Shown here one piece after another: positions 1 to 64,000 of a stretch of 64,000 nt of DNA. The translations under genes were made by a program, and so were the position numbers. The notes below the pieces were generated by a model that saw only the letters and a list, made by a program, of their open reading frames with translations, did no database searches and was not told where the DNA came from. The stretch comes from Bacteroidota bacterium (GTDB lineage: Bacteria > Bacteroidota > Bacteroidia > Bacteroidales > JAADJA01), in NCBI GenBank assembly GCA_020444515.1, contig JAHLKX010000004.1, positions 124,001 to 188,000 of the forward strand. Reading direction: 5' to 3'. Position 1 is the stretch's first letter. The number at the start of each line of letters is the position of its first letter.

Positions 1-222
1 ACGTACGCAAACATCGAATTCAACTCCCATACGAATGAATTCACAACAGTTGAAGTATATGACCTCATGGGTCAAAAAATAGAAACCCTGTTTAGCGACC
101 TGATGAAAGCTGGACAGCAATACCGGGTCAACTTGAATGCAAGTGAATATAGAAGTGGCACTTATCTTATTGTGCTCAGGCAGGCTGAAACGGTAAAGCG
201 TCAAAAAATCACCTTACGGTAA
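1..222 (+). CDS. T9SS type A sorting domain, C-terminal end of a secreted protein (partial)
   Basis: The frame is open from base 1 to the TAA at 220-222 and encodes the last 73 residues of a protein that starts outside the window. The segment has the pattern of the type IX secretion C-terminal signal: a beta-rich stretch with VEVYDLMGQKIETL, then GQQYRVNLNASEYRSGTYLI, ending in a basic KRQKITLR. In Bacteroidota this domain sends proteins through the outer membrane and is removed by the PorU sortase. What the missing N-terminal part does cannot be said. Confidence 0.85.
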   Translation, partial: TYANIEFNSHTNEFTTVEVYDLMGQKIETLFSDLMKAGQQYRVNLNASEYRSGTYLIVLRQAETVKRQKITLR

Positions 223-235
223 GTTTAACTATCCA

Positions 236-272
236 AAAAAAATCGCTGGCACTGATGTCAGCGATTTTTTTA
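236..272 (+). terminator. Rho-independent terminator
   Basis: An 8-bp stem AATCGCTG/CAGCGATT encloses a 10-base loop and is followed by a T tract. It lies just after the stop of the T9SS protein. A-rich sequence on the left also gives a T tract on the other strand, so it may serve the minus-strand helicase gene ending at 307 as well. Confidence 0.8.
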
Positions 273-306
273 TTTTGGCAATTTTAATAAACTGATGGCC
301 ATATTG

Positions 307-3300
307 TTATACTGTGACCACCGGTTCTGGCTCATGAATATATAATAAAACACCCTCTGTTTGATCATAACCCATTTCACGCAGAGTTTTTAAATACGAT
401 TCTACCTGCCTGATGTGTTTTTGGCTTTTTCTGCCGGTTTTGTAATCCACTACAATCACTTTATCTCCATCCATAATCAACTTATCAGGCCGGTGGACCG
501 TTCCATCGGGCAACAAAATATCAACCTCTTCTTTGCTTTTTAGGTTTGGATTGAAATAGGCTTTCACTTTTGGATGGTTGATAAAATTCGTCAAATTTTT
601 ATTAATTTCTTCAGCCTGATAAGGATCCAAAATACCCTGGATTACATATTCACTGGTTATTTTTTTCAGTTCATCTGGATGATGGATTTCCGCCAGGATT
701 TTATGCATTAAAGTCCCCCATTCCTGCTCACCTCCTGGGTGATCAGTGTCCCAATATTCAGGGGCCTGCAGACTTAAGCTGATTTGTTTTCGCCAATCAA
801 CCGAATGAAATGCTGAAAAACCCCTGGTCTCTTCTTCCCGTTCTAACAGCCTGACTGTATTCCGGGTTTTGGGATCACCGAAATCATAAGTCAGTTTACC
901 TTCCTGCCATTCCGAAACCTCCTCAAGAAATTGCTTTAATAATCTTGGAACAGAGGGTTTCCCATCTGATTTTACCGGGGGTTTGGTCGACAAGATATAC
1001 AGACGGTCTGCTGCACGGGTCATAACAACGTATAACAAATTGATCAAATCAAGCAAAGACTTATTGGATTCCTGGTGCAGTTCATCTGCGAAATCAGTTT
1101 CTTCCAGTCGGGATGAAGCATCCACCAGCGCGGTTTTTAATTCAGGCAACTGATCGCCGGGATGGATCCATAACTTTTCCTTGGTCATCCTTAAAGATTC
1201 AGTGGCAAATGGATAAATCACCACCGGGAACTCCAATCCTTTGGACTTATGAATGGTCATCACGTGAACAGCATCCACCTCTTCAGGGACAACAATGGAA
1301 AGGGTTTCTTTCTTTTTCTCCCACCATTCCAGCATAGCAGACAAATCAAAAGAAGCATCCTTACTTTGTTCAAGAATTGCATCCAGGAAAAAAGGTAAAT
1401 AAGGATCCGTCTTCTTATTCAGTCCCAATAGACGGATCAATTCCTCACAAAATTCATAGACTGTAAGTTTTTGCAGATATCCGACTTGCAAATGGATTCC
1501 TGATGTATTCAATTTTTGGAAGAAAGATCCGCTTCGGTCTGAGTTTGAATCCTGACGAATAAAATGTTGTATCGCTTCAGACAATGTTCCGTCTAACAAT
1601 CCCTGGGCGTATATCCAATGAACAATTTCGACCTTTGCAATATCATTTTCAGGATTGAGCAGCAATCGGGCAATGGAAAGGATCACCCGAACATTGGGAG
1701 AAACAGACAATAGCAAAGACTCATTGGACACCACCGGGATGTTGTGTTGTAATAAGAATGACGCCATATCACTGGCGTTTCGGTTATTTCTGCAAAGGAT
1801 GGCAATATCCCTTTTTTCATAATGAAATTCAGATACATTGTAAATGATTTGAAGTGTCCTCTCCAGATAAAACAAGTCTTTTTCCAGATCGTTATTTTCA
1901 CTATCGTAAAACTCGATGCTGACATATCCCCCCTCCTGCTTTCCGCCGGCAATCTGGGCTGCATTCTCATAGATTTTTTTATAATTTTCAGGAAGAGAAG
2001 CAGCCATTGATTTGAAAAAGGCATTATTGAATTCCACCAACCGGCGCCCTGACCGGAAATTGTGGTTTAGCTTCATTTCTTTAAAATTCCTGACGAGTGA
2101 ATGCTGCCGCTCCAGTGCAAAAAAGGTATCCGGGTTCTTATACACTTGCGGGAGATTGATGAATTGTTCAACTTCACCGCTTCGCCATCGGTAGATGGCC
2201 TGTTTGGCATCACCAAGGACCATATTGAAGTGCTGACTGGCCAGTGAATTATCAATAAGGGGCAATAGGTTCTGCCATTGAAGCACAGATGTATCCTGAA
2301 ATTCGTCCACCAGAAAATGTTGATATTTTTCTCCCACCCTTTCATAGATAAATGGTACGGGCTCATTCAAAGCCACAGAAGCTATTTTCTGATTGAATTC
2401 TGAAATCAATAAAATATTGTTTTCCGACTTATAATCATTGAGCATTTTTTCAATTTCGTGAAGGATGGCCAGGGGATATAGATTTTTCCTCACCTCCTGC
2501 CACAAAATGTAGCGTGCATAATATTGACCCAGGAACCGGTCTATTTCAAGAAAAATATCGGAAAGCCTGGTTTTGATGATATCAATGGCAGCTTTATCAT
2601 CCTCAGAAGCTTTACCACTGCACCACTTATCCTCTTCGACTGTCGTCCTTACGTAGGAATTTGGTGAAAGCGATGAAAAATTTTTACTTATCAACCGATC
2701 AAAATAGGCATATATTCCCCTGTTTCCGTAATAAAATGAAGATGGCTGTATGCCCTCCTGCCCGATCAATTGCATGGCTTCTGAACCCATTTTATAAAGA
2801 GAAGATTCAAATTCATGGATGGATTTGCTGAGCCCGGAGTGGATTTTCAGAAACTCTTCGATGGTGTATTCCCTCAATTCCTTTACCTGCAGCTGGCTAT
2901 CTTCAACCATCAATAGTTTTGCCACATGATAGATATCATCTTCAATATTCCAGTTTTTTTCATCTTCAGCTTTTAACTGGGTGAACCTGACCAACAATTC
3001 GGTGATCCTGTTATCACTTCCGGCACGATTGATCAGCAAATCAATCATTCTCCTTAGGATATCTTCCGTATCCAGTTCCACCTCAAAACTCATGGGTATC
3101 CGAAGATCGAAGGCAAAGCTTCGAATGATCCGATGGACAAAGCTGTCGATGGTACTGATGGCAAAATCAGTATAATGGTGAAGGATCAATTTCGTTACGA
3201 TCCTTGCATTTTCAATGAGTTCCTGTTCTGGCTTTGCCAAATTTTCCATTATTTGATCAAACATCACTTTTACAGTGCCATTGAGCTCTTTTTCAGGCTG

Positions 3301-3486
3301 GTTTCCAATTTGAAAAAGTGCTTGCAATATGCGCTCCTTCATTTCATTGGCAGCCTTATTGGTAAAGGTAATAGCAAGGATTGACCGATAAGTCCGGGGG
3401 GCCTTTAATACCATCTGAAGATATTCCTTCACAAGTGTAAAGGTCTTTCCTGAGCCGGCCGATGACTTATAAACAGTAAAACTCAT
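307..3486 (-). CDS. AddA/RecB-like UvrD-family helicase with C-terminal PD-(D/E)XK nuclease
   Basis: This 1059-residue superfamily 1 helicase-nuclease should process double-strand DNA ends for recombination. Visible motifs in order are Walker A SSAGSGKT (residues 8-15), TFTNKAANEMKER (motif Ia), VDEFQDTS (about 393-400, motif II), GDAKQAIYRWRSG (motif III), NFRSGRRLVEFN (motif IV), MTIHKSKGLEFPVV (motif V) and YVVMTRAADRLYIL (motif VI). The C-terminus has GTLMHKIL, then RPDKLIMDGDKVIVVDYKTG, the D...DYK signature of RecB-type nucleases. Length and order match the AddA-like exonuclease subunit of Bacteroidota. The usual AddB-like partner is not adjacent, so it must lie elsewhere or outside the window. 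Confidence 0.9.
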   Translation of the reverse strand: MSFTVYKSSAGSGKTFTLVKEYLQMVLKAPRTYRSILAITFTNKAANEMKERILQALFQIGNQPEKELNGTVKVMFDQIMENLAKPEQELIENARIVTKLILHHYTDFAISTIDSFVHRIIRSFAFDLRIPMSFEVELDTEDILRRMIDLLINRAGSDNRITELLVRFTQLKAEDEKNWNIEDDIYHVAKLLMVEDSQLQVKELREYTIEEFLKIHSGLSKSIHEFESSLYKMGSEAMQLIGQEGIQPSSFYYGNRGIYAYFDRLISKNFSSLSPNSYVRTTVEEDKWCSGKASEDDKAAIDIIKTRLSDIFLEIDRFLGQYYARYILWQEVRKNLYPLAILHEIEKMLNDYKSENNILLISEFNQKIASVALNEPVPFIYERVGEKYQHFLVDEFQDTSVLQWQNLLPLIDNSLASQHFNMVLGDAKQAIYRWRSGEVEQFINLPQVYKNPDTFFALERQHSLVRNFKEMKLNHNFRSGRRLVEFNNAFFKSMAASLPENYKKIYENAAQIAGGKQEGGYVSIEFYDSENNDLEKDLFYLERTLQIIYNVSEFHYEKRDIAILCRNNRNASDMASFLLQHNIPVVSNESLLLSVSPNVRVILSIARLLLNPENDIAKVEIVHWIYAQGLLDGTLSEAIQHFIRQDSNSDRSGSFFQKLNTSGIHLQVGYLQKLTVYEFCEELIRLLGLNKKTDPYLPFFLDAILEQSKDASFDLSAMLEWWEKKKETLSIVVPEEVDAVHVMTIHKSKGLEFPVVIYPFATESLRMTKEKLWIHPGDQLPELKTALVDASSRLEETDFADELHQESNKSLLDLINLLYVVMTRAADRLYILSTKPPVKSDGKPSVPRLLKQFLEEVSEWQEGKLTYDFGDPKTRNTVRLLEREEETRGFSAFHSVDWRKQISLSLQAPEYWDTDHPGGEQEWGTLMHKILAEIHHPDELKKITSEYVIQGILDPYQAEEINKNLTNFINHPKVKAYFNPNLKSKEEVDILLPDGTVHRPDKLIMDGDKVIVVDYKTGRKSQKHIRQVESYLKTLREMGYDQTEGVLLYIHEPEPVVTV

Positions 3487-3511
3487 CTGAAAAGTTTTGA
3501 CGAATTTACAT

Positions 3512-3541
3512 AAAAAAACCCCCGATAAGCTACCGGGGGAA
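3512..3541 (-). terminator. Terminator for the minus-strand gene at 3585-4082
   Basis: Read on the minus strand, a G/C-rich hairpin (TCCCCCGGTAG...ATCGGGGG) is followed by seven T. It lies 45 bases past the stop of the TonB-like gene, separating it from the helicase gene downstream. Confidence 0.75.
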
Positions 3542-3584
3542 AAATGATCATGAAGAGGAATATATAAGGGCAGATAGTGCTATA

Positions 3585-4082
3585 TTAATATAACTTGAAT
3601 AAAAATCGCATGTAATAAGCTTTATGGACATCAACGACACAATCTCGCAAATGCAGGTTCTCGACTTGCGTCTTCACATAATTTTCCAATCGGGGATCGT
3701 TTGACATGGCTTCATCCACATGCACATTGCCGTAATCATCAAAAGAGAACTTTATAGCGACAGCACCTTCGATCCCTAATTTTTGTGCAAAATCCGGATA
3801 GGGCACCTGCTCCGAGATACATTCCCGTGCTGAACCCGGAAAGCCCCATTCAACCACCACTTCGGCCAGATCAATGACAATGGTATCAATAAAATTCTCA
3901 CGTTGTGTATTGGTGTTATCCGCGACCGGTTTAATCAATATAGGGTCAGCCATGACAGTGAGGAGATTATCTACCGGATTGGAAATTACCTGATCGACCG
4001 GCAAATTAAACAGCGAAAAAGAGAAAGCCTGGCCATAGAGGGCCAAACCTGTTAGTAGTAAAATAAGTTTTAGCGTTTTCAT
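3585..4082 (-). CDS. Exported protein with TonB C-terminal-like domain
   Basis: A 165-residue protein with a signal peptide (MKTLKLILLLTGLALYGQAF). From about residue 95 it reads VPYPDFAQKLGIEGAVAIKFSFDDYGNVHV, followed by VKTQVENLHL. That matches the pattern of TonB C-terminal or energy-transducer domains (YPEFARKNNIQGKV..F.I...G.V). It has no proline-rich spanning segment and no N-terminal anchor beyond the signal peptide, so it is unlikely to be a working TonB; a periplasmic binding or assembly role is possible. A strong terminator follows. The domain resemblance is fairly clear; the function is unknown. Confidence 0.6.
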   Translation of the reverse strand: MKTLKLILLLTGLALYGQAFSFSLFNLPVDQVISNPVDNLLTVMADPILIKPVADNTNTQRENFIDTIVIDLAEVVVEWGFPGSARECISEQVPYPDFAQKLGIEGAVAIKFSFDDYGNVHVDEAMSNDPRLENYVKTQVENLHLRDCVVDVHKAYYMRFLFKLY

Positions 4083-4309
4083 GGTTTAAATTATTTCGTT
4101 AGCATGTTTAAATTGGTATAAAGAAGGGTTCTATTTTTATGCCAAAATCCATAATAAATTATTTTTCAGAACCTTACAACTAATTTCTCGTGATTTTCAA
4201 AATGAAATGTTGTACGATAGCTAACAGATTTTGTCCATTTGCGCACAAAAATTGGATGATCAGTTTTTTAATTTTAACTTTACCCGTTCAAAAAAATAAC
4301 ACGCAAAAA

Positions 4310-5563
4310 ATGAAATCAATTCTTACCATCAATTTGTTCAGCAAGTTCAATCTCATTATACTTCTGCTGACTCCAATGCTTCTCATAGCACAAAAGGAGA
4401 ATCCAAAAGATGAGGCCATTTATAAAATCAAACAAAACGGATTCTATCAGGATTCCATTTTACCCGCCATCGACGCGTTCAATTCAGTGCCTGATAAACC
4501 AAAATCCTATTTAACGATGGATTTTGAGGATCAAGAATTTCCCACTGATCCAACGTTATACAAAACATTCTGGCACAATGCACCACTTTCGCAGGGAGCA
4601 ACCGGCACTTGCTGGTGCTTTTCAACCGTTTCGTTCCTCGAATCTGAGATCAACCGGCTTCACAATATCAAGGTCAAATTATCCGAAATGTATATTGTCT
4701 ATTGGGAATACGTCGCAAGAGCCGAATATTTTGTAGAGACCAGGGGCAAAATGTACCTGGGAGAAGGCTCAGAAACCAATGCCGTTACCCGCATCATCAA
4801 AGAAAGGGGTCTCGTTCCGGCAAATGTTTATTCGGGTATGCTTCAAAACCAGCGGTTTCATGATCACAGCAAATTATTTGAGGAGATAAAAAACTACCTG
4901 GGACAGGTTAAGGCAAACAATGCCTGGGATCCCGAGGCAGTTGTTTCGACCGTTAAGGACATATTAAACCATTACATGCAAGCCCCTCCCGACCAATTCA
5001 TTTACAAAGGTGAGAACTATACGCCGGTCTCATTTATGCAGGATTACCTGAAAGTTAAACCTGATGACTATTTCTGCTTTATGTCGACCAAATCAAAAAC
5101 CTACAATCAAAAAGGAGAACTGGAAGAACCGGATAACTGGTGGCACAATGATGACTACTATAATATCCACTTAAATGATTTTAATGACCTGTTGAAAGAT
5201 GCACTTCAAAATGGCTTCACAATAGCTATTTGCGGCGATGTCAGTGAGCCTGGTTATGACCGGTACAAAGAAGTTGGGATTATTCCTACCTTTGACATAC
5301 CGGCTGATTACATTGATGAGAATGCTCGCGAGTACAGGATTTCAAACAATACAACCACCGATGATCATTGCATCCACATTGTGGGTATATATGAATTCAG
5401 GGGTATGACATGGCTGATGATCAAGGACTCCAGCTCAAGTGGATTTGATGGACCCAATAAGGGTTACCGTTTTATAAGGGAAGATTATGTAAAACTCAAG
5501 ATCCTGGCAGCCATGGTTCATAAAGACGCGGCAAGGCCAGTACTGGATAAGATTATTAAATAG
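4310..5563 (+). CDS. C1-family (bleomycin hydrolase/PepC-like) cysteine peptidase, exported
   Basis: The active-site signature QGATGTCWCFSTVSFLESE gives Cys101 in the 417-residue product. The His motif DDHCIHIVGIYEF and the following WLMIKDSSSSG complete a papain-fold arrangement of the bleomycin hydrolase type. The usual catalytic Asn of ENSWG aligns with Asp in KDSSS; I believe this occurs in this bacterial subfamily but it should be checked. The frame stays open upstream to 4190, but the ATG at 4310 begins a normal signal peptide (MKSILTINLF...LLTPMLLIAQ), so I place the start there. A secreted aminopeptidase-like role is likely. It converges with alaS, 16 bases away. Confidence 0.85.
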   Translation: MKSILTINLFSKFNLIILLLTPMLLIAQKENPKDEAIYKIKQNGFYQDSILPAIDAFNSVPDKPKSYLTMDFEDQEFPTDPTLYKTFWHNAPLSQGATGTCWCFSTVSFLESEINRLHNIKVKLSEMYIVYWEYVARAEYFVETRGKMYLGEGSETNAVTRIIKERGLVPANVYSGMLQNQRFHDHSKLFEEIKNYLGQVKANNAWDPEAVVSTVKDILNHYMQAPPDQFIYKGENYTPVSFMQDYLKVKPDDYFCFMSTKSKTYNQKGELEEPDNWWHNDDYYNIHLNDFNDLLKDALQNGFTIAICGDVSEPGYDRYKEVGIIPTFDIPADYIDENAREYRISNNTTTDDHCIHIVGIYEFRGMTWLMIKDSSSSGFDGPNKGYRFIREDYVKLKILAAMVHKDAARPVLDKIIK

Positions 5564-5579
5564 AATTTCATTCCTAAAC

Positions 5580-8201
5580 TTAATCGCTGATCATTTCTTT
5601 TGCTTTTTGGAAAGCATCAGCTAATCCGGCCGGATTTTTACCGCCAGCGGTTGCAAAATGAGGTTGACCGCCGCCTCCCCCCTGGATGTGTCTGGCCATA
5701 TCCCGGATCATTTTACCGGCATTGAAACCTTTTTTCTGAATGAGGCTTTCGGATATCATCAGGGTAAGATTGGCTTTACCCTCATTTTCAGTACCCAACA
5801 GTAAGAACAGGTGATCCACTTCCCGGTTGATTTCGAATGCCAGATTTTTTACAGCACCCATATCAAGGTCTACTTTCCGGGCAATAAAATTAATATCGTT
5901 GATTTTTTCAGCTTGGTCTATCAATTCCTGCTTGAGCATGCCAGCTTTTTGGGCATTCAATTGATCGATTTGCTTTTTCAGTTCGTTGTTATGATCCATG
6001 AGGTTCTGAACGCCCCTGACCAGGTCTTTCTGGTTCTTAAGCAACTCTTTTAAAGCATCAACGGTATCAATAAAACCATCCACATATTTTTCGGCCAGGG
6101 CACCGGTAACAGCTTCTATCCTTCGAATTCCCGCAGCAATGGCGCCTTCCGAAACAATTTTGAACAATCCGATTTGTCCGGTGGCCGGAACATGCGTTCC
6201 GCCACACAATTCAACCGAATAATCCTGGTCGAAGGTAATGACACGAACCTTTTCACCATATTTTTCACCAAATAAGGCCATAGCACCCATTTGAAGCGCA
6301 TCATTCATTGGGACATCTCTTTTTTCGTTGATGGAGATATTTTCACGGATCTTTTCATTGACCAGCTTTTCAATCTCGCTGATCTCCTCTTTGGTAAGTT
6401 TAGCGAAGTGAGAAAAGTCAAATCGCAATCGCTCCGGATCTACCAACGAACCTTTTTGTTCAACATGATCGCCCAGAACCTTTCTCAACGCAGCATGCAT
6501 CAAATGCGTGGCACTATGATTATTGGCCGTAAGCAATCGTTTATGCTCATCCACCCTGGCGGTAAATGCCATATTAGGATCAGCAGGGATATCGGGTGAA
6601 ATATGAACGATCAACTCATTTTCTTTTTGCGTATCGGTGATGATAATCTTTTCTGAATTGCTGATCAAATATCCCTGATCACCTACCTGACCTCCCGATT
6701 CTGCATAAAAGGGCGTTTGATCCAGCACAATCTGATAAAAATTCTTTTTAGCCTCATTGATCTTACGGTAACGAAGAATCTTAGCCGGTGCCTCCGTGGT
6801 TTCATAGCCCAGAAATTTTGTTTTTTCAGCACTATCCTGTAAAACGACCCAATCTTCCGTACTTTTTTCAGCGGCCTTTCGGGACCGATTTTTTTGTGCT
6901 TCCAATCCCTTATTAAACCCTTCCATATCCACTTTTCGATCCATTTCGCGGGCCATGATCTGTGTAAGGTCAACCGGGAAACCATAGGTGTCGAACAATT
7001 CAAAAGCAAATGAACCTTCAATATCCTGATTGCCGGGATGGGTTTCCATATAGATTTCGAATTTTTTTATCCCTTGCGAAAGCGTTCTTAAAAATGTTTG
7101 CTCCTCTTCGTGTATCACTTTCATAATGAGATCTTGCTGGGATTTGATTTCCGGAAACTCCTCCCCCATCTTTTCAACCAAAACAGGCACCAGCAAGTGG
7201 ATAAATGGCTCCTGCATCGAAAGGAAAGTAAAACCATAACGAATGGCACGACGAAGGATCCTACGAATAACATAACCTGCTTTCACATTGGATGGCAATT
7301 GACCATCGGCAATAGAAAACACAACTGCGCGAAGGTGGTCGGCAACAACACGCATGGCAATATCCTGCTTTTCATCGCTTCTATACTTGAAACCGGTAAT
7401 TTCGCCAATCTTATGGATCAGCGCCTGGAAAATATCCGTATCATAATTCGATTTCCTTCCCTGTAAAACCATACACAAACGTTCGAATCCCATTCCGGTA
7501 TCTACATGTTTTGAAGGCAATGGCACCAGTTTCCCATCCGATTTACGATTAAATTCTATAAATACCAGATTCCAAATCTCAATTACTTCAGGATGATCCT
7601 GATTCACCAGGTCTTTGCCGGGTGTTTTTTTCTTATCGGATGCATCCCTCAGGTCAACATGTATTTCAGAACAGGGTCCGCATGGTCCGGTATCACCCAT
7701 TTCCCAAAAATTATCCTTTTTTGAACCATACAGAATCCGATCCTCATGAACCATCTTTTTCCAATAATCAAAGGCTTCCTGATCGGGTTCAAGGTTATCT
7801 TCTGGATCGCCTCCGAAAACGGTCACATACAGTTGATCAGGATCAATTTTATAAACTTTTGTTAACAGTTCCCATGCCCAGGCAATGGCTTCTTTTTTGA
7901 AATAGTCACCAAAAGACCAGTTGCCCAGCATCTCAAACATGGTATGATGATAGGTATCATGTCCAACTTCATCCAAATCATTGTGTTTACCGGATACGCG
8001 CAAACACTTCTGGGTATTGGCCACCCGGTTGGCATCAGCTGTTGAATTACCCAGAAAAATATCTTTGAACTGGTTCATTCCTGCATTGGTGAACATCAGT
8101 GTTGGATCATTCTTGACAACCATTGGTGCCGATGGAACAATCTTATGTTGTTTCTCTTTAAAAAACTCAAAAAATGCCTGCCGTACCTGCTTTGAATCCA
8201 T
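5580..8201 (-). CDS. alaS: Alanine--tRNA ligase
   Basis: An 873-residue protein, the normal AlaRS length. It starts MDSKQVRQAFFEFFKEKQH and continues with the class II core (MFTNAGMNQFKDIFLG, VADHLRAVVFSIADG, VIRRILRRAIRYG). The editing domain has HSATHLMHAALRKVLG and the zinc-binding VELCGGTHV. The C-Ala end carries GGGGGQPHFATAGG. It charges tRNA-Ala in the cytoplasm. It is a single-copy housekeeping gene with no sign of disruption. It is divergent from the M23 peptidase gene across a 141-base region. Confidence 0.98.
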   Translation of the reverse strand: MDSKQVRQAFFEFFKEKQHKIVPSAPMVVKNDPTLMFTNAGMNQFKDIFLGNSTADANRVANTQKCLRVSGKHNDLDEVGHDTYHHTMFEMLGNWSFGDYFKKEAIAWAWELLTKVYKIDPDQLYVTVFGGDPEDNLEPDQEAFDYWKKMVHEDRILYGSKKDNFWEMGDTGPCGPCSEIHVDLRDASDKKKTPGKDLVNQDHPEVIEIWNLVFIEFNRKSDGKLVPLPSKHVDTGMGFERLCMVLQGRKSNYDTDIFQALIHKIGEITGFKYRSDEKQDIAMRVVADHLRAVVFSIADGQLPSNVKAGYVIRRILRRAIRYGFTFLSMQEPFIHLLVPVLVEKMGEEFPEIKSQQDLIMKVIHEEEQTFLRTLSQGIKKFEIYMETHPGNQDIEGSFAFELFDTYGFPVDLTQIMAREMDRKVDMEGFNKGLEAQKNRSRKAAEKSTEDWVVLQDSAEKTKFLGYETTEAPAKILRYRKINEAKKNFYQIVLDQTPFYAESGGQVGDQGYLISNSEKIIITDTQKENELIVHISPDIPADPNMAFTARVDEHKRLLTANNHSATHLMHAALRKVLGDHVEQKGSLVDPERLRFDFSHFAKLTKEEISEIEKLVNEKIRENISINEKRDVPMNDALQMGAMALFGEKYGEKVRVITFDQDYSVELCGGTHVPATGQIGLFKIVSEGAIAAGIRRIEAVTGALAEKYVDGFIDTVDALKELLKNQKDLVRGVQNLMDHNNELKKQIDQLNAQKAGMLKQELIDQAEKINDINFIARKVDLDMGAVKNLAFEINREVDHLFLLLGTENEGKANLTLMISESLIQKKGFNAGKMIRDMARHIQGGGGGQPHFATAGGKNPAGLADAFQKAKEMISD

Positions 8202-8254
8202 TGTTATTTAATAATTATTAACACATTGCGGTTGAATACCGTCATACCAAAAGA

Positions 8255-8284
8255 TTGCAAAATTAATTTATTTGCATAACTTTG
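8255..8284 (+). promoter_or_regulatory. Bacteroidota-type promoter for the M23 peptidase gene
   Basis: TTG at 8255-8257, a 19-base spacer, and TAACTTTG at 8277-8284 fit the -33 TTG / -7 TAnnTTTG consensus. Transcription would start near 8290, giving a leader of about 50 bases before the ATG at 8343. Confidence 0.65.
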
Positions 8285-8342
8285 CAGCGATTTTATTGGT
8301 TATTTGCGAAACTTCATTTGCATATTAACCATATAATAAAAT

Positions 8343-9314
8343 ATGGCAAAAGTGAACTACAAGTTTAATAAGAAGTCACTGCAATTTGAGGAAGTTAAGG
8401 TCACCCTTAAAGCACGCTTGCTCAAAGCATTGTCAGTTGTGGCTACCGGAATGGTATTTGCAGCTGTGGTGATTTTTTTAGCATATACCTTTTTGGATTC
8501 TCCCAAGGAAAAGATGCTGAAGCGAGAAATTGCCCAGTATGAGCTTCAATTTGAGCGGATCAATGAACGATTGAATAAATACGACGCGGTTTTAACGGAC
8601 CTGGCAGATCGTGATGACAATATTTATCGGGTCATCTTTGAAGCTGAACCGGTACCCTCCTCCGTAAGGAAAGCTGGATTTGGGGGTACCGATCGCTATG
8701 CAAGACTTGAAGGTTATAAAAACTCTAACCTGATTATTGAAACTACCCGGAGGCTTGATAAAATTCAGAGCCAGCTGGTTGTGCAATCCGAATCGTTTGA
8801 TGAGGTATATCACATGGCCAAAAATAAAAATGAAATGCTTTCATGCATCCCGGCCATTCAACCGGTCAACAATAAAGACTTGAAAAGATTATCATCGTAT
8901 TACGGTTATCGTACCGATCCCATCTATAAAGTTAAAAAGTTCCACCCTGGCATTGATTTTTCAGCCCCCACAGGAACAGAAATCTATGCAACCGGTGATG
9001 GTGTTGTAAAAGCAATCACCCGCTCCAGAAGGGGTTATGGTAATCGTATCATCATCGATCACGGCTATGGATATGAAACCATGTATGCCCACATCCATGA
9101 ATTCAAGGTTCGTAAGGGTGAAAAAGTTAACCGTGGACAATTGATTGCTACGGTTGGAAATACTGGAAAATCCACAGCACCGCATTTGCATTATGAGATC
9201 AGGAAAGATGGAAAAAAGGTAAATCCCATCTATTACTTCTTTAATGATCTGTCTCCTGAGCAATATGATATGGTTCTTGAGCTGTCAACCAGGCCGACCC
9301 AATCCCTTGATTAA
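8343..9314 (+). CDS. M23-family metallopeptidase, inner-membrane anchored
   Basis: A 323-residue protein with one N-terminal membrane segment at about residues 28-50 (LSVVATGMVFAAVVIFLAYTF), then a coiled-coil stretch (REIAQYELQFERINERLNKY). The LytM/peptidase M23 domain follows, with zinc ligands in HPGIDFSAP and HLHYEIRKDG. SYYGYRTDP and YGNRIIIDHG are typical of the fold. It probably cuts or organises peptidoglycan at the periplasmic face. The MerR gene begins 12 bases after its stop, so the two are likely co-transcribed. This pairing is common in Bacteroidota. Confidence 0.9.
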   Translation: MAKVNYKFNKKSLQFEEVKVTLKARLLKALSVVATGMVFAAVVIFLAYTFLDSPKEKMLKREIAQYELQFERINERLNKYDAVLTDLADRDDNIYRVIFEAEPVPSSVRKAGFGGTDRYARLEGYKNSNLIIETTRRLDKIQSQLVVQSESFDEVYHMAKNKNEMLSCIPAIQPVNNKDLKRLSSYYGYRTDPIYKVKKFHPGIDFSAPTGTEIYATGDGVVKAITRSRRGYGNRIIIDHGYGYETMYAHIHEFKVRKGEKVNRGQLIATVGNTGKSTAPHLHYEIRKDGKKVNPIYYFFNDLSPEQYDMVLELSTRPTQSLD

Positions 9315-9326
9315 ATCAGTCATTTT

Positions 9327-9665
9327 ATGACGACCGATCCGTTCAAATCAGCCAAACTGTATTACTCCATTGGAGAGGTCGCCAAAATGTTCAATGTCAA
9401 CACATCCCTGATCCGGTTCTGGGAAAATGAATTCGATATCATTAAACCCAAGAAAAATAAAAAAGGAAACCGGCTTTTTACGCAACAGGATATTGACAAT
9501 TTCCATATTATATTTAACCTTGTTAAAGAGCGGGGATATACATTGCAGGGGGCCAAACAAAAATTGAGAAAAAACAAGGATGAAGCAGTCATCAACGCAG
9601 AGATCGTCAACAATCTGAAAAAGATCCGTAAAACGTTGGTCGACCTGGGAAACTCCCTGGACTAA
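9327..9665 (+). CDS. MerR-family transcriptional regulator
   Basis: A 112-residue protein. Its N-terminal winged helix reads YYSIGEVAKMFNVNTSLIRFWENEFDIIKPKKN, with the wing at GNRLFTQQDIDNFHII and a helix EROGY-like motif (ERGYTLQGAKQKL). The C-terminal part is only a short helix (INAEIVNNLKKIRKTLVDLG) with no effector domain, so no ligand can be inferred. It sits in a likely operon with the M23 peptidase. Confidence 0.88.
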   Translation: MTTDPFKSAKLYYSIGEVAKMFNVNTSLIRFWENEFDIIKPKKNKKGNRLFTQQDIDNFHIIFNLVKERGYTLQGAKQKLRKNKDEAVINAEIVNNLKKIRKTLVDLGNSLD

Positions 9666-9671
9666 ACGGGA

Positions 9672-10637
9672 TTAAAAGTACCTGCCCGGAATCAAAAACT
9701 CTTTTATATATTCTTCAATACCCTCTTCCAATTCATAGAAAGACCGGTGATAGCCGGCATTCAATAGCTTCGTCATAGAGGCTTCTGTAAAATACTGGTA
9801 TTTTTCACGTATATCTTCCGGGGTATCAATGAACTCAATAACGGGTTCCTTATCAAGGGAGCGGAAAGTTGCATTTACCAGATCCAGGAAAGTTCGGGCA
9901 TGCCCTGTTCCCACATTGTAAATAGATGACTTGGGTTGCTTATCCATCAAATGATAGATCACATCAACCACATCTTTCACGTAAATAAAATCGCGGAGTT
10001 GCTTTCCATCTTCAAATTCGGGATGATGAGAACGAAATAACTGCATCCTACCGGTTTCGAGAATTTGATTGTAAGCATGATAAACCACTGATGCCATACG
10101 GCCCTTGTGATATTCATTGGGGCCATACACATTAAAAAATTTTAACCCTGCCCAGTATTTGGGTTTTTCCTCATTTTCAACAACCCATTTGTCAAAATCA
10201 TTTTTCGACTCACCATAAGGGTTGAGCGGTTGCAACTTTTTGATCAATCTGAGATCATCTTTATATCCATGTTCCCCCAAGCCATAGGTAGCAGCTGAAG
10301 AAGCATAAATAAGGGGAATATCATATGAGATGCAATAGTTCCATACAGATTTAGAATAATTGAGATTCAGTTGATCAAAGATCTCTGTATTAAATTCAGC
10401 AGTATCAGTTCGTGCGCCAATGTGGAGCATAAAATCCACATCACGGTAATTATCTTCAAGCCAATTAAACAACAAATCACGGTGGATCTTTTCATAAAAA
10501 GCCTTGTGCTCCAGGTTTTTATTTTTTTGAAGATTCAGAAAGTCATCCACGACTACAATATCCTTGATTCCTTTATTGTTCAATTTATTAACCAAACAAC
10601 TTCCGATAAAACCTGCTGCTCCCGTTACTACAATCAT
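9672..10637 (-). CDS. hldD: ADP-L-glycero-D-manno-heptose 6-epimerase
   Basis: A 321-residue extended-SDR enzyme. It has the NAD(P) motif TGAAGFIGSCLVNKL at the N-terminus, YASSAATYG, the YGESK catalytic Tyr/Lys motif, and KFFNVYGPNEYHKG, typical of HldD/RfaD. It makes the L,D-heptose precursor for the inner core of lipopolysaccharide. The gene is on its own between convergent merR and an upstream promoter. Confidence in the family is high; the exact epimerase assignment rests on overall motif match and length. Confidence 0.92.
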   Translation of the reverse strand: MIVVTGAAGFIGSCLVNKLNNKGIKDIVVVDDFLNLQKNKNLEHKAFYEKIHRDLLFNWLEDNYRDVDFMLHIGARTDTAEFNTEIFDQLNLNYSKSVWNYCISYDIPLIYASSAATYGLGEHGYKDDLRLIKKLQPLNPYGESKNDFDKWVVENEEKPKYWAGLKFFNVYGPNEYHKGRMASVVYHAYNQILETGRMQLFRSHHPEFEDGKQLRDFIYVKDVVDVIYHLMDKQPKSSIYNVGTGHARTFLDLVNATFRSLDKEPVIEFIDTPEDIREKYQYFTEASMTKLLNAGYHRSFYELEEGIEEYIKEFLIPGRYF

Positions 10638-10660
10638 TAATTTGCTGATTTAATTCAAGA

Positions 10661-10693
10661 CAAAGATAAGGGCTCACAAACGAAATAACAAAC
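10661..10693 (-). promoter_or_regulatory. Bacteroidota-type promoter for hldD
   Basis: On the minus strand TATCTTTG (plus-strand 10661-10668) is preceded, after 20 bases, by TTTG (10689-10692). This fits the -33/-7 consensus. The start codon at 10637 lies about 24 bases downstream. Confidence 0.65.
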
Positions 10694-10732
10694 TATGTAA
10701 ACAATCTTAATTTATTTTTAAGATCAGGACGA

Positions 10733-11755
10733 TTAATAATAGTGCGTATCCACCATGGGTTCGAACAAAGATCGATAAGATTCATCCTTTACGCCTTGAC
10801 AGACTTCTTGAAAAATGCAGCGGTTATGCTCCTCCAATTCAATCATTTGGGTTAGTGTGCATGGCTTTTTTGAACACTGCTGACCCGTGCAGAGGGTTGT
10901 GTCGTTGCAACAGCTCCTACCCAGTGGCCAAAAAATATCATTTAAAACCAAAATATCCAATCCCGATTGTTTGGACAACACTCGAAAAGCTTCAATACAT
11001 TTACCCCTGATGGGCTCATCAGAGCTAAGTTTTGATTTGCTGGCGAGTACATTTTTCAGCTTTTGATCTTCAACCTCAACACATCCCGTCCTCAATAACA
11101 CCCGTTGCATATGATAGTCCATAATGGGTATCAGGTTCTGAGGGTCTTTGATATTAATTACACCGGCATCCCTGGCCAGTTTCAGAAAAAAAGTGATCTT
11201 CTTCTTTTGTGGATCGGAGAAGGCTGTGAATCTTGCCAGGCTTTCATATAAACCTTTGCCTCCATGGATCAGTCTTCCCTCTGTCTCATCGATCAGATTG
11301 GATATACGGGATTTATAATGGGCCTTTACAATCCGACAGATTTCAAGCAGCATGAAGGTTCTTTCTTCGATCCGGTCGAGGGTACAATTTTTTGGATCGC
11401 CATCCGGTGAAAATGTTTGTCTCAACATTTCAGCCACATCCTGGTTGGAGCAAATACTCAGATATCCGGGATTTAACAATGGATTTCGCTGTTTCAGTAA
11501 TTGCAGAAATCCATACTCCATGTATTCCCAGCCCCACAGATTTTTATCGGGATGAACCAATGTGCGCGTCTGGTGGCAGATTGCTGCTGAAAGAAAATAC
11601 AAACGCAATTTGGTTTCACGATCCCCATCGAACGAAAGAAATTCACGTTTTAAAAAATCCTGACGGAATTGAACTGTCTTTAAGATCCCTGCAATGAGGT
11701 TTATTTGATCAATATTTACAGTTACCATTTGATGCCTATTGGGGTAAACTTCCAA
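10733..11755 (-). CDS. Uncharacterised protein with C-terminal cysteine cluster (possible HhH-GPD-like fold)
   Basis: I do not recognise a named family. The 340-residue protein is mostly helical. The segment FFLKLARDAGVINIKDPQNL...MDYHMQRVLLRTG recalls the helix-hairpin-helix core of DNA base-excision glycosylases. The C-terminus has closely spaced cysteines, CCNDTTLC-TGQQC-SKKPC, that could hold a metal or Fe-S cluster as in Nth-type enzymes. The first ATG overlaps the upstream CoA-binding gene by 20 bases; a second ATG at 11728 (MVTVNIDQINL) would start 7 bases after that gene's stop and is equally plausible. The glycosylase idea is inference only. Confidence 0.6.
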   Translation of the reverse strand: MEVYPNRHQMVTVNIDQINLIAGILKTVQFRQDFLKREFLSFDGDRETKLRLYFLSAAICHQTRTLVHPDKNLWGWEYMEYGFLQLLKQRNPLLNPGYLSICSNQDVAEMLRQTFSPDGDPKNCTLDRIEERTFMLLEICRIVKAHYKSRISNLIDETEGRLIHGGKGLYESLARFTAFSDPQKKKITFFLKLARDAGVINIKDPQNLIPIMDYHMQRVLLRTGCVEVEDQKLKNVLASKSKLSSDEPIRGKCIEAFRVLSKQSGLDILVLNDIFWPLGRSCCNDTTLCTGQQCSKKPCTLTQMIELEEHNRCIFQEVCQGVKDESYRSLFEPMVDTHYY

Positions 11756-12194
11756 AAGATTTTTTAAGCCAACGGTGAAATCCGTGAATGCCCTTTACAG
11801 GTTCAGCAAACATCAGCAAACATTCCTTTCCAATGACGTTGGTACCATCCAGTTCATTTAAGGTTGCTTTATCGGCACTGCCTTGTTGCAGCCATATGTG
11901 CGCAATCCCCCGGGCCTGGGCTTTTGAAACCAGGTCTTTAGTCACATCGGGTTTTGTATTGATCACCAGCGCCGTTACCTCGTTTGGTAGGTCATCAAGC
12001 GTGGCATAACAGGTCCTGCCTTCATAAGTTTCCATATTGGGATTGACCGGGTATAGGGTGAAGCCTTTTTCTTCAAGGGTTTTATAAATGATACTCCCAA
12101 ATTTTTTTTTGTTTCTCGAAACTCCCGCAACCGCGATATGTTTCTGTTCAAAAAAGGAATCAATGGATTTTCGGGTTGTTTTAAAGCCTGCCAT
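11736..12194 (-). CDS. CoA-binding protein (YccU-like)
   Basis: A 152-residue Rossmann-fold protein of the CoA_binding_2 type. It reads FFEQKHIAVAGVSRNKKKFGSIIYKTLEEKG, VYPVNP-type YPVNPNMETYEGR, ALVINTKPDVT and HIWLQQGSADKATL, all in the usual order. Members of this family bind CoA or nucleotides, but their physiological role is not established. It appears to be the first gene of a two-gene unit with the cysteine-cluster protein, which follows with a short overlap or a 7-base gap depending on the start used. Confidence 0.85.
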   Translation of the reverse strand: MAGFKTTRKSIDSFFEQKHIAVAGVSRNKKKFGSIIYKTLEEKGFTLYPVNPNMETYEGRTCYATLDDLPNEVTALVINTKPDVTKDLVSKAQARGIAHIWLQQGSADKATLNELDGTNVIGKECLLMFAEPVKGIHGFHRWLKKSFGSLPQ

Positions 12195-12306
12195 TTTAAG
12201 TAATTTTAAAATTCACAATCAATTGAAAACAAGGTAAAATTAGGAAATAATGCAAATGGTTGGAACTGTATGTTAACAAATTCACAGTATTTGTACTCAA
12301 ACTAAA

Positions 12307-13053
12307 TTAGGCATTCCAGATATCCCAGGCCTTATCAGCCTGCGAATGAAGCATTTTCAATCCATTGCAAATGGTCGCTCCTTTTTCTTTTCCCCGCTTC
12401 AAAAACAAGGTTTCATCGGGGTTATAAATGAGATCAAAAAGGAGATGTTTTTCAGTGAGGGAAGAATACGGAATGGCAGGCGCTAAATCAACATCCGGGA
12501 ACATACCCAGGGGTGTAGCATTGATAATCAATGGATAATCGCCGATTACCTCTGGTGTAATGAAAGAATAACCAACCTGGTTGCAATCATATGGTTTCCG
12601 GGAAATAAAAAGATAACCGATACCCAGTTTCTTAAGTACCCAGCCTACAGCATGGGCACTGCCCCCTGTTCCCAGGATCAATGCCCGCGTGTGGTGTGCC
12701 TTTAGCAAAGGCTTTAGCGTTTGTTCAAAACCCCAGGCATCGGTATTGTATCCTTTGAGCAAAGCATCATTACCATGGCGGTCGATACGGATACAGTTGA
12801 CCGCACCTATCTGTTCTGCTTCAACACTCAGGATATCGATATATTTCATGATGGATCTCTTAAAAGGGATGGTCACATTCAAGCCTGCAATGTTGGGGTT
12901 TGTTGCCAGCAATGACTTGATATCTTTGGCCAGTTGCAGCGGAAACAATTCATAGTGATGATCGGATAATCCGGCAGCTGCAAATTTTTCTTCGAAATAT
13001 GCCCTGGAATAGGAATGCTTTAAGGGATTACCGATTAAACCATAAATTTTCAC
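12307..13053 (-). CDS. aroE: Shikimate dehydrogenase
   Basis: A 248-residue enzyme with the shikimate-binding GNPLKHSYSRAYF, the catalytic Lys in NVTIPFKRSIMKYID, GYNTDAWGFE, and the nucleotide-binding ALILGTGGSAHAVGWVLKKLG. It reduces 3-dehydroshikimate in the chorismate pathway. It is slightly short but complete. It begins 12 bases after the DUF368 gene and is probably the last gene of the TPR-DUF368-aroE operon. Confidence 0.93.
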   Translation of the reverse strand: MKIYGLIGNPLKHSYSRAYFEEKFAAAGLSDHHYELFPLQLAKDIKSLLATNPNIAGLNVTIPFKRSIMKYIDILSVEAEQIGAVNCIRIDRHGNDALLKGYNTDAWGFEQTLKPLLKAHHTRALILGTGGSAHAVGWVLKKLGIGYLFISRKPYDCNQVGYSFITPEVIGDYPLIINATPLGMFPDVDLAPAIPYSSLTEKHLLFDLIYNPDETLFLKRGKEKGATICNGLKMLHSQADKAWDIWNA

Positions 13054-13065
13054 AATCAGATAATT

Positions 13066-13992
13066 TTAAGATTCTGTCTTTTCCGCAGCTACTTTCTCAA
13101 TGATCCAAATAGAAACAACACCTGCAGCAGCAATCAGGATCGCGAAAATAACCTCTGTGCTGAGTGAGTCGGGTAAATAACGCTGGTATTGCATCACGAT
13201 GGGTTCCCCATTCTTCAAAATCATTTCGCCCGATTCATTTTTCAAGTAGATCATTTCCTGCCAGGGCCACAATATACTGACGGAACCCAGGATAAAACCG
13301 GTCAGCAATGAAATGGTCTGATCACGATACCGGCTGAACACCCATGAAAGCAAATGCGAAAATGCCAGCAATCCGGCGATGGCACCTATACCAACAGGGA
13401 CTAGAATTTCAAAATTCCAGGTATTGACTGCATCGATCATGACCAACTGGTAATTCCCCATCAGAATAAGGACAAATGAACCCGAGAGCCCCGGCAGGAT
13501 CATGCTGCAAATAGCAACCACACCGCACAGCAAGAGGTAGAGGTACCCACTATTTTCTTTGGCCGGATTTAAAACTGAAATAACAATGGCAGCACCCGCT
13601 CCAATGATAAAGGTTATGATGACCACGGGCGTCCATTTTGTGACGGTTTTACCAACAAAATAAACAGAAGCCAACACCAAACCAAAAAAATACGACCAAA
13701 TGTATACCGGATAATTGGTAAACAAATAATCAAATAGTTTGGCCAATGAAACAATGGCTATAAAAATCCCTCCAAAAACCGCCATTAAGAAATACAGGTC
13801 AATATGCCCGGCAAATGCTTTGAATTGAAATGAAAACAACAATTTAACTGCCTTCACATTAAAGGATTTGATAGCATTGATGAGTCTTTCAAAAATGCCG
13901 GTGATCAATGCCATGGTGCCCCCCGAAACGCCAGGGATGACATTGGCCGCACCCATCGCAACACCTTTCAGTACAAGAAATAAATAGTTCAT
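13066..13992 (-). CDS. DUF368 family membrane protein (candidate undecaprenyl-phosphate transporter)
   Basis: A 308-residue polytopic membrane protein. It begins MNYLFLVLKGVAMGAANVIPGVSGGTMALITGIFERLI, the DUF368 hallmark, and repeats a related motif in the middle (MILPGLSGSFVLILMG). Members of DUF368 (PopT) have been reported to return the lipid carrier undecaprenyl phosphate to the cytoplasmic face. That would suit the many envelope-polymer genes in this window. It is flanked by the TPR gene (59-base gap) and aroE (12-base gap). Confidence 0.88.
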   Translation of the reverse strand: MNYLFLVLKGVAMGAANVIPGVSGGTMALITGIFERLINAIKSFNVKAVKLLFSFQFKAFAGHIDLYFLMAVFGGIFIAIVSLAKLFDYLFTNYPVYIWSYFFGLVLASVYFVGKTVTKWTPVVIITFIIGAGAAIVISVLNPAKENSGYLYLLLCGVVAICSMILPGLSGSFVLILMGNYQLVMIDAVNTWNFEILVPVGIGAIAGLLAFSHLLSWVFSRYRDQTISLLTGFILGSVSILWPWQEMIYLKNESGEMILKNGEPIVMQYQRYLPDSLSTEVIFAILIAAAGVVSIWIIEKVAAEKTES

Positions 13993-14051
13993 TATTGGTT
14001 GGGAATGAAATGTTAACAGAAATATATCATAGGTTAAGGAATTCCGGGACC

Positions 14052-15464
14052 TTAATAATCCCGGGATTTATATAATTCAATGATGCGAAGTAAATTATCA
14101 TCGTTTTCCAAATCGGGATCATATTCAAATATTTCCACATGGGGCTCATAATCCATCATCAGTGCTTCTTCCAGTACCAGGTAGGCTTCCTTGAATTTTT
14201 TCACCCGAAGCAGGTAAACAAATTTCCGATACAACAGGGAGGCATTCCCGATTTGTTCATGCATGCCTTTTTCCAGGGTTTCAATGGCTCCCTGTAGATT
14301 TCCATCCATGTAATAACCATGTGCAAAATCCAGCCAGACATCCGGATTGAGGGGATCCAATTCAGCTGCTTTTCCATAAGCTTCAATGGCATCTTCGATT
14401 TCCGGTGTCTCAATCAAAACATCTCCCAACATATACCAAAATTCGGAGTTCAACGGCTCCAGATCGATGGCTTTGCGAATATGATTTACAGCCACCCGGT
14501 GTTTTCCCTGCTCAACATAGATCATACCGATACTAAGCCAGGCATCGGCCAGGAGCGGATCAACCTCAATCGCTTTGCGATAATTGTGTAATGATTTATT
14601 GAATTTTTTTAGCTTCTCGTAACATTCTCCAATGTAGAAATAGGTCATTGCTTCAGGATCTTCATACATGAAGGTTTCCTCATAATGCGCAATGGCTTCT
14701 GCATACATTTCAAGATTGGCGTATGAGTTGGCCTTGTTGAAATAAGCCGATGAAAACGACTCGTCTATGGCAATGGCATAATCATAAGCATCAATTGCTT
14801 TTGTATATTGTTCTGCATTGTTATAGGCGATTCCCAGATTAAACCAGGCTGCCTTTGAATAGGGATTTTCATCCAGAAACGCTGTAAAAAATCGAATGCT
14901 TTCCTTGGTCTTTCCTGAAATTTCGAAACAGAAGGACAATTCATAAATGACCGCTTCATTCTCAGCATTCAGATCAAGGACTTTGGAGAGGTATTCAATG
15001 GCTTTGTCATATTTCCCAAGGTTTTCGTACTCAAACGCAATATTGGTGTATACATCCTCCAGGTCCTCTGCTTCCCGCAAGGCTTTGTTATATTCCTCAA
15101 TGGCCTTTTCATATCGTTTCAGCTGACTGTAAATCCCGGCTTTGGTCAGGAACACATCGGTATTTTCCGGTTCCATTTCCTCCACTTCCGCCAACAGATC
15201 AAGGGCTTTACTGATATTATTGGTGGAAATCATAAGCTGTGCCTTTCGAAGCATAAAGGATGTGCTGCGTGGATGCTGCTCCAGGGCATACCGAATGGCA
15301 ATGTCGGATTTATCCAGTTGATTGTTGATCAAATAATGGTCTATCACCTGCTCAAACTCATCCACATCAAAAAAGTAATAATCACCGGTTTGCAACATCC
15401 TGTCAAAACGGGTGATCAAAGTGTTCAATTGCTCCTCTTCTTCATGTTCATTAAAGAAATCCAT
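14052..15464 (-). CDS. Tetratricopeptide-repeat protein
   Basis: A 470-residue soluble protein with no signal peptide or membrane segment. It is built of about eleven TPR units, recognisable by repeats such as AWFNLGIAYNNAEQYTKAID, AYFNKANSYANLEMYAEAIA and AWLSIGMIYVEQGKHRVAVN. It starts MDFFNEHEEEEQLNTL and ends in a short acidic tail. TPR arrays are protein-binding scaffolds; the partner is unknown. It is the likely first gene of an operon with DUF368 and aroE. Confidence 0.9.
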   Translation of the reverse strand: MDFFNEHEEEEQLNTLITRFDRMLQTGDYYFFDVDEFEQVIDHYLINNQLDKSDIAIRYALEQHPRSTSFMLRKAQLMISTNNISKALDLLAEVEEMEPENTDVFLTKAGIYSQLKRYEKAIEEYNKALREAEDLEDVYTNIAFEYENLGKYDKAIEYLSKVLDLNAENEAVIYELSFCFEISGKTKESIRFFTAFLDENPYSKAAWFNLGIAYNNAEQYTKAIDAYDYAIAIDESFSSAYFNKANSYANLEMYAEAIAHYEETFMYEDPEAMTYFYIGECYEKLKKFNKSLHNYRKAIEVDPLLADAWLSIGMIYVEQGKHRVAVNHIRKAIDLEPLNSEFWYMLGDVLIETPEIEDAIEAYGKAAELDPLNPDVWLDFAHGYYMDGNLQGAIETLEKGMHEQIGNASLLYRKFVYLLRVKKFKEAYLVLEEALMMDYEPHVEIFEYDPDLENDDNLLRIIELYKSRDY

Positions 15465-15485
15465 TCGGTTCCCAGTAATTTTTTA

Positions 15486-15512
15486 CAAAACTAACAAAGT
15501 AAATGGTTCAAA
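15486..15512 (-). promoter_or_regulatory. Promoter candidate for the TPR-DUF368-aroE operon
   Basis: On the minus strand TAGTTTTG (plus-strand 15486-15493) matches the TAnnTTTG -7 element and lies 22 bases before the start codon at 15464. A TTTG at 15509-15512 is a -33 candidate, but its 15-base spacing is shorter than usual. Confidence 0.45.
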
Positions 15513-15559
15513 AAAATTTTAAAAATCATAATTTTATCACCGAATTATAAACATCAGAT

Positions 15560-16951
15560 ATGACATTAATCAAATCGATCTCGGGAATCAGGGGAACCAT
15601 AGGTGGAGCACCCGGTGAAGGACTCAGTCCGGTTGACATTGTAAAATTCACGGCAGCTTTTGCCACATTCATTCGCCGGCAAAGCCAGCACGAAAGGATC
15701 CGCCTGGTACTGGGCAGGGATGGCCGGATATCCGGGGAAATGGTGAATTCACTGGTTTCAGGAACCCTCATGGGCATGGGGATCGACATCATTGATGGTG
15801 GCTTATCCACGACGCCAACAGTTGAAATGGCTGTTACTGATCAAAAAGCGGATGGAGGTATTATTTTAACGGCAAGTCATAATCCAGCCCAATGGAATGC
15901 CCTCAAATTGCTCAACCATAAAGGCGAGTTTATATCTGCGGAAGATGGGGCCGAAGTACTTGCACTGGCCGAAGAGAATGCTTTCCAATTTGCCGATGTC
16001 CACCAGCTTGGCCGTTATTCACAGAATGAAACGTTTATTGATGATCACATCCGTCATATTTTGGAACTACCACTTGTCCGGGTCGAAGCGATCCGGAAAC
16101 GTCACTTCAAAGTCGTGATTGATTGTGTCAATTCGACTGGCGGCCTCGCCCTCCCAAAATTATTGAGTGCGCTGGGTGTTGAACAGGTGGATGAGATGTA
16201 TTGTGAACCCAACGGCAATTTCCCCCATAATCCCGAACCTTTACCGGAAAACCTTACTGAGATATCGAAAAGGGTGTTGAAAATTGGCGCTGATGTAGGT
16301 TTTGTCGTTGATCCCGACGTCGATCGACTCGCCATTGTCACCGAAAAAGGTGATATGTTTGGAGAAGAATACACACTGGTGGCAGTAGCCGATTATGTTC
16401 TAACCCATCTGAAGGGTAACACAGTATCCAATCTTTCCTCCTCACGGGCTCTGCGTGATATAACGGAACAGCACGGGGGAAACTATTTCGCAGCAGCGGT
16501 GGGTGAAGTCAATGTCGTAAACACAATGAAGGAGGTTGAAGCCGTGATAGGTGGAGAAGGAAACGGTGGTGTAATTTATCCCGAACTTCATTACGGGCGC
16601 GATGCACTGGTGGGGATTGCACTTTTTCTATCCCATCTCGCAAAGTCGGAAAAAACATGCTCCGAACTGAGACAGACCTATCCCAATTATTATATCTCAA
16701 AAAACAAGATCGAGTTAAGCCCTGAATTGGATGTGGATCGTATACTGGAAATAATGGCGGAGCAATATAAAGGACAACCGATTCATACCATCGATGGAGT
16801 CAAAATCGAATTCGGTAAGGAATGGGTGCATCTGCGTAAATCAAATACAGAGCCCATTATCAGAATCTATGCTGAAAGCGATTCACCGGTTAAAGCAAGG
16901 GATCTTGCTGAAAAGATCATGTTGCAAATAAAACAAATTAAATCATCCTGA
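15560..16951 (+). CDS. glmM: Phosphoglucosamine mutase
   Basis: A 463-residue alpha-D-phosphohexomutase. The phosphoserine loop is TASHNPAQWNALK with Ser106. The metal loop is DPDVDRLAIV, the sugar-binding loop is GEGNGG, and the phosphate-binding C-terminal loop is RKSNTEPIIRIYAE. It converts glucosamine-6-phosphate to glucosamine-1-phosphate for peptidoglycan and LPS. Phosphomannomutase is the alternative within the family. GlmM is favoured because the N-terminal SISGIRGTIGG and the length match Bacteroidota GlmM. It is transcribed away from the TPR operon. Confidence 0.85.
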   Translation: MTLIKSISGIRGTIGGAPGEGLSPVDIVKFTAAFATFIRRQSQHERIRLVLGRDGRISGEMVNSLVSGTLMGMGIDIIDGGLSTTPTVEMAVTDQKADGGIILTASHNPAQWNALKLLNHKGEFISAEDGAEVLALAEENAFQFADVHQLGRYSQNETFIDDHIRHILELPLVRVEAIRKRHFKVVIDCVNSTGGLALPKLLSALGVEQVDEMYCEPNGNFPHNPEPLPENLTEISKRVLKIGADVGFVVDPDVDRLAIVTEKGDMFGEEYTLVAVADYVLTHLKGNTVSNLSSSRALRDITEQHGGNYFAAAVGEVNVVNTMKEVEAVIGGEGNGGVIYPELHYGRDALVGIALFLSHLAKSEKTCSELRQTYPNYYISKNKIELSPELDVDRILEIMAEQYKGQPIHTIDGVKIEFGKEWVHLRKSNTEPIIRIYAESDSPVKARDLAEKIMLQIKQIKSS

Positions 16952-17294
16952 AATAAATTCTAAACAACACTCCGAAAAATTTGATAAAATCAACAGGGCA
17001 TTGTCTTTTTGCCTATGTGCATCATTTTGATACAATAAGAACTCAAATAAATGTTGTTTCTTCCTTCTGAATTCATGGTTTATGATCCTTCAGACATAAC
17101 CTGATTTGAAATTAAATCAAAAGTGCAATTCGAAAAAACAACAACCAATTGTAAACGGCTAAAAATCAAAAGAGAAGGGTATTGACCAACCAAATTGCCA
17201 ATCCTCAAATTCCCGGAGACTGGCCCTGAAACCATTCCGGCTGACATTCGTTTAATTGCCTGAACCTAATCGAGTTAGATTTAAAGCAATTAGT
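16952..17294. other. Intergenic stretch with no recognised feature
   Basis: About 340 bases between glmM and the next gene. I see no hairpin with a T tract, no clear TAnnTTTG promoter and no RNA gene. It is moderately AT-rich with no repeats. Confidence 0.4.
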
Positions 17295-17714
17295 ATGCAC
17301 TACATTCAAACTGTGCAATGCTGCAAAGGCAGTGTCCTTCAGCGCAGCGACCAGATCCTGGAAGTAAAATTGAAACCGGACTGTGAAATAGAAGAATCGG
17401 ATGCAGAAGAACTTCAGGCAATATTCAACCTTATGAAAGAAAATGGAAATCTCATTCTTGTAGATCACCGGACACCGCATTCATTTAGCTTTAAAGGCAT
17501 GCTAAAGTTTAAAGATATGGCCAATGTAAAAGCCCTGGCACTATTAACACAAGAGGGGATGAACACAGACGTTGCACAATTTATAAGCCAGCTGATCACT
17601 TCTTACCCCGTTGTGGTTCATCAAAATAAAGCAAATTGTATTCGCTGGCTTCAATCATTTATCCCCAAAAAGAAATCAATACCACAACCTGAGAATGGAG
17701 TGGTGGTGAAGTGA
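17295..17714 (+). CDS. Hypothetical protein, STAS/DUF7793-like
   Basis: A small cytoplasmic protein of about 139 residues, starting at MHYIQTVQ. The frame is open from an ATG at 17256, but the first 13 residues (MPEPNRVRFKAIS) look unlike the rest. The alternation of short strands and helices (ILEVKLKPDCEI, LQAIFNLMKENGNLILVDHR, ANVKALALLTQ) resembles small STAS-like proteins of Bacteroidota such as DUF7793. That family match is a guess from the pattern. It ends 8 bases before a strong bidirectional terminator shared with rho. Confidence 0.6.
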   Translation: MHYIQTVQCCKGSVLQRSDQILEVKLKPDCEIEESDAEELQAIFNLMKENGNLILVDHRTPHSFSFKGMLKFKDMANVKALALLTQEGMNTDVAQFISQLITSYPVVVHQNKANCIRWLQSFIPKKKSIPQPENGVVVK

Positions 17715-17721
17715 CCACTCC

Positions 17722-17763
17722 AAAAAAGAAAGGCCTTCAATGCATTGAAGGCCTTTCTTTTTT
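17722..17763. terminator. Bidirectional terminator between the STAS-like gene and rho
   Basis: A perfect 42-base palindrome: A-tract, GAAAGGCCTTCAATG, its mirror image, then T-tract. With A and T tracts on both sides it can end transcription from either direction. It separates two convergent genes. Confidence 0.92.
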
Positions 17764-17775
17764 CATCCGGTGTAT

Positions 17776-19461
17776 TTAACCATTCATCGAGATCAGGAAC
17801 TCCTCATTGGTATCGGTAAAACGCATTTTATCTTTCAAGAACTCCATGGCTTCCAAAGGATTCATATCTGCCAGGTGATTCCTGAGAATCCATATCCGCT
17901 GCAGTTGCTCTTTGTCGATCAATAGATCTTCGCGACGGGTACTGGAGGCAACAATATCGATGGCAGGATAAATTCGTTTATTCGACAGCCTGCGATCCAG
18001 CTGAAGCTCCATATTACCGGTTCCCTTGAATTCTTCAAAGATGACTTCATCCATTTTTGATCCGGTTTCAATCAATGCCGTAGCAATGATGGTGAGCGAG
18101 CCGCCATTTTCAATTTGACGAGCGGCACCAAAAAAGCGTTTTGGTTTTTGAAGGGCGTTGGCCTCCACACCACCTGACAGCACTTTACCTGATGCCGGAG
18201 CAACGGTATTATAGGCCCTGGCCAGACGGGTAATGGAGTCAAGCAGGATAACTACATCATGTCCGCATTCTGTCATCCGTTTTGCTTTTTCCAGTACAAG
18301 ATTGGAGATTTTTACGTGTCTCTCGGCTGGCTCATCAAATGTGGATGCAATAACCTCGGCTTTTACACTGCGTTCCATGTCGGTCACCTCTTCAGGGCGT
18401 TCATCAATGAGAAGAACGATCAAGTATGCTTCGGGATGATTGGCAGCAATTGCATTGGCCACTTCTTTCAGCAATACGGTTTTCCCTGTTTTGGGTTGTG
18501 CCACAATCAAACCACGCTGGCCTTTTCCGATCGGACAAAACATATCGATAATGCGGGTTGACATGGTGCTGTCGCGATGGCCGGTGAGTGAAAATTTCTT
18601 TTCCGGAAATAAGGGCGTCAGGAAGTCAAATGGGATCCGATCGCGCACTTCTTCCGGAGTGCGGCCATTGATCATTTCAACTTTGATCAGTGGAAAATAC
18701 TTCTCACCATTTTTAGGCGGCCGGATGCTTCCCCTGACCGTATCTCCTGTTTTGAGTCCAAAAAGTTTGATTTGAGACTGTGAAACATAAATATCATCCG
18801 GTGAATTCAGATAATAATAATCGGATGATCTCAGGAAGCCATATCCATCCTGCATAATTTCCAGAACACCTTCACTGCTGACAAAACCTTCATGCTCAAA
18901 AGGAAATTCCTCCTTCTTCCGATCACCCTGGCGACCCGTATTTTCATCTTCTGTTTCTCTGTTTTCTCTTTCTTTCCGTGGCTCCTCTCTTTTTTCGAAG
19001 CGGGGTTTTTCTTCAACTCTTTCTGGTTTATTTTCAGGGCGTCCTGAAATGACTTCTCCTTCCAGGCTTCCCAGGGACTGATCGCCCTGTCTTCCTTTAG
19101 AAACTGGTGTTTTCACCTCTTCATTCCGACGTTCAAATTTCTTAACCGGTTCTTCTTTCTTTGGTTCTGGTTTTGACTCCTGAGGCGTAGTTTCTGTTTT
19201 GGGTTGGGAGGTAGCCACTTTTTCTATGGCATCTTTGGGCACGCGACGACGACGACCACGGGGTTTCTTGTCACGGCCTTCACGGTTGGGACCGGAATTG
19301 GATCCGGATTCGTCCTTTGCTGGGGCTAATGCCTGCTGATCAAGGATCTTGTAGATCAGATCCTGCTTTTTCAGGCCTTCATATTTCTCAATATTCAGTT
19401 CCTTGGCTATCTCCTTCAATTCTGCAACAAGCTTGTTATTGAGCTCAATAATATCGTACAT
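17776..19461 (-). CDS. rho: Transcription termination factor Rho
   Basis: A 561-residue Rho. It has the N-terminal SAP-like domain ([20 protein letters not shown]), then about 150 residues of charged, low-complexity sequence rich in K, E, R and P. Next come the cold-shock RNA-binding domain ([16 protein letters not shown]) and the RecA-like ATPase with Walker [28 protein letters not shown] and the C-terminal [23 protein letters not shown]. The charged insertion is typical of Bacteroidota Rho. It unwinds RNA:DNA hybrids to end transcription. Confidence 0.97.
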
Positions 19462-19683
19462 GAAAATAAAATTTAATAAGGTTAAAATTCAAATGGTTGA
19501 AGTTGTTCACTGATATGCTTATGATTAAAATACTTCTTGGGAAATTCAACATCCGACTGCTTCAACAACTGCTACCGATATCGTATAATTAAAAATTAAA
19601 AACGTTTATAGAAACTTGTAGTGTATAAACTTACGGGACTAAGAACGGTGCAAATATATAAAATATTTGATAAACAAACGATT
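19462..19683 (-). promoter_or_regulatory. rho promoter and long leader
   Basis: On the minus strand TATATTTG (plus-strand 19651-19658) matches the -7 element, with TTTG 16 bases upstream (19675-19678). Transcription would start near 19645, leaving a leader of about 185 bases before the rho ATG. Leaders of rho genes often carry autoregulation. No terminator hairpin is visible here. Confidence 0.5.
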
Positions 19684-21168
19684 TTATGATATTTTTTGAT
19701 CGGGTGTAATGACCTGATTAGGCACATCATCATGAGGATTTGATTGATGGTATATATCCAGCGCCACCAAAATTGCCATAAACCCCCAAACAGGTACAGA
19801 TGCCTTATCCGTATCCAAAAAGTTATTTAAAAAACCATGGATATAATAAGATATCAAACCAATGAGAACCGAGATACTGAGAATCCGAACCTCCCGTGTT
19901 CGTGCATATTTATATACCCTGATACCGGTTAACACCGAGACAATAAAAATCGAAAGCATGGTTAACATTCCCAGCACACCACTTTCGGCCATGGGGCCGA
20001 TATATTCGCTGTGTGCATTGCCCATGTCGCCTGCATTGGTACTGATAATCGTCTTTTCTTTGGCTCGCTGAAAGGGGGCATAAACAAACTGGTAGGTACC
20101 CGGCCCCCAACCCCAGAATGGCCGCTCATTAAACATCCGCAGGGCCGACTGCCACCGGTTGATCCGTTCAAGGTTTGACGCATCCGATGAAATATTGGTA
20201 ATGGACTGAATGTGCTCCACAAAATTAGCCGAGGAGTCCTGCTTATTGCGCTCCAACTTATCGAAGATCTGTTGCTGGAAAATAAAAAACAGTCCCAGCA
20301 AAACACCTGTTGTAAGCAAAACCCAGCGGAATTTGATGCGCAGCAAAATGATCACCAAAACTACCAGTGAAGCGGCAAGGCTCAACCATGCAGCCCGACT
20401 GTATGAAAAAACCAGTGCGATGAGAAACAATATCAATACCGAAAAACTGATAATCCGTGTGCTGGTGCTGTATTTTCGGTCGAGGGTAAATCCAAAAATC
20501 ACGGGAATGTACATGGCCAGGATGGCCCCATAGGCCGTATGATCATTGTAAAAAGGCCGCATTACCCAGTGTCCCGAATCTTCATCCAACCCCCGAATGG
20601 TATGATGAATGAGGGTATAAATTACAACTCCGATCAAAGCTATGATGTATAGCCATAGAAAGGTTTTCATGGTTGATATTTTCTTAAACATCAAAATGAT
20701 GAAAAAATAAAATGGCACCAAAAACCAGAGTCTGGACAAAATAAACTTAAAAGAAACTATGGGCATTTCGCTGGTAATGCTTGTAAACAAGAGCCAGAGC
20801 AGATTAATAAAAATAAATATGGTCAGTGGATGACGCAATATCCTGGTATCATATTTACCTTCATAAAGCACCTTGATCAGGAAAAAAACAAGTACCCCGA
20901 GCATAAGGGGCTCCGTAGGCAGCGACACCGCCACCCCCAGATCCATATCGCGGATATTGATCGCCAACGGGGTAAGCAGGGTGATCATCAGGATCACCTT
21001 ATCTATGGCCACGAAATAGAGCAATAAAATGATCAGCAGAACCGGCACAATGGCGCCCCACATCAAGTGATTGATCAGTAGGTAGGCATTAAAAGCAATA
21101 TACAAACCACTGATCAGATAAACCCATATGAGTTTGCTTCGTTCGGTCAAGGACTGTTGATTTTTCAA
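19684..21168 (-). CDS. O-antigen ligase/polymerase family membrane protein
   Basis: A 494-residue protein with about a dozen membrane segments. The large periplasmic loop reads RINRWQSALRMFNERPFWGW, GPGTYQFVYAP and GDMGNAHSEYIGPMAESGVLG, the conserved Wzy_C/O-antigen ligase region. The H of NAHSEY is typical. It either polymerises or transfers surface polysaccharide at the periplasmic side. It starts 2 bases after the stop of the Wzz-like gene, so the three genes from 19684 to 23353 form one operon. Whether it is a ligase or polymerase cannot be decided from sequence alone. Confidence 0.88.
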   Translation of the reverse strand: MKNQQSLTERSKLIWVYLISGLYIAFNAYLLINHLMWGAIVPVLLIILLLYFVAIDKVILMITLLTPLAINIRDMDLGVAVSLPTEPLMLGVLVFFLIKVLYEGKYDTRILRHPLTIFIFINLLWLLFTSITSEMPIVSFKFILSRLWFLVPFYFFIILMFKKISTMKTFLWLYIIALIGVVIYTLIHHTIRGLDEDSGHWVMRPFYNDHTAYGAILAMYIPVIFGFTLDRKYSTSTRIISFSVLILFLIALVFSYSRAAWLSLAASLVVLVIILLRIKFRWVLLTTGVLLGLFFIFQQQIFDKLERNKQDSSANFVEHIQSITNISSDASNLERINRWQSALRMFNERPFWGWGPGTYQFVYAPFQRAKEKTIISTNAGDMGNAHSEYIGPMAESGVLGMLTMLSIFIVSVLTGIRVYKYARTREVRILSISVLIGLISYYIHGFLNNFLDTDKASVPVWGFMAILVALDIYHQSNPHDDVPNQVITPDQKIS

Positions 21169-21170
21169 AA

Positions 21171-22283
21171 TTATTTTTTCTTGCTGCTCATCGTTTTATA
21201 ATTCTCCAGAATTAAAATAACGATGAAACTTACAAAGAATGCAGCCAGGGTGCTGATAACAACAATTAACCAACGCACCGGATAAGCTTTTTTATCAGCC
21301 GGGAATGGCTTGGTAATTGAATTGGAATAGGTAAACCGCCGGTCGTAATCCATATATGCCCGTTCATAATCATATTTCAGATCGGCATATTTACCTGCTT
21401 CATAATTGATCAGATTTTGCAGAAGTATCATATCACCACCCTTTTCCTCAATGTTCTGCTTCATCTCTTTCACCTCCTTATCCTTCACATGAGAAGCACC
21501 TGATCCATCAATGGTTTTTAGATAGCCCTTGGTAATTTGCTCCGACTGTGCTCGATAATCCATCAAGCCGTATTGTTTACTCAGCTCTGTAAGTTGCAGT
21601 TTCAAGCTATCAATATAAGCTTCTTTCTTCTGAATGGCCCGTTTGTACATTTGAACCACTTCTCCAAATTTTTCCTCATGCATCCGCCTGACTTTATTAT
21701 TGTAAAATTCAAGGATGGAGGAGACCATATCGCTGGCTACCTGAGGATCCGTATCCAATACCTCAATATTCACCCCTTCGTAAGGTGTTTTACTGATTTT
21801 AACATTTTGCGAATATTCCCACATGAGCAATGAATAATGTTCAGGATCATTGATATCAATGCCATAGTGCTCAATCAGGTTAAACTTTTGGATAATGCTA
21901 TCACTGATGTCTTTCGATTGCAGTATCTGAAGCATTTGCTCTGTTTCATTTTCATCAGAATAAGGTGCAATATTCGATGGATAAACAATCGCAAATGATT
22001 TATATTTGGGTTTGATAAAGGCAGGACCGGAAAAAATGGCGGACAGGGCCAATGCAATGATTACGATAACTGCCAGGTGCACCTTCCATTTTAGCAGCAA
22101 TTGTAGCAGGTTAATGTGATAAAATTGACTCTCCATATTGATCTTAATTTTGAATAAATTGAACCGGTTTGTGCCAGTATCTTTAATTAAATCACCACTG
22201 TGTTGTTTTTTAAATTGTTTTTCTTTTACCGCTTCCTCCGGACCCTTTTCCTGAGGAAAAAATTTATTTCTCAGACCGATCAA
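21171..22283 (-). CDS. Wzz-like polysaccharide chain-length protein, second copy
   Basis: A Wzz-type co-polymerase: membrane segment VHLAVIVIIALALSAIF, the following FIKPKYKSFAIVYPS, a coiled-coil periplasmic part (EAYIDSLKLQLTELSKQYG), and a second membrane segment near the C-terminus after FPADKKAYPVRWLIVVIST. The listed start is a TTG. The ATG at 22136 (MESQFYHINLLQLLLKW) matches the N-terminus of its neighbour better. The 49 residues before that ATG are hydrophilic and stay open back to a 10-base A run in the upstream gene. It is paralogous to the next gene. Confidence 0.85.
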   Translation of the reverse strand: MIGLRNKFFPQEKGPEEAVKEKQFKKQHSGDLIKDTGTNRFNLFKIKINMESQFYHINLLQLLLKWKVHLAVIVIIALALSAIFSGPAFIKPKYKSFAIVYPSNIAPYSDENETEQMLQILQSKDISDSIIQKFNLIEHYGIDINDPEHYSLLMWEYSQNVKISKTPYEGVNIEVLDTDPQVASDMVSSILEFYNNKVRRMHEEKFGEVVQMYKRAIQKKEAYIDSLKLQLTELSKQYGLMDYRAQSEQITKGYLKTIDGSGASHVKDKEVKEMKQNIEEKGGDMILLQNLINYEAGKYADLKYDYERAYMDYDRRFTYSNSITKPFPADKKAYPVRWLIVVISTLAAFFVSFIVILILENYKTMSSKKK

Positions 22284-22306
22284 AAAAGACTCCAGGTCTA
22301 AAAAAC

Positions 22307-23353
22307 TCAGGTCGATTTCCGGATCAGGCTTTTTTTTTTAGTGTAGCGTGTCAGGCTATCCAGTATGGCCAGAACCAAAATCCCCAATATGAAGGCTGAC
22401 AAGGTAGAAACCAGAACAATGATCCATCGGATGGGATATGACTTTCGTTCCGCCGGATAGGCATTGTCCACCACGAATTTCTGCGGTAAAACTTCTTCCG
22501 CATCTACTTTCGCTTCTTCATATTTGGCTTTTATCTCGCTGAGTTGTTTTTTCTCGTATTCCAGTTGATCCCTAATGGAGACATAAGGCCCCCCATATTT
22601 TGCAAGGATCTCTAATTTATCTTCCAAAGCCTTAACACCTCGCTTATTCCCCTGGGCCAGTTCTATGGCCAGTTGCTGATTGATCATCTCGGCCTGCGAC
22701 TCATAATCATGAACACCCAGTTCCCTCAGCCGGGTAAGCGAATCTTCCATAGCCTGGATAAAAGCAACCTGCTGCAGATACTCCGTCTCCACGATCTTAT
22801 AGGCCTTAATGGCCCGTTCTTTTTGCATGGCATTTTTGGTTGAATCGAGCAATTCGGCAATGTCGTTGGCCATGTTGGCGGCAACCACCGGGTCTTTATC
22901 CAGCACCGTTATTTTAACGGCCATGTATTCTGTACGCCTGAAAGAAACATTATTTTCGTATGTTTTAAAAAGCTTTGTTTTCCTGTAACTGGAATTTGGA
23001 TCAATTTCATAATGATCCGAAAGATCGTATTTTTCAATGATCCTGTCCCTGATTTTGTTGGAGCTCAGGATCTGCAACATTTGTTCGGTTTGTTCCTCCT
23101 CCCCGAATTGCATCACATCTTGCTTTTCACTGGAGTTTTCTGAAAGCAAGGCCTTGGCAATGCTACTGGTGGAGACAGGGTAAAGGATGACGGAGGATTT
23201 AAATTTTGGGGTGATGAAAAAAGGAGAAGAAAAGATCACCGATGCAATCAATGCAGCTATCGTCACGATCAGCAGCGGCTTACGATACTGATAGAGAAAT
23301 ATGATGAAATTGGTAGAATCAAAATCCTCGCTACCTTTTACTTCTTTGATCAT
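22307..23353 (-). CDS. Wzz-like polysaccharide chain-length protein, first copy
   Basis: A 348-residue Wzz-family protein. It has an N-terminal membrane segment (LLIVTIAALIASVIFSSPFF), then ITPKFKSSVILYPVS, a long coiled-coil middle (EYEKKQLSEIKAKYEEAKV) and a C-terminal segment after YPAERKSYPIRWIIVLVST. It sets polymer length together with an O-antigen polymerase. The gene is the first of a Wzz-Wzz-Wzy operon. Its C-terminal codons run through ten consecutive A bases (minus strand, 22330-22339), where a one-base slip would change how it joins to the next frame. Confidence 0.88.
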   Translation of the reverse strand: MIKEVKGSEDFDSTNFIIFLYQYRKPLLIVTIAALIASVIFSSPFFITPKFKSSVILYPVSTSSIAKALLSENSSEKQDVMQFGEEEQTEQMLQILSSNKIRDRIIEKYDLSDHYEIDPNSSYRKTKLFKTYENNVSFRRTEYMAVKITVLDKDPVVAANMANDIAELLDSTKNAMQKERAIKAYKIVETEYLQQVAFIQAMEDSLTRLRELGVHDYESQAEMINQQLAIELAQGNKRGVKALEDKLEILAKYGGPYVSIRDQLEYEKKQLSEIKAKYEEAKVDAEEVLPQKFVVDNAYPAERKSYPIRWIIVLVSTLSAFILGILVLAILDSLTRYTKKKSLIRKST

Positions 23354-23381
23354 ATTAAATCAATCTCCGAATTAGAGGCGG

Positions 23382-23389
23382 CAAAGTTA
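23382..23389 (-). promoter_or_regulatory. -7 element for the Wzz-Wzz-O-antigen ligase operon
   Basis: TAACTTTG on the minus strand fits TAnnTTTG and lies 29 bases before the ATG at 23353. No convincing -33 element was seen. Confidence 0.5.
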
Positions 23390-23469
23390 GAAATTTTTTC
23401 TAATTCTGCCACTTAAATAAATTGAGGATGCTATTTTCAGGCAGTTGGTTGCGAACAACCTCATAAAGT

Positions 23470-23498
23470 TTTGGATTGACCATTTTTAAATACTTTTG
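23470..23498 (+). promoter_or_regulatory. Promoter that decides the start of the LolC/E-like gene
   Basis: TTTG (23470-23473) and TACTTTTG (23491-23498) are 17 bases apart. The predicted transcript start is near 23505, downstream of the first possible start codon at 23476. Translation should therefore begin at the TTG at 23515. Confidence 0.6.
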
Positions 23499-23514
23499 CA
23501 GAAAGCAAAAACTC

Positions 23515-24741
23515 TTGAATTTCGAACTATTCATAGCAGGCCGGATCGTTTCAAAAGGAAAAGCCAATTTCTCAGGGCCAATAGTCAGGCTCAGCATTTT
23601 CAGCATTGCTTTGGGGCTTTCGGTAATGATCGTTTCCATTGCCATTGTGACCGGATTCCAGCAGCAGGTGCGGAATAAAGTGATCGGTTTTGGCGGACAC
23701 ATACAGATCACAGCCTATGATGTAACCACCTCCTATGAAGCCAATCCGGTTAGCATGGATCAGCCTTTTTATCCTGGACTCGATGCCATGGATGGAGTCA
23801 GGCATATCCAGGTTTTTGCCAGCAAAGCAGGGATCATCAAAACAGCGGATCAAATTGAGGGTGTTGTTCTGAAAGGGGTAAGCACCGATTATGACTGGTC
23901 GTGGTTCGAAAATAAAATAACGGATGGTAAGATTTTTTCATTGAATGATTCTGTGCGCAGTAATGCGGTGATCATTTCCCGGAACCTGGCCAATCTGCTC
24001 GATCTCCATACCGGTGATGCGTTGCGCATGTATTTTATCAATCGTGATGAGATTCAACCCCGGGGAAGAAAATTTAACATTTCCGGAATTTATGAAACGG
24101 GACTGGAAGAATTTGATAAACTGTATATCATGGGAGATATCCGCCATGTACAAAGTCTCAATAACTGGAAACCCGATGAAGTCGGAGGATTTGAAGTTTA
24201 CCTGGACGATTACAATACAATGGACCAGATGGGCCATCAGATCAATACCCTGGTAGGTGTGGATTTAAAGGCACAAACCATTCGTCAGCTGTATCCCCAG
24301 ATTTTCGAATGGCTTTCACTGCACGACATGAATGTAGCCATCATCATCGCCCTGATGGTCATGGTGGCTGGTATTACCATGATCTCCACCCTGCTGATCC
24401 TGATCCTTGAAAAGACCAATATGATCGGGACCTTGAAGGCACTGGGAACCAAAAACAGCAGCATCCGGAAAGTTTTTATCTACAATGCCATATATATCAT
24501 CGGGCGGGGAATGATCTGGGGCAATGCCATCGCACTGGCACTCTCCCTGATCCAATTAAAATTCGGGCTCTTTAAACTCAACCAGGAATCGTATTATGTT
24601 TCGGAAGTGCCGGTCAATCTGCAATTTTCTCATTATTTACTGGTCAATATCGGCACCTTGGCGGCGTGCACCATCATGCTCATCATTCCATCCTACATCG
24701 TTACGAAGATCAGTCCTGTGAAGGCCATCAGGTTCAATTAA
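23515..24741 (+). CDS. ABC transporter permease of the LolC/LolE (FtsX) type
   Basis: With the TTG start at 23515 the product is about 408 residues and begins LNFELFIAGRIVSKGKANFSG. It has an N-terminal membrane segment (VRLSIFSIALGLSVMIVSIA), a MacB-like periplasmic domain (about 50-260), then three C-terminal membrane segments including NVAIIIALMVMVAGITMIST, followed by LLILILEKTNMIGTLKALG. This is the FtsX fold of lipoprotein-releasing permeases. The ATPase partner is not adjacent. The family is clear; the substrate is inferred. Confidence 0.85.
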   Translation: MNFELFIAGRIVSKGKANFSGPIVRLSIFSIALGLSVMIVSIAIVTGFQQQVRNKVIGFGGHIQITAYDVTTSYEANPVSMDQPFYPGLDAMDGVRHIQVFASKAGIIKTADQIEGVVLKGVSTDYDWSWFENKITDGKIFSLNDSVRSNAVIISRNLANLLDLHTGDALRMYFINRDEIQPRGRKFNISGIYETGLEEFDKLYIMGDIRHVQSLNNWKPDEVGGFEVYLDDYNTMDQMGHQINTLVGVDLKAQTIRQLYPQIFEWLSLHDMNVAIIIALMVMVAGITMISTLLILILEKTNMIGTLKALGTKNSSIRKVFIYNAIYIIGRGMIWGNAIALALSLIQLKFGLFKLNQESYYVSEVPVNLQFSHYLLVNIGTLAACTIMLIIPSYIVTKISPVKAIRFN

Positions 24742-24788
24742 CATTCAGGGAAAAGCGCAGTTCCAGTGACCATGGCTCATCATTCGCT

Positions 24789-25820
24789 TTATTTGGTTGG
24801 GATTTCCAGATCCACGTAAACCGGCAAATGATCACTGAATCCACCCAGGTATTCGAATCCATAAAAAGTACGGAATGGTTTATTCCCCATGTAGCGTTCA
24901 TCTTTTTCGAGCAGGAAGTCTGGTTGATAAATCATGGCCTTGCCTGCTTTCACAACTATCCCGATGGATCCGTCCAGCAATCCTGATGATACGATCACCT
25001 GGTCGAAAACATCCCAGTTTTCACGGTATTTGAGTGTCCCCATGAATTTATCTGCATCATAGTATGCCATGAGATTGACAAGGTAACAACAGGAATCGAT
25101 GGGTTCAGGCAGGGCTTTTAAAATTTTTGATACACTTTCATCAGAAGGGCCATCATTGAAATCACCCATGATGAGAATTCCATTTTCAGGATTTACCCTG
25201 AACAAAGAATCAACCCGGTGTTTTAACAATCCGGCTGCAAATTCTCTTTTGGGCTGGGTTTCCAAATAGCCGCCATATCGTGAAGGCCAGTGATTGATAA
25301 AAATATGAAGGGTATCCTTTCCTCCCAACCTGCCTTTAACATATAAAATATCCCGGGTGTGGGAATTGAGATCAAATGGGAAAAGAACCGGAATAGTGAA
25401 AAACGTATCCGGTGTGAAAAAATCCTTCCTGTACAGCATGGCTACATCAATTCCTCTCCAGTCGGGCGATTCATGATGAATTATGGAATAGCCAAAGTTT
25501 TTCAGTGGCGTTTCATACACCAGCTGATTCAGCACAAAGCGGTTTTCGATCTCGCATAAACCTACCACTGCCGGTGCATTCCATGCACCCACCCCAATGA
25601 TCACCCTGGCTGTGTTGTTCAGCTTTTTATAAAACTTATGGGTATCCCAGTGCCGTTCACCATCCGGTAAAAATTCATCATCATTTTTCAGGGTATCATC
25701 TTTGGTATCAAAGAGGTTTTCGACATTGTAGAACATGAGCCGGTAAGATTGATCCTGACCAAAACAGGAAAAAGATATCAGATACATTAAAATGATGAAT
25801 TGAGCTTTGATGTTTAACAC
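24789..25820 (-). CDS. Secreted endonuclease/exonuclease/phosphatase family protein
   Basis: A 343-residue protein with a signal peptide ending SFSCFGQ. The EEP fold is shown by RLMFYNVENLFDTKDD, VVGLCEIENR (metal-binding Glu), a middle DWRGIDVAMLYR, INHWPSR, ILIMGDFND (Asp/Asn) and the final GGFSDHLPVYVDL (Asp-His). It is probably a Mg-dependent nuclease or phosphodiesterase acting outside the cytoplasm. It is convergent with the LolC/E-like gene. The exact substrate is not inferable. Confidence 0.9.
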   Translation of the reverse strand: MLNIKAQFIILMYLISFSCFGQDQSYRLMFYNVENLFDTKDDTLKNDDEFLPDGERHWDTHKFYKKLNNTARVIIGVGAWNAPAVVGLCEIENRFVLNQLVYETPLKNFGYSIIHHESPDWRGIDVAMLYRKDFFTPDTFFTIPVLFPFDLNSHTRDILYVKGRLGGKDTLHIFINHWPSRYGGYLETQPKREFAAGLLKHRVDSLFRVNPENGILIMGDFNDGPSDESVSKILKALPEPIDSCCYLVNLMAYYDADKFMGTLKYRENWDVFDQVIVSSGLLDGSIGIVVKAGKAMIYQPDFLLEKDERYMGNKPFRTFYGFEYLGGFSDHLPVYVDLEIPTK

Positions 25821-25888
25821 GGTAAAATCGGACTTAGATAATTTTAGATTATGCGTTTAAAGGTATGGATAATTTTATAAAAAAGAGG

Positions 25889-25919
25889 TTTGGAAATGAT
25901 TTTTAAATCTATACTTTTG
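25889..25919 (+). promoter_or_regulatory. Promoter of the gatE-gatD operon
   Basis: TTTG (25889-25892), a 19-base spacer and TACTTTTG (25912-25919) give a near-perfect Bacteroidota housekeeping promoter. The start would lie near 25925, about 30 bases before the first ATG. This shows the operon is fitted to the host's own transcription signals. Confidence 0.75.
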
Positions 25920-25953
25920 ACCGTTCATAGAAAAACACAGCGTTATAATCGAT

Positions 25954-27918
25954 ATGCAGAAAACATTCAATGCTTCCGACAATTACCAGCACACCATGGA
26001 AGCCATCGGGTATGTGACCCGGCAAAAAGCCACCCAGCAGGATTACGATCGCATCGGGTTCATGTCGGGTCTGGAAGTTCATCAGCAACTGAAAACAAAA
26101 CACAAACTATTTTGCAAATGTCCGGCCGGCATCTATCAGAAACCAGAGGAATACGATGCGGAAGTGATCCGTCACATGCGGCCAACGCTCAGTGAACTGG
26201 GCGAATACGATGGCACAGCCCTGATGGAGTTCAAAACCCGCAAAAAGATTGTCTATCACCTGGCCAATGAAACGGCGTGCACCTATGAAGTAGATGACAC
26301 ACCACCTTTTCATATCGACCGCGAAGCGCTGGAAATCGCCATTAAAATTTCGTTGCTGTCCAAACTCAACATTGTTGGTGAAGTCCATATTACCCGCAAG
26401 CAATACCTCGACGGCAGTATCCCCACTGGTTTTCAGCGGACGGGTATCATTGGCGTGGAGGGTGAAATCTATTTGAAGCATAAAAAAATCCGGCTCATTC
26501 AATTGAGCCTTGAAGAAGACTCCTGCAGGGAAGTATCCGACATTGGTCACACCCGTGTTTATCGCACCGACCGGCTGGGGATGCCGCTCATTGAAACGGT
26601 AACCTATCCCGATTGCCTTAATCCGGATGAAGTGCGAGAAGCCTGTGATTATATCCGATTCCTCAACCGCAGTACCGGATTGGTCAGAACCGGCATGGGA
26701 GCAGGACGGCAGGATGTGAATGTGAGTTGCCGGGGCGGATCACGTGTGGAGATCAAAGGGGTTGCCCATACCAAATGGATACCCGACCTAACGCACAATG
26801 AATCATTCCGTCAATGGGCTTTACTGGCTATTCGGGATGAACTGAAAAAGAGAATAAAAGATACCGGCAAATGGAAAATGTCGCACCTGGAACTGAAAGG
26901 TAAAAACATACCGGATCATGAGCGGTTCCAAAACAGCCACCTCAAAGATCAAAAGCTCATGGCTGTTAATCTGCCCGGATTTGGCGGATTAATGAGTCAT
27001 TTCACCCAGCCGGGTAAGATCTTTGCCGATGAGATCAAAGACCGCCTCATGGTGATCGCCTGCCTCATACCGCCATTCATGATGCATTCCGAAGAGCTGG
27101 AGCCATCACTCCATGCCGATCAATGGGCATCCATTTCCAAACAGCTCAAAGGGGGCGACCAGGATGCTCAACTATTATTTTGGGGACCGGAAGAAGATAT
27201 CGCCACTGCACTGGAGACCATCGACGAGCGCTGCCGCATGGCCATTGAGGGAATTCCCAATGAAACTCGGAAATCATTTGCAGATGGGACGACCATCTTT
27301 GAAAGGGTGTTGCCCGGTGCCGACCGGATGTATCCGGATACCGACACAGCTCCCTTACCACTGGCCAATGATTACATTGAAAAACTGAAGGAAGAACTCC
27401 CCACTGAGGTGATCGACCGTTATCATCAACTTCAGAAATGGAACATCCCGGAAGATACCTATACCTACATTTTCAGTCGCAACCTGTTCCCTCTGGTCCG
27501 GCGCCTCATTGAAGAATTGGGCATCGATCCAGTCTTTGCCGGAACATTCATCGGGCACACCTTTAAATTTATCGAGGGACATTACACCCGTGCAGCTGAG
27601 TTCAACACCAACATGATCTTTGGGATGTTCAAATACCTGCTGGATAAAGGCATTGCCATGGAAGTGGCGGAATACATGCTTCCGCATATTTATGAGCACC
27701 CAAAGATGGATTTCGATTCGGTGCTCGACAGCATATCTTTCAAAAAGATCAGCGAAGCCGACATCCTGTCAATGATCCCTTTCTTTAAAAATAAGTTTGC
27801 CGAAACAGCCCGTCAGCATACACCGGAAAACGAAAAGAACTGGATCATGGGCGAACTCCGCAAAAAGGCTGTCGGGAATATAGCCCTTCGTAAATTAGCC
27901 GCAACACTTAATTCATAA
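25954..27918 (+). CDS. gatE: Glu-tRNA(Gln) amidotransferase subunit E
   Basis: A 654-residue GatE. Characteristic stretches are FMSGLEVHQQLKTKHKLFCK near the N-terminus, ETACTYEVDDTPPF, QRTGIIGVEGEI, LEEDSCREV, GMPLIETVTYP and MGAGRQDVNVSCRGGSRVEI. The middle and C-terminal regions match the length of the archaeal protein. GatE activates Glu on tRNA(Gln) and binds the tRNA; ammonia comes from GatD. It starts either at 25954 or at the ATG at 25996 (MEAIGYVTRQ). gatD follows after 10 bases. Bacteria normally use GatCAB or GlnRS, so this gene is unusual here. Confidence 0.93.
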   Translation: MQKTFNASDNYQHTMEAIGYVTRQKATQQDYDRIGFMSGLEVHQQLKTKHKLFCKCPAGIYQKPEEYDAEVIRHMRPTLSELGEYDGTALMEFKTRKKIVYHLANETACTYEVDDTPPFHIDREALEIAIKISLLSKLNIVGEVHITRKQYLDGSIPTGFQRTGIIGVEGEIYLKHKKIRLIQLSLEEDSCREVSDIGHTRVYRTDRLGMPLIETVTYPDCLNPDEVREACDYIRFLNRSTGLVRTGMGAGRQDVNVSCRGGSRVEIKGVAHTKWIPDLTHNESFRQWALLAIRDELKKRIKDTGKWKMSHLELKGKNIPDHERFQNSHLKDQKLMAVNLPGFGGLMSHFTQPGKIFADEIKDRLMVIACLIPPFMMHSEELEPSLHADQWASISKQLKGGDQDAQLLFWGPEEDIATALETIDERCRMAIEGIPNETRKSFADGTTIFERVLPGADRMYPDTDTAPLPLANDYIEKLKEELPTEVIDRYHQLQKWNIPEDTYTYIFSRNLFPLVRRLIEELGIDPVFAGTFIGHTFKFIEGHYTRAAEFNTNMIFGMFKYLLDKGIAMEVAEYMLPHIYEHPKMDFDSVLDSISFKKISEADILSMIPFFKNKFAETARQHTPENEKNWIMGELRKKAVGNIALRKLAATLNS

Positions 27919-27928
27919 AACAAGCAAC

Positions 27929-29314
27929 ATGTCACAGGATTTTTTTCAGGGATACAAAGGCGACTCATTGGAGGTTTTAAAAAAATACAATGTCAGGGTA
28001 TGGGGGCAGGCCGAGATAGAGACCACCCGCGGTCCATTCAGCGGAACGATATTGCCCCGGTCGGAGAATGATGACGACCAGCACATCGTGGTTAAAATTC
28101 AAACCGGTTATAACATTGGCATCGATATCAGCACTGTTACGGATATGAAAGAAACCGGCTATAAAAAAGCCAATTATAAAATTCCCGAAAAGGAATTTCC
28201 CATCACGCCGGGTCTGCCCAAAGTGAAACTATTCGGGACCGGAGGCACCATTGCTTCCCGGCTCGACTATCGCACCGGGGCCGTCATCCCTGCTTTCTCA
28301 CCGGGGGAATTGTATGGTGCTGTTCCTGAGCTGGCCGACATTTGCAACCTCACCACCGAAAAGGTGTTTGCTGTTTTCAGTGAAAATATGGGACCCAAAC
28401 AATACATGGCCCTCGCCAAAGCCATTGGGAAAGAAATTGAAAATGGGATTGATGGGATCGTGATCGGTCATGGTACCGATACCCTCCATCACACCGGTGC
28501 TGCTTTGACATTCATGGTCCAAAACTCACCAGTCCCCATTGTTCTGGTAGGATCACAAAGGTCGTCGGACAGGCCCAGCTCCGATGCCGCCCTCAATCTG
28601 ATGCATGCCATGAAAACAGCCGGCCATTCCGACATTGCCGAAGTGATGGTGTGTATGTTTGGACCGACATCCGATGAATACGGCTTATTACACAAGGGAA
28701 CCCGCGTACGGAAAATGCACTCCAGTTACCGCTCTACCTTCCGTACCATTGGTGACACACCACTGGCCCGTGTAAGCCGGGATGACATCATTCCCATTAA
28801 AAAACATTATAACCACCGGCGCAAAGACCGGAATGTAAAGATCCTCCCCTACTTCAGCGATCAGGTGACCATGCTGTATTATTATCCGGGAATGCGCCCC
28901 GACACCCTCGACAACCTGGTGGAAGCCGGCTACAAAGGGGTGATCATCGTCGGGACAGGCCTCGGACATGTCAACAAAGAACTTTATCCTGCCATCGAAC
29001 GGGCCCATGCAAAGGGGGTTCACATGTATATGACCCTGCAAACCATCTGGGGGTATGTGCACATGTTTGTGTATGATACCGGCCGCGATATGATGGCCAA
29101 AGGGATCATTCCGGCTGGTAATATGCTGCCCGAAGTGGCCTGGGTAAAATTAAGCTGGGCACTGGGACAGACCGATGATCCGGAAGCGGTGAAAAAGATC
29201 ATGCTCACCCCCATCAATGATGAGATCACCGAAAGAGAGCCCTACAATGGTTACCTCGTTTACCAGGGTGGTGTTCCGGAGGTGGAAGAGTTTGTGAAGA
29301 ACGTGCATAAGTAG
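27929..29314 (+). CDS. gatD: Glu-tRNA(Gln) amidotransferase subunit D
   Basis: A 461-residue GatD. It has an N-terminal beta-barrel (residues 1-90), then the asparaginase-type domain with TGGTIAS (104-110), HGTDT (181-185) and VGSQRSSDRPSSDA (from 207). The C-terminal domain includes AHAKGVHMYMTLQTIWGYVH and AGNMLPEVAWVKLSW. The tRNA-oriented N-terminal extension and the RSSDRPSSDA motif separate it from plain L-asparaginases. It releases ammonia from Gln or Asn for GatE. The gene starts 10 bases after gatE. Confidence 0.93.
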   Translation: MSQDFFQGYKGDSLEVLKKYNVRVWGQAEIETTRGPFSGTILPRSENDDDQHIVVKIQTGYNIGIDISTVTDMKETGYKKANYKIPEKEFPITPGLPKVKLFGTGGTIASRLDYRTGAVIPAFSPGELYGAVPELADICNLTTEKVFAVFSENMGPKQYMALAKAIGKEIENGIDGIVIGHGTDTLHHTGAALTFMVQNSPVPIVLVGSQRSSDRPSSDAALNLMHAMKTAGHSDIAEVMVCMFGPTSDEYGLLHKGTRVRKMHSSYRSTFRTIGDTPLARVSRDDIIPIKKHYNHRRKDRNVKILPYFSDQVTMLYYYPGMRPDTLDNLVEAGYKGVIIVGTGLGHVNKELYPAIERAHAKGVHMYMTLQTIWGYVHMFVYDTGRDMMAKGIIPAGNMLPEVAWVKLSWALGQTDDPEAVKKIMLTPINDEITEREPYNGYLVYQGGVPEVEEFVKNVHK

Positions 29315-29354
29315 CGGAGAGCGGAGAGCTTAGTGCGGAGAGCTGAGGGCGGAT
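29313..29354. repeat. Short degenerate direct repeat (GCGGAGAGC units)
   Basis: Three to four copies of GCGGAGAGC, two of them extended by TTAGT or TGAG, follow the gatD stop. It is non-coding and too short to classify. Confidence 0.5.
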
Positions 29355-29419
29355 ATCCGTTGGTGTGAGATTGTCCAAAGGAACAGGAAATGGCAGGTAA
29401 GGCACATCTAAATTTTGCT

Positions 29420-29427
29420 TATCTTTG
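29420..29427 (+). promoter_or_regulatory. -7 element upstream of the propeller/T9SS gene
   Basis: TATCTTTG fits TAnnTTTG and lies 48 bases before the chosen ATG at 29475. The -33 region is not convincing. The element lies inside the longer possible frame starting at 29415, which supports the shorter start. Confidence 0.5.
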
Positions 29428-29474
29428 AAACAATAGAATTGCATTCATGTAAATCACCCTTTAATCACAAGCCC

Positions 29475-30713
29475 ATGAACAAGTCAATTGTAATCATCGG
29501 TTTATTATATGTTTTTACCAGCCCGATTTTTTCACAAAACCCGCAATGGATCATTTATAACACCTCAAATTCAGGTCTTGCCGGCGATATCGTTTTATCC
29601 ATACTCATTGATGAATACAACACAAAATGGATGGGTACCTACTTCGATGGATTATCGGTATTTGATGGCATCAATTGGATCAACTATGATTCAAACACAC
29701 CGGGCTGGAACGGAATGAACCGGGTACACCAAATAGCAAAAGATGATTTTGGAATGGTCTGGGTTCGTACGGATTACGATCTGATTCATTTTGATGGCAC
29801 TACCTGGACGACCTGCGAGGGCGGAATCGGAGGCCCCTGCCCTGTCCTTGAAGCTCTTGCCGTAGAAGGAAACGGGACAGCCTGGGTAGGGTCTGTCACC
29901 TTGATGGAGGATGGTTGCGGATTGAATTACACCACCAACGGATCCACCTGGAGCTACTATTATACCTTTAATTCCGGAATACCGGATGATATGGTAACCT
30001 ACATTGCCATTGATGCTGATGGAAACAAGTGGCTAAATTGCAACGGGTTAACCAAATTTACCGGCACCAACTGGACGAATTACAATACGGGTTTGCCCAA
30101 TAACTATATAAAAAGCATAGCCTTTGAAAATGAATACCTCTGGATTGGCACGCAAGGTGGTGGTTTGACCCAATTCGACGGCACCAACTGGATCACCTAC
30201 AACACCTATAATTCTGAAATGCCCTCCAATTTTGTTACTTCGATTGCCATTGATGTGAATGGCACCAAATGGATTGGAACAGAAGACAGTGGATTGATTG
30301 CATTTGACGGATCGACATTTACCATCTTCAATAGTAACAATTCCGGATTGCCCAATCATCATATTCATGCAATAGCCATCGATGAGAATGGATCCAAATG
30401 GCTGGGTACCAATGAAGGAGTGGCTGTTTTTAATGAAAACGGCATACCGGTTTCCGTTGACGAAAAATTTACCAAAGCCTGTAATGTAAAAGTATTTCCC
30501 AATCCTGTGAGAACGGAATTGCAAATTGAAGGAACCATGGGCATTCATATTTCTCAAGTTGAAATCATCGGAATTTGGGGAAACAGTATACAAAACCATC
30601 CAGTAACAGGCAATCGAATCAGGATAGACGTGCACGATTTGCCTTCCGGCACCTACTTCATTGAGCTCAAAACAGATCATGGTTTGATCCGGAAAAAAAT
30701 GAGCAAGCTTTAA
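29475..30713 (+). CDS. Secreted beta-propeller (Reg_prop-like) protein with T9SS sorting domain
   Basis: The ATG at 29475 opens a signal peptide (MNKSIVIIGLLYVFTSPIFSQ). The 412-residue product then shows seven or so propeller strands of the two-component-regulator type, each ending in phrases like IDANGNKWLGT: ILIDEYNTKWMGTYF, IAIDADGNKWLNCNG, IAIDVNGTKWIGTED and IAIDENGSKWLGTNE. The end has VKVFPNPVRTELQIEG and YFIELKTDHGLIRKKMSKL, a T9SS type A signal. It is probably a surface or secreted binding protein; no enzyme motif is visible. Confidence 0.88.
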   Translation: MNKSIVIIGLLYVFTSPIFSQNPQWIIYNTSNSGLAGDIVLSILIDEYNTKWMGTYFDGLSVFDGINWINYDSNTPGWNGMNRVHQIAKDDFGMVWVRTDYDLIHFDGTTWTTCEGGIGGPCPVLEALAVEGNGTAWVGSVTLMEDGCGLNYTTNGSTWSYYYTFNSGIPDDMVTYIAIDADGNKWLNCNGLTKFTGTNWTNYNTGLPNNYIKSIAFENEYLWIGTQGGGLTQFDGTNWITYNTYNSEMPSNFVTSIAIDVNGTKWIGTEDSGLIAFDGSTFTIFNSNNSGLPNHHIHAIAIDENGSKWLGTNEGVAVFNENGIPVSVDEKFTKACNVKVFPNPVRTELQIEGTMGIHISQVEIIGIWGNSIQNHPVTGNRIRIDVHDLPSGTYFIELKTDHGLIRKKMSKL

Positions 30714-30799
30714 TTCTCAGTTCATTATAAATCAGAATAGCAGAACAAAACCCCGACTCTGCTGTTTATATCATTGGGTTTCAACCAGACAAAACTAAA

Positions 30800-33547
30800 A
30801 TGGATTATTTACAACAGACCTTGCGGGGTATTTTTTTCATCATTTCATTTTCTGTTTTGGGTCATGCCGTGGCGCAGCAAAACATTGACAGTTTGATCAC
30901 CACCTGGAACGGGCTGGCAGAGCAATACCTGAAGACCAGTGAGACCGACAGTGCCTGCAAATACGGAAATTGTTCCGTGGAAATGCTGGATGAAAAGATC
31001 AGGGAGATGGAGGATCAGATCCAAACCTCTGAAGTCAGGAGAATGAAATACCAGAAAGCGGAAGCCCTCAGCTTCCTGGTGTCGGCCTATGGATCATCCG
31101 GTCACCCTGAAAGAGCCCTTGAGTGCTATCATGATGCCCTGGATATCTATGAGTCATTCGGCGACGGGGAGCTCATTTATCAATTGCATTTCAGGATGGG
31201 GCGGGTTTGCGACCTCACCACCCAATACGCCATGGCCAATGAATATTACGCCCTGGCCCGCGAGCAGGCGGTGAAGAACGGGGATCTGGAAGCACAGGCC
31301 CTCTGTTACTATTTTATGGGATTGAATAACCGCTACATGGGCAATTATTCGGAAGCCCTGAAATACCATCTTCAGGATCTGGAGATCCAGGAGAAACTGG
31401 ACAATAAGAAAGGCATTGGCAATGCCTACATTACCATTGCAGCCATCTTAAACACCCTCAAAGACCGGAATGCAGCCTTTGAGAAACTCAATGAAGCCAG
31501 GCTTTTGTTTGAAGAAATCGGAGATACCGCAGGTATAGCAACGGTTTATAATGATCTGGGCAGCACCTACCTGGTGCTGGGAGACACGCTCAGGGCGCTT
31601 CAAAGTCATGAGCAAGCGGCTGCCATGAGAAATGCGATCCTGAACTATGACGGAATCGGGGCTTCAAATAGTTACATTGGCAACATATACCTCGAAAAGG
31701 GCAATTATGAGAAAGCGCTTCATCATCTTCAACTGTCAGAAGATGCCTTCAGGAGCAACGGTAACTTAGATGGCATAATGCATACATTTATCCAGATATC
31801 ACAGGTTTATGAGCGAAAAAATATGCTCGACAGCGCCCTGGCCTTTACGGATAAAGCTGAAAAGCTGGCCATCGGCATCATGAACTCCATGGGACTCATC
31901 AAAATTTATTCGAATCGCGGTGAGCTGTGGTTTAAACAAGGGAAGTACACCAAAGCCATCAATGACTTCCAAAAAGCCCTGAAAATTGCAGCCGAACAGA
32001 AAAATTACAAGTCTTTACATGCCCTCAATGATCATCTTGCGAAGACATATCAGCATATCGGTGATTACCAACGCGCATATACTTATCAGCAACTCTCCAT
32101 CCTTTATAAAGATTCGGTATACAACCGGGCCAACCTGAAAGCCACCATGCAAATGGATATGGAATACAACTATCAGAAGCAACAGCTGGAGAATAAATTG
32201 TTGCAGGAGAAAAAAGATGAGTTGACAGAGGCCACGCTGGATAACCAAAGAACACAAAAACAACTTTACTTTGCCGGTGTGATCATGTTCCTGATGGTCT
32301 CCCTGGGATTGTGGAGCCGGCTTCGGTTTATACGCCGTGCCGGCAGTGAACTGCTGCAACGAAAAGAAGAAGCCGACCGGCAGCGGATGATCGCCGAGAC
32401 GGAAAAGATCAGGGCGACGAAAAGTGAACGGATTAAAGAGCAGTTCCTGGCCAATATGAGCCATGAAATACGGACCCCCATGAATGCCATCAAAGGGATC
32501 ACTGATATCCTGATCCGGAATGAGCATCTGCCATCCCAGGAGAAATATCTGGGTGCCATCAAGCAGAGTTCGGAAAACCTGCTGGTCATCCTCAATGAAA
32601 TCCTCGACTTAAGCAAACTTGAAGCCGGGAAGATCGAACCTGAGAACATCCCCTTTGAACCCCGCAATGTGATTACCAATATCAAAGATATTCTGCGGTT
32701 TAAGGCAGAGGAAAAAGGATTATCCCTCACTCTGGATTTGCCTGATGACCTCCCGCAATCCCTATGTGGTGATCCGACCCATCTGAGCCAGATTTTATTG
32801 AACCTGGCCAGCAATGCCATAAAATTTACCGAAAAAGGTGGGGTGACGCTAAAAGCTATGCTGAAATCCAGCGATGATAATCATGTGGTAATGGTCTTTC
32901 ATGTCATCGATACGGGAATCGGGATCGCAGCCGACAAAATAGACCATGTATTTGATACCTTTACGCAAGCCGATACCGACACTACCCGAAAATACGGTGG
33001 TACGGGTCTGGGACTTTCCATTTGTAAGCGACTGGTGGATTTGCACCGGGGAGAAATTTACGTTCAAAGTGAGCTTCATAAAGGAAGCACTTTTATTGTT
33101 GAACTGCCCTTTACCCTGGCTCCCCTTGTTGAAGAAGAAGGAGAAACGGTGATGGACGATACACTGCATGGGTTGAAGATACTGCTTGCCGAAGACAATG
33201 AGTTCAATGTCATGGTCGCCCGTGATGTATTGGAGAGCTCTATGTCGGATATTAATGTGGATGTTGCCGGCAATGGCGCGACTGCGGTATCAAAAGTTGA
33301 ACAAAACCAATACGACCTGATTCTGATGGACATCCAGATGCCTGAAATGGATGGTTATGATGCCACGAAACTCATTCGTAAGATGGCAGGGGAAAAAGGG
33401 GAGATACCGATCATTGCCATGACGGCCAATGTGATGAAAGCAGAAGTGGATCGTTGTTTTGATGCCGGCATGAACGGTTACATTGCCAAACCATTTGAAC
33501 CGAAGGAACTGTTACAAACCATTAAAAAAATACTGGTACCGGCCTGA
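30800..33547 (+). CDS. Hybrid sensor histidine kinase with periplasmic TPR domain
   Basis: A 915-residue protein: signal peptide (residues 1-25), about eight TPR units (such as [20 protein letters not shown]), a coiled coil, a membrane segment near 490-508 ([20 protein letters not shown]), then HisKA with [16 protein letters not shown] (His near 556). The HATPase has [15 protein letters not shown] and [11 protein letters not shown]. The C-terminal receiver has [23 protein letters not shown] (Asp near 843) and IAMTANVMK. It senses through the TPR part and feeds a phosphorelay; the REC-only and Hpt genes downstream are natural partners. Confidence 0.93.
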
Positions 33548-33607
33548 TGAATTATCTTGAAAGACAGAAACACGGGAATGTTGCAAGTGTTCGTTTCATA
33601 ATTTTTC

Positions 33608-33615
33608 TATCTTTG
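33608..33615 (+). promoter_or_regulatory. -7 element for the receiver-only gene
   Basis: TATCTTTG, 23 bases before the ATG at 33639. It suggests the response regulator is transcribed separately from the kinase. The -33 sequence is weak. Confidence 0.45.
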
Positions 33616-33638
33616 ATTTCGAATTTTATAAAGCGTAT

Positions 33639-34016
33639 ATGAATCAGAAGTTAATATTTGTAGTTGATGACAATGTTATGTTTGCCGACATGTTATCCGA
33701 TCATCTCAGCAGAAATCCGGCTTATAAAGTCATGACCTTCGACACCGGCGAAGCGTGCCTGAAAAATCTATTCCATGATCCGGACCTGATCATACTTGAT
33801 TATTACCTGAACGATGTTTATAAAGATGCTGCCAATGGACTTGAGATTTTGCAAGCCATGAAAAATCAAAAATATGATCCCAAAGTGATCATGTTGTCGA
33901 GTCAGGAGCGATATGCTGTGGCGGCGCAAACCATTTCGAAGGGTGCCAGGCACTATGTCATCAAGGATGATGATGCTTTTAAAAATATCGACAAAATCCT
34001 GCGGGATATTTTCTGA
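33639..34016 (+). CDS. Single-domain response regulator (receiver only)
   Basis: A 125-residue CheY-like receiver. It has the acidic pair at residues 10-11 (VVDDNVMF), the phosphoacceptor Asp54 in LIILDYYLND, VIMLSSQE with the conserved Ser/Thr, and HYVIKDDDA with the conserved Lys. There is no output domain, so it acts by protein contact or as a phosphorelay step. It follows the hybrid kinase by 91 bases, and the Hpt gene lies beyond the non-coding island. Confidence 0.92.
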   Translation: MNQKLIFVVDDNVMFADMLSDHLSRNPAYKVMTFDTGEACLKNLFHDPDLIILDYYLNDVYKDAANGLEILQAMKNQKYDPKVIMLSSQERYAVAAQTISKGARHYVIKDDDAFKNIDKILRDIF

Positions 34017-34553
34017 TTTCCCACCCCGTTCTGTTCAGTATCTCATACCCTCATGGTTTGGAATATACCATTTTCGCGACCGAGCTATGAAAGATCGGGA
34101 CCGCGTGTATTAAGGCTTTAGCAGTGGCACGTCATGTTTGAAGATTCATTCTCACGCACGTCCTCGATACGGTAGTCTGATGACTGCCCCTCAGACTGAC
34201 CCTTTCTTTTTCAAAATTCAAAATGCGAATGGACACACTGAGGGGGAATATCGGGCGGGGATTCTACGCTGGTCATTCCCGTCTCTAAGTGCGGCCATGG
34301 ATTGTTTTATGCTGATCCTTCTGTATTAATTTAGAGCGGGAGATTGCTTTGCTTGGATCTATGGTTTTGGGGCTTTAGCCGAAAGAAAAGCACAGATTAT
34401 TATAACAGGATATTTTTTATTTGTTTTTCTTTTGCCTTCCTACCTCCGGCAGGCAGGGACGCAAAAGAAACAAAAGGTCAAGACTGCAAATTCTTTCCAC
34501 GCAAAAGCTACGGCAATAAACCCCTTGCGCGATCCTAGCCGTCCGCCCGCTGG

Positions 34554-34900
34554 CGGACTTCGGGATCGCTCCACAATCCATCGCACACGGTTCATCACCT
34601 TGTTTTGCAGCGAAAAGAATTTGAGGTCGAGTTAAGCAATCAATTGACGAAATATTGATTTTAATTTAATAAAGTGACCTTTGATCATCCGCGGGTTGGC
34701 CCGCCCAAACGAGCGGGAAGAGAAGCTGTGAATTGGACAAAACCAGCAAATCCGGCAAAGGCATCCCGACGGGAATCGTCGGGAATGTTTGGATGACAAT
34801 CCACTACTTTGCCTGGATTTGCGGTGTTGTTCAAGAGCGGGGTGATAGCTTTGTTTGGGCTATTGGTTTTGGTGCTTTTGCCGAAACAAAAGCACAGATG
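34554..34900. repeat. Direct repeat, copy A
   Basis: It matches copy B at an offset of about 390 bases. The part from AAAGTGACCTTTGATCATCC (34671) to AAACAAAAGCAC (about 34896) is nearly identical over 220 bases; the flank from CGGGATCGCTCCACA onward is less so. Single-base differences show both copies have aged. Confidence 0.85.
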
Positions 34901-34940
34901 ATTAAATCCGGATATTTTTTATTTGTTTTTTCTTTTGCCT

Positions 34941-35286
34941 GACTTCGGGATCGCTCCACATTCCAACCCACACGGTTCATCACATTGTTTTGCAGCGCGA
35001 AGAATTTGAGGTCAATCCTGAGCGATTTTCAATTTTATGAAAAACTGTTTTTCATTTATTAAAGTGACCTTTGATCATCCGCGGGTTGGCCCGCCCAAAC
35101 GAGCGGGAAGTGAAGCCGTGAATTGGACAAAACCAGCAAATCCGGCAAAGGCATCCCGACGGGCAACGTCGGGAATGTTTGGATGACAATCCACTACTTT
35201 GCCTGGATTTGCGGTGTTGTTCAAGAGCGGGGGGATAGCTTTGTTTGGGCTTATGGTTTTGGTGCTTTTGCCATAACAAAAGCACA
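34941..35286. repeat. Direct repeat, copy B
   Basis: The second copy of the 390-base-spaced repeat; the near-identical core is 35061-35286. Differences from copy A include TGAAGCCGTG for AGAAGCTGTG and GGCAACGTC for GGAATCGTC, the latter on one side of a small hairpin. Confidence 0.85.
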
Positions 35287-35459
35287 AGTAAAATATTAAT
35301 TAAATTGAATTGTTATATTGTCTTCCTGCCTCCGGCAGGCGGGGCTAAAAAAGAAGCAATCCCGATAGCTATCGGGACAAGACTGCAAATTCTTTCCACG
35401 GAAAAGCTACGGATTGCAACACGCTGACAGCAGTATTTTTTTTTGGAAATTCGGGCCGT

Positions 35460-35807
35460 TTAAAGCAGGGATTTCAATTCCGCCATCCCGCGATGATTTA
35501 ATTGAATGGCATCCATCACACGCTTTCTGAGAAGGCTTTCATCTTCATTCTTTTTAATGGCAATTTCAATCTCATCCAGTAAATCGTAAAGTCCGACAAT
35601 ACCCACATATTTGGTTTGTGGTTTTAAAGTATGAACCCGTGTATAGAGATCCTGTTTGGAAATGGTATCGATCGTTCTTTCAAGATCACCAAATAATTGG
35701 GTCGCTGTCTTCAAATACACATCAATGTAATACTTTACCTTTTCCTCGTTTTGATGGGTAAAGCTTCTGAGAAATGTGAGATCAATCAGGCTTTTTTCTG
35801 ATTCCAT
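35460..35807 (-). CDS. Histidine phosphotransfer (Hpt) domain protein
   Basis: A 115-residue helical protein starting MESEKSLIDLTFLRSF. The phospho-accepting His59 lies in YTRVHTLKPQTKYVG, the Hpt motif (HTLK, with Pro replacing the usual Gly). The frame extends to an ATG at 35834, but a -7 element (35824-35831) lies inside that extension, so the ATG at 35807 is preferred. With the hybrid kinase and receiver upstream it completes a His-Asp-His-Asp phosphorelay, though it is on the opposite strand across the repeat island. Confidence 0.82.
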   Translation of the reverse strand: MESEKSLIDLTFLRSFTHQNEEKVKYYIDVYLKTATQLFGDLERTIDTISKQDLYTRVHTLKPQTKYVGIVGLYDLLDEIEIAIKKNEDESLLRKRVMDAIQLNHRGMAELKSLL

Positions 35808-35823
35808 GATTTCAGTATTTACG

Positions 35824-35831
35824 CAAAAATA
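35824..35831 (-). promoter_or_regulatory. -7 element for the Hpt gene
   Basis: TATTTTTG on the minus strand, about 17 bases before the ATG at 35807. It decides the start of the Hpt gene. Confidence 0.5.
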
Positions 35832-35922
35832 CAACCTTTATAACAGACGATTGACAACATCAGGACTGCTTTAACAAAATATTAACTACTCTAAATCAAT
35901 TATAATATGATGTCCTGGCGGA

Positions 35923-36948
35923 TCAAACAAATTTTTCTATCAGTTCGGCCAGGCGATGCGAATAGCCCACCTCATTGTCGTACCAGGCAACAACTTTTAC
36001 CAGTTTGTTGCGGTCGCCCAGTACTGCTGTTAATTTTGAATCAAATACCGCAGAATGGGGGTTCCCGATTACATCCATCGACACGATGGGGTCTTCGGTA
36101 TATTCCAGCAATCCCTTCAGATAGGTGTCTGCTGCTTCTCGGAATTTTGCATTGATCTCCTCAATACTGGCCGGTCGGGAGATGGTACAGGTGACATCCG
36201 TCAGCGAGCCATCGGGCACCGGAACACGGATACCTGCGCCCCCTATGTTTTTGGCGATGTGCGGGAATATCCTGGTCACGGCCTTGGCGGCACCGGTGGT
36301 GGTGGGGACAATGGAATAAGCCGCCGTTCTTCCCCGCCGCAGATCCTGGTGGGGACCGTCGAGGATGTTCTGGTCGCGCGTATAGGAATGGACTGTGGTG
36401 ATAAATGCTTTTTCGATGCCCCAGAAGCGATCGAGGATCATGATCAATGGAGCCACATTGTTGGTGGTACAGGAAGAGTTGGAGATCACCAGGTCTTCTT
36501 TATTGATCAGGTGATCATTCACACCCAGGACAATGAACTGCACCCCATCGGGCTCACCTTTGGCCGGTGCGGAGATGATCACCTTGCGGGCTCCTGCATT
36601 TTTCACATGCTTCAAAGCATCTTCTTTGGTGGTAAACAGGCCGGTCGACTCAATCACCACATCGATGCCTAGAGCACTCCAGGGGAGGTTTTCCGGGTTC
36701 TTTTCGGTATACACCTTTATCTTTTTGCCGTTCACTTCGATGTGATCGTTATTGAATGCGACCTGCCCGTTGAACCGTTTATGCACCGAATCATATTTCA
36801 GCAGGTGGGCCATGGTGGCGGGCTCCATCACGTCATTGATGGCGACAATATCAAAGTTGGGACGGTTGTGGGCTACCCGCAGGAACATCCTTCCGATGCG
36901 TCCGAAACCGTTGATGGCGATTTTTATTTTATTAGGTGTATTGTTCAT
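35923..36948 (-). CDS. gap: Glyceraldehyde-3-phosphate dehydrogenase, type I
   Basis: A 341-residue GAPDH. It has the NAD motif INGFGRIGRM, Asp39 in VAINDV (NAD preference), catalytic Cys160 in ISNSSCTTN, His187 in TTVHSYT and the C-terminal WYDNEVGYSHRLAELI. It is complete and typical of glycolysis. The codons are richer in G+C than in nearby genes. Upstream of the start is a G-rich tandem repeat that would sit in or near its promoter region. Confidence 0.97.
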   Translation of the reverse strand: MNNTPNKIKIAINGFGRIGRMFLRVAHNRPNFDIVAINDVMEPATMAHLLKYDSVHKRFNGQVAFNNDHIEVNGKKIKVYTEKNPENLPWSALGIDVVIESTGLFTTKEDALKHVKNAGARKVIISAPAKGEPDGVQFIVLGVNDHLINKEDLVISNSSCTTNNVAPLIMILDRFWGIEKAFITTVHSYTRDQNILDGPHQDLRRGRTAAYSIVPTTTGAAKAVTRIFPHIAKNIGGAGIRVPVPDGSLTDVTCTISRPASIEEINAKFREAADTYLKGLLEYTEDPIVSMDVIGNPHSAVFDSKLTAVLGDRNKLVKVVAWYDNEVGYSHRLAELIEKFV

Positions 36949-37249
36949 TTGATTAGGGGTTTGGGGGTTGGGGGATTAGGTTTTTGGGTGTAGGGGTATA
37001 GGGTATAGGGTATAGGGTGTAGGGTGTAGGGGTGTAGGGTGTAGGGGATAAGGTATAGGGGTATAGGGGTATAGGGTATAGGGGTTTTGGGGGAATAGAG
37101 ATTTCCGGTGATGGTGATGATCGGAGGTGATTTGATAAAAGAGCATTTCAATCTGGCCCGATAATAAAGTATATAGATACTCACAAAAATATTTCCCACC
37201 CAGTAACTCCAAAATTAATCCTCTAAAATCCATGATTGTTTCAATTATA
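36949..37249. other. Intergenic stretch holding a G-rich tandem repeat
   Basis: It contains the GGGTATA repeat (annotated separately) next to gap, then about 150 bases of plain AT-rich sequence up to the four-helix-bundle gene. No promoter element for gap could be read through the repeat. Confidence 0.6.
36954..37096. repeat. Telomere-like GGGTATA/GGGTGTA tandem repeat
   Basis: About 140 bases made of units such as GGGTATA, GGGTGTA and GGGGTATA, nearly all G, T and A on the plus strand. Many runs of three to five G at short spacing make a G-quadruplex possible. It lies directly upstream of gap. Confidence 0.9.
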
Positions 37250-37678
37250 TTATTTCAAGTTTGAGTTTTTCGATTTTATATACCGAATGTAACCATTAAT
37301 CGAAATTTTTGCTTTTTCTATAAGTTCGATTCCATTTTTAAAAATCTCCTCATCAATATATTGCAATTCCATACATGTAATTAAATGATCTTTTGATTCG
37401 TAAGTTGAACCCCTGGAAATTCTGTAAAAACGCGTTGCATCCTGAAAATGATATCTTCCATACCCCTCCGCAATATTTGCCGTCGAACTGCAGGTCGATT
37501 TTCTGATTTGGTTATCGAGATTGAATTTTTCCTCAGATGGAAGTTTTGGTAATATTTCTTTATATAAGAACAGCTTTACTTTTTGGGCATCCTGCCAGCA
37601 AATCAAGGAGGTAAAATCTTTCTCCCGATTATAAGCAGCTTTAGGATCTTCAAAAACAAACTCATTTTCTGCAACCAT
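37250..37678 (-). CDS. Four-helix-bundle protein (S23/IVP family)
   Basis: A 142-residue helical protein with the family signature: FTSLICWQDAQKVKLFLYKEI, IRKSTCSSTANIAEGYGRY, FYRISRGSTYESKDHLITC and ELIEKAKISINGYIRYIK. Relatives are encoded in 23S rRNA intervening sequences or as free-standing genes in Bacteroidota; their role is unknown. The gene is flanked by GGGTATA repeats on the left and a short CCCCTATACCC on the right, and may have been moved with them. Confidence 0.88.
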   Translation of the reverse strand: MVAENEFVFEDPKAAYNREKDFTSLICWQDAQKVKLFLYKEILPKLPSEEKFNLDNQIRKSTCSSTANIAEGYGRYHFQDATRFYRISRGSTYESKDHLITCMELQYIDEEIFKNGIELIEKAKISINGYIRYIKSKNSNLK

Positions 37679-38012
37679 TACCTATGTTTATTAATTTTAA
37701 ATAGCGTTTGAAGATTTATGATAATTTCAATTTTTCACTGGTTTTCCCTATTCACTCATAACCAACTCATCATTCTGATCCCTTCTATTGTACTCATGTA
37801 GCTCGCTCATCATCCAAAAACCCTACAACTATATATCAATGCCTACCAACCCCTATACCCAAACTCATCACCCTCATTCATCTCAGTCTCTTCCCTCATC
37901 ATCCGTACAAAATTATAATTATTTAACAAGCTACGTTCATCCACCTCATGCAGAATTACTATTTTTGAGGATTAATCGAATACGAATCATTTTTTTTACA
38001 AAATTTTATTCA
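37679..38012. other. Intergenic stretch before the M20 peptidase
   Basis: It contains AACCCCTATACCC (37845-37857), the inverse of the repeat left of the four-helix gene, then C- and A-rich sequence. Open frame continues in phase with the peptidase but is low-complexity and not protein-like. A promoter is at 37960-37967. Confidence 0.5.
37960..37967 (+). promoter_or_regulatory. -7 element for the M20 peptidase
   Basis: TATTTTTG, 46 bases before the ATG at 38013. It lies inside the longer possible frame from 37788, supporting the later start. Confidence 0.5.
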
Positions 38013-39383
38013 ATGGAAAATTTAAAAAGCTATATCGCAGAGAACAAAGACCGTTTTCTGGAGGAATTATTTGGGTTGATCCGGATCCCATCCATCAGCT
38101 CGCAATCGGAGCATAAGGATGACATGCTGAAAGCAGCGGAATACTGGAAAGAGACCTTGCTGAAGGCCGGTGCTGATAAAGCCGAGATCAAGCCAACAGC
38201 CGGCAATCCGGTTGTTTATGGAGAAAAGATCATTGATCCGGCCAAACCGACCGTTCTGGTGTATGCTCACTATGATGTGATGCCGGTTGATCCGCTTGAC
38301 CTGTGGGACAGCCAACCGTTTGAGCCCGAGATCAGGGATGGAAAGATCTATGCCCGTGGTGCCGATGATGACAAGGGCCAGGGTTTCATGCATGCCAAAG
38401 CGTTTGAATACATGGTAAAGACAGGGAATCTGCCCTGCAATGTAAAATTCATGATCGAGGGTGAAGAGGAGGTGGGATCGCCCAGCCTGGGTAAATGGTG
38501 TGCTGAGAACAAGGACCTGCTGACCGCCGATATCATCCTGGTTTCCGACACCGGCATGATCGCACCCGATATTCCATCCATTACCACCGGCCTGCGCGGA
38601 CTGGCTTACTGGCAGGTAGAAGTGGTGGGTCCGAATCGCGACCTGCACTCCGGATTGTTTGGCGGTGCTGTGGCCAACCCCATCAATGTGTTGAGCAAGA
38701 TGATTGCCGGTATGATTGATGAAAAAGGGAGGATCACCATTCCGGGATTTTACGATGACGTGATGAACGTATCGCAGCAAGAGCGTGATTTACTGGCCAA
38801 AGCACCCTTTGATGTGGAAGAATACAAGAAGGCCATCAATGTAAAGGAGCTGGCAGGCGAAGAGGGTTACTCTACCATGGAGCGGACCGGTATCCGTCCG
38901 TCGTTTGATGTATGTGGTATCTGGGGTGGTTATACCGGCGAAGGGGCCAAAACGGTGCTCCCATCAAAGGCGTATGCCAAGATCTCGACCCGGCTGGTAC
39001 CCAACCAGGATCACCAGAAGATCGCACAGAAGTTCACCGAATATTTTGCTTCGGTAGCTCCGGCTTCGGTGAAAGCAACGGCCACTCCCTTACATGGCGG
39101 ACAGGGTTATGTTTGCCCCATTGATCTGCCGGCTTATAAAGCTGCTGAAAAGGCATTTGAAAAGGTATTTAATAAAAAGCCGGTGCCGGTGCGCAGTGGA
39201 GGAAGCATTCCGATCATTTCGACCTTTGAAGAGGTACTGGGCATCAAGTCGGTGCTGATGGGATTCGGGCTGGAGTCCGATGCCATTCACTCGCCCAATG
39301 AAAATTATCCGCTGGAACAGTTTTTCAATGGGATTGAAACGATTCCTTATTTTTATAAGTACTTTTCTGAACTGGCGAAATAG
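38013..39383 (+). CDS. M20-family dipeptidase
   Basis: A 456-residue metallopeptidase starting MENLKSYIAENKDRFLEEL. The zinc ligands appear in VLVYAHYDVMPVDPL (His, Asp), ARGADDDKGQ (bridging Asp), MIEGEEEVGSP (catalytic Glu pair), ILVSDTGM and the C-terminal IHSPNENYPLEQ (His). The dimerisation domain lies between (GLRGLAYWQVEVVGPNRDLH). It hydrolyses di- or acylated peptides in the cytoplasm. The reading frame extends to 37788, but those residues are low-complexity and precede the promoter. A terminator follows. Confidence 0.93.
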   Translation: MENLKSYIAENKDRFLEELFGLIRIPSISSQSEHKDDMLKAAEYWKETLLKAGADKAEIKPTAGNPVVYGEKIIDPAKPTVLVYAHYDVMPVDPLDLWDSQPFEPEIRDGKIYARGADDDKGQGFMHAKAFEYMVKTGNLPCNVKFMIEGEEEVGSPSLGKWCAENKDLLTADIILVSDTGMIAPDIPSITTGLRGLAYWQVEVVGPNRDLHSGLFGGAVANPINVLSKMIAGMIDEKGRITIPGFYDDVMNVSQQERDLLAKAPFDVEEYKKAINVKELAGEEGYSTMERTGIRPSFDVCGIWGGYTGEGAKTVLPSKAYAKISTRLVPNQDHQKIAQKFTEYFASVAPASVKATATPLHGGQGYVCPIDLPAYKAAEKAFEKVFNKKPVPVRSGGSIPIISTFEEVLGIKSVLMGFGLESDAIHSPNENYPLEQFFNGIETIPYFYKYFSELAK

Positions 39384-39406
39384 TTATGTTTCAAAATATT
39401 TTAATG

Positions 39407-39434
39407 AAGCCGCTTTTAGGAGCGGCTTTTTTTT
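39407..39434 (+). terminator. Terminator of the M20 peptidase gene
   Basis: Stem AAGCCGC/GCGGCTT with an 8-base loop followed by eight more T. It isolates the recombinase region from the upstream gene. Confidence 0.9.
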
Positions 39435-39435
39435 G

Positions 39436-39495
39436 TGCCTGTTCCTTTGTCTTCCCGCCGAGTGGCGGACAGGGACACAAAGTAACCGAAGGCCG
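39436..39495. repeat. Diverged copy of an intergenic palindrome
   Basis: CCTTTGTCTTCCCGCCGAGT, then GGCGGACAGGGACACAAAG, resembles the palindromic phrases of the 34-35 kb island (CTTTTGC-CTTCC...GGGACGCAAAAG). It is an intergenic repeat, not coding. Confidence 0.5.
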
Positions 39496-39612
39496 GTCGT
39501 AAAGTGGAATTGACTTAACTGCTTTTCAGCATAATTAGAGGAAGGTGATTTATTAGCGGCTTTTGATAAACAAATTTTAATCAATAAGCTTGTGAATGAA
39601 TTAATCTGTTAT

Positions 39613-39620
39613 TATCTTTA
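39613..39620 (+). promoter_or_regulatory. Weak -7 element for the recombinase
   Basis: TATCTTTA differs from TAnnTTTG in the last base. It lies 23 bases before the ATG at 39644. A TTG at 39632 could also serve as start. Confidence 0.35.
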
Positions 39621-39643
39621 TAGCTCCTGATTTGATTAGAACC

Positions 39644-40810
39644 ATGTCATTACCGGAAGTATTCGTTAAATACGCAAAGCATAAAGATCAACTGGTTGTT
39701 GCTATTCAATTTCGATACAACGTAGAACTGATTCATCTTATTAAACAGCTAAAAGGCCGGCAGTGGAGTCAAAGTAAAAAATTCTGGTATATACCTTATG
39801 CAGCAAATCCTTTTAAAGAAATTGCCAATATCCTGGATGGAAAAGCGAAGGTGATCATCAATGAAGCAATGCCTGGTGAAAAGATCCCTTACCGAAAAAT
39901 CGGGACCATCAATGAACCTACGAAAGCGTTTATCCATTCATTTCGGAAATACCTGAAAGGGAAGCGATACAGTGAGAGTTCAGTGCGGACTTATTCGGGT
40001 TTGTTGGAGGATTTTTTTGCCTTCCTAAACAGCAAGGAACCCGCGGAGATCACCAACCGGGATGTTGAATTGTATTGTGAGGATGTGCTCGTACCTATGC
40101 ATTATTCCATCAGCACACAGCGGCAATTCATCAGTGCAATTAAACACCTTATCAAGTTTGAGCCCGGGAGTAAGATCGTTGATATCGAACTGGAAACTCC
40201 GGGTAAATCGTTGTACCGCCCCATTGTACTTTCAAAAGAGGAGGTAATTGATCTGTTGAGGAATACGCGCAATTTAAAACACCGGGCCACGCTGGCGCTG
40301 ATTTATTCAGCGGGATTGCGGATCAGTGAAGTACTGAATTTAAAAATAAGCGATATCGACATTGACCGCTGTCAGGTATTTATAAGGCAGGCGAAAGGTC
40401 GCAAGGACCGGATGGTTATCCTGGCAGAAAGCTTTCTTCCGTTGCTTCAGAATTATTATACGACCTATCAACCTAAGGAATATTTTATTGAAGGTGCACC
40501 GGGGAAAAAATACAGTGCAGAGAGTATCCGATCGTTTTTAAAAGTTTCGTGCCGGCGGGCGCAGATAAAAAAGCATGTAACCCCGCATACGTTGCGTCAT
40601 TCCTTTGCGACCCATTTGCTTGAGAGCGGTGTTGATTTGAGGTATATACAGGTTTTGCTTGGGCATAGCCGGCCTGAAACGACGATGATATATACGCATG
40701 TCAGCAGAAAAGATCTGTTGAAGATAAGCAGTCCATTGGATACGGCCTTAAAAGAGTTAGCGGAAGCGGATAAAGACAATAATAAACTACTGTTATCCCG
40801 CAATTATTGA
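39644..40810 (+). CDS. Tyrosine recombinase adjacent to the cassette array (candidate cassette integrase)
   Basis: A 388-residue tyrosine recombinase (392 if the TTG at 39632 is used). In 388-residue numbering the catalytic set is Arg226 (GLRISEVL), Lys251/254 (AKGRKDR), His315 and Arg318 (HTLRHSFATHL), His341 (LLGHS) and Tyr350 (MIYTHV). The core-binding domain is about 85-175. Before it, residues 10-72 (IQFRYNVELIHLIKQL...WSQSKKFWYIP) resemble the HARP-like module that precedes some Bacteroidota integrases. From the Lys patch to HTLRH there are only about 58 residues, as in XerC/D and not the roughly 100 of IntI1. It reads toward the array and stops 34 bases before the first core site. Confidence 0.9.
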   Translation: MSLPEVFVKYAKHKDQLVVAIQFRYNVELIHLIKQLKGRQWSQSKKFWYIPYAANPFKEIANILDGKAKVIINEAMPGEKIPYRKIGTINEPTKAFIHSFRKYLKGKRYSESSVRTYSGLLEDFFAFLNSKEPAEITNRDVELYCEDVLVPMHYSISTQRQFISAIKHLIKFEPGSKIVDIELETPGKSLYRPIVLSKEEVIDLLRNTRNLKHRATLALIYSAGLRISEVLNLKISDIDIDRCQVFIRQAKGRKDRMVILAESFLPLLQNYYTTYQPKEYFIEGAPGKKYSAESIRSFLKVSCRRAQIKKHVTPHTLRHSFATHLLESGVDLRYIQVLLGHSRPETTMIYTHVSRKDLLKISSPLDTALKELAEADKDNNKLLLSRNY

Positions 40811-40817
40811 CGGGATA
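40794..40817 (+). other. Hairpin spanning the recombinase stop
   Basis: TATCCCG and CGGGATA form a perfect 7-bp stem around a 10-base loop that contains the recombinase stop codon. It may be part of the attI structure or a weak terminator without a T tract. Confidence 0.5.
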
Positions 40818-40821
40818 TCCG

Positions 40822-40829
40822 TAAGTTTG
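40822..40829 (+). promoter_or_regulatory. Candidate cassette (Pc-like) promoter, -7 element
   Basis: TAAGTTTG fits TAnnTTTG and lies between the recombinase stop and the first core site. Transcription would begin near 40836 and run into cassette 1. A -33 element at proper spacing is not visible. Confidence 0.4.
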
Positions 40830-40844
40830 TATGTGATATAACGA

Positions 40845-40851
40845 GTTGGCG
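40845..40851 (+). other. First recombination core site (candidate attI)
   Basis: GTTGGCG at 40845-40851. The ten bases GTTGGCGATA are the exact reverse complement of TATCGCCAAC at 41518-41527, which opens the attC ending cassette 1. By integron logic the cut lies between G40845 and T40846. It lies 3' of the recombinase gene. Confidence 0.7.
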
Positions 40852-40856
40852 ATAAT

Positions 40857-41510
40857 ATGAAAAGGATAGTAGCGATAATATTGTTTTTAATTTCAATTTG
40901 TTGTTATGGCCAATTTGAAAGCCATAAGTTTGAACTTGATACACTAATTTATTTCTATACCTTAGACTCAGATACGATAAATGGTAATTATATTGAAAAT
41001 GACTCTGCAACAGGATATATTAAACAATACAGAAAATTGATTTATAAAAGAAAAGCAATAAGACCTCTAATCCCTTTTGATAGTATCCAATATGATTATG
41101 ATATTCAAATTGACAGAATGTATTTTGGTGAACTTCATAATGGTGAAAAAGTGGGCAAGTGGATAAAGTGGAGCTTTGGTGGAACGACGTATTGTTGGGA
41201 GCAATCAATCTTTGCAATGTATGTAATCGAATATAAAAAAGATACAATCGTTTTTGAAAATGGATTATTACGGCCTTTCAATAAGAGAATCACCTATGTG
41301 GGAGACAGTTCAGAAGTATATGGACAGACTTCAACTGAATCTGATTACTTAATTGAATTCAAATGTGAAAATAAAAGGATTTGTAAATATTGGCTTACTG
41401 AGCCAAAACAAATTATTGACTCAAGTAATTATGCCGACTTACATTTTAAATTAGGTCAATTTGAAATAGGAGAATATGATAGAAAAATAAAAAAAATGAT
41501 AAAAGAATAA
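40857..41510 (+). CDS. Cassette 1: secreted hypothetical protein
   Basis: A 217-residue protein starting 11 bases after the core site. The N-terminus MKRIVAIILFLISICCYGQ is a signal peptide. The rest has no recognised domain; a MORN-like phrase (GELHNGEKVGKWIKW) and many aromatic beta-type stretches suggest a small extracytoplasmic beta-sheet protein. It is AT-rich compared with the core genes. Its closeness to the core leaves no room for its own promoter, so it may depend on the candidate Pc. The function is unknown, as for many cassette genes. Confidence 0.8.
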   Translation: MKRIVAIILFLISICCYGQFESHKFELDTLIYFYTLDSDTINGNYIENDSATGYIKQYRKLIYKRKAIRPLIPFDSIQYDYDIQIDRMYFGELHNGEKVGKWIKWSFGGTTYCWEQSIFAMYVIEYKKDTIVFENGLLRPFNKRITYVGDSSEVYGQTSTESDYLIEFKCENKRICKYWLTEPKQIIDSSNYADLHFKLGQFEIGEYDRKIKKMIKE

Positions 41511-41517
41511 AACATAC

Positions 41518-41645
41518 TATCGCCAACACAGGATAAATGCAATACCGGCAAACGTGGAATTAAATGAAATTAATAAATATCGTACCCAGACAACAGAGAG
41601 ACAGGTAACCAATCCGGTACTGCACTTATCCTGGGAACGTTAGGC
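41518..41645 (+). other. attC1 site
   Basis: It opens with TATCGCCAAC and closes with GTTAGGC (41639-41645). The inner arms AGGATAAATGCAATACCGG (41530-41548) and CCGGTACTGCACTTATCCT (41614-41632) pair over 17 of 19 positions. The two mismatches are A/C on top, which become T/G wobbles on the bottom strand. Confidence 0.88.
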
Positions 41646-41663
41646 AACATAATAAAACACAGA

Positions 41664-42494
41664 ATGATACGAACCTCAGTCATTGAAAAATTTGATAACA
41701 TAATCAAGATTGGTACAACATTAAAAGAAAACTGGTATAGAGGTCATTCAAGTATAATTGAGGAGTTGACGCCTGGAATATATCGAAAACCATATTCAAA
41801 CAAAATATATCAAGAATTTAGATCTGATATCGAATTTCAATATGCTGAAGATTTTAAAAGAAAAGCACCCTCTATTTCAACAAATTTACCTGAAATAGAC
41901 AATCACATTGAATGGCTATTCCTAATGCAACATCACGGAGTACCAACAAGATTATTGGATTGGACTGAAAATATTTTAGTAGCAACATTTTTTGCTGTCG
42001 AATCAGATTTGGATAAAGATGCTGAATTATGGACCTTCTTACCTTGGAAATTAAATGAACAACATGGTTTTTATGGACTTCCTTCAAACAGTAAAAACAA
42101 AACGCTTCAGTTTCTTTCGCATGAAATTTTCCATAGCAATCCTGAAAAATTAAAAGAAGAATTTGGATTATCTGAAACTCCAAAAGCACCTATGGCTTTT
42201 CTTCCTCCATTATTACATCCACGAATTAGTGTTCAACAAAGTTGTTTTACAATTCATCCCAATCCTCAAAAGGGCTATAGTATTACCGAAATAATTACAG
42301 ATAGCAAATTTTTAATGAGATACATAATTCCAAAAGAACTAAAAAAGACTTTTCGAAGAAATTTAAATAATCTGGGAATTACCTATCGGACACTTTTCCC
42401 AGACTTAGATGGTTTAGCTAAATCATTGAAAGATAAAGAAGATATTATTGCTTGGGGACAACCTGATGCATTAATTTTCAAAGAATATAAATAA
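41664..42494 (+). CDS. Cassette 2: FRG-domain protein
   Basis: A 276-residue protein with the FRG signature: WYRGHS at residues 24-29 and QHHGVPTRLLDW at 89-100, followed by ILVATFFAVE. FRG domains occur in phage-defence and toxin-like proteins. The biochemical activity is unsettled. There is no signal peptide. It starts 24 bases after the core site, and its stop lies 4 bases before the attC2 opening. It is AT-rich. A defence role fits cassette cargo but is inference. Confidence 0.88.
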   Translation: MIRTSVIEKFDNIIKIGTTLKENWYRGHSSIIEELTPGIYRKPYSNKIYQEFRSDIEFQYAEDFKRKAPSISTNLPEIDNHIEWLFLMQHHGVPTRLLDWTENILVATFFAVESDLDKDAELWTFLPWKLNEQHGFYGLPSNSKNKTLQFLSHEIFHSNPEKLKEEFGLSETPKAPMAFLPPLLHPRISVQQSCFTIHPNPQKGYSITEIITDSKFLMRYIIPKELKKTFRRNLNNLGITYRTLFPDLDGLAKSLKDKEDIIAWGQPDALIFKEYK

Positions 42495-42498
42495 TTAC

Positions 42499-42619
42499 GT
42501 TGCCTAACAAAGGCTCATAAGCAATACTGGCAGAAGTGGAATTAATGGAAAACAAAAACATAAAAGTAAGCTACGAAAGATGTACTTTTAAATCCAGTAC
42601 TGCTCATAGCCAAAACCGT
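42499..42619 (+). other. attC2 site, interrupted at its core by an IS
   Basis: It opens with GTTGCCTAAC (42499-42508), the exact reverse complement of GTTAGGCAAC that starts cassette 2. The arms are GGCTCATAAGCAATACTGG (42512-42530) and CCAGTACTGCTCATAGCC (42594-42611). They pair fully except for one unpaired C (42516) and two bottom-strand T/G wobbles. The core GTT is split: G42618-T42619 on the left and G44297-T44298-T44299 on the right of the IS. Confidence 0.88.
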
Positions 42620-44294
42620 CAGACTGTCTAAAAACCCACAATCAGCTGTTAAAAACAAATACAGATAATTTTCATCCAAAAGCCCTAATTTCCGACCTTT
42701 AAATTATGAGATTTATTCAAGGTCAAGATCGAACACAAGCCACCCTTTTCCCCGTTTCATTGGATGCCACGATTGATCCCGACAATGAAGTCCGGATCAT
42801 CGACTTGTTTGTGGATAGCCTTCAACTGAAAGACTTCGGATTCCGGGCTGATTTTCCTGAGAACGGACGCCCGGCTTATCACCCTTCTGATATTCTGAAG
42901 CTCTACATTTACGGTTATATGAACAAGGTGCGTTCATCGCGCGATCTGGAAAAGGAGTGCAAACGAAACATCGAAGTGATGTGGTTATTAAAAAGCTTAA
43001 AGCCCGACCACAACACCATTTCCAACTTTCGAAGGGACAATCCCACGGCCATTAAAAAGGTATTCCGAGCCACTGTGCAAATGGCCAAACACTTTAACCT
43101 GATCGGGGCCCGGCTGCTGGCAGGCGACAGCAGCAAGTTCAGAGCGCAAAACAGCAAGAAGAACAACTTCAATCAAAAGAAGATCGGACGGCACATCGGG
43201 TACATCGATAACAAGGTGGATGAATACAATAAGAAGCTGGCCGAAGCCGACGGGGAAGAACAGCAGCAAATTAACAATGACATTGACAAACAAAACCGTC
43301 GTAAAGACAAATACCTAAAGCTCGAGAAGCAGTTGAAAGAGACCGGCCAGGTCCAGGTATCCACCTCCGATCCCGATAGCCGGCAGATGATAATCCGCAA
43401 TAACATTACCGAGGTGGCATACAACGTGCAAACTACCGTAGATGCAAAACACAACCTTCCCGTTGATTACAAGGTGACCAATGCAAACGACTCAAAAGCC
43501 ATGGGCAACATGCTACAGCGAGCTAAAACCATTCTTGGAACAAATAGCTTTACAGCTCTCTACGACAAAGGCTACCACACCGGAAGCGAATTTGATATCG
43601 CCGAGAAACTGGGCATTGAAGTGATGGTGGCCATTCCGGCCAGGCCAACTACATCCCATGCCCCTGATCCTGAATACGACGTTGAACACTTTTTTTATAA
43701 CGAACAATCCGACACCTACACCTGTCCCCAGGGACATACCATGACCACCAACGGAACCTGGCACCAGTCCAAAAGCGGCAGCATGTTCCAGCAATACCGA
43801 ACCCCGCAGTGTAAGAGCTGCCCCGTCCGGCCAAAGTGCACCAAGTCAGCGCTTAATGGAAAAATCATCCAGCGACGTAAGTATGCTAAGAACATCGAAG
43901 ACAACAGGATCAGGATGGAAAACAACCTGGCCACTTACAAACGACGGCAGGCCATAGTGGAGCACCCCTACGGTACCATCAAACGGCAGTGGGGGTTCAG
44001 CTACATCACCACCAAAAAATACATGAAAAGGGCAAGTTCCGATGTAGGACTGATGTTTGTGGCTTACAACATTCGTCGGTTAATCAGTATTTTAGGGAAA
44101 AATGGATTCAAAAACTACCTGGAAAGGGTAGCTTTTTCCATATCCGGGTTAAAACAGAAAATATTGTTGAAATTAGTTAAATTTAGAGCACTCAAATTTT
44201 GCCGATCAATGATCAAATCTTTATTTGAAAGTCCCTTAAATTGGCTTAAATTTGATCGGTTATTAATCAATTTAGGTAGTTTTTAGACGAACTG
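42620..44294 (+). mobile_element. IS1182-like insertion sequence
   Basis: A 1675-bp element. The ends are CAGACTGTCTAAAAAC (left) and, read inward from the right, CAGTTCGTCTAAAAAC: 13 of 16 identical. The flanking CCGT (42616-42619 and 44295-44298) is a 4-bp target duplication. One intact transposase gene fills the element. The unaltered duplication suggests a recent insertion. Confidence 0.92.
42706..44286 (+). CDS. IS1182-family transposase
   Basis: A 526-residue transposase. The N-terminal DUF772 part reads RPAYHPSDILKLYIYGYMNKVRSSRDLEKEC and the DDE core has LAGDSSKFRAQNSKKNNF. A charged coiled coil (IDNKVDEYNKKLAEAD) follows, then TALYDKGYHTGSEF and CKSCPVRPKC (zinc-like cysteines). The C-terminus has VEHPYGTIKRQWGF. 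Length and motifs match IS1182. It appears intact and is richer in G+C than the cassette genes around it. It stops 8 bases before the right end of the element. Confidence 0.95.
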   Translation: MRFIQGQDRTQATLFPVSLDATIDPDNEVRIIDLFVDSLQLKDFGFRADFPENGRPAYHPSDILKLYIYGYMNKVRSSRDLEKECKRNIEVMWLLKSLKPDHNTISNFRRDNPTAIKKVFRATVQMAKHFNLIGARLLAGDSSKFRAQNSKKNNFNQKKIGRHIGYIDNKVDEYNKKLAEADGEEQQQINNDIDKQNRRKDKYLKLEKQLKETGQVQVSTSDPDSRQMIIRNNITEVAYNVQTTVDAKHNLPVDYKVTNANDSKAMGNMLQRAKTILGTNSFTALYDKGYHTGSEFDIAEKLGIEVMVAIPARPTTSHAPDPEYDVEHFFYNEQSDTYTCPQGHTMTTNGTWHQSKSGSMFQQYRTPQCKSCPVRPKCTKSALNGKIIQRRKYAKNIEDNRIRMENNLATYKRRQAIVEHPYGTIKRQWGFSYITTKKYMKRASSDVGLMFVAYNIRRLISILGKNGFKNYLERVAFSISGLKQKILLKLVKFRALKFCRSMIKSLFESPLNWLKFDRLLINLGSF

Positions 44295-44385
44295 CCGTTG
44301 TGTTTAATGCTAAGAGACATCGTGCTACTAATAAAAGAATAAGCTGAAAGATGATTTTAAAACACCATTCAGCTGTTCTGAAAAT

Positions 44386-44730
44386 TTAATCGTGAGATTC
44401 GACGTGCCAGGCCTGTTCTACAGTGTGAAGATTAGCCTTGATGTCTGTTGTCCAACTTTTAACCTTAGCAGACAAACCTGATTTCATGATTTTTTCAGCG
44501 TGTTCGCTTTTCATGAAGTTTGTAAATTTTTCACGACTTGTCCATAAAGAGATACCTGTAATAGGACCGTTCTTTTGTTCGGGCTTCAATGACATGCTCA
44601 TTAATGCTCCATCCTGTTCTTTTATCATTTCAGAAGTTTCTTTTAACATGTTTAATACTTCATCAAAATGTTCATCTTTTGGAAAATAGTTCTCTGTTAC
44701 TAAATACGGTTTTGTATCCATTTTATTCAA
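44386..44730 (-). CDS. Cassette 3: antibiotic biosynthesis monooxygenase (ABM)-like protein
   Basis: A 114-residue ferredoxin-like-fold protein. Typical ABM segments are YLVTENYFPKDEHFDEVLNMLKET, GALMSMSLKPEQ and GISLWTSREKFTNFMKSEHAEK. Members act on quinone-like compounds or are just small binding proteins; no cofactor is needed. It is the only cassette gene on the minus strand and is divergent from the MarR gene across a 121-base region with an operator-like palindrome, so it is probably a MarR target. The start may be the ATG at 44730 or 44721. Confidence 0.78.
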   Translation of the reverse strand: MNKMDTKPYLVTENYFPKDEHFDEVLNMLKETSEMIKEQDGALMSMSLKPEQKNGPITGISLWTSREKFTNFMKSEHAEKIMKSGLSAKVKSWTTDIKANLHTVEQAWHVESHD

Positions 44731-44775
44731 ATTTTAAGTTATTAAAAATATATTACTATGTTTTCGATACAAATA

Positions 44776-44799
44776 TATGTATTTAGATTCAAATACATA
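44776..44799. promoter_or_regulatory. Operator-like palindrome in the ABM-MarR divergent region
   Basis: TATGTATTT, a 6-base spacer and AAATACATA form a perfect 9-bp inverted repeat. It overlaps the ABM-side -7 candidate TATATTTG (minus strand, 44770-44777) and lies upstream of the MarR promoter. This is the expected place for MarR to repress both directions. Confidence 0.65.
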
Positions 44800-44815
44800 G
44801 TTATAGCGCATTTAT

Positions 44816-44847
44816 TTTGTATGTTTTTGATATAAATTGTATTTTTG
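44816..44847 (+). promoter_or_regulatory. Promoter of the MarR-SDR pair
   Basis: TTTG (44816-44819), a 20-base spacer and TATTTTTG (44840-44847) fit the consensus. The -7 element ends 4 bases before the ATG at 44852, so the transcript may be leaderless. Confidence 0.65.
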
Positions 44848-44851
44848 GAAT

Positions 44852-45454
44852 ATGAATAATTCATTAAATATTGTAACTGAGTTGGTTGAACAACTTAAAA
44901 GGTTTGAAAGCGAAAAGGGGCAAGAACCAAAAGACCTTAAAGAATTTACCGTTTGGTTAAATCAAGTTGTTTTTGAGCATCATACTTCTTCGGAGTCGGG
45001 TCATGAAAAAAATGATATTGATATGGAGTTAACTTTTCTTCTGATAATGCAAAACAAACATTACAAAACATATTGTAAAGAAGCATTAGTTGAAACTGAA
45101 ATAAATTCTCCTGATGAATATAGCTTTTTATATCATTTAAGCTTAGTTGACAGTTTTAGAAAAATGGAATTAATTCATATTCACCTCTTAGAAGCCCCAT
45201 CTGGAATTGAGGTTATTAAAAGACTGTTAAAAAAGGACTTTATTGAGGAATTTGATGACCCCGATGATAAAAGGGCAAAACGTGTTAGAATAACTGAGAA
45301 AGGTAGACTTGAAACTGAGCGGTTAACACCAAATATGAAGAAAGTTTATTCCAAAATGACAGCAGAAATGTCATTTAAAGAAAAAAGTCATGTAATATCA
45401 TTTCTTAGAGAACTAAACGATTATCATTCAACCCCAAAAGACAAAAGGAAATAA
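44852..45454 (+). CDS. Cassette 3: MarR-family regulator
   Basis: A 200-residue winged-helix protein. The DNA-binding part has IHIHLLEAPSGIEVIKRLLKKDFIEEFDDPDDKRAKRVRITEKG, a MarR wing with the D-x-R-AKRV-x-IT pattern. The frame extends to an ATG at 44837, but the promoter's -7 element lies there, so the ATG at 44852 (MNNSLNIVTEL) is used. It starts next to its promoter and its stop is 2 bases before the SDR gene. It probably represses itself, the SDR and the divergent ABM gene. Confidence 0.85.
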   Translation: MNNSLNIVTELVEQLKRFESEKGQEPKDLKEFTVWLNQVVFEHHTSSESGHEKNDIDMELTFLLIMQNKHYKTYCKEALVETEINSPDEYSFLYHLSLVDSFRKMELIHIHLLEAPSGIEVIKRLLKKDFIEEFDDPDDKRAKRVRITEKGRLETERLTPNMKKVYSKMTAEMSFKEKSHVISFLRELNDYHSTPKDKRK

Positions 45455-45456
45455 CT

Positions 45457-46293
45457 ATGAACAATAAGATATGTTTAATAACTGGTTGCAACTCGGGTAT
45501 TGGAAAAGTTACTGCAATAGAACTTGCTAAAAAAGGCTGTGAAATTATTATGTTAGTGCGTGATAGTGAAAAGTCAAGAATAGCATTTGAGGAAATAAAA
45601 AGTGCTTCCGGCGGAAAAGTAATACTAAAATATGTTGACCTTGCATCACTTGATTCTATTAAGAAAATATCGGAAGAAATTAAATCACAGTATGATAGAA
45701 TTGATATTCTTATTAATAATGCAGGATTGTTTAAAAGAAGTCCTGAGACATCGGTTGATTCTTTTGAAATGACATTAGCCGTAAATTACTTTGCAACTTA
45801 TGCCCTTTCTATATTAATGATTCCTTTATTGAAAAACAGTAAAAAAGCGAGGATAATAAATCTAACTTCGGAATTATACAAGCGTGGCAAGGTGAATTTG
45901 GAGAATGATTTTGGAATTGAAAAGTTTAATGGAAATAAAGCTTATGCAAACTCAAAACTTCTTGTTGTTTATTTTACAAAGGAACTTTCAAAACGATTAG
46001 AATCAAAAAATATTAGTGTAAATTGCGTTCATCCAGGAGTTATTGGAACTGATGTTTTTAGGGAGTACCCAAAATGGTTTGCAAAGTTTATGAATATATT
46101 GATTTCTAAACCTACAGAGGGAGCTAAACCATCGATTTATCTTGCAAGCTTTGAAGAATTGGATAATGTAACAGGTAAATACTTCTACAAGACAAAACAA
46201 AAAGATACAGATAAATTAGCCAATGATTTAGATTTGTCGGAAAAGATTTGGATAAAAACAGAAAAATTGACAGGAATAAAATATGCTGAATAA
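45457..46293 (+). CDS. Cassette 3: short-chain dehydrogenase/reductase
   Basis: A 278-residue classical SDR of the retinol-dehydrogenase-like type. It has the cofactor motif TGCNSGIGKVTAIELAKKG, ILINNAGLF, a catalytic Ser in INLTSELY, Tyr and Lys in AYANSKLLVVY, and VHPGVIGTD. R residues after the second strand (MLVRDSEKSR) suggest NADP use. It starts 2 bases after the MarR stop and forms an operon with it. The substrate is unknown. An ABM/MarR/SDR set suggests handling of quinones or aldehydes. Confidence 0.88.
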   Translation: MNNKICLITGCNSGIGKVTAIELAKKGCEIIMLVRDSEKSRIAFEEIKSASGGKVILKYVDLASLDSIKKISEEIKSQYDRIDILINNAGLFKRSPETSVDSFEMTLAVNYFATYALSILMIPLLKNSKKARIINLTSELYKRGKVNLENDFGIEKFNGNKAYANSKLLVVYFTKELSKRLESKNISVNCVHPGVIGTDVFREYPKWFAKFMNILISKPTEGAKPSIYLASFEELDNVTGKYFYKTKQKDTDKLANDLDLSEKIWIKTEKLTGIKYAE

Positions 46294-46301
46294 AGCACTA
46301 A

Positions 46302-46450
46302 AACACAACAAGCGTTCATAAATCATTGCGCGGATAGTGGTATCCCGAAAGCTTTCGGGATTGAACGAAATAACATTTAATCAACGGCTTAGTGGGCTGA
46401 TAAATTTGTGCTTCGAAATGCGCAACGTTTCATGCCGCAATCCGTTGGGA
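46302..46450 (+). other. attC3 site
   Basis: It opens with AACACAAC, the exact reverse complement of GTTGTGTT at 44297-44304 (start of cassette 3), and closes with GTTGGGA (46444-46450). The arms 46312-46331 (GCGTTCATAAATCATTGCGC) and 46420-46438 (GCGCAACGTTTCATGCCGC) pair imperfectly with a one-base bulge. The 88-base loop contains the perfect palindrome TCCCGAAAGCTTTCGGGA. Confidence 0.78.
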
Positions 46451-46472
46451 TTCATAAAAAACAGACAATAAA

Positions 46473-47357
46473 GTGAAAAATAACATTTTCAAAATATTGA
46501 CTATAATCCTTTTCATATTCATCACTTCTTGTGATTCAGGTGACCAGACACTTGACAATCTTTCTTCCAATTACATTACACTCAATGATTCTAAAATTCA
46601 TTACAAAGAATACGGACAAGGCGAAAAAACTTTGATTTTCGTTCATGGCTGGGGGTGCGACCTGAACATTTGGAAGTATCAGTTTGACTACTTCAAAGAT
46701 AAATATCACTTAGTGCTAATTGATTTGCCAGGTTATGGACAAAGTGACAAAGTAGAAAAAGACTACAACATAGATTTATTCGCTCAATCTGTTTTAGAGA
46801 TAATTAGTGATTTTGAAATAAAGAATCCTGTATTGGTTGCTCATAGTATGGGACTACCTGTTGCGAAAGAAGTCATGAAACAATTGAATTCTGAAAATGC
46901 AATGCTGTGCAATATTGATGGAGTATATTTTGATTTCCCGGCAGACAGCATTGAAAATATTCAATACAAAGAAGGCTTGACCGAATTTGCCAATATGTTC
47001 AATGGTGAAAATTACAAGCAGAATGTAGAGCAGTTCTGTAATGGCTTTATCACAGAAACAACCCCAGAAGACGTAAGAAATTATATTCTCTCAACAATGA
47101 CTGAAACACCTCAGAAAATCGGCTATCAGTCAATGAAAAGTTTAATAGACCAAAAATATTGGGATAAGGAAGTATTCAATAACCAGACGATTGCGATTTA
47201 TGCAAGAACTGCTGATTTACCACCCGACAATGAAAACATTTTAAGGAGACAGTTCCCTAATTTGACATACATAGAGATGGATAATGTGAATCATTTTCTT
47301 ATGATGGAAAAACCAAAGGAAGTGAATGATATATTGAAAGGATTTATCGAAAAATAA
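46473..47357 (+). CDS. Cassette 4: alpha/beta-hydrolase lipoprotein
   Basis: A 294-residue protein with a GTG start 28 bases after the core. The N-terminus ends in a lipobox (IFITSCDSG), so it is membrane-anchored. The alpha/beta-hydrolase motifs are IFVHGWGCDLNIWKYQ (oxyanion), LVAHSMGLPVAKE (Ser nucleophile), IAIYARTADLPPD (acid region) and NVNHFLMMEKP (His). It could be an esterase or peptidase; the substrate is unknown. It is AT-rich like its neighbours. Confidence 0.88.
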   Translation: MKNNIFKILTIILFIFITSCDSGDQTLDNLSSNYITLNDSKIHYKEYGQGEKTLIFVHGWGCDLNIWKYQFDYFKDKYHLVLIDLPGYGQSDKVEKDYNIDLFAQSVLEIISDFEIKNPVLVAHSMGLPVAKEVMKQLNSENAMLCNIDGVYFDFPADSIENIQYKEGLTEFANMFNGENYKQNVEQFCNGFITETTPEDVRNYILSTMTETPQKIGYQSMKSLIDQKYWDKEVFNNQTIAIYARTADLPPDNENILRRQFPNLTYIEMDNVNHFLMMEKPKEVNDILKGFIEK

Positions 47358-47365
47358 GTAGGAAC

Positions 47366-47496
47366 GCGCAACAAAGGCTATACTTAATGCGGGTTTTAGT
47401 GCTAAGTTGAAAACAAATGAATACTAACAAACACATTAGCAGGCGGGCAGTGAATTGCTTTCTTATCCCGCATTACGCATAGCCAAACCGTTACCA
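47366..47496 (+). other. attC4 site
   Basis: It opens with GCGCAAC and closes with GTTACCA (47490-47496). The arms GGCTATACTTAATGCGGG (47376-47393) and CCCGCATTACGCATAGCC (47467-47484) pair over 16 of 18 positions. Against the cassette 4 start (GTTGGGA) the opening matches only 5 of 7, the weakest pair among the well-formed sites. Confidence 0.85.
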
Positions 47497-47512
47497 ACAA
47501 GCACAATAAAAT

Positions 47513-47544
47513 TTTGACGAATACGTATTAAATACATATATTTG
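47513..47544 (+). promoter_or_regulatory. Promoter carried in cassette 5 for the toxin-antitoxin pair
   Basis: TTTG (47513-47516), 20 bases, then TATATTTG (47537-47544): a full Bacteroidota consensus promoter. The start would fall near 47550, 19 bases before the ATG at 47569. Confidence 0.78.
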
Positions 47545-47568
47545 CACGTACATAAAATATTTCTTAAA

Positions 47569-47811
47569 ATGGACACTAAACTGACTTTAAAGCTGAACAA
47601 ATCAATTATAGAACGGGCAAAACAATATGCGAATGAACAGAATATCAGCCTTTCTAAAATGATTGAAAACTATCTGCAAGCATTAACAAACAAAAAAGAT
47701 GATGAAAATGAAATTTCACCTTTGGTTGAAAGCTTGACAGGTGTAATTAAAGCATCCTCTGAAGACCTGAAAAAAGACTATTCCAATTTCCTGACAAACA
47801 AATACAAATAA
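47569..47811 (+). CDS. Cassette 5: antitoxin (DUF6364-like)
   Basis: An 80-residue protein starting MDTKLTLKLNKSIIERAKQY. It has a ribbon-helix-helix N-terminus followed by an acidic C-terminal tail (SLTGVIKASSEDLKKDYSNF) of the kind that binds a PIN toxin. The frame runs up to 47542, but the -7 element covers that part. Its stop overlaps the toxin's ATG by one base (TAATG), implying coupled translation. Confidence 0.85.
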   Translation: MDTKLTLKLNKSIIERAKQYANEQNISLSKMIENYLQALTNKKDDENEISPLVESLTGVIKASSEDLKKDYSNFLTNKYK

Positions 47812-48221
47812 TGGATAAAATTCTGGTTGACACAAATATAATTATTGATCTTTTATCAAAACGTGAAGAATTCTATATTGCGGCAAGTAGATTATTTACA
47901 TTATCAGACCATAATAAAGTGAATTTATCAATTACATCACTAACTTTTGCCAACACATATTATATTCTTTCAAAAGAGCTTAAACCGGACAAGGTAAAAG
48001 AGATTTTAAGAAAATTTAAATTGTTAGTACATGTTTTACCACTCAATGAAAAAATAATTGATTTATCCCTGAATTCAGACTTTAGAGATTTTGAAGATGC
48101 TATCCAATATTTCACTGCTGTTGAAAATAATCTTGAAATTATAATCACCCGGAATTTAAAAGATTTTAAATCATCTATAATACCGGTAATGACAGCTGAA
48201 ACTTATTTAAAAATGAAATAG
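47811..48221 (+). CDS. Cassette 5: PIN-domain toxin (VapC-like)
   Basis: A 136-residue PIN nuclease. Conserved acidic residues are Asp7 in LVDTNIIIDLL, Asp96 in RDFEDAIQYF and the final TRNLKDFK. PIN toxins cut tRNA or rRNA when the labile antitoxin is lost. Together with the antitoxin this is a classic integron-cassette addiction module that could stabilise the array. Translation overlaps the antitoxin by one base. Confidence 0.92.
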   Translation: MDKILVDTNIIIDLLSKREEFYIAASRLFTLSDHNKVNLSITSLTFANTYYILSKELKPDKVKEILRKFKLLVHVLPLNEKIIDLSLNSDFRDFEDAIQYFTAVENNLEIIITRNLKDFKSSIIPVMTAETYLKMK

Positions 48222-48231
48222 AAGTGCCAGG

Positions 48232-48362
48232 TGGTAAAAGCACCTATAGCAAATGGCCTATTTACCTTACCCAAAACCAAAATTTGTTAAAATTGAAATG
48301 AGGGAAACTAACATAAAATAGATCCGCAAGCGGCCACGTGCTATAGCCGCGGAACGTTAGAG
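48232..48362 (+). other. attC5 site
   Basis: It opens with TGGTAAA (6 of 7 complementary to GTTACCA, the start of cassette 5) and closes with GTTAGAG (48356-48362). The arms GCACCTATAGCAAATGGCC (48240-48258) and GGCCACGTGCTATAGCCGC (48332-48350) pair over 15 of 19 positions. Confidence 0.8.
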
Positions 48363-48381
48363 TGCATTTAGAATCTACAAA

Positions 48382-48960
48382 ATGAAAGACAAGTACTATC
48401 ATACAAAGGAATCTGTGGAAGAATATATTGAACTGGCAAGAGATGTAGATAGTAGAGGACTTATAGAGAAGTTTAAACAAATCTTACCTCATAATTCGAA
48501 GGTACTTGAAATTGGTTCTGGACCAGGTTCAGATTGGAAGATTCTTAGTACAACATATCGAGTTATTGGATCAGACAACTCGTCATTATTTGTAGATCAT
48601 CTCAGAACAAATAATCCTGGCGGTAAATTCATTGAATTGGATGCAATTACTCTTGATACAAATATTAAGTTTGAGGGCATATATTCAAACAAAGTATTAC
48701 ATCATCTAAAAGACAGTGAATTGGTTGATTCTATAATCAGGCAATATAATCTATTGAGGCCTGGAGGGATTGTTTGCCATTCATTTTGGAAAGGAGAAGG
48801 GACTGAAGACTTTAAGGGCATGTATGTTAATTATCAGACTGAGAAAACCCTTAAAAAAATGTTTGAAGATTACTTTGAGATACTATCTATCGAACAATAT
48901 AAAGAATTTGAAGAATCTGATTCTCTGGTAATAATAGGAAGGAAAAGAAACGCACTCTAA
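48382..48960 (+). CDS. Cassette 6: class I SAM-dependent methyltransferase
   Basis: A 192-residue protein with motif I VLEIGSGPGSDWKIL, motif II region VIGSDNSSLFVDHL, GIYSNKVLHHL (motif IV-like) and LLRPGGIVCHSFWKG. It is a small free-standing methyltransferase with no target-recognition domain, so the substrate is unknown. The stop codon lies inside the R'' box of attC6 (CACTCTAAC), a tight fit typical of cassette genes. Confidence 0.88.
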   Translation: MKDKYYHTKESVEEYIELARDVDSRGLIEKFKQILPHNSKVLEIGSGPGSDWKILSTTYRVIGSDNSSLFVDHLRTNNPGGKFIELDAITLDTNIKFEGIYSNKVLHHLKDSELVDSIIRQYNLLRPGGIVCHSFWKGEGTEDFKGMYVNYQTEKTLKKMFEDYFEILSIEQYKEFEESDSLVIIGRKRNAL

Positions 48961-49080
48961 CATAAGGACATATTTAATGCCGCAGATTCTGCACCTAAAA
49001 AAAAGGTTTTGAAAATAAACTCCAACTTAAATAACCAAAGACAAGAGAAGCGGCACTAAATATATCGCAAACCTTTGATA
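48952..49080 (+). other. attC6 site with altered core
   Basis: It opens with GCACTCTAAC, the exact reverse complement of GTTAGAGTGC that starts cassette 6. The arms GGACATATTTAATGCCGC (48966-48983) and GCGGCACTAAATATATCGC (49050-49068) pair well, with mainly bottom-strand wobbles. Where other sites read AAACCGTT, this one reads AAACCTTT (49069-49076): the conserved G is T. Confidence 0.83.
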
Positions 49081-49102
49081 GCAACTACAAAAACAGGAAA
49101 TC

Positions 49103-50815
49103 ATGTTTAACCAAATTGAAATTATCCTTACTACTCTATGTCTGGTGCTTAGTGCCATATTTCTGACTCTATTTATTGTTCGCATCAGGGGTGTTTACTT
49201 TAGGAAAAATGCTAGAGTTTCTGTGTGGGATAAAAAAGTAAGCCTATTGAACAAGTCAGGCAAATTAATCATGGCAATATCATTGTTTCTGGCGGCTTCT
49301 GGAGTAATTTACTTTATATTCTTTGTTTCAACACATTTGAAATTTATAAGTGTATTTGCCAAAATTACTTTGACTATCACCTTTGGATTATGGACTCTTT
49401 TAGAGGTTTATTTGTGCCTGTCGGTTTCACAAAAACTAATCAGTGGTTCAATATTCAGACGTATCGTATTTTTCTTTGCTGTAATTATATGCATTTTTGG
49501 TGCTGCTTATTTGTTTCCTCCCATCCCCAGGTCACTGCTTTTCCCGGAATTCGATGATGACACCCAACAGCTTAGTTTCCCGCGGACTCCATGTGGGCAT
49601 TGCGCTTCTGATTATTTTAAAGCCTTTAATTCAGGTGACCCAGATCAAATGCAGACATTTATTCAAAAGTACAGATCTGAGTCTTACTTAAAGAGCAGAA
49701 CGATGACAGAACAAATTGAATCGTACAAATTTATGTTTATGATGGGCGGGATATTGACTCCGGTTAGACTGATAGAGATATCTGATTATGAAATCATTGT
49801 TTTTGCCCAAACAAGTAAGGAAGCTAAGTTGGCAAAAACCCGCTTCGAGGTTGACATCCCGGAGCCACATCATCTTCTCGTTTATACCATCACACCCACC
49901 TCTCCTGAAGAAGCACTAAAAATCACGACCATTGATCCTCTTATTATTAAAAATACCATTGATTCTTTGGCAGTGATTTTAAGGGAGAATTATGTCTATC
50001 CTGAAAAAGGGGAAATAATGGCTGATTCATTAAACTATTATTTTTCCTCCGGAAGATATAATGAAATAACCGATGGTTCCGTTTTATCGCTCCGATTGAC
50101 AGAAGATCTTTGGCCACTCTGCCACGACAAGCATCTTAGTGTCACTTATGGTAGGATTTCCGAAGAAGACAGTACATCGATTCCAGAATCAGATAGTTCT
50201 TTCAATTACGGCTTTCGTAGCAGTGAAATTATTGAAAACAACATTGGCTATATTCGATTCGATGAGTTTAATGGTACTGATGAAGCGAAAGCGGTTGCAG
50301 CTAAAGCGTTTGAGACTGTTGCTGACTGTGATGCCTTAATTTTCGATTTACGTTACAACACCGGGGGATCACCCACGCTCGTTCAATTCATCTATTGCTA
50401 TCTTTTCGATAAGCCAACTTTTGTGGGCAGTCGTTACAACCGGATCCTCAATGATACCATTGAATTCTGGACTCAAACGGAAATTCCGGGCAAACCATTT
50501 GATGCCCATATACCCTTGTATATTTTAACAAGTTCAAATACCTTCTCAGCAGCGGAAGAATTGGCCTACTTTTTAAAAGATATGAAACGGGCAATTATTG
50601 TGGGGGAAATTACAGGTGGGGGAGCTCATCCCATAATCCATATTTCAGTCAATGATTATTTTGGAGTAAGAATACCCTATGCCCGTGCAATAAGTCCTGT
50701 GAGTAAGACCGATTGGGAGGGAATTGGTGTCATTCCGGACATTCAAGTTTCCATGGATGATGCATTAGAAGCTGCATCTAAAGATGCCATCAAGAATTTT
50801 AAATTGAAAAATTAG
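49103..50815 (+). CDS. Cassette 7: membrane-anchored S41-family peptidase
   Basis: A 570-residue protein. The first 150 residues hold four membrane segments (such as IEIILTTLCLVLSAIFLTLF and LIMAISLFLAASGVIYFIFF). The C-terminal S41 domain has NIGYIRFDEFNG, LIFDLRYNTGGSP and TSSNTFSAAEELAYF, with the likely nucleophile near residue 482, then GEITGGGAHP. Soluble IRBP-type S41 peptidases share this pattern. The four-helix anchor is not typical of CtpA. It is unusually large for a cassette. It begins 29 bases after the altered core of attC6. Confidence 0.88.
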   Translation: MFNQIEIILTTLCLVLSAIFLTLFIVRIRGVYFRKNARVSVWDKKVSLLNKSGKLIMAISLFLAASGVIYFIFFVSTHLKFISVFAKITLTITFGLWTLLEVYLCLSVSQKLISGSIFRRIVFFFAVIICIFGAAYLFPPIPRSLLFPEFDDDTQQLSFPRTPCGHCASDYFKAFNSGDPDQMQTFIQKYRSESYLKSRTMTEQIESYKFMFMMGGILTPVRLIEISDYEIIVFAQTSKEAKLAKTRFEVDIPEPHHLLVYTITPTSPEEALKITTIDPLIIKNTIDSLAVILRENYVYPEKGEIMADSLNYYFSSGRYNEITDGSVLSLRLTEDLWPLCHDKHLSVTYGRISEEDSTSIPESDSSFNYGFRSSEIIENNIGYIRFDEFNGTDEAKAVAAKAFETVADCDALIFDLRYNTGGSPTLVQFIYCYLFDKPTFVGSRYNRILNDTIEFWTQTEIPGKPFDAHIPLYILTSSNTFSAAEELAYFLKDMKRAIIVGEITGGGAHPIIHISVNDYFGVRIPYARAISPVSKTDWEGIGVIPDIQVSMDDALEAASKDAIKNFKLKN

Positions 50816-50919
50816 CAAATACAGACCAGAAATAAAATGATTAAACATTTAAAATATTTATTATTATTTTTAAAGTTATAAAGAATAATATTAAGGATTC
50901 TAGTGGAAAGAAACTACTG

Positions 50920-51048
50920 CCTACACACAATCATAGCCAATTGGTGCATTAGGGTAATCAAGAAAAAGAAGTGGAAATATTAATAACATACGAATCATAA
51001 AGTACCCTGTAAAAAAAACCAACTGGCCATATTGCGGGAAGGTTGTAA
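50920..51048 (+). other. attC7 site
   Basis: The arms CAATCATAGCCAATTGG (50928-50944) and CCAACTGGCCATATTG (51019-51034) pair fully except for one unpaired C (50932) and two bottom-strand T/G wobbles, exactly the pattern of attC2. It closes with GTTGTAA (51042-51048). The opening (CCTACAC) does not match the start of cassette 7, so this is a partly degenerate site. Confidence 0.7.
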
Positions 51049-51067
51049 TCCATATTAAACAAACTAC

Positions 51068-53017
51068 ATGCTAAGACAATTTATCTTACTCATTCTAATG
51101 TGTCTCTTTACCGGATTGACCAGGGCACAGAATCCCGACTCACTCTACACTATTTGGCAAGACCAGACCCAACAAGACTCAACCAGGGTAAACGCCTTTC
51201 AGGAATACATCTGGAACGGTTATATTTTCTCAAAACCCGATAGTGCGCTTGGCCTGGCCAATGAACTTCAGGAATATGCCGAAAAACAAAATTATCCCAG
51301 GGCACAAGCAGTTGCTGATTATACCAGATCTGCTGTCATGTATCTACGTGGAGATTATGCCAGGGCTCTTGAATTCAATACCAAAAGCATCGAACTTTCT
51401 GAAAGCATTGATGCAAAAAAAATGACAGCCTCCAACCTCAATATGTTTGGGCTAATTTTTGAAAAACAGGGGGTTTATTCAAAAGCGTTGCACTATCATC
51501 AAAGAAGCCTTATGCTATCGGAAGAAATCAATGATAAGCGTGGAGTTGCCTTCAGTTTAAATAACATTGGTGAGATATTAGAAGCACAGGGAAATAGTGT
51601 TAAAGCATTGGATAATTTTGAGCGTAGCCTTACAATCTTAGAGGGCCTTGATATGAAGAGATATGTTGCTGGTGCATTAGCGAATATCGGGACTTGTTAT
51701 ACCAACCTGGGGAATTATTCACTGGCCTTTGATTTTTACCAACGAAGCCTGAACGATTATGAAGAAATTGACGACAAACTTGGGATTATTCAAACCCTTC
51801 ATATGTTTGGGAGAGCTTACTACCAGCAGAAAGACACCATCCAGGCATTGACTTATTTTCAAGAGAGTCTCAAAATGAGTCGGGAAATTGACTATCCGCG
51901 TGGAGCCGTCTTAAGCCTTACCGATATCGGTAGAACCTATTATGATCTTGAAAAATACAGCCAGGCACTTGCGTATTGTCAGGAATCCTACAAACTTTCA
52001 AAAGAGATGGGTGCAATGGAACTTCAAAAAGATGCCTGTGATTGCATCTACTCGAATTATAAAGCGACTGACAATAAAGCGCAGGCATTGGCTTACCTGG
52101 AAGAATTGAACCGACTTGATGATTCGCTTGGAGAAAAGGAGACAGCAAAAATCCTTCAACGCATGGATTTTGAGCGAACAATGCTGGCCGACAGCATTGC
52201 CAAAGCTGAAGAAGCCCGCCTGGTGGAAGAAGCCCATAAGGAGGAAATGCGCAACGAGGAGAAAAACAGAAATATCTCAATGGGTATCGGTTCCTTTTTC
52301 ATTTTGCTTGCCGGAGGGTTTTACAGTCGCTGGCGATATGTGAAAAAATCAAAAGCTAAATTACAAGAAGAGAAAGACCGATCTGATAATCTCCTGCTCA
52401 ACATCCTGCCCGAAGAAGTCGCCCGGGAACTCAAAGAAAAAGGTAAGGCCGAAGCCAGGCATTTTGATAGTGTGAGCATACTTTTTACTGATTTTAAAGG
52501 TTTCACCGAGCAAAGTACCCAACTCAGCGCAGCCGAATTGGTAAATGAACTTAACCAATGTTATGAAGCTTTTGATGGCATTGTGGAAAAGTATAACATC
52601 GAAAAAATTAAAACCATTGGAGATGCCTATATGGCAGCTGGTGGCTTGCCGGTGCAAACCAGTGATTCATTAAAAAATACCGTGTTGGCCACCTTGGAAA
52701 TGCAGGATTTCATTACCCGCCGAAAAGCAGAAAGAGATGCCAAAGGCGAACCGGCCTTTGAAATGCGGGTGGGCATTCACACCGGCCCGGTGGTAGCTGG
52801 TATTGTGGGTGTAAAAAAATTTCAATATGACATCTGGGGCGATACTGTTAATACCGCCAGTCGCATGGAATCTTCAGGAGAAGTTGGGAAGGTGAACATA
52901 AGTGAAACTACTTATGAATTGCTGAAAGAAGATGCCAATTTCGCTTTCGAGCGTCGTGGTATGATCGAGGTAAAAGGAAAAGGCAAGATCGAAATGTATT
53001 TTGTCGCTAAGCAATGA
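51068..53017 (+). CDS. Cassette 8: TPR-linked class III adenylate cyclase
   Basis: A 649-residue protein: signal peptide (residues 1-20), about seven TPR units (such as ASNLNMFGLIFEKQGVYSKA), a coiled coil, a membrane segment near 407 (MGIGSFFILLAGGFYSRW), then a cyclase domain from about 450. Metal ligands are in FTDFKGFTEQS and GDAYMAAGG. Lys in EKIKTIGD and Asp in YDIWGDTVNTASRME are the ATP-selecting pair, so it should make cAMP and not cGMP. The layout matches the TPR hybrid kinase at 30.8 kb with a different output. Confidence 0.92.
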   Translation: MLRQFILLILMCLFTGLTRAQNPDSLYTIWQDQTQQDSTRVNAFQEYIWNGYIFSKPDSALGLANELQEYAEKQNYPRAQAVADYTRSAVMYLRGDYARALEFNTKSIELSESIDAKKMTASNLNMFGLIFEKQGVYSKALHYHQRSLMLSEEINDKRGVAFSLNNIGEILEAQGNSVKALDNFERSLTILEGLDMKRYVAGALANIGTCYTNLGNYSLAFDFYQRSLNDYEEIDDKLGIIQTLHMFGRAYYQQKDTIQALTYFQESLKMSREIDYPRGAVLSLTDIGRTYYDLEKYSQALAYCQESYKLSKEMGAMELQKDACDCIYSNYKATDNKAQALAYLEELNRLDDSLGEKETAKILQRMDFERTMLADSIAKAEEARLVEEAHKEEMRNEEKNRNISMGIGSFFILLAGGFYSRWRYVKKSKAKLQEEKDRSDNLLLNILPEEVARELKEKGKAEARHFDSVSILFTDFKGFTEQSTQLSAAELVNELNQCYEAFDGIVEKYNIEKIKTIGDAYMAAGGLPVQTSDSLKNTVLATLEMQDFITRRKAERDAKGEPAFEMRVGIHTGPVVAGIVGVKKFQYDIWGDTVNTASRMESSGEVGKVNISETTYELLKEDANFAFERRGMIEVKGKGKIEMYFVAKQ

Positions 53018-53034
53018 ATGAAATTAAATACATC

Positions 53035-53167
53035 ATACAACAAGGATGTATACAAAAAATTGCTGTAATAGTCGCAAAATAAAATATTAAAGTCCGGTTG
53101 AACATTATCATCACTTAGAAATGAGGCGTTTCGAGATCGGCAACATTTTATATACTGAACGTTGGCA
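53035..53167 (+). other. attC8 site (last recognised)
   Basis: It opens with ATACAAC, complementary in 6 of 7 bases to GTTGTAA that starts cassette 8, and closes with GTTGGCA (53161-53167). The arms GTATACAAAAAATTGC (53048-53063) and GCAACATTTTATATAC (53140-53155) pair over 13 of 16 positions. No further site was found after the next gene. Confidence 0.7.
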
Positions 53168-53207
53168 TCAATGTAAATAAATCCTGATTAAACATATAGG
53201 GTCACGT

Positions 53208-54713
53208 ATGAATAAATTAATTCTTCATTTTTTTGCTTTGGTTTTTATGAGTTCTTGCACATTTCAAAACAAGGAACGAAGCATGCAAGGCAATAAGGGA
53301 GATTGCATTGGCAGAGAAAAATCACTTGAAAGAAAAACTCAACTAGAGGAAGGAATTCGTGAGCAAGTGAAGTTTTTGGGAGAGTCGGAAGCGTTAAGCT
53401 CCATTACAAATAAAATGTCAGAATATCATATCCCTTCCTTATCTCTTGCAGTAATAAATCAAGGTAAAATTGAGTGGGCAGACATTTATCGAAATGTGAA
53501 TTTCCCTGAAGCACAGCACCTGAACTGTTCCAGTATTTTCCAGGCAGCATCCTTGTCAAAACCAGTGACCTTTCTTGGGGCATTGCGTATGCATGCTGCC
53601 GGTAAAATCGACCTGGATAAAAATATCCAGGAATACCTGGGGGATTATGTATTACCCAGGGGCAAACAAACGGCTGAAAATCCGGTTACGTTCCGTAATA
53701 TCTTTTCCCATACATCTGGGATCACGCCCGGTGGATATCAGGGATACGCCAGAAATCTCCCAATGCCCTCTGATCTGGATATTTTAATGGGCAGTGCCGG
53801 GGTCAATTCCCCGGCTGTTGAAGTTTTAGAACCGCCCAATGAAACACTGGCCTATTCCGGTGGAGGCTACACATTGGCTGAACTGGCTCTTGAAGACATA
53901 TTCAATGATGATTTCCCGAACATCATGCAAAAATGGATTCTTGAACCTGCCGGAATGAATCACTCCGAGTTCACACAACCATTGCCCGTTGCGGATTCTA
54001 TGTTGGCAGCCAAAGGTCACACGCAATCAGGAGCGGTCGTAGAAGGTGGCTGGAGGAACTATCCGGAGCAAGCGGCGGCAGGACTTTGGAGCAATGCTGT
54101 TGATCTGGCTAAGTTTTTAATTGAAATTTATAAGGCGTATCACGGCGATAGCTCGATATTTTCAAAGTCTGATATTAAATCGATAATAAGAGATGAAAGA
54201 GATGGAAGTGTTTATGGATTCCTATTGGACCGGTCCGGTGATGATATTTCAATCACGCACTATGGAGGCAATGCCGGATACCGCACGGGTATGACCATAA
54301 GCCTTAAGAGCGGAAACGGATTGGTCTATTTGATCAATTCAGATAATGGGGAGGCCCTGGGGAATGAATTGCTATTGTCAGCCTCACAGGTATATAACTG
54401 GCATCATTTTAAGCAAGCGAATGTTCAGCGGAAACAAGTAGCGCCTGAAGTTTTAAAGGAGCTACCAGGTAAATACAAGTGGAACAATCAAATAGATCTT
54501 TCAATCACATTTGATGAAAGCAAAAATCAAGTTTCACTCTATTTCCCGAATGGAGACGAATATAAGCTTGTGCCTGTTACTGGGGAAGAACTTGATTTCA
54601 TCCACCCAAATACCGGTGTCAAAGTTTCATTTTTAAAGAAGGATGACTTTAGGTCTTTCACCCTCTATGGTCAAACCGCTGTTAAGTTGAACACAGATGT
54701 TAACATGCGGTAG
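53208..54713 (+). CDS. Beta-lactamase/serine-hydrolase family lipoprotein
   Basis: A 501-residue protein with a lipoprotein signal (FMSSCTF). The penicillin-binding-like domain has SxxK in AASLSKPVTFLG, a YSG motif in LAYSGGGYTLAEL in place of YxN, and HYGGNAGYRTG in place of KTG. This is typical of class C-like esterases and D-aminopeptidases. The C-terminal 90 residues form a small beta domain (LPGKYKWNNQID). It starts after the attC8 core and could be the cargo of a ninth cassette whose end site has decayed. Confidence 0.88.
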   Translation: MNKLILHFFALVFMSSCTFQNKERSMQGNKGDCIGREKSLERKTQLEEGIREQVKFLGESEALSSITNKMSEYHIPSLSLAVINQGKIEWADIYRNVNFPEAQHLNCSSIFQAASLSKPVTFLGALRMHAAGKIDLDKNIQEYLGDYVLPRGKQTAENPVTFRNIFSHTSGITPGGYQGYARNLPMPSDLDILMGSAGVNSPAVEVLEPPNETLAYSGGGYTLAELALEDIFNDDFPNIMQKWILEPAGMNHSEFTQPLPVADSMLAAKGHTQSGAVVEGGWRNYPEQAAAGLWSNAVDLAKFLIEIYKAYHGDSSIFSKSDIKSIIRDERDGSVYGFLLDRSGDDISITHYGGNAGYRTGMTISLKSGNGLVYLINSDNGEALGNELLLSASQVYNWHHFKQANVQRKQVAPEVLKELPGKYKWNNQIDLSITFDESKNQVSLYFPNGDEYKLVPVTGEELDFIHPNTGVKVSFLKKDDFRSFTLYGQTAVKLNTDVNMR

Positions 54714-55091
54714 AAAACATTGCTCAGAACCTGCTAAATCAGGCTGCAGGCTGGCAGGTTTGAACAACATAACACCTGCCCTATTGGACGGGCAGGAATA
54801 ATAAACAGCTAAGCGGCTGGATACTCAAACACATTTAAATATGCAACGATTTTTTCTGCAACCCTTTGCAAGCAAGGCTTAAATACCGAATTATACATAA
54901 ACAATGTGAATGAAATTTGAAAAAACAGGTCGAAAGTATCGTATCATTGGTTGAGAGTTGGTACAGGAATAAATCAGTTTTTACCTGGCCACTAAAACTT
55001 TCAGTGCAGACAGAGAAACCATTGTACATTATACACATTTGCAAATGTCAAACATCTCATTTACACATCTGATACTAAAAATAACAAAAGT
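54714..55091. other. Intergenic stretch with one hairpin
   Basis: Near 54733-54797 short GC-rich palindromes occur (CCTGCCCTATTGGACGGGCAGG). The rest is AT-rich and shows no gene. I searched for an attC opening (GATGCCAAC expected) and closing core and found none. Confidence 0.5.
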
Positions 55092-55994
55092 ATGATCCCG
55101 AGCTTCAAATCAAGGGTATTTTTCCGGATATTAAAAGTGCTCAACTTCAAGAAAAGGATTGAAAAAAGAGTACTCAGAAAAATGAAGACGTCTAAAAACG
55201 AATTTCTTCGAAGGAGGATAAAGCGATCGTATCTGGTCAATCTTCAAACATTTCAAGGCAAGGGTATCGCAACATTAGAAAGCAAAAAAAATGTAACAGA
55301 TAACCATATCATATTCTTTCATGGGGGAGCTTATATTTTTAAAACCACATATGGTCACTGGAGGCTATCCGAAAACATAATTAAGAGGAGCTTCTGCAGG
55401 ATGACACACATCGATTATCCGTTGGCTCCCGTACATCATTACAAGGAAACATTCAGTATGGTAAGCGGTGCATACGAATTGCTGATCAAGCAATATCCTG
55501 CAGACAATTTTATATTCATGGGCGATTCGGCAGGTGGAGGACTGGCACTCGCTTTTGCTCAAAAACTGATAAAAGAAAAACATAAAAAGCTTCCTGCAAG
55601 GATTGTTTTGTTATCTCCATGGTTAGATTTAACCATGTCTAATCCAGCTATTAAAAAACTGGAAAAATCAGATCATATCCTGACGATAAAAATGCTGAAG
55701 TATGCAGGGTTGAAATATTCAGATGGTGACAAGCAGGATCAATATTTATTATCTCCCATTAATGGAGAATTTGCAAAATTACCTGAAACCATAGTTTTCT
55801 ATGGAACAGAAGAACTGTTCTATGCTGATTGCTTAAGATTGAAACCCTTGACAGATGCCAACAGGCAAAAATTTATTTTCAGGGAATACCAGAAAATGCA
55901 ACACGACTGGGCTATTTTTCCAATACCTGAAAGCAATGAGGTTGTAGATGAAATTTGTGATTTCATTGATGGTGATACGGGAAATTTCAATTAA
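55092..55994 (+). CDS. Alpha/beta hydrolase, hormone-sensitive-lipase type
   Basis: A 300-residue esterase-like enzyme. It has the HGGA oxyanion motif in IFFHGGAYIFKTTYG, DYPLAP, the nucleophile in FMGDSAGGGLALAFAQ, the acid in FYGTEELFYADC and the His in KMQHDWAIFP. There is no signal peptide; the N-terminus is basic. It is probably a cytoplasmic carboxylesterase. The gene is alone between AT-rich intergenic stretches. Confidence 0.92.
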   Translation: MIPSFKSRVFFRILKVLNFKKRIEKRVLRKMKTSKNEFLRRRIKRSYLVNLQTFQGKGIATLESKKNVTDNHIIFFHGGAYIFKTTYGHWRLSENIIKRSFCRMTHIDYPLAPVHHYKETFSMVSGAYELLIKQYPADNFIFMGDSAGGGLALAFAQKLIKEKHKKLPARIVLLSPWLDLTMSNPAIKKLEKSDHILTIKMLKYAGLKYSDGDKQDQYLLSPINGEFAKLPETIVFYGTEELFYADCLRLKPLTDANRQKFIFREYQKMQHDWAIFPIPESNEVVDEICDFIDGDTGNFN

Positions 55995-56142
55995 ATTAAA
56001 TACCATTGCTTTAGACATAGAAAAATAGTCAATATCAAATCAAGTTAGAGTTTTCAGACATGGGTTTTGTAATTTTTAGTAGTTTTAAACATTTTAGAAA
56101 TCATTGAATAACATTTCCTTTTTTGTATAAAATTTTACTTTT

Positions 56143-57051
56143 ATGAAGACATTGCATACCCTGTTCCTGTCATTGCTGATTGGTTCTGCCATGGCGCAGA
56201 CACAAATCCCTGAGGGTGGATTTGACAACTGGACACCCAATTCAACCAACATATATTACGAACCTGCAGGAGACTGGTGGACCACACTAAATTCACTGGC
56301 ATTACTAGGGGCACCGGTAACCGTTTACCAAACTACCGATGCGCATTCAGGAGAATTTGCCGCAAAGCTGGAAACGGTGCTTTGGGGCGATTTTCTTATT
56401 TCAGGTCTATTGGCATCGGGCAATTTTATAATGACCGAACCTTATATTGAAAATGGCAGACCATTTACCGAAAGTCCTTCTAAGTTTAAAGGTTGGTACA
56501 AATATTCACCCGTTAACGGCGATTCGGCAGGTGTAGGGGCCCTGCTTACCAGATATAATACAAACACTGGCCAAAAGGATACTGTGGCTACAGCAGTCAG
56601 AGCCATTACAAACAGCGCTGAAACATACACTCAGTTTGAAATTGATTTTAATTACATCATTCCCGGAATAAATCCGGATACCATCATCATCGTGTTCACA
56701 TCTAGTGGCGATGGTGGAAATTTCCTAGGAGAAGTTGGCAGTACATTAATAATTGATGAAATTTCATTGGAATATCCCTCAGGCATAATGGAAAGCCTAT
56801 CACAGGAGTTTACCATTAGTGCATTTCCTTCACCAGCTACTGATCTTGTCTCATTTGAGTTTAACACGAAACATCCGAAGAAACTAATGTGTAATGTTTA
56901 TGCCATCGACGGGCGCTTCATGCAATCGTTTTCTCCTTCAGAGAAAAAACATCAGCTTGATGTTTCCACCTGGCAACAAGGTAAGTATATTTTACAGGCT
57001 TATATTGATAACAGCCTTGTTTCATCGGCTAAATTTGTTGTGGTTCATTGA
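56143..57051 (+). CDS. Secreted PCMD/carbohydrate-binding-like protein with T9SS signal
   Basis: A 302-residue protein with a signal peptide (MKTLHTLFLSLLIGSAMAQ). The domain IPEGGFDNWTPNSTNIYYEP, WGDFLISGLLASGN, FKGWYKYSPVNGDSAGVGAL and STLIIDEISLEY resembles the putative carbohydrate metabolism (PCMD) beta-sandwich. The last 80 residues have ISAFPSPATDLVSFEFN and GKYILQAYIDNSLVSSAKFVV, a T9SS sorting signal. The next gene's TTG start overlaps its stop. Confidence 0.85.
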   Translation: MKTLHTLFLSLLIGSAMAQTQIPEGGFDNWTPNSTNIYYEPAGDWWTTLNSLALLGAPVTVYQTTDAHSGEFAAKLETVLWGDFLISGLLASGNFIMTEPYIENGRPFTESPSKFKGWYKYSPVNGDSAGVGALLTRYNTNTGQKDTVATAVRAITNSAETYTQFEIDFNYIIPGINPDTIIIVFTSSGDGGNFLGEVGSTLIIDEISLEYPSGIMESLSQEFTISAFPSPATDLVSFEFNTKHPKKLMCNVYAIDGRFMQSFSPSEKKHQLDVSTWQQGKYILQAYIDNSLVSSAKFVVVH

Positions 57052-57773
57052 AAAAACATTTGGCACTATTTATTATTGTTTTCCTTTTGAATCTGGAAAA
57101 TGGTTTTGCTCAAGAGATCGATATTGGGGTTGGCATAAACTATGGTGGTCCAATACCTGTGGAGGTTGTTGATAGCACTTCAGGCAAACCATTGATGGGA
57201 ACAACCGTTGGTTTGTCCTTATCACTCCCGATAAACGAATCTTTTTCGTTTATACCCGGCATATATTATTCATTTCGTGGTCTGGATTACAGCCAGAGTT
57301 TTACCCGTGACACATTGTATACAGTCGAAATCAATGGGACAAGCGGACAGGTCCCTTCGTTTTACACCGCTTATGTTAACGGTAAAATGCGTTTGCATTA
57401 TATTGACATTCCGCTTTTGATAGGATATCGCATCTGGAAATTTCAAATTATGCTAGGCCCTTATTTTTCGATTTTATTGGCAGGTAGGGACGCTGGAAAT
57501 GTGCGCGTTGTGATAGGGGCAGGAGGATTTTTCGAAGATTATAATGAGGACTTTAACAACTATCCAGCATTGCGAAGCATGGAACACGGTTTTATGTTAG
57601 GATCAAAGGTCCCCATTTATAAAAATCTAGGTCTTGAAATGAAGGTCTCCCGAAGTTTTTTTACGCTATATAATCTGAACAAACTACAAGATAATGGACA
57701 GGGAATCGTCAAAATGTACAATACTTACATGCAATTGGGATTGTTTTATAAAATAAGACAGAATCAAAAATAG
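57048..57773 (+). CDS. Outer-membrane beta-barrel protein
   Basis: A 241-residue protein with a signal peptide (LALFIIVFLLNLENGFAQ), then amphipathic strands (FSFIPGIYYSFRGLDYSQS, LHYIDIPLLIGYRIWKFQI, MLGPYFSILL), the PorT/OmpA-like outer-membrane barrel of Bacteroidota. The only suitable start is the TTG at 57048 overlapping the TGA of the previous gene, which implies translational coupling and a joint role of secreted protein and barrel. Confidence 0.85.
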   Translation: MKKHLALFIIVFLLNLENGFAQEIDIGVGINYGGPIPVEVVDSTSGKPLMGTTVGLSLSLPINESFSFIPGIYYSFRGLDYSQSFTRDTLYTVEINGTSGQVPSFYTAYVNGKMRLHYIDIPLLIGYRIWKFQIMLGPYFSILLAGRDAGNVRVVIGAGGFFEDYNEDFNNYPALRSMEHGFMLGSKVPIYKNLGLEMKVSRSFFTLYNLNKLQDNGQGIVKMYNTYMQLGLFYKIRQNQK

Positions 57774-57930
57774 GCTGTTATGATCAAAATGTTATACAGG
57801 GAATGATTATTAACATCGGTCGACTTATTATTTTCAAGTCAGGGAAAAATTTAAATAAAAAATATTTGAAATTTTGAACGATACCATTATATCATGAGCT
57901 GCATGCTAAATTTAATTTTAACTTTTGTAA

Positions 57931-58404
57931 ATGGAAATAGAACAGGCAATTGATAACAAACCAGCTAACGAATACAGACTTACGTTAGAAATTGTTAAGG
58001 AATTATGGACAAAAACATATAATACCGATGGAAAACCTGATTGGTCACATATCCTGCCCTATTACGATGATGAGATTCATTTTCGGGATACCATTCAGGA
58101 AATAAACGGTATGACAGAATTTAAGGCTATGACAGAGCGCTTAACCAAACGTTCAAAAGACCTTAAGATGAAGCTTGTCAGAGCAATTCAGCAGGATGAA
58201 GATATATTTATTGAATGGGAAATGACCATTAGTTATAAGAAATATCCAAGTTCAATAATGTATGGAACCAGCCGACTAACCATAAACGATGAAGGGAAAA
58301 TCATTGAGCAAAGGGATTACTACGATTTGTGGGGCGACATCTTTGATAATATCCCCAGATTTGGTAAAGCCTATAGAAAGTTTATGAAACGAAAATTTGG
58401 TTGA
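57931..58404 (+). CDS. NTF2-like (SnoaL) family protein
   Basis: A 157-residue protein of the NTF2 fold: WTKTYNTDGKPDWSHILPYYDDEIHFRDTI, FIEWEMTISYKKYPSS, GTSRLTINDEGKIIEQRDYYDLW. Such proteins act as small isomerases or hydratases or bind lipidic ligands. It is the first gene of a three-gene operon; its stop lies just before or within the start of the SDR gene. Confidence 0.85.
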   Translation: MEIEQAIDNKPANEYRLTLEIVKELWTKTYNTDGKPDWSHILPYYDDEIHFRDTIQEINGMTEFKAMTERLTKRSKDLKMKLVRAIQQDEDIFIEWEMTISYKKYPSSIMYGTSRLTINDEGKIIEQRDYYDLWGDIFDNIPRFGKAYRKFMKRKFG

Positions 58405-58409
58405 GAGAA

Positions 58410-59369
58410 ATGGGACAAAATGGAATAAAATTTTGGAAATATTTTAAAGAATATCAATGGTCCAATGTGTATGCGATGATTAAAAACAACCGCAAACACC
58501 CCAAGATATGCGATTCTGACTTTAACGATAAGCTGGTTGTCATCACGGGTGCGACTTCAGGTATTGGTTATTTTGTTGCAAAAAAATATGCCTCAAAAGG
58601 TGCACAACTGATTTGTATCAATCGAAATAAAGATAAATCTGAAGCATTGAAGCGTGAAATAGAAAATGAGTATAAGATTACATGTGACTATTTTTTAGCT
58701 GATTTAAGTATCATAAGTGACACACATGAAGTTGCGGAAAAACTATTGAAGATTAATAAACCCATTGACGTGTTCATACACAATGCAGGTGTTTACCTTA
58801 CCAAACGCGAATTAACTTCAGATGGGATTGAGAAAGTTTTTATGGTTCAATATTTATCGTCGTTCATAATTAACTTTAAGCTAAGAGATAAACTAAAATC
58901 CCAGGAAAAATCCAGAATTATTCTCGTTAATTCTGAAGGACATCGTTTTGCGGCATGGGGATTGAGATTGGACGATTTGGATTGGTCAAAAAGACGATAT
59001 GCTGGACTGAAAAGTTATGGTTCAGCGAAGCTGTCACAACTATTATCCATGCTGATTTTTGCTGATTTTTTCAAGGGTTCGGGTGTTACCATAAATGCAA
59101 TGCACCCCGGTGCCGTTAAAACAGAAACCGGGCAGGAAAATGGTCGTATTTATAAATGGTATAAGAAAAATATCCTGGATAAAACATTAAAGCCGGCTTC
59201 CATCTCTGCTGAAGCTATTTATTACCTTGGCGTTTCAAAAGAGGTCGAAAACATCAGCGGAAAATTTTTCAATCTTACAACCCTTGAAGAACCCGCACCT
59301 CCAGCATTGGATATGGATACAGCAAAGCGTTTATGGGAACTTAGCATAACCATGGGTAAATTGAAATAA
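58410..59369 (+). CDS. SDR, retinol-dehydrogenase-like
   Basis: A 319-residue SDR starting MGQNGIKFWKYFKEYQW; a TTG at 58401 overlapping the previous stop is an alternative. Motifs: VVITGATSGIGYFVAKKYASKG, FIHNAGVYLTK, LVNSEGHRFAAWG (Ser region), YGSAKLSQLLSM (Tyr/Lys) and HPGAVKTE. It acts on a lipophilic alcohol or ketone by family analogy. It is followed after 1 base by the CrtI-like gene, so the two enzymes probably share a pathway. Confidence 0.9.
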   Translation: MGQNGIKFWKYFKEYQWSNVYAMIKNNRKHPKICDSDFNDKLVVITGATSGIGYFVAKKYASKGAQLICINRNKDKSEALKREIENEYKITCDYFLADLSIISDTHEVAEKLLKINKPIDVFIHNAGVYLTKRELTSDGIEKVFMVQYLSSFIINFKLRDKLKSQEKSRIILVNSEGHRFAAWGLRLDDLDWSKRRYAGLKSYGSAKLSQLLSMLIFADFFKGSGVTINAMHPGAVKTETGQENGRIYKWYKKNILDKTLKPASISAEAIYYLGVSKEVENISGKFFNLTTLEEPAPPALDMDTAKRLWELSITMGKLK

Positions 59370-59370
59370 T

Positions 59371-60975
59371 ATGGGAACAGTAAAATACGATACAATAATC
59401 GTTGGTGGGGGAATTGCAGGACTTACGTCAGCAGTATATCTTGCACGTGCCGGACAAAAGATTTTGCTTATTGAAAAAAATAAAGAGTTCGGGGGTCTTG
59501 TTAACACATTTAAACGCGATGGTTTTCATTTTGAAGCCGGCGTTAGGGCTTTGGAAAGTGCAGGAATTATCTTACCGATGCTTGAAGATTTGGGTATTGA
59601 GCTTGATATCGTTCGAAGTAAAGTTTCTGTAGGTATTGAAAATGAGATTTTAAGTATTGAAGATATTAATAGTATTTCAGAATACAGGAACCTTTTGCTA
59701 AGGCTTTATCCTGAGAGTGAAGAGGAAATTAATAATTTTATTAAAACTATGCGAAAAATAATGAAACATTTGGATGTTTTATATGGCATAGAAAACCCTG
59801 TATTTAAAGACTTAAAAAAAGATAAAGGCTATATTTTTAAAAAATTATTACCATGGCTTCCTAAGTTTATTTTTACTGTTGGCAAAATTAACCGCCTAAA
59901 TATGCCCATTGAAGACTATTTAGAAAAAATTATTAAAAATCCATCGCTAAGAGACATTATTTCGCAGCACTTTTTTAAAGGCACACCTACTTTTTTTGCT
60001 TTAAGCTATTTTTCATTGTACCTCGATTATTTCTATCCTGTTGGCGGAGTTGGAAAGCTCGCAGAAGTAATAAGAGATAAAATCCTGGAGTTCAATGGGG
60101 AGCTAAAATCAAGTACAACGATAAAGGAGATTTATGCACAAAATCAATATATTGTTGACGATAAAAATATTAAATATCAATACGACAATCTCATTTGGGC
60201 AGCAGATCTTAAAACATTTTACAATATTTTGCATACTGAAGACCTTGCAGAAAAAATAAAGTCTGAGTTTGAACGTACCAGGGTAAAAATGTTGGAAAGC
60301 TATGGGGGTGAATCTGTTTTTACGCTTTATTTAGAAGTTGGCCAACCGCTTGAATATTTTAAGAACATTGCACATGGTCATTTCTTCTACACTCCTTCAA
60401 AAATTGGACTTGGTAAAATCCACAGAAGTGAATTAAGTGCCATGCTCAAAAATTGGAAGAACACAGATAAAACAGATGTATTCAATTGGCTTGATCGTTT
60501 TTTAAAACTCAATACCTATGAAATTTCAATTCCTGGATTAAAAGATCCGGATTTGGTTCCTGAAAACAAAACAGGTGTAATAGTCAGTTTTCTGGCCGAC
60601 TATGCATTGTTTGAAAACATTCTGGAAGATGGCTGGTACGATGAGTTTATAAAGAAAATTGAAACTACCATTATCAATATTCTTTCCAACTCTGCATACC
60701 CTGAAATAAAAGATAAAATCCTGAACCGGTTTTCTTTTACACCCATAAGCATAAAGAATAGGACAGGCAGTTCTGAAGGGGCCATTGTGGGTTGGACTTT
60801 TGAAAAGCCTGTACCGGTATTAAACAAAATTCAAAAGGCGGATAAGGCTATATTGACACCCATACCCACCATTTTTCAGGCCGGACAGTGGGCTTACAGT
60901 CCTGCAGGTGTGCCTATGTCAATACTTACAGGCAAATTAGCCGCTGACAGGATTTGTAAATTAAAGCGATCCTAA
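59371..60975 (+). CDS. FAD-dependent oxidoreductase, CrtI/CrtISO/RetSat-like
   Basis: A 534-residue flavoprotein. The dinucleotide motif is IIVGGGIAGLTSAVYLARAGQ, followed by FGGLVNTFKRDGFHFEAGVR. The C-terminal FAD motif has IFQAGQWAYSPAGVPMSILTGKLAADRI. This is the phytoene desaturase/carotenoid isomerase/retinol saturase family. No phytoene synthase is nearby, so carotenoid synthesis as such is not shown. Paired with the retinol-dehydrogenase-like SDR it suggests saturation or isomerisation of an isoprenoid-like lipid. Confidence 0.88.
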   Translation: MGTVKYDTIIVGGGIAGLTSAVYLARAGQKILLIEKNKEFGGLVNTFKRDGFHFEAGVRALESAGIILPMLEDLGIELDIVRSKVSVGIENEILSIEDINSISEYRNLLLRLYPESEEEINNFIKTMRKIMKHLDVLYGIENPVFKDLKKDKGYIFKKLLPWLPKFIFTVGKINRLNMPIEDYLEKIIKNPSLRDIISQHFFKGTPTFFALSYFSLYLDYFYPVGGVGKLAEVIRDKILEFNGELKSSTTIKEIYAQNQYIVDDKNIKYQYDNLIWAADLKTFYNILHTEDLAEKIKSEFERTRVKMLESYGGESVFTLYLEVGQPLEYFKNIAHGHFFYTPSKIGLGKIHRSELSAMLKNWKNTDKTDVFNWLDRFLKLNTYEISIPGLKDPDLVPENKTGVIVSFLADYALFENILEDGWYDEFIKKIETTIINILSNSAYPEIKDKILNRFSFTPISIKNRTGSSEGAIVGWTFEKPVPVLNKIQKADKAILTPIPTIFQAGQWAYSPAGVPMSILTGKLAADRICKLKRS

Positions 60976-61359
60976 TTCCTTTTTTTGATCGGCCCACGCA
61001 TCCCAGCCTCGGTATAGTCTCTGACTGAGCTAAATGAGGGGTTCCCGGGAATTATCCACCAAAGCTTTTCTGACCGATTCGATACAGGTTCATTTATATC
61101 AGTGAGACTATGATTTTGTTTACAAAATCATTTAGCCGAACTGATCCCGAGCGCAAGCCGAGGGATCACAAGAGTATTACTCCCCGCTTCTTGAGGCGAT
61201 TATAAAAACATTTTACCATTGATACCCCGCTGCGCTGCGGCGGGGTAGTTCATTCACCATCCGGAATTCCTGCGATTTTCATTTCACAGCCAGTGTCGGG
61301 AAAGCTTACAAATTGACCATTTTAGTGATAGAGCTTCTCAAATAAATAAGTTCTGACTT
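60976..61359. other. Intergenic stretch with palindromes
   Basis: Contains TACCCCGCTGCGCTGCGGCG, then GGGTA (61221-61245), a GC-rich hairpin, and CCCGAGCGCAAGCCGAGGG near 61147. It resembles other intergenic repeats of the window. Nothing protein-like is present. Confidence 0.5.
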
Positions 61360-62508
61360 TTAACTTTTAATAAAATCGTGTGGATAATTTGACATACGAT
61401 TCTGAAAAGTTAAAACAGACTCTTTTTTAATCACACCATCATGGATATTAATAGCCTTTTGAATTGTAGGATTTTTCATCCAACCTTCATGACCTTCTAA
61501 AATTGTTGGTAAATAAACAATTAGTGCAGCAGATATCGACCTTGAAGCACTTTCCCAAAGATAACTTGGCGTATGATCAACTGCATAATAGTCGATGTTC
61601 TCAATACTCAGCATTGGATTCTTAAAGGTTGTAGGTTTAGCAAAATAGAATCCCATCCCTTCGTCGCAACTAACATCAATGATTAAACTTCCTGATTTTA
61701 AAGTACCTTTTTCATCTTCTGTAACAAAATTGACAGGATTGTCTGTATCCTGATAGGTCCCATTGATAATAATTTCAGATTCACTAATTAAATTGGATAA
61801 AGGTCGAACTGTGCCATCATGCTCTATGGTTACCATTCTGGCTTCGCCATTATTACCTTCACGAATGCGAACATAATGAACATCTAAAATCTCTTCGCGA
61901 ACTTCATGATCAGGTCTTTGAATACAAATTGTAATATCTCTGAAACCATGAGATTTAAGTGCATAAATAGCTCCCCGACTAACTGCTCCGAAACTAAAAA
62001 TAATGACTTTACGCTGGTTACCATAATGACCGTCAATACCTCTCAATTGTAATGCGTGAATTACTGCGCAATAGCCTGCCATTTCATTATTCTTATAAAA
62101 TGTATGTCGACCAATTTGACCACTTGGAGACCAAACAAACATATCCTCAAAAGCAATTAGTGTTAATTTTCGATCTATTGCAGTTTGTGTAATATCCCCC
62201 TGCTGTGCGCAATGCGGATAACCCCAAATGAATCCTCCTTCACGTATTTCTTGTAAATCAGCTAATACGGGTTTCGCAATGATAACTGAACCCAATTCAG
62301 CCAATAATTCATGACGAGTAGCAACTCCTCCAGTTTGAGAAACAAAAAAATCATCATCTAAACCAAAAGGTGCACCATATCCCTTTTCAAAAATTAATTG
62401 TTTCCTGATATCACCTGATAAACGTGATAGGTGATCCGGATGAATTGGCACACGTTTTTCATCCTCTTTTCTTGAAGTTCCGATAACTCCTATGATTCGT
62501 TTTTTCAT
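61360..62508 (-). CDS. Alanine dehydrogenase/PNT superfamily enzyme (N5-carboxyethyl-ornithine synthase-like)
   Basis: A 382-residue protein. The N-terminal AlaDH/PNT domain reads IGVIGTSRKEDEKRVPIHPDHL and IFEKGYGAPFGLDDD. The Rossmann part has VIIFSFGAVSRGAIYALKSHG. VDHTPSYLWESASRSIS is typical of the opine-type branch. Candidates are an opine synthase such as CEO synthase or a lysine/saccharopine-type dehydrogenase. It is clearly not a transhydrogenase, since no membrane domain follows. It is monocistronic with no visible promoter match. Confidence 0.8.
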   Translation of the reverse strand: MKKRIIGVIGTSRKEDEKRVPIHPDHLSRLSGDIRKQLIFEKGYGAPFGLDDDFFVSQTGGVATRHELLAELGSVIIAKPVLADLQEIREGGFIWGYPHCAQQGDITQTAIDRKLTLIAFEDMFVWSPSGQIGRHTFYKNNEMAGYCAVIHALQLRGIDGHYGNQRKVIIFSFGAVSRGAIYALKSHGFRDITICIQRPDHEVREEILDVHYVRIREGNNGEARMVTIEHDGTVRPLSNLISESEIIINGTYQDTDNPVNFVTEDEKGTLKSGSLIIDVSCDEGMGFYFAKPTTFKNPMLSIENIDYYAVDHTPSYLWESASRSISAALIVYLPTILEGHEGWMKNPTIQKAINIHDGVIKKESVLTFQNRMSNYPHDFIKS

Positions 62509-62951
62509 GAGTTCTCTTTCTTAATTTTGTTTAAAACAAATTAATGTCGGTCCGACTTTCCGTAATTCAATGAGAAATCAATTGCTGGAGTGAGGGATTA
62601 TATTATTGAAACAGCAAAAGGGAGTAATGACTGATTGAAATCAAAAATGGCATAAACCTGCTACAAAGATATGCTATTCTTCTGAGAGATACCTGAATTA
62701 TATTGATAATAAACTAATTAACAAAAAAATCAGCCTTTAAAAACGGATCATAAAGCATACGGGTTTTTGTGATTTTTTGACAGATTTTGTTATCTTTAGG
62801 TTTTAGCGAGAGACAAGTGAATGCAGCAAAACACCTTACAATTTCATACCCGGAGACTGTTGCGGTCATCAAAACATGAAATTGTAAACATGCATGCTGG
62901 CAGGCAGGAGCATCATGCAACACATATTGGCAAAGCAATAAAAAATTCTTT
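62509..62951. other. Intergenic stretch with a 12-bp inverted repeat
   Basis: TTTG (62766-62769) and TATCTTTA (62791-62798), 21 bases apart, could be a promoter. After it, TTACAATTTCAT (62836-62847) and ATGAAATTGTAA (62876-62887) form a perfect inverted repeat with a 28-base loop in the presumed leader of the next gene. No gene is seen. Confidence 0.55.
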
Positions 62952-63596
62952 ATGAAAAAAAATATGATTTCTCGTTTCTCTATTTGTGGAATTATATTTT
63001 TCATCTCTGTATCCATACAGGGACAGTATACAAATTGGGAAAAGGATGTTGAGTATAACAACATTAAATTTGATAAAATACGATTCATTATTAAAGAAAA
63101 AGACACAACCTACATTGAAGGATATTTATCACAAAAAACCACCATTAACGGCTATCCTTGTTATAAAAATGTAGTATTTGAGAAGGATTGGAAACTACAA
63201 CAGTTTTTATTATCAGAAAATCATTTTATGTTCGGGGCACAATTTCCAAAAGACACTGAAGTGAGGTTTTATAAAGATAAAATTCATTGTTTTTTTGGCA
63301 GGAACACTATTATTCAGGGATATTGTTGTAAAGGAAATTATGGAAAATGGTATACCATGGGTATTTCAACAACCTTATATTTAAATGGGAAATTAAAATC
63401 CTTTTACCCATGTAAGAATATTGAAATAAATAATATATGGTGTAAAAGCAGTCCGTATGCAGGAATTAAACTATTTGAAAATGGAAACTTAAAAGAATGT
63501 AAATTAGCTAATGATCAAAAAATTAATGGAAAAGAATATAAAAAAAATACAAAATTGATTTTTGATGAAACAGGTGCGATTACTTCTGCTGAATGA
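62952..63596 (+). CDS. Secreted hypothetical protein
   Basis: A 214-residue protein with a signal peptide (SICGIIFFISVSIQGQ). The rest is rich in Tyr, Lys, Asn and Cys (CFFGRNTIIQGYCCKGNYGKW) with no recognised domain. Phrases such as LYLNGKLKSFYPCKNIEINN and LFENGNLKECKLANDQKING recall MORN-variant or WG-repeat-like beta proteins. It is AT-rich, resembling the cassette cargo in composition, but no attC-like site is adjacent. Confidence 0.75.
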   Translation: MKKNMISRFSICGIIFFISVSIQGQYTNWEKDVEYNNIKFDKIRFIIKEKDTTYIEGYLSQKTTINGYPCYKNVVFEKDWKLQQFLLSENHFMFGAQFPKDTEVRFYKDKIHCFFGRNTIIQGYCCKGNYGKWYTMGISTTLYLNGKLKSFYPCKNIEINNIWCKSSPYAGIKLFENGNLKECKLANDQKINGKEYKKNTKLIFDETGAITSAE

Positions 63597-63843
63597 TCAA
63601 TTTAATGGATTAATAGCGCTTATTCTAAATTATCTTATGAATAAACCTACACTAAATCATAATTAAAAAAGACAAGGGCAGCATGCAGGATTGTATAAAC
63701 GTAATGCGGGTTGAGTTGCTTAAATTGAGTTTTGAGGCGCAAATAACTTTCATGTTATTAGGAAAATAAATCATTCCGAATCCAGCACTATGTTGATCCT
63801 TGGCCTTTGCCAAAAGGCAACATAACAGCTCAAATACTGTGAA

Positions 63844-63939
63844 ATGACATTAAAACTGGCCAATGTAATTCTGACAGTCTGCATTTCAAATTTCTTGGTT
63901 TCCTGCAAAGGACAAGGAATTAACGCTGTCGAACTATGA
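63844..63939 (+). pseudogene. Lipoprotein signal peptide fragment
   Basis: A 31-codon frame encodes MTLKLANVILTVCISNFLVS followed by CKGQGINAVEL and a TGA. It is a good lipoprotein signal with Cys at position 21, but almost no mature protein. It may be the intact beginning of a gene broken by a frameshift, since another frame opens at 63936. Confidence 0.4.
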
Positions 63940-64000
63940 AAAATGAAATGAATAAGCAAGTATTTTGTTCATCGCCATTAACCACGATATTATTGGCACT
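63936..64000 (+). CDS. Possible gene start at the window edge (partial)
   Basis: An ATG at 63936 opens a frame (MKNEMNKQVFCSSPLTTILL) that runs off the window. It overlaps the stop of the lipoprotein-like fragment. With only 21 codons the call is weak. Confidence 0.25.
   Translation, partial: MKNEMNKQVFCSSPLTTILLA

What the first reader, a model, noticed from the sequence alone, without database searches (positions are those of the whole stretch)
40845..53167. Integron-type gene cassette array in a Bacteroidota chromosome
Seen: eight palindromic sites of about 120-150 bp separate eight cargo units. The first bases after each core (GTTRRRY-like) are the reverse complement of the bases opening the attC at the same cassette's end: GTTGGCGATA/TATCGCCAAC, GTTAGGCAAC/GTTGCCTAAC and GTTAGAGTGC/GCACTCTAAC are perfect, GTTGTGTT/AACACAAC is perfect, and two more differ at one base. 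That circular matching is the defining property of integron cassettes and is very unlikely by chance. Known: integrons are best described in Proteobacteria, so an array here, beside a non-standard recombinase, may be a little-known type. Inference: cassettes were gained by site-specific recombination.
Basis: partly seen in the sequence, partly recalled or inferred. Interest (0 to 1): 0.95.

Follow-up and report, generated by a model that had tools for sequence, protein, structure and literature searches.

The report
Bacteroidota integron without the integron integrase
This stretch of DNA is a row of gene cassettes that are likely captured and shuffled by an unusual enzyme encoded beside them, and the same kind of cassette site turns up in half of 296 sampled genomes of the phylum Bacteroidota, where integrons have been reported as rare.

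Summary
A covariance model trained only on other genomes hits seven of the eight sites (E 2.5e-14 to 2.3e-4); the eighth folds but is not hit. Cassette starts pair with the inverse core at their own end. In arrays of other Bacteroidota (plus the window) 35 of 46 and 43 of 72 neighbouring pairs match perfectly, against under 1% by chance. Elsewhere, identical cassettes sit at different cores of one array, with identity starting and stopping at G|TT. So it works like an integron.

It is not a classical one. The recombinase lacks the integron-integrase insertion, lies outside the IntI clade and carries an extra HARP-like domain. Here it is transcribed towards the array, with attI after its stop codon. 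The attC stem mostly has no extrahelical base but keeps one G.T wobble on the bottom strand (45 of 46 and 98 of 100 sites). A second stands ten bases past the cut.

Such sites occur in 148 of 296 Bacteroidota genomes and 0 of 20 others. This genome also holds attI copies far from the recombinase, each followed by one cassette, one of 9.5 kb. Recombination itself is untested, and one window cassette has copy boundaries that do not fit simple insertion.

The parts
39644..40810 (+). Tyrosine recombinase, 388 aa: HARP-like N-terminal domain, SAM-like and catalytic domains, no IntI insertion
   Evidence: ATG at 39644 (ORF listing gives TTG 39632)
40780..40847 (+). attI-like site: last codons of the recombinase gene, imperfect inverted repeat, TAAGTTTG, GATATAACGA|GTT
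   Evidence: copies elsewhere in the genome; core fixed by match to the first inverse core
40845..41638 (+). Cassette 1 (217-aa protein, no family found, 40857-41510)
   Evidence: start GTTGGCGATAATAT vs end GTTGGCGATAGTAT
41525..41641 (+). attC-like site 1
   Evidence: R1 E 3.9e-10
41639..42619 (+). Cassette 2 (FRG-domain protein 41664-42494; PADLOC PDC-S15)
   Evidence: start GTTAGGCAACATAA vs end GTTAGGCAACGTAA
42506..42620 (+). attC-like site 2, core split by IS1182
   Evidence: R1 E 5e-7
42620..44294 (+). IS1182-family element inserted in the attC core, target duplication CCGT
44297..46443 (+). Cassette 3 (ABM monooxygenase 44386-44730 on the minus strand, winged-helix regulator 44855-45454, SDR 45457-46293)
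46307..46446 (+). attC-like site 3
   Evidence: R1 E 4.1e-8
46444..47489 (+). Cassette 4 (alpha/beta hydrolase 46473-47357)
   Evidence: start/end match partial only
47370..47492 (+). attC-like site 4
   Evidence: R1 E 2.5e-14
47490..48355 (+). Cassette 5 (DUF6364 protein 47569-47811 and PIN-domain protein 47811-48221)
48236..48358 (+). attC-like site 5
   Evidence: R1 E 5.3e-7
48356..49073 (+). Cassette 6 (methyltransferase 48382-48960)
   Evidence: start GTTAGAGTGCATTT, inverse core GCACTCTAAC
48952..49079 (+). attC-like site 6, degenerate core TTTGATAG
   Evidence: not hit by R1; hairpin in fold
49074..51041 (+). Cassette 7 (S41 peptidase 49103-50815); 49090-50927 has an identical copy on contig C12
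50922..51044 (+). attC-like site 7
   Evidence: R1 E 2.3e-4
51042..53160 (+). Cassette 8 (TPR plus guanylate-cyclase domain 51068-53017)
53042..53163 (+). attC-like site 8
   Evidence: R1 E 2.3e-8
53161..54713 (+). Unit 9 (beta-lactamase-fold hydrolase 53208-54713), no attC-like site found directly after it

Best explanation
A Xer-like tyrosine recombinase that lacks the integron-integrase insertion likely captures, excises and shuffles the gene cassettes behind it, by joining an attI site at the end of its own gene to attC-like sites folded from the bottom DNA strand. Shown here by sequence: the array; the end-to-end complementarity of intact cassettes; the covarying stem; the near-invariant bottom-strand G.T wobbles; the attI core; the exact G|TT boundaries of duplicated cassettes in other genomes; and the co-occurrence of sites and recombinase across the phylum. 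Inferred: that this recombinase does the joining; that the cassette circle is the substrate (only there do both halves of the outer stem come together); that the wobbles pick the bottom strand, because that strand pairs G.T where the top strand has an A.C mismatch, a job that extrahelical bases do in classical attC sites; and that the enzyme acts in trans on attI copies elsewhere in the genome, each holding one cassette.
For: Sites: R1, trained without the window, hits 7 of 8. Circularity: 35 of 46 pairs perfect, null 0.48% of 3117, at most 6 per permutation in 10000; CM-defined arrays 43 of 72, null 0.71% of 6904; 8 of 8 distant attI cassettes compared match 9-10 of the first ten bases with A/G at position 11 (a ninth copy had no site in its flank). 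Fold: 97.1% of cells paired, covariation 0.768 vs 0.168 shuffled and at most 0.103 slid, on an alignment fitted to the model. Wobble: G.U in 45 of 46 rows and 98 of 100 lettered rows of 101; bottom-strand wobbles 114 vs top 26 in 64 sites, two of them false. Mobility: one 1004-bp cassette identical in four places of one array (two in tandem), identity from the core to the next core; a 124-bp gene-less unit at four cores of another. Association: sites in 79 of 91 genomes with the recombinase at E<=1e-80, 69 of 205 without; 23 of 33 family loci with at least 1.5 kb of room have a site downstream on the same strand, 1 of 32 other loci. Specificity: 0 of 20 other genomes, 11 of 12 Bacteroidota with the recombinase, of which 8 gave training sites.
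Against: No recombination was observed. 69 of 148 site-bearing genomes show no family recombinase at E<=1e-80 (at most five candidates per genome were scored), and 12 of 91 have the recombinase without sites. In the window cassettes 4, 5, 7 and 8 match only in part. The duplicated S41 cassette is identical from 49090 to 50927 only, from 16 bases inside its start, so the two copies have different attC bodies. Of nine other sites of this genome checked for a matching start, three had one. Arrays of G222, G078 and G086 face away from a recombinase without the N-terminal domain, so neither gene order nor that domain is essential to the site type. Ten of 33 family loci with room had no downstream site in the scan.
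Confidence: 0.88

Rival explanations
1. An ordinary IntI integron with a diverged integrase: the recombinase is a fast-evolving IntI that lost or shortened its extra domain, and the sites are ordinary attC sites.
For: TIGR02249 (integron integrase) scores 203.9 bits; VchIntIA 2a3v has among the highest TM-scores of the listed structures; same G|TT core and bottom-strand fold; one family row (L016) falls in a weak larger group with IntI and archaeal rows (82/82).
Against: Score below the curated cut-off of 265. The R256-H315 spacing is 59 residues here and 58-64 in the family, against 101 in five IntI rows, 82 in a sixth row of that clade (L121) and 65-67 in XerC/D. IntI rows form a 100/100 clade without family members. 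38 of 46 stems have no extra base.
Confidence: 0.08
2. The host XerC/XerD pair, not the adjacent recombinase, moves the cassettes, as in dif-flanked modules.
For: Tyrosine-recombinase hits, XerC/D-like rows among them, occur in 26 of 26 good genomes; 69 of 205 genomes have sites but no family recombinase at E<=1e-80.
Against: Sites track the family recombinase (Fisher p 5e-18); the first core lies within 180 bp of its stop codon in 17 of the 20 loci where it was found; attI copies carry the tail of that gene (by eye).
Confidence: 0.04
3. A fossil: the array was built by this system but no longer moves in this genome.
For: IS1182 sits in one core, site 6 has a degenerate core, and four cassettes match their ends only in part.
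Against: The recombinase frame is open without stops; cassettes 1, 2 and 6 match but for position 11; distant one-cassette units match as well. This concerns present activity, not what the thing is.
Confidence: 0.25

Closest known systems
Classical integron (IntI, attI, attC cassettes)
   Same: G|TT core, circular complementarity, palindromic sites, bottom-strand fold, attI next to the recombinase, cassettes with one or few genes
   Different: No IntI insertion; outside the IntI clade; recombinase faces the array here; stem mostly without extrahelical bases but with a near-invariant G.T pair; A/G step at position 11; attI copies elsewhere with single cassettes
CALIN (attC clusters without an integrase; PMC9024848, passages)
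   Same: Sites far from any recombinase, as on other contigs of this genome
   Different: Here several distant units carry their own attI copy and one cassette
XerC/D-dif modules
   Same: Xer-type catalytic domain (NF040815 210.7 bits, below its cut-off of 220)
   Different: Sites are long hairpins with circular end match, not short dif sites (recalled)
Riemerella aph(3')-IVb insertion (PMC13148043, section 11 read)
   Same: Homology-independent, same-place insertion by natural transformation of a gene with a 27-bp leader and a 140-bp trailer whose fold the authors compare to attC; same phylum
   Different: No recombinase is named in the section read; whether it is this system was not tested here
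Strand-biased circularizing integrative elements (PMC9345347, start of abstract in a search listing)
   Same: Integrative elements with strand-biased circularization; use of tyrosine recombinases is recalled
   Different: Self-coding elements rather than a cassette array (recalled)

Membership tests
Classical (IntI) integron | Array of cassettes ending in palindromic attC sites with complementary outer ends | tested here: met
Classical (IntI) integron | Integrase with the IntI-specific additional domain | tested here: not met
   spacing 59 vs 101 residues; 2a3v matched in two pieces around it
Classical (IntI) integron | Integrase inside the IntI clade | tested here: not met
   101 rows; only six rows in the IntI clade of that tree
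Classical (IntI) integron | attI beside the integrase gene where cassettes enter | tested here: met
   first core found in 20 of 25 family loci with a downstream site; 18 of the 20 lie 23-247 bp after the stop codon; entry itself not observed
Classical (IntI) integron | Integrase gene divergent from the array (recalled as usual, not universal) | tested here: not met
   co-directional in the window; divergent in G222, G078, G086
Classical (IntI) integron | Recombination through the folded bottom strand | tested here: inconclusive
   bottom strand favoured by wobbles 114:26 and by DNA folding energy in 46 of 64; no experiment
Classical (IntI) integron | Extrahelical bases in the stem that set the strand | tested here: not met
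   38 of 46 stems have 16 nt on both sides; role of such bases from PMC2727003 (passages)
Classical (IntI) integron | Cassettes gained or lost exactly at G|TT | tested here: met
   as exact copy boundaries in arrays of other genomes; the one duplicated window cassette does not show it
Classical (IntI) integron | Promoter in the platform that reads the first cassettes | tested here: inconclusive
   TAAGTTTG in attI fits the Bacteroidota -7 motif TAnnTTTG (recalled); by eye not in all attI sequences

The most novel reading that the evidence does not exclude
Bacteroidota run a second, IntI-independent integron lineage of their own: a Xer-derived recombinase that reads hairpins by conserved G.T wobbles instead of extrahelical bases, and serves not one array but many attI landing sites spread over the chromosome, each holding a cassette of up to about 10 kb.
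Probability: 0.6. Interest if true: 0.95.

Novelty: new variant of a known kind. Interest (0 to 1): 0.88.

Why it matters
In the passages read, a 2022 survey reports integrons in Chlorobi and Ignavibacteriae but only integrase-only elements earlier and then one complete integron in Bacteroidetes (PMC9024848), and a set of eleven taxon models of attC has none for Bacteroidetes (PMC8352920). Here a model built from Bacteroidota sites finds them in 148 of 296 genomes. If the mechanism holds, half of a major phylum has a cassette system that standard tools likely miss, including a five-site array on a Chryseobacterium plasmid, and strand choice in integrons has a second solution. It would also give a candidate mechanism for the homology-independent gene uptake reported in a Bacteroidota bird pathogen.

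Tried and rejected
Rfam scan of the window: no family at gathering threshold, so no curated attC model could be tested; IntegronFinder and HattCI models were not available. My first circularity count (29 of 55) mis-set the inverse core where AAC is doubled and counted mirror images; it was redone with the same freedom given to the null, after dropping 7 mirror-image sites. A count on CM hits crashed on an edge case and was redone on the hits at E<=1e-6. Of the 64 strict sites, two are false (window core 36769; L068 16699); these, 9 sites over 130 nt and 7 others (window, L031, three near-duplicates) were left out of the model, leaving 46.

I considered that the HARP-like N-terminal domain (Pfam HARP E 0.0019, below its cut-off; Foldseek best hit SMARCAL1 HARP 4o66 at E 0.03, none at 0.001) reads the G.T wobble. 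The arrays of G222, G078 and G086, whose listed recombinase hits begin at profile position 90-101, keep the wobble, so I do not claim it. I considered that end complementarity beyond nine bases is unique here: of six classical pairs four stop at 8-9 bases, one reaches 14, and one reaches 13 only after a shift read by eye, so only the position-11 step is claimed. Co-directional gene order as a rule was dropped. Among phage records the ten listed of 1079 are at most 36.6% identical. Two weak R1 hits at 62742-62861 and 63690-63808 have no matching ends and were set aside.

Preprints and most subscription papers are not held, so priority cannot be excluded.
Full report
WHAT IS THERE. The window lies on a 554-kb contig of a 5.0-Mb genome (G000:C11). 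At 39644-40810 is a 388-aa tyrosine recombinase. Thirty-four bases after its stop codon begins a row of nine units, eight of which end in a palindromic site. Cargo: a 217-aa protein without a family hit; an FRG-domain protein with PADLOC PDC-S15 matches; a monooxygenase, a regulator and an SDR; an alpha/beta hydrolase; a DUF6364-PIN pair; a methyltransferase; an S41 peptidase; a TPR-guanylate cyclase; and a beta-lactamase-fold hydrolase. An IS1182 element with 4-bp duplication CCGT sits in one core.

SITES. I scanned for a core [ACG][ACG]GTT[AG] with inverted arms, without using the end-to-end match, in the window and in loci around relatives of the recombinase (a first scan). A model of 46 sites from other genomes hits seven of the eight window sites at E 2.5e-14 to 2.3e-4. 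In this genome it has 19 hits at E<=0.1, seven of them in the window array.

CIRCULAR MATCH. In the scan-defined arrays 35 of 46 neighbouring pairs agree at all six bases after GTT (null 0.48% of 3117 mismatched pairs; at most 6 per permutation in 10000). The 11 imperfect pairs include both window pairs, one of which starts at a false site and one of which skips missed sites. In CM-defined arrays of further genomes it is 43 of 72 (null 0.71% of 6904; at most 6 in 5000). The match goes on for about 14 bases: positions 12-14 all agree in 26 of the 35 and 33 of the 43. In all 35 perfect pairs the start has A at position 11 and the end presents G opposite it, seven times with one extra base. In the 43 this holds for 41; one shows T and one a shifted pattern. 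On the bottom strand this is a T.G wobble. Of six pairs of classical arrays four stop at 8-9 bases, one reaches 14, one is shifted, and none shows this step.

FOLD. RNAalifold gives a 16-pair stem; 15 pairs show compensatory changes. On 105 CM hits (101 distinct) 97.1% of cells pair and covariation is 0.768 against 0.168 shuffled and at most 0.103 slid; that alignment was fitted to the model, which favours it. One pair stands out: G.U in 45 of 46 rows and 98 of 100 lettered rows, while its neighbours change freely. The first count came from a scan that penalised that mismatch. Over 64 strict sites, two of them false, mismatches that are wobbles on the bottom strand number 114, on the top strand 26; 49 sites lean to the bottom, 3 to the top, 12 are equal. 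Of 46 stems 38 have 16 nt on both sides, eight carry an extra base or lack some. In classical attC sites extrahelical bases set the strand (PMC2727003, passages).

RECOMBINASE. NCBIfam XerA 210.7 bits (cut-off 220) and integron integrase 203.9 bits (cut-off 265) both fall short. From the conserved R256 to H315 there are 59 residues; family rows have 58-64, XerC/D 65-67, five IntI rows 101 and a sixth row of their clade (L121) 82. PDB 2a3v aligns in two pieces around that gap. In a tree of 101 rows the IntI clade (six rows) and XerC/D are 100/100, and no family row falls inside IntI; one family row (L016) joins a weak group with IntI and archaeal rows (82/82), and deeper forks are partly unresolved. 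The structure model has mean pLDDT 81.4 and pTM 0.56.

ATTI. The first core can be found as the start that matches the first inverse core. It was found in 20 of 25 family loci with a downstream site; 18 of the 20 lie 23-247 bp after the stop codon, two at about 930 bp. In those 18 the base before GTT is A 12 times, T 3, C 3; in 105 CM attC hits it is C in 104 (the training sites had been filtered for C). In this genus attI overlaps the last codons of the recombinase gene and holds an inverted repeat (TACTGTTATCC...GGATAACAGTA in G008) followed by a TTTG stretch and GATA.AA.GA|GTT (by eye).

ATTI COPIES FAR FROM THE RECOMBINASE. A 77-bp query finds three more copies in G000 and four more in G008 (two of the G008 ones at E 5e-4), in none of 19 other relatives searched. 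A further one in G000 (C12) was seen by eye, and three looser ones by their matching starts among nine other sites checked. With their own attI as query, G005 and one Flavobacteriaceae genome gave one each, the only two tried. Of the nine distant copies, eight have an attC-like site whose end matches 9-10 of ten start bases with A/G at position 11 (the site of L208 is weak, E 0.001); the ninth (L204) had no site in the short flank. One unit on C4 is a 9.5-kb cassette with a 2778-aa ORF; its translated start looks to me like a polyketide synthase, but no family search was run.

MOBILITY. In G266 the same 1004-bp cassette stands in four places, two of them in tandem; identity runs from the core G to the next core GTT, with 1-3 chance bases to the left; a fifth copy has diverged. 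In G078 a 124-bp gene-less unit sits at four cores with four different left and right neighbours. Similar gene-less units with some base changes recur in a Chryseobacterium plasmid (4 copies) and in G222 (5 copies). Against this, the window's S41 cassette and its copy on C12 are identical only over 49090-50927, so the attC body and the first 16 bases differ. Gene conversion between two old copies is one reading; I could not test it.

SPREAD. R1 finds sites at E<=1e-5 in 148 of 296 Bacteroidota genomes at least 90% complete, 87 of 140 genera, with at most 11 candidates scored per genome. In 20 genomes of other phyla it finds none, though many of these are GC-rich and offer few candidates; in 12 Bacteroidota genomes with the recombinase it finds 4 to 64 sites in 11 and none in one; eight of the 12 gave training sites, the other four have 30, 52, 4 and 0. 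On the same 296 genomes the recombinase at E<=1e-80 occurs in 91, of which 79 have sites, against 69 of 205 (Fisher p 5e-18). Many listed recombinase hits contain a stop codon. Plasmids of Chryseobacterium (two) and Rufibacter carry the recombinase; R1 finds five sites on one Chryseobacterium plasmid, none near the gene on the other and one weak one on the Rufibacter plasmid. In G222 the gene diverges from the array, with attI 96 bp before its start; G078 and G086 also diverge.

LITERATURE. PMC9024848 (passages): earlier only In0 in Bacteroidetes, then one complete integron in Salinibacter, besides Chlorobi and Ignavibacteriae. PMC8618304 and PMC9668308 (passages) list Bacteroidota among phyla with integrons. 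PMC2426708 (passages) required the additional domain and lists the Bacteroidetes/Chlorobi group. PMC8352920 and PMC7370490 (term search in the main text): no word beginning Bacteroid or Flavobact. PMC8138268 (passages): no cassette system noted for the phylum in the passages shown. PMC13148043 (section 11 read; passages elsewhere): the Riemerella insertion described above. PMC8459023 (passages): no integrase or Xer named.

Noticed in passing
window 42620-44294: IS1182 element inserted exactly in an attC core with 4-bp duplication CCGT; such elements may favour these cores.
   Followed up: partly
L161 minus strand, L132, L153-L156: Gene-less mini-units (about 124 to 270 bp) repeated at several cores of one array, with their own inverse core and attC arms.
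   Followed up: partly
L198 2605-12193 (G000 C4): A 9.5-kb cassette with a 2778-aa ORF, polyketide-synthase-like by eye, behind a distant attI copy.
   Followed up: partly
window 49090-50927 and L193 2334-4171: The S41 cassette body is 100% identical in two places, but the attC body and first 16 bases differ between the copies.
   Followed up: partly
G266:C1:1109949-1135673: A large array lies about 1 Mb from the only family recombinase hit listed for that genome (2129363).
   Followed up: no
L217, L218, L219: Recombinases whose hits lack the N-terminal domain lie divergent from the array.
   Followed up: partly
window 62742-62861 and 63690-63808: Two weak model hits (E about 0.0015) without matching ends; perhaps remnants.
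   Followed up: partly
L195 1328-2026 (G000 C14): A site 87% identical to the window's first site follows a two-gene pair that looks toxin-antitoxin-like by eye.
   Followed up: no
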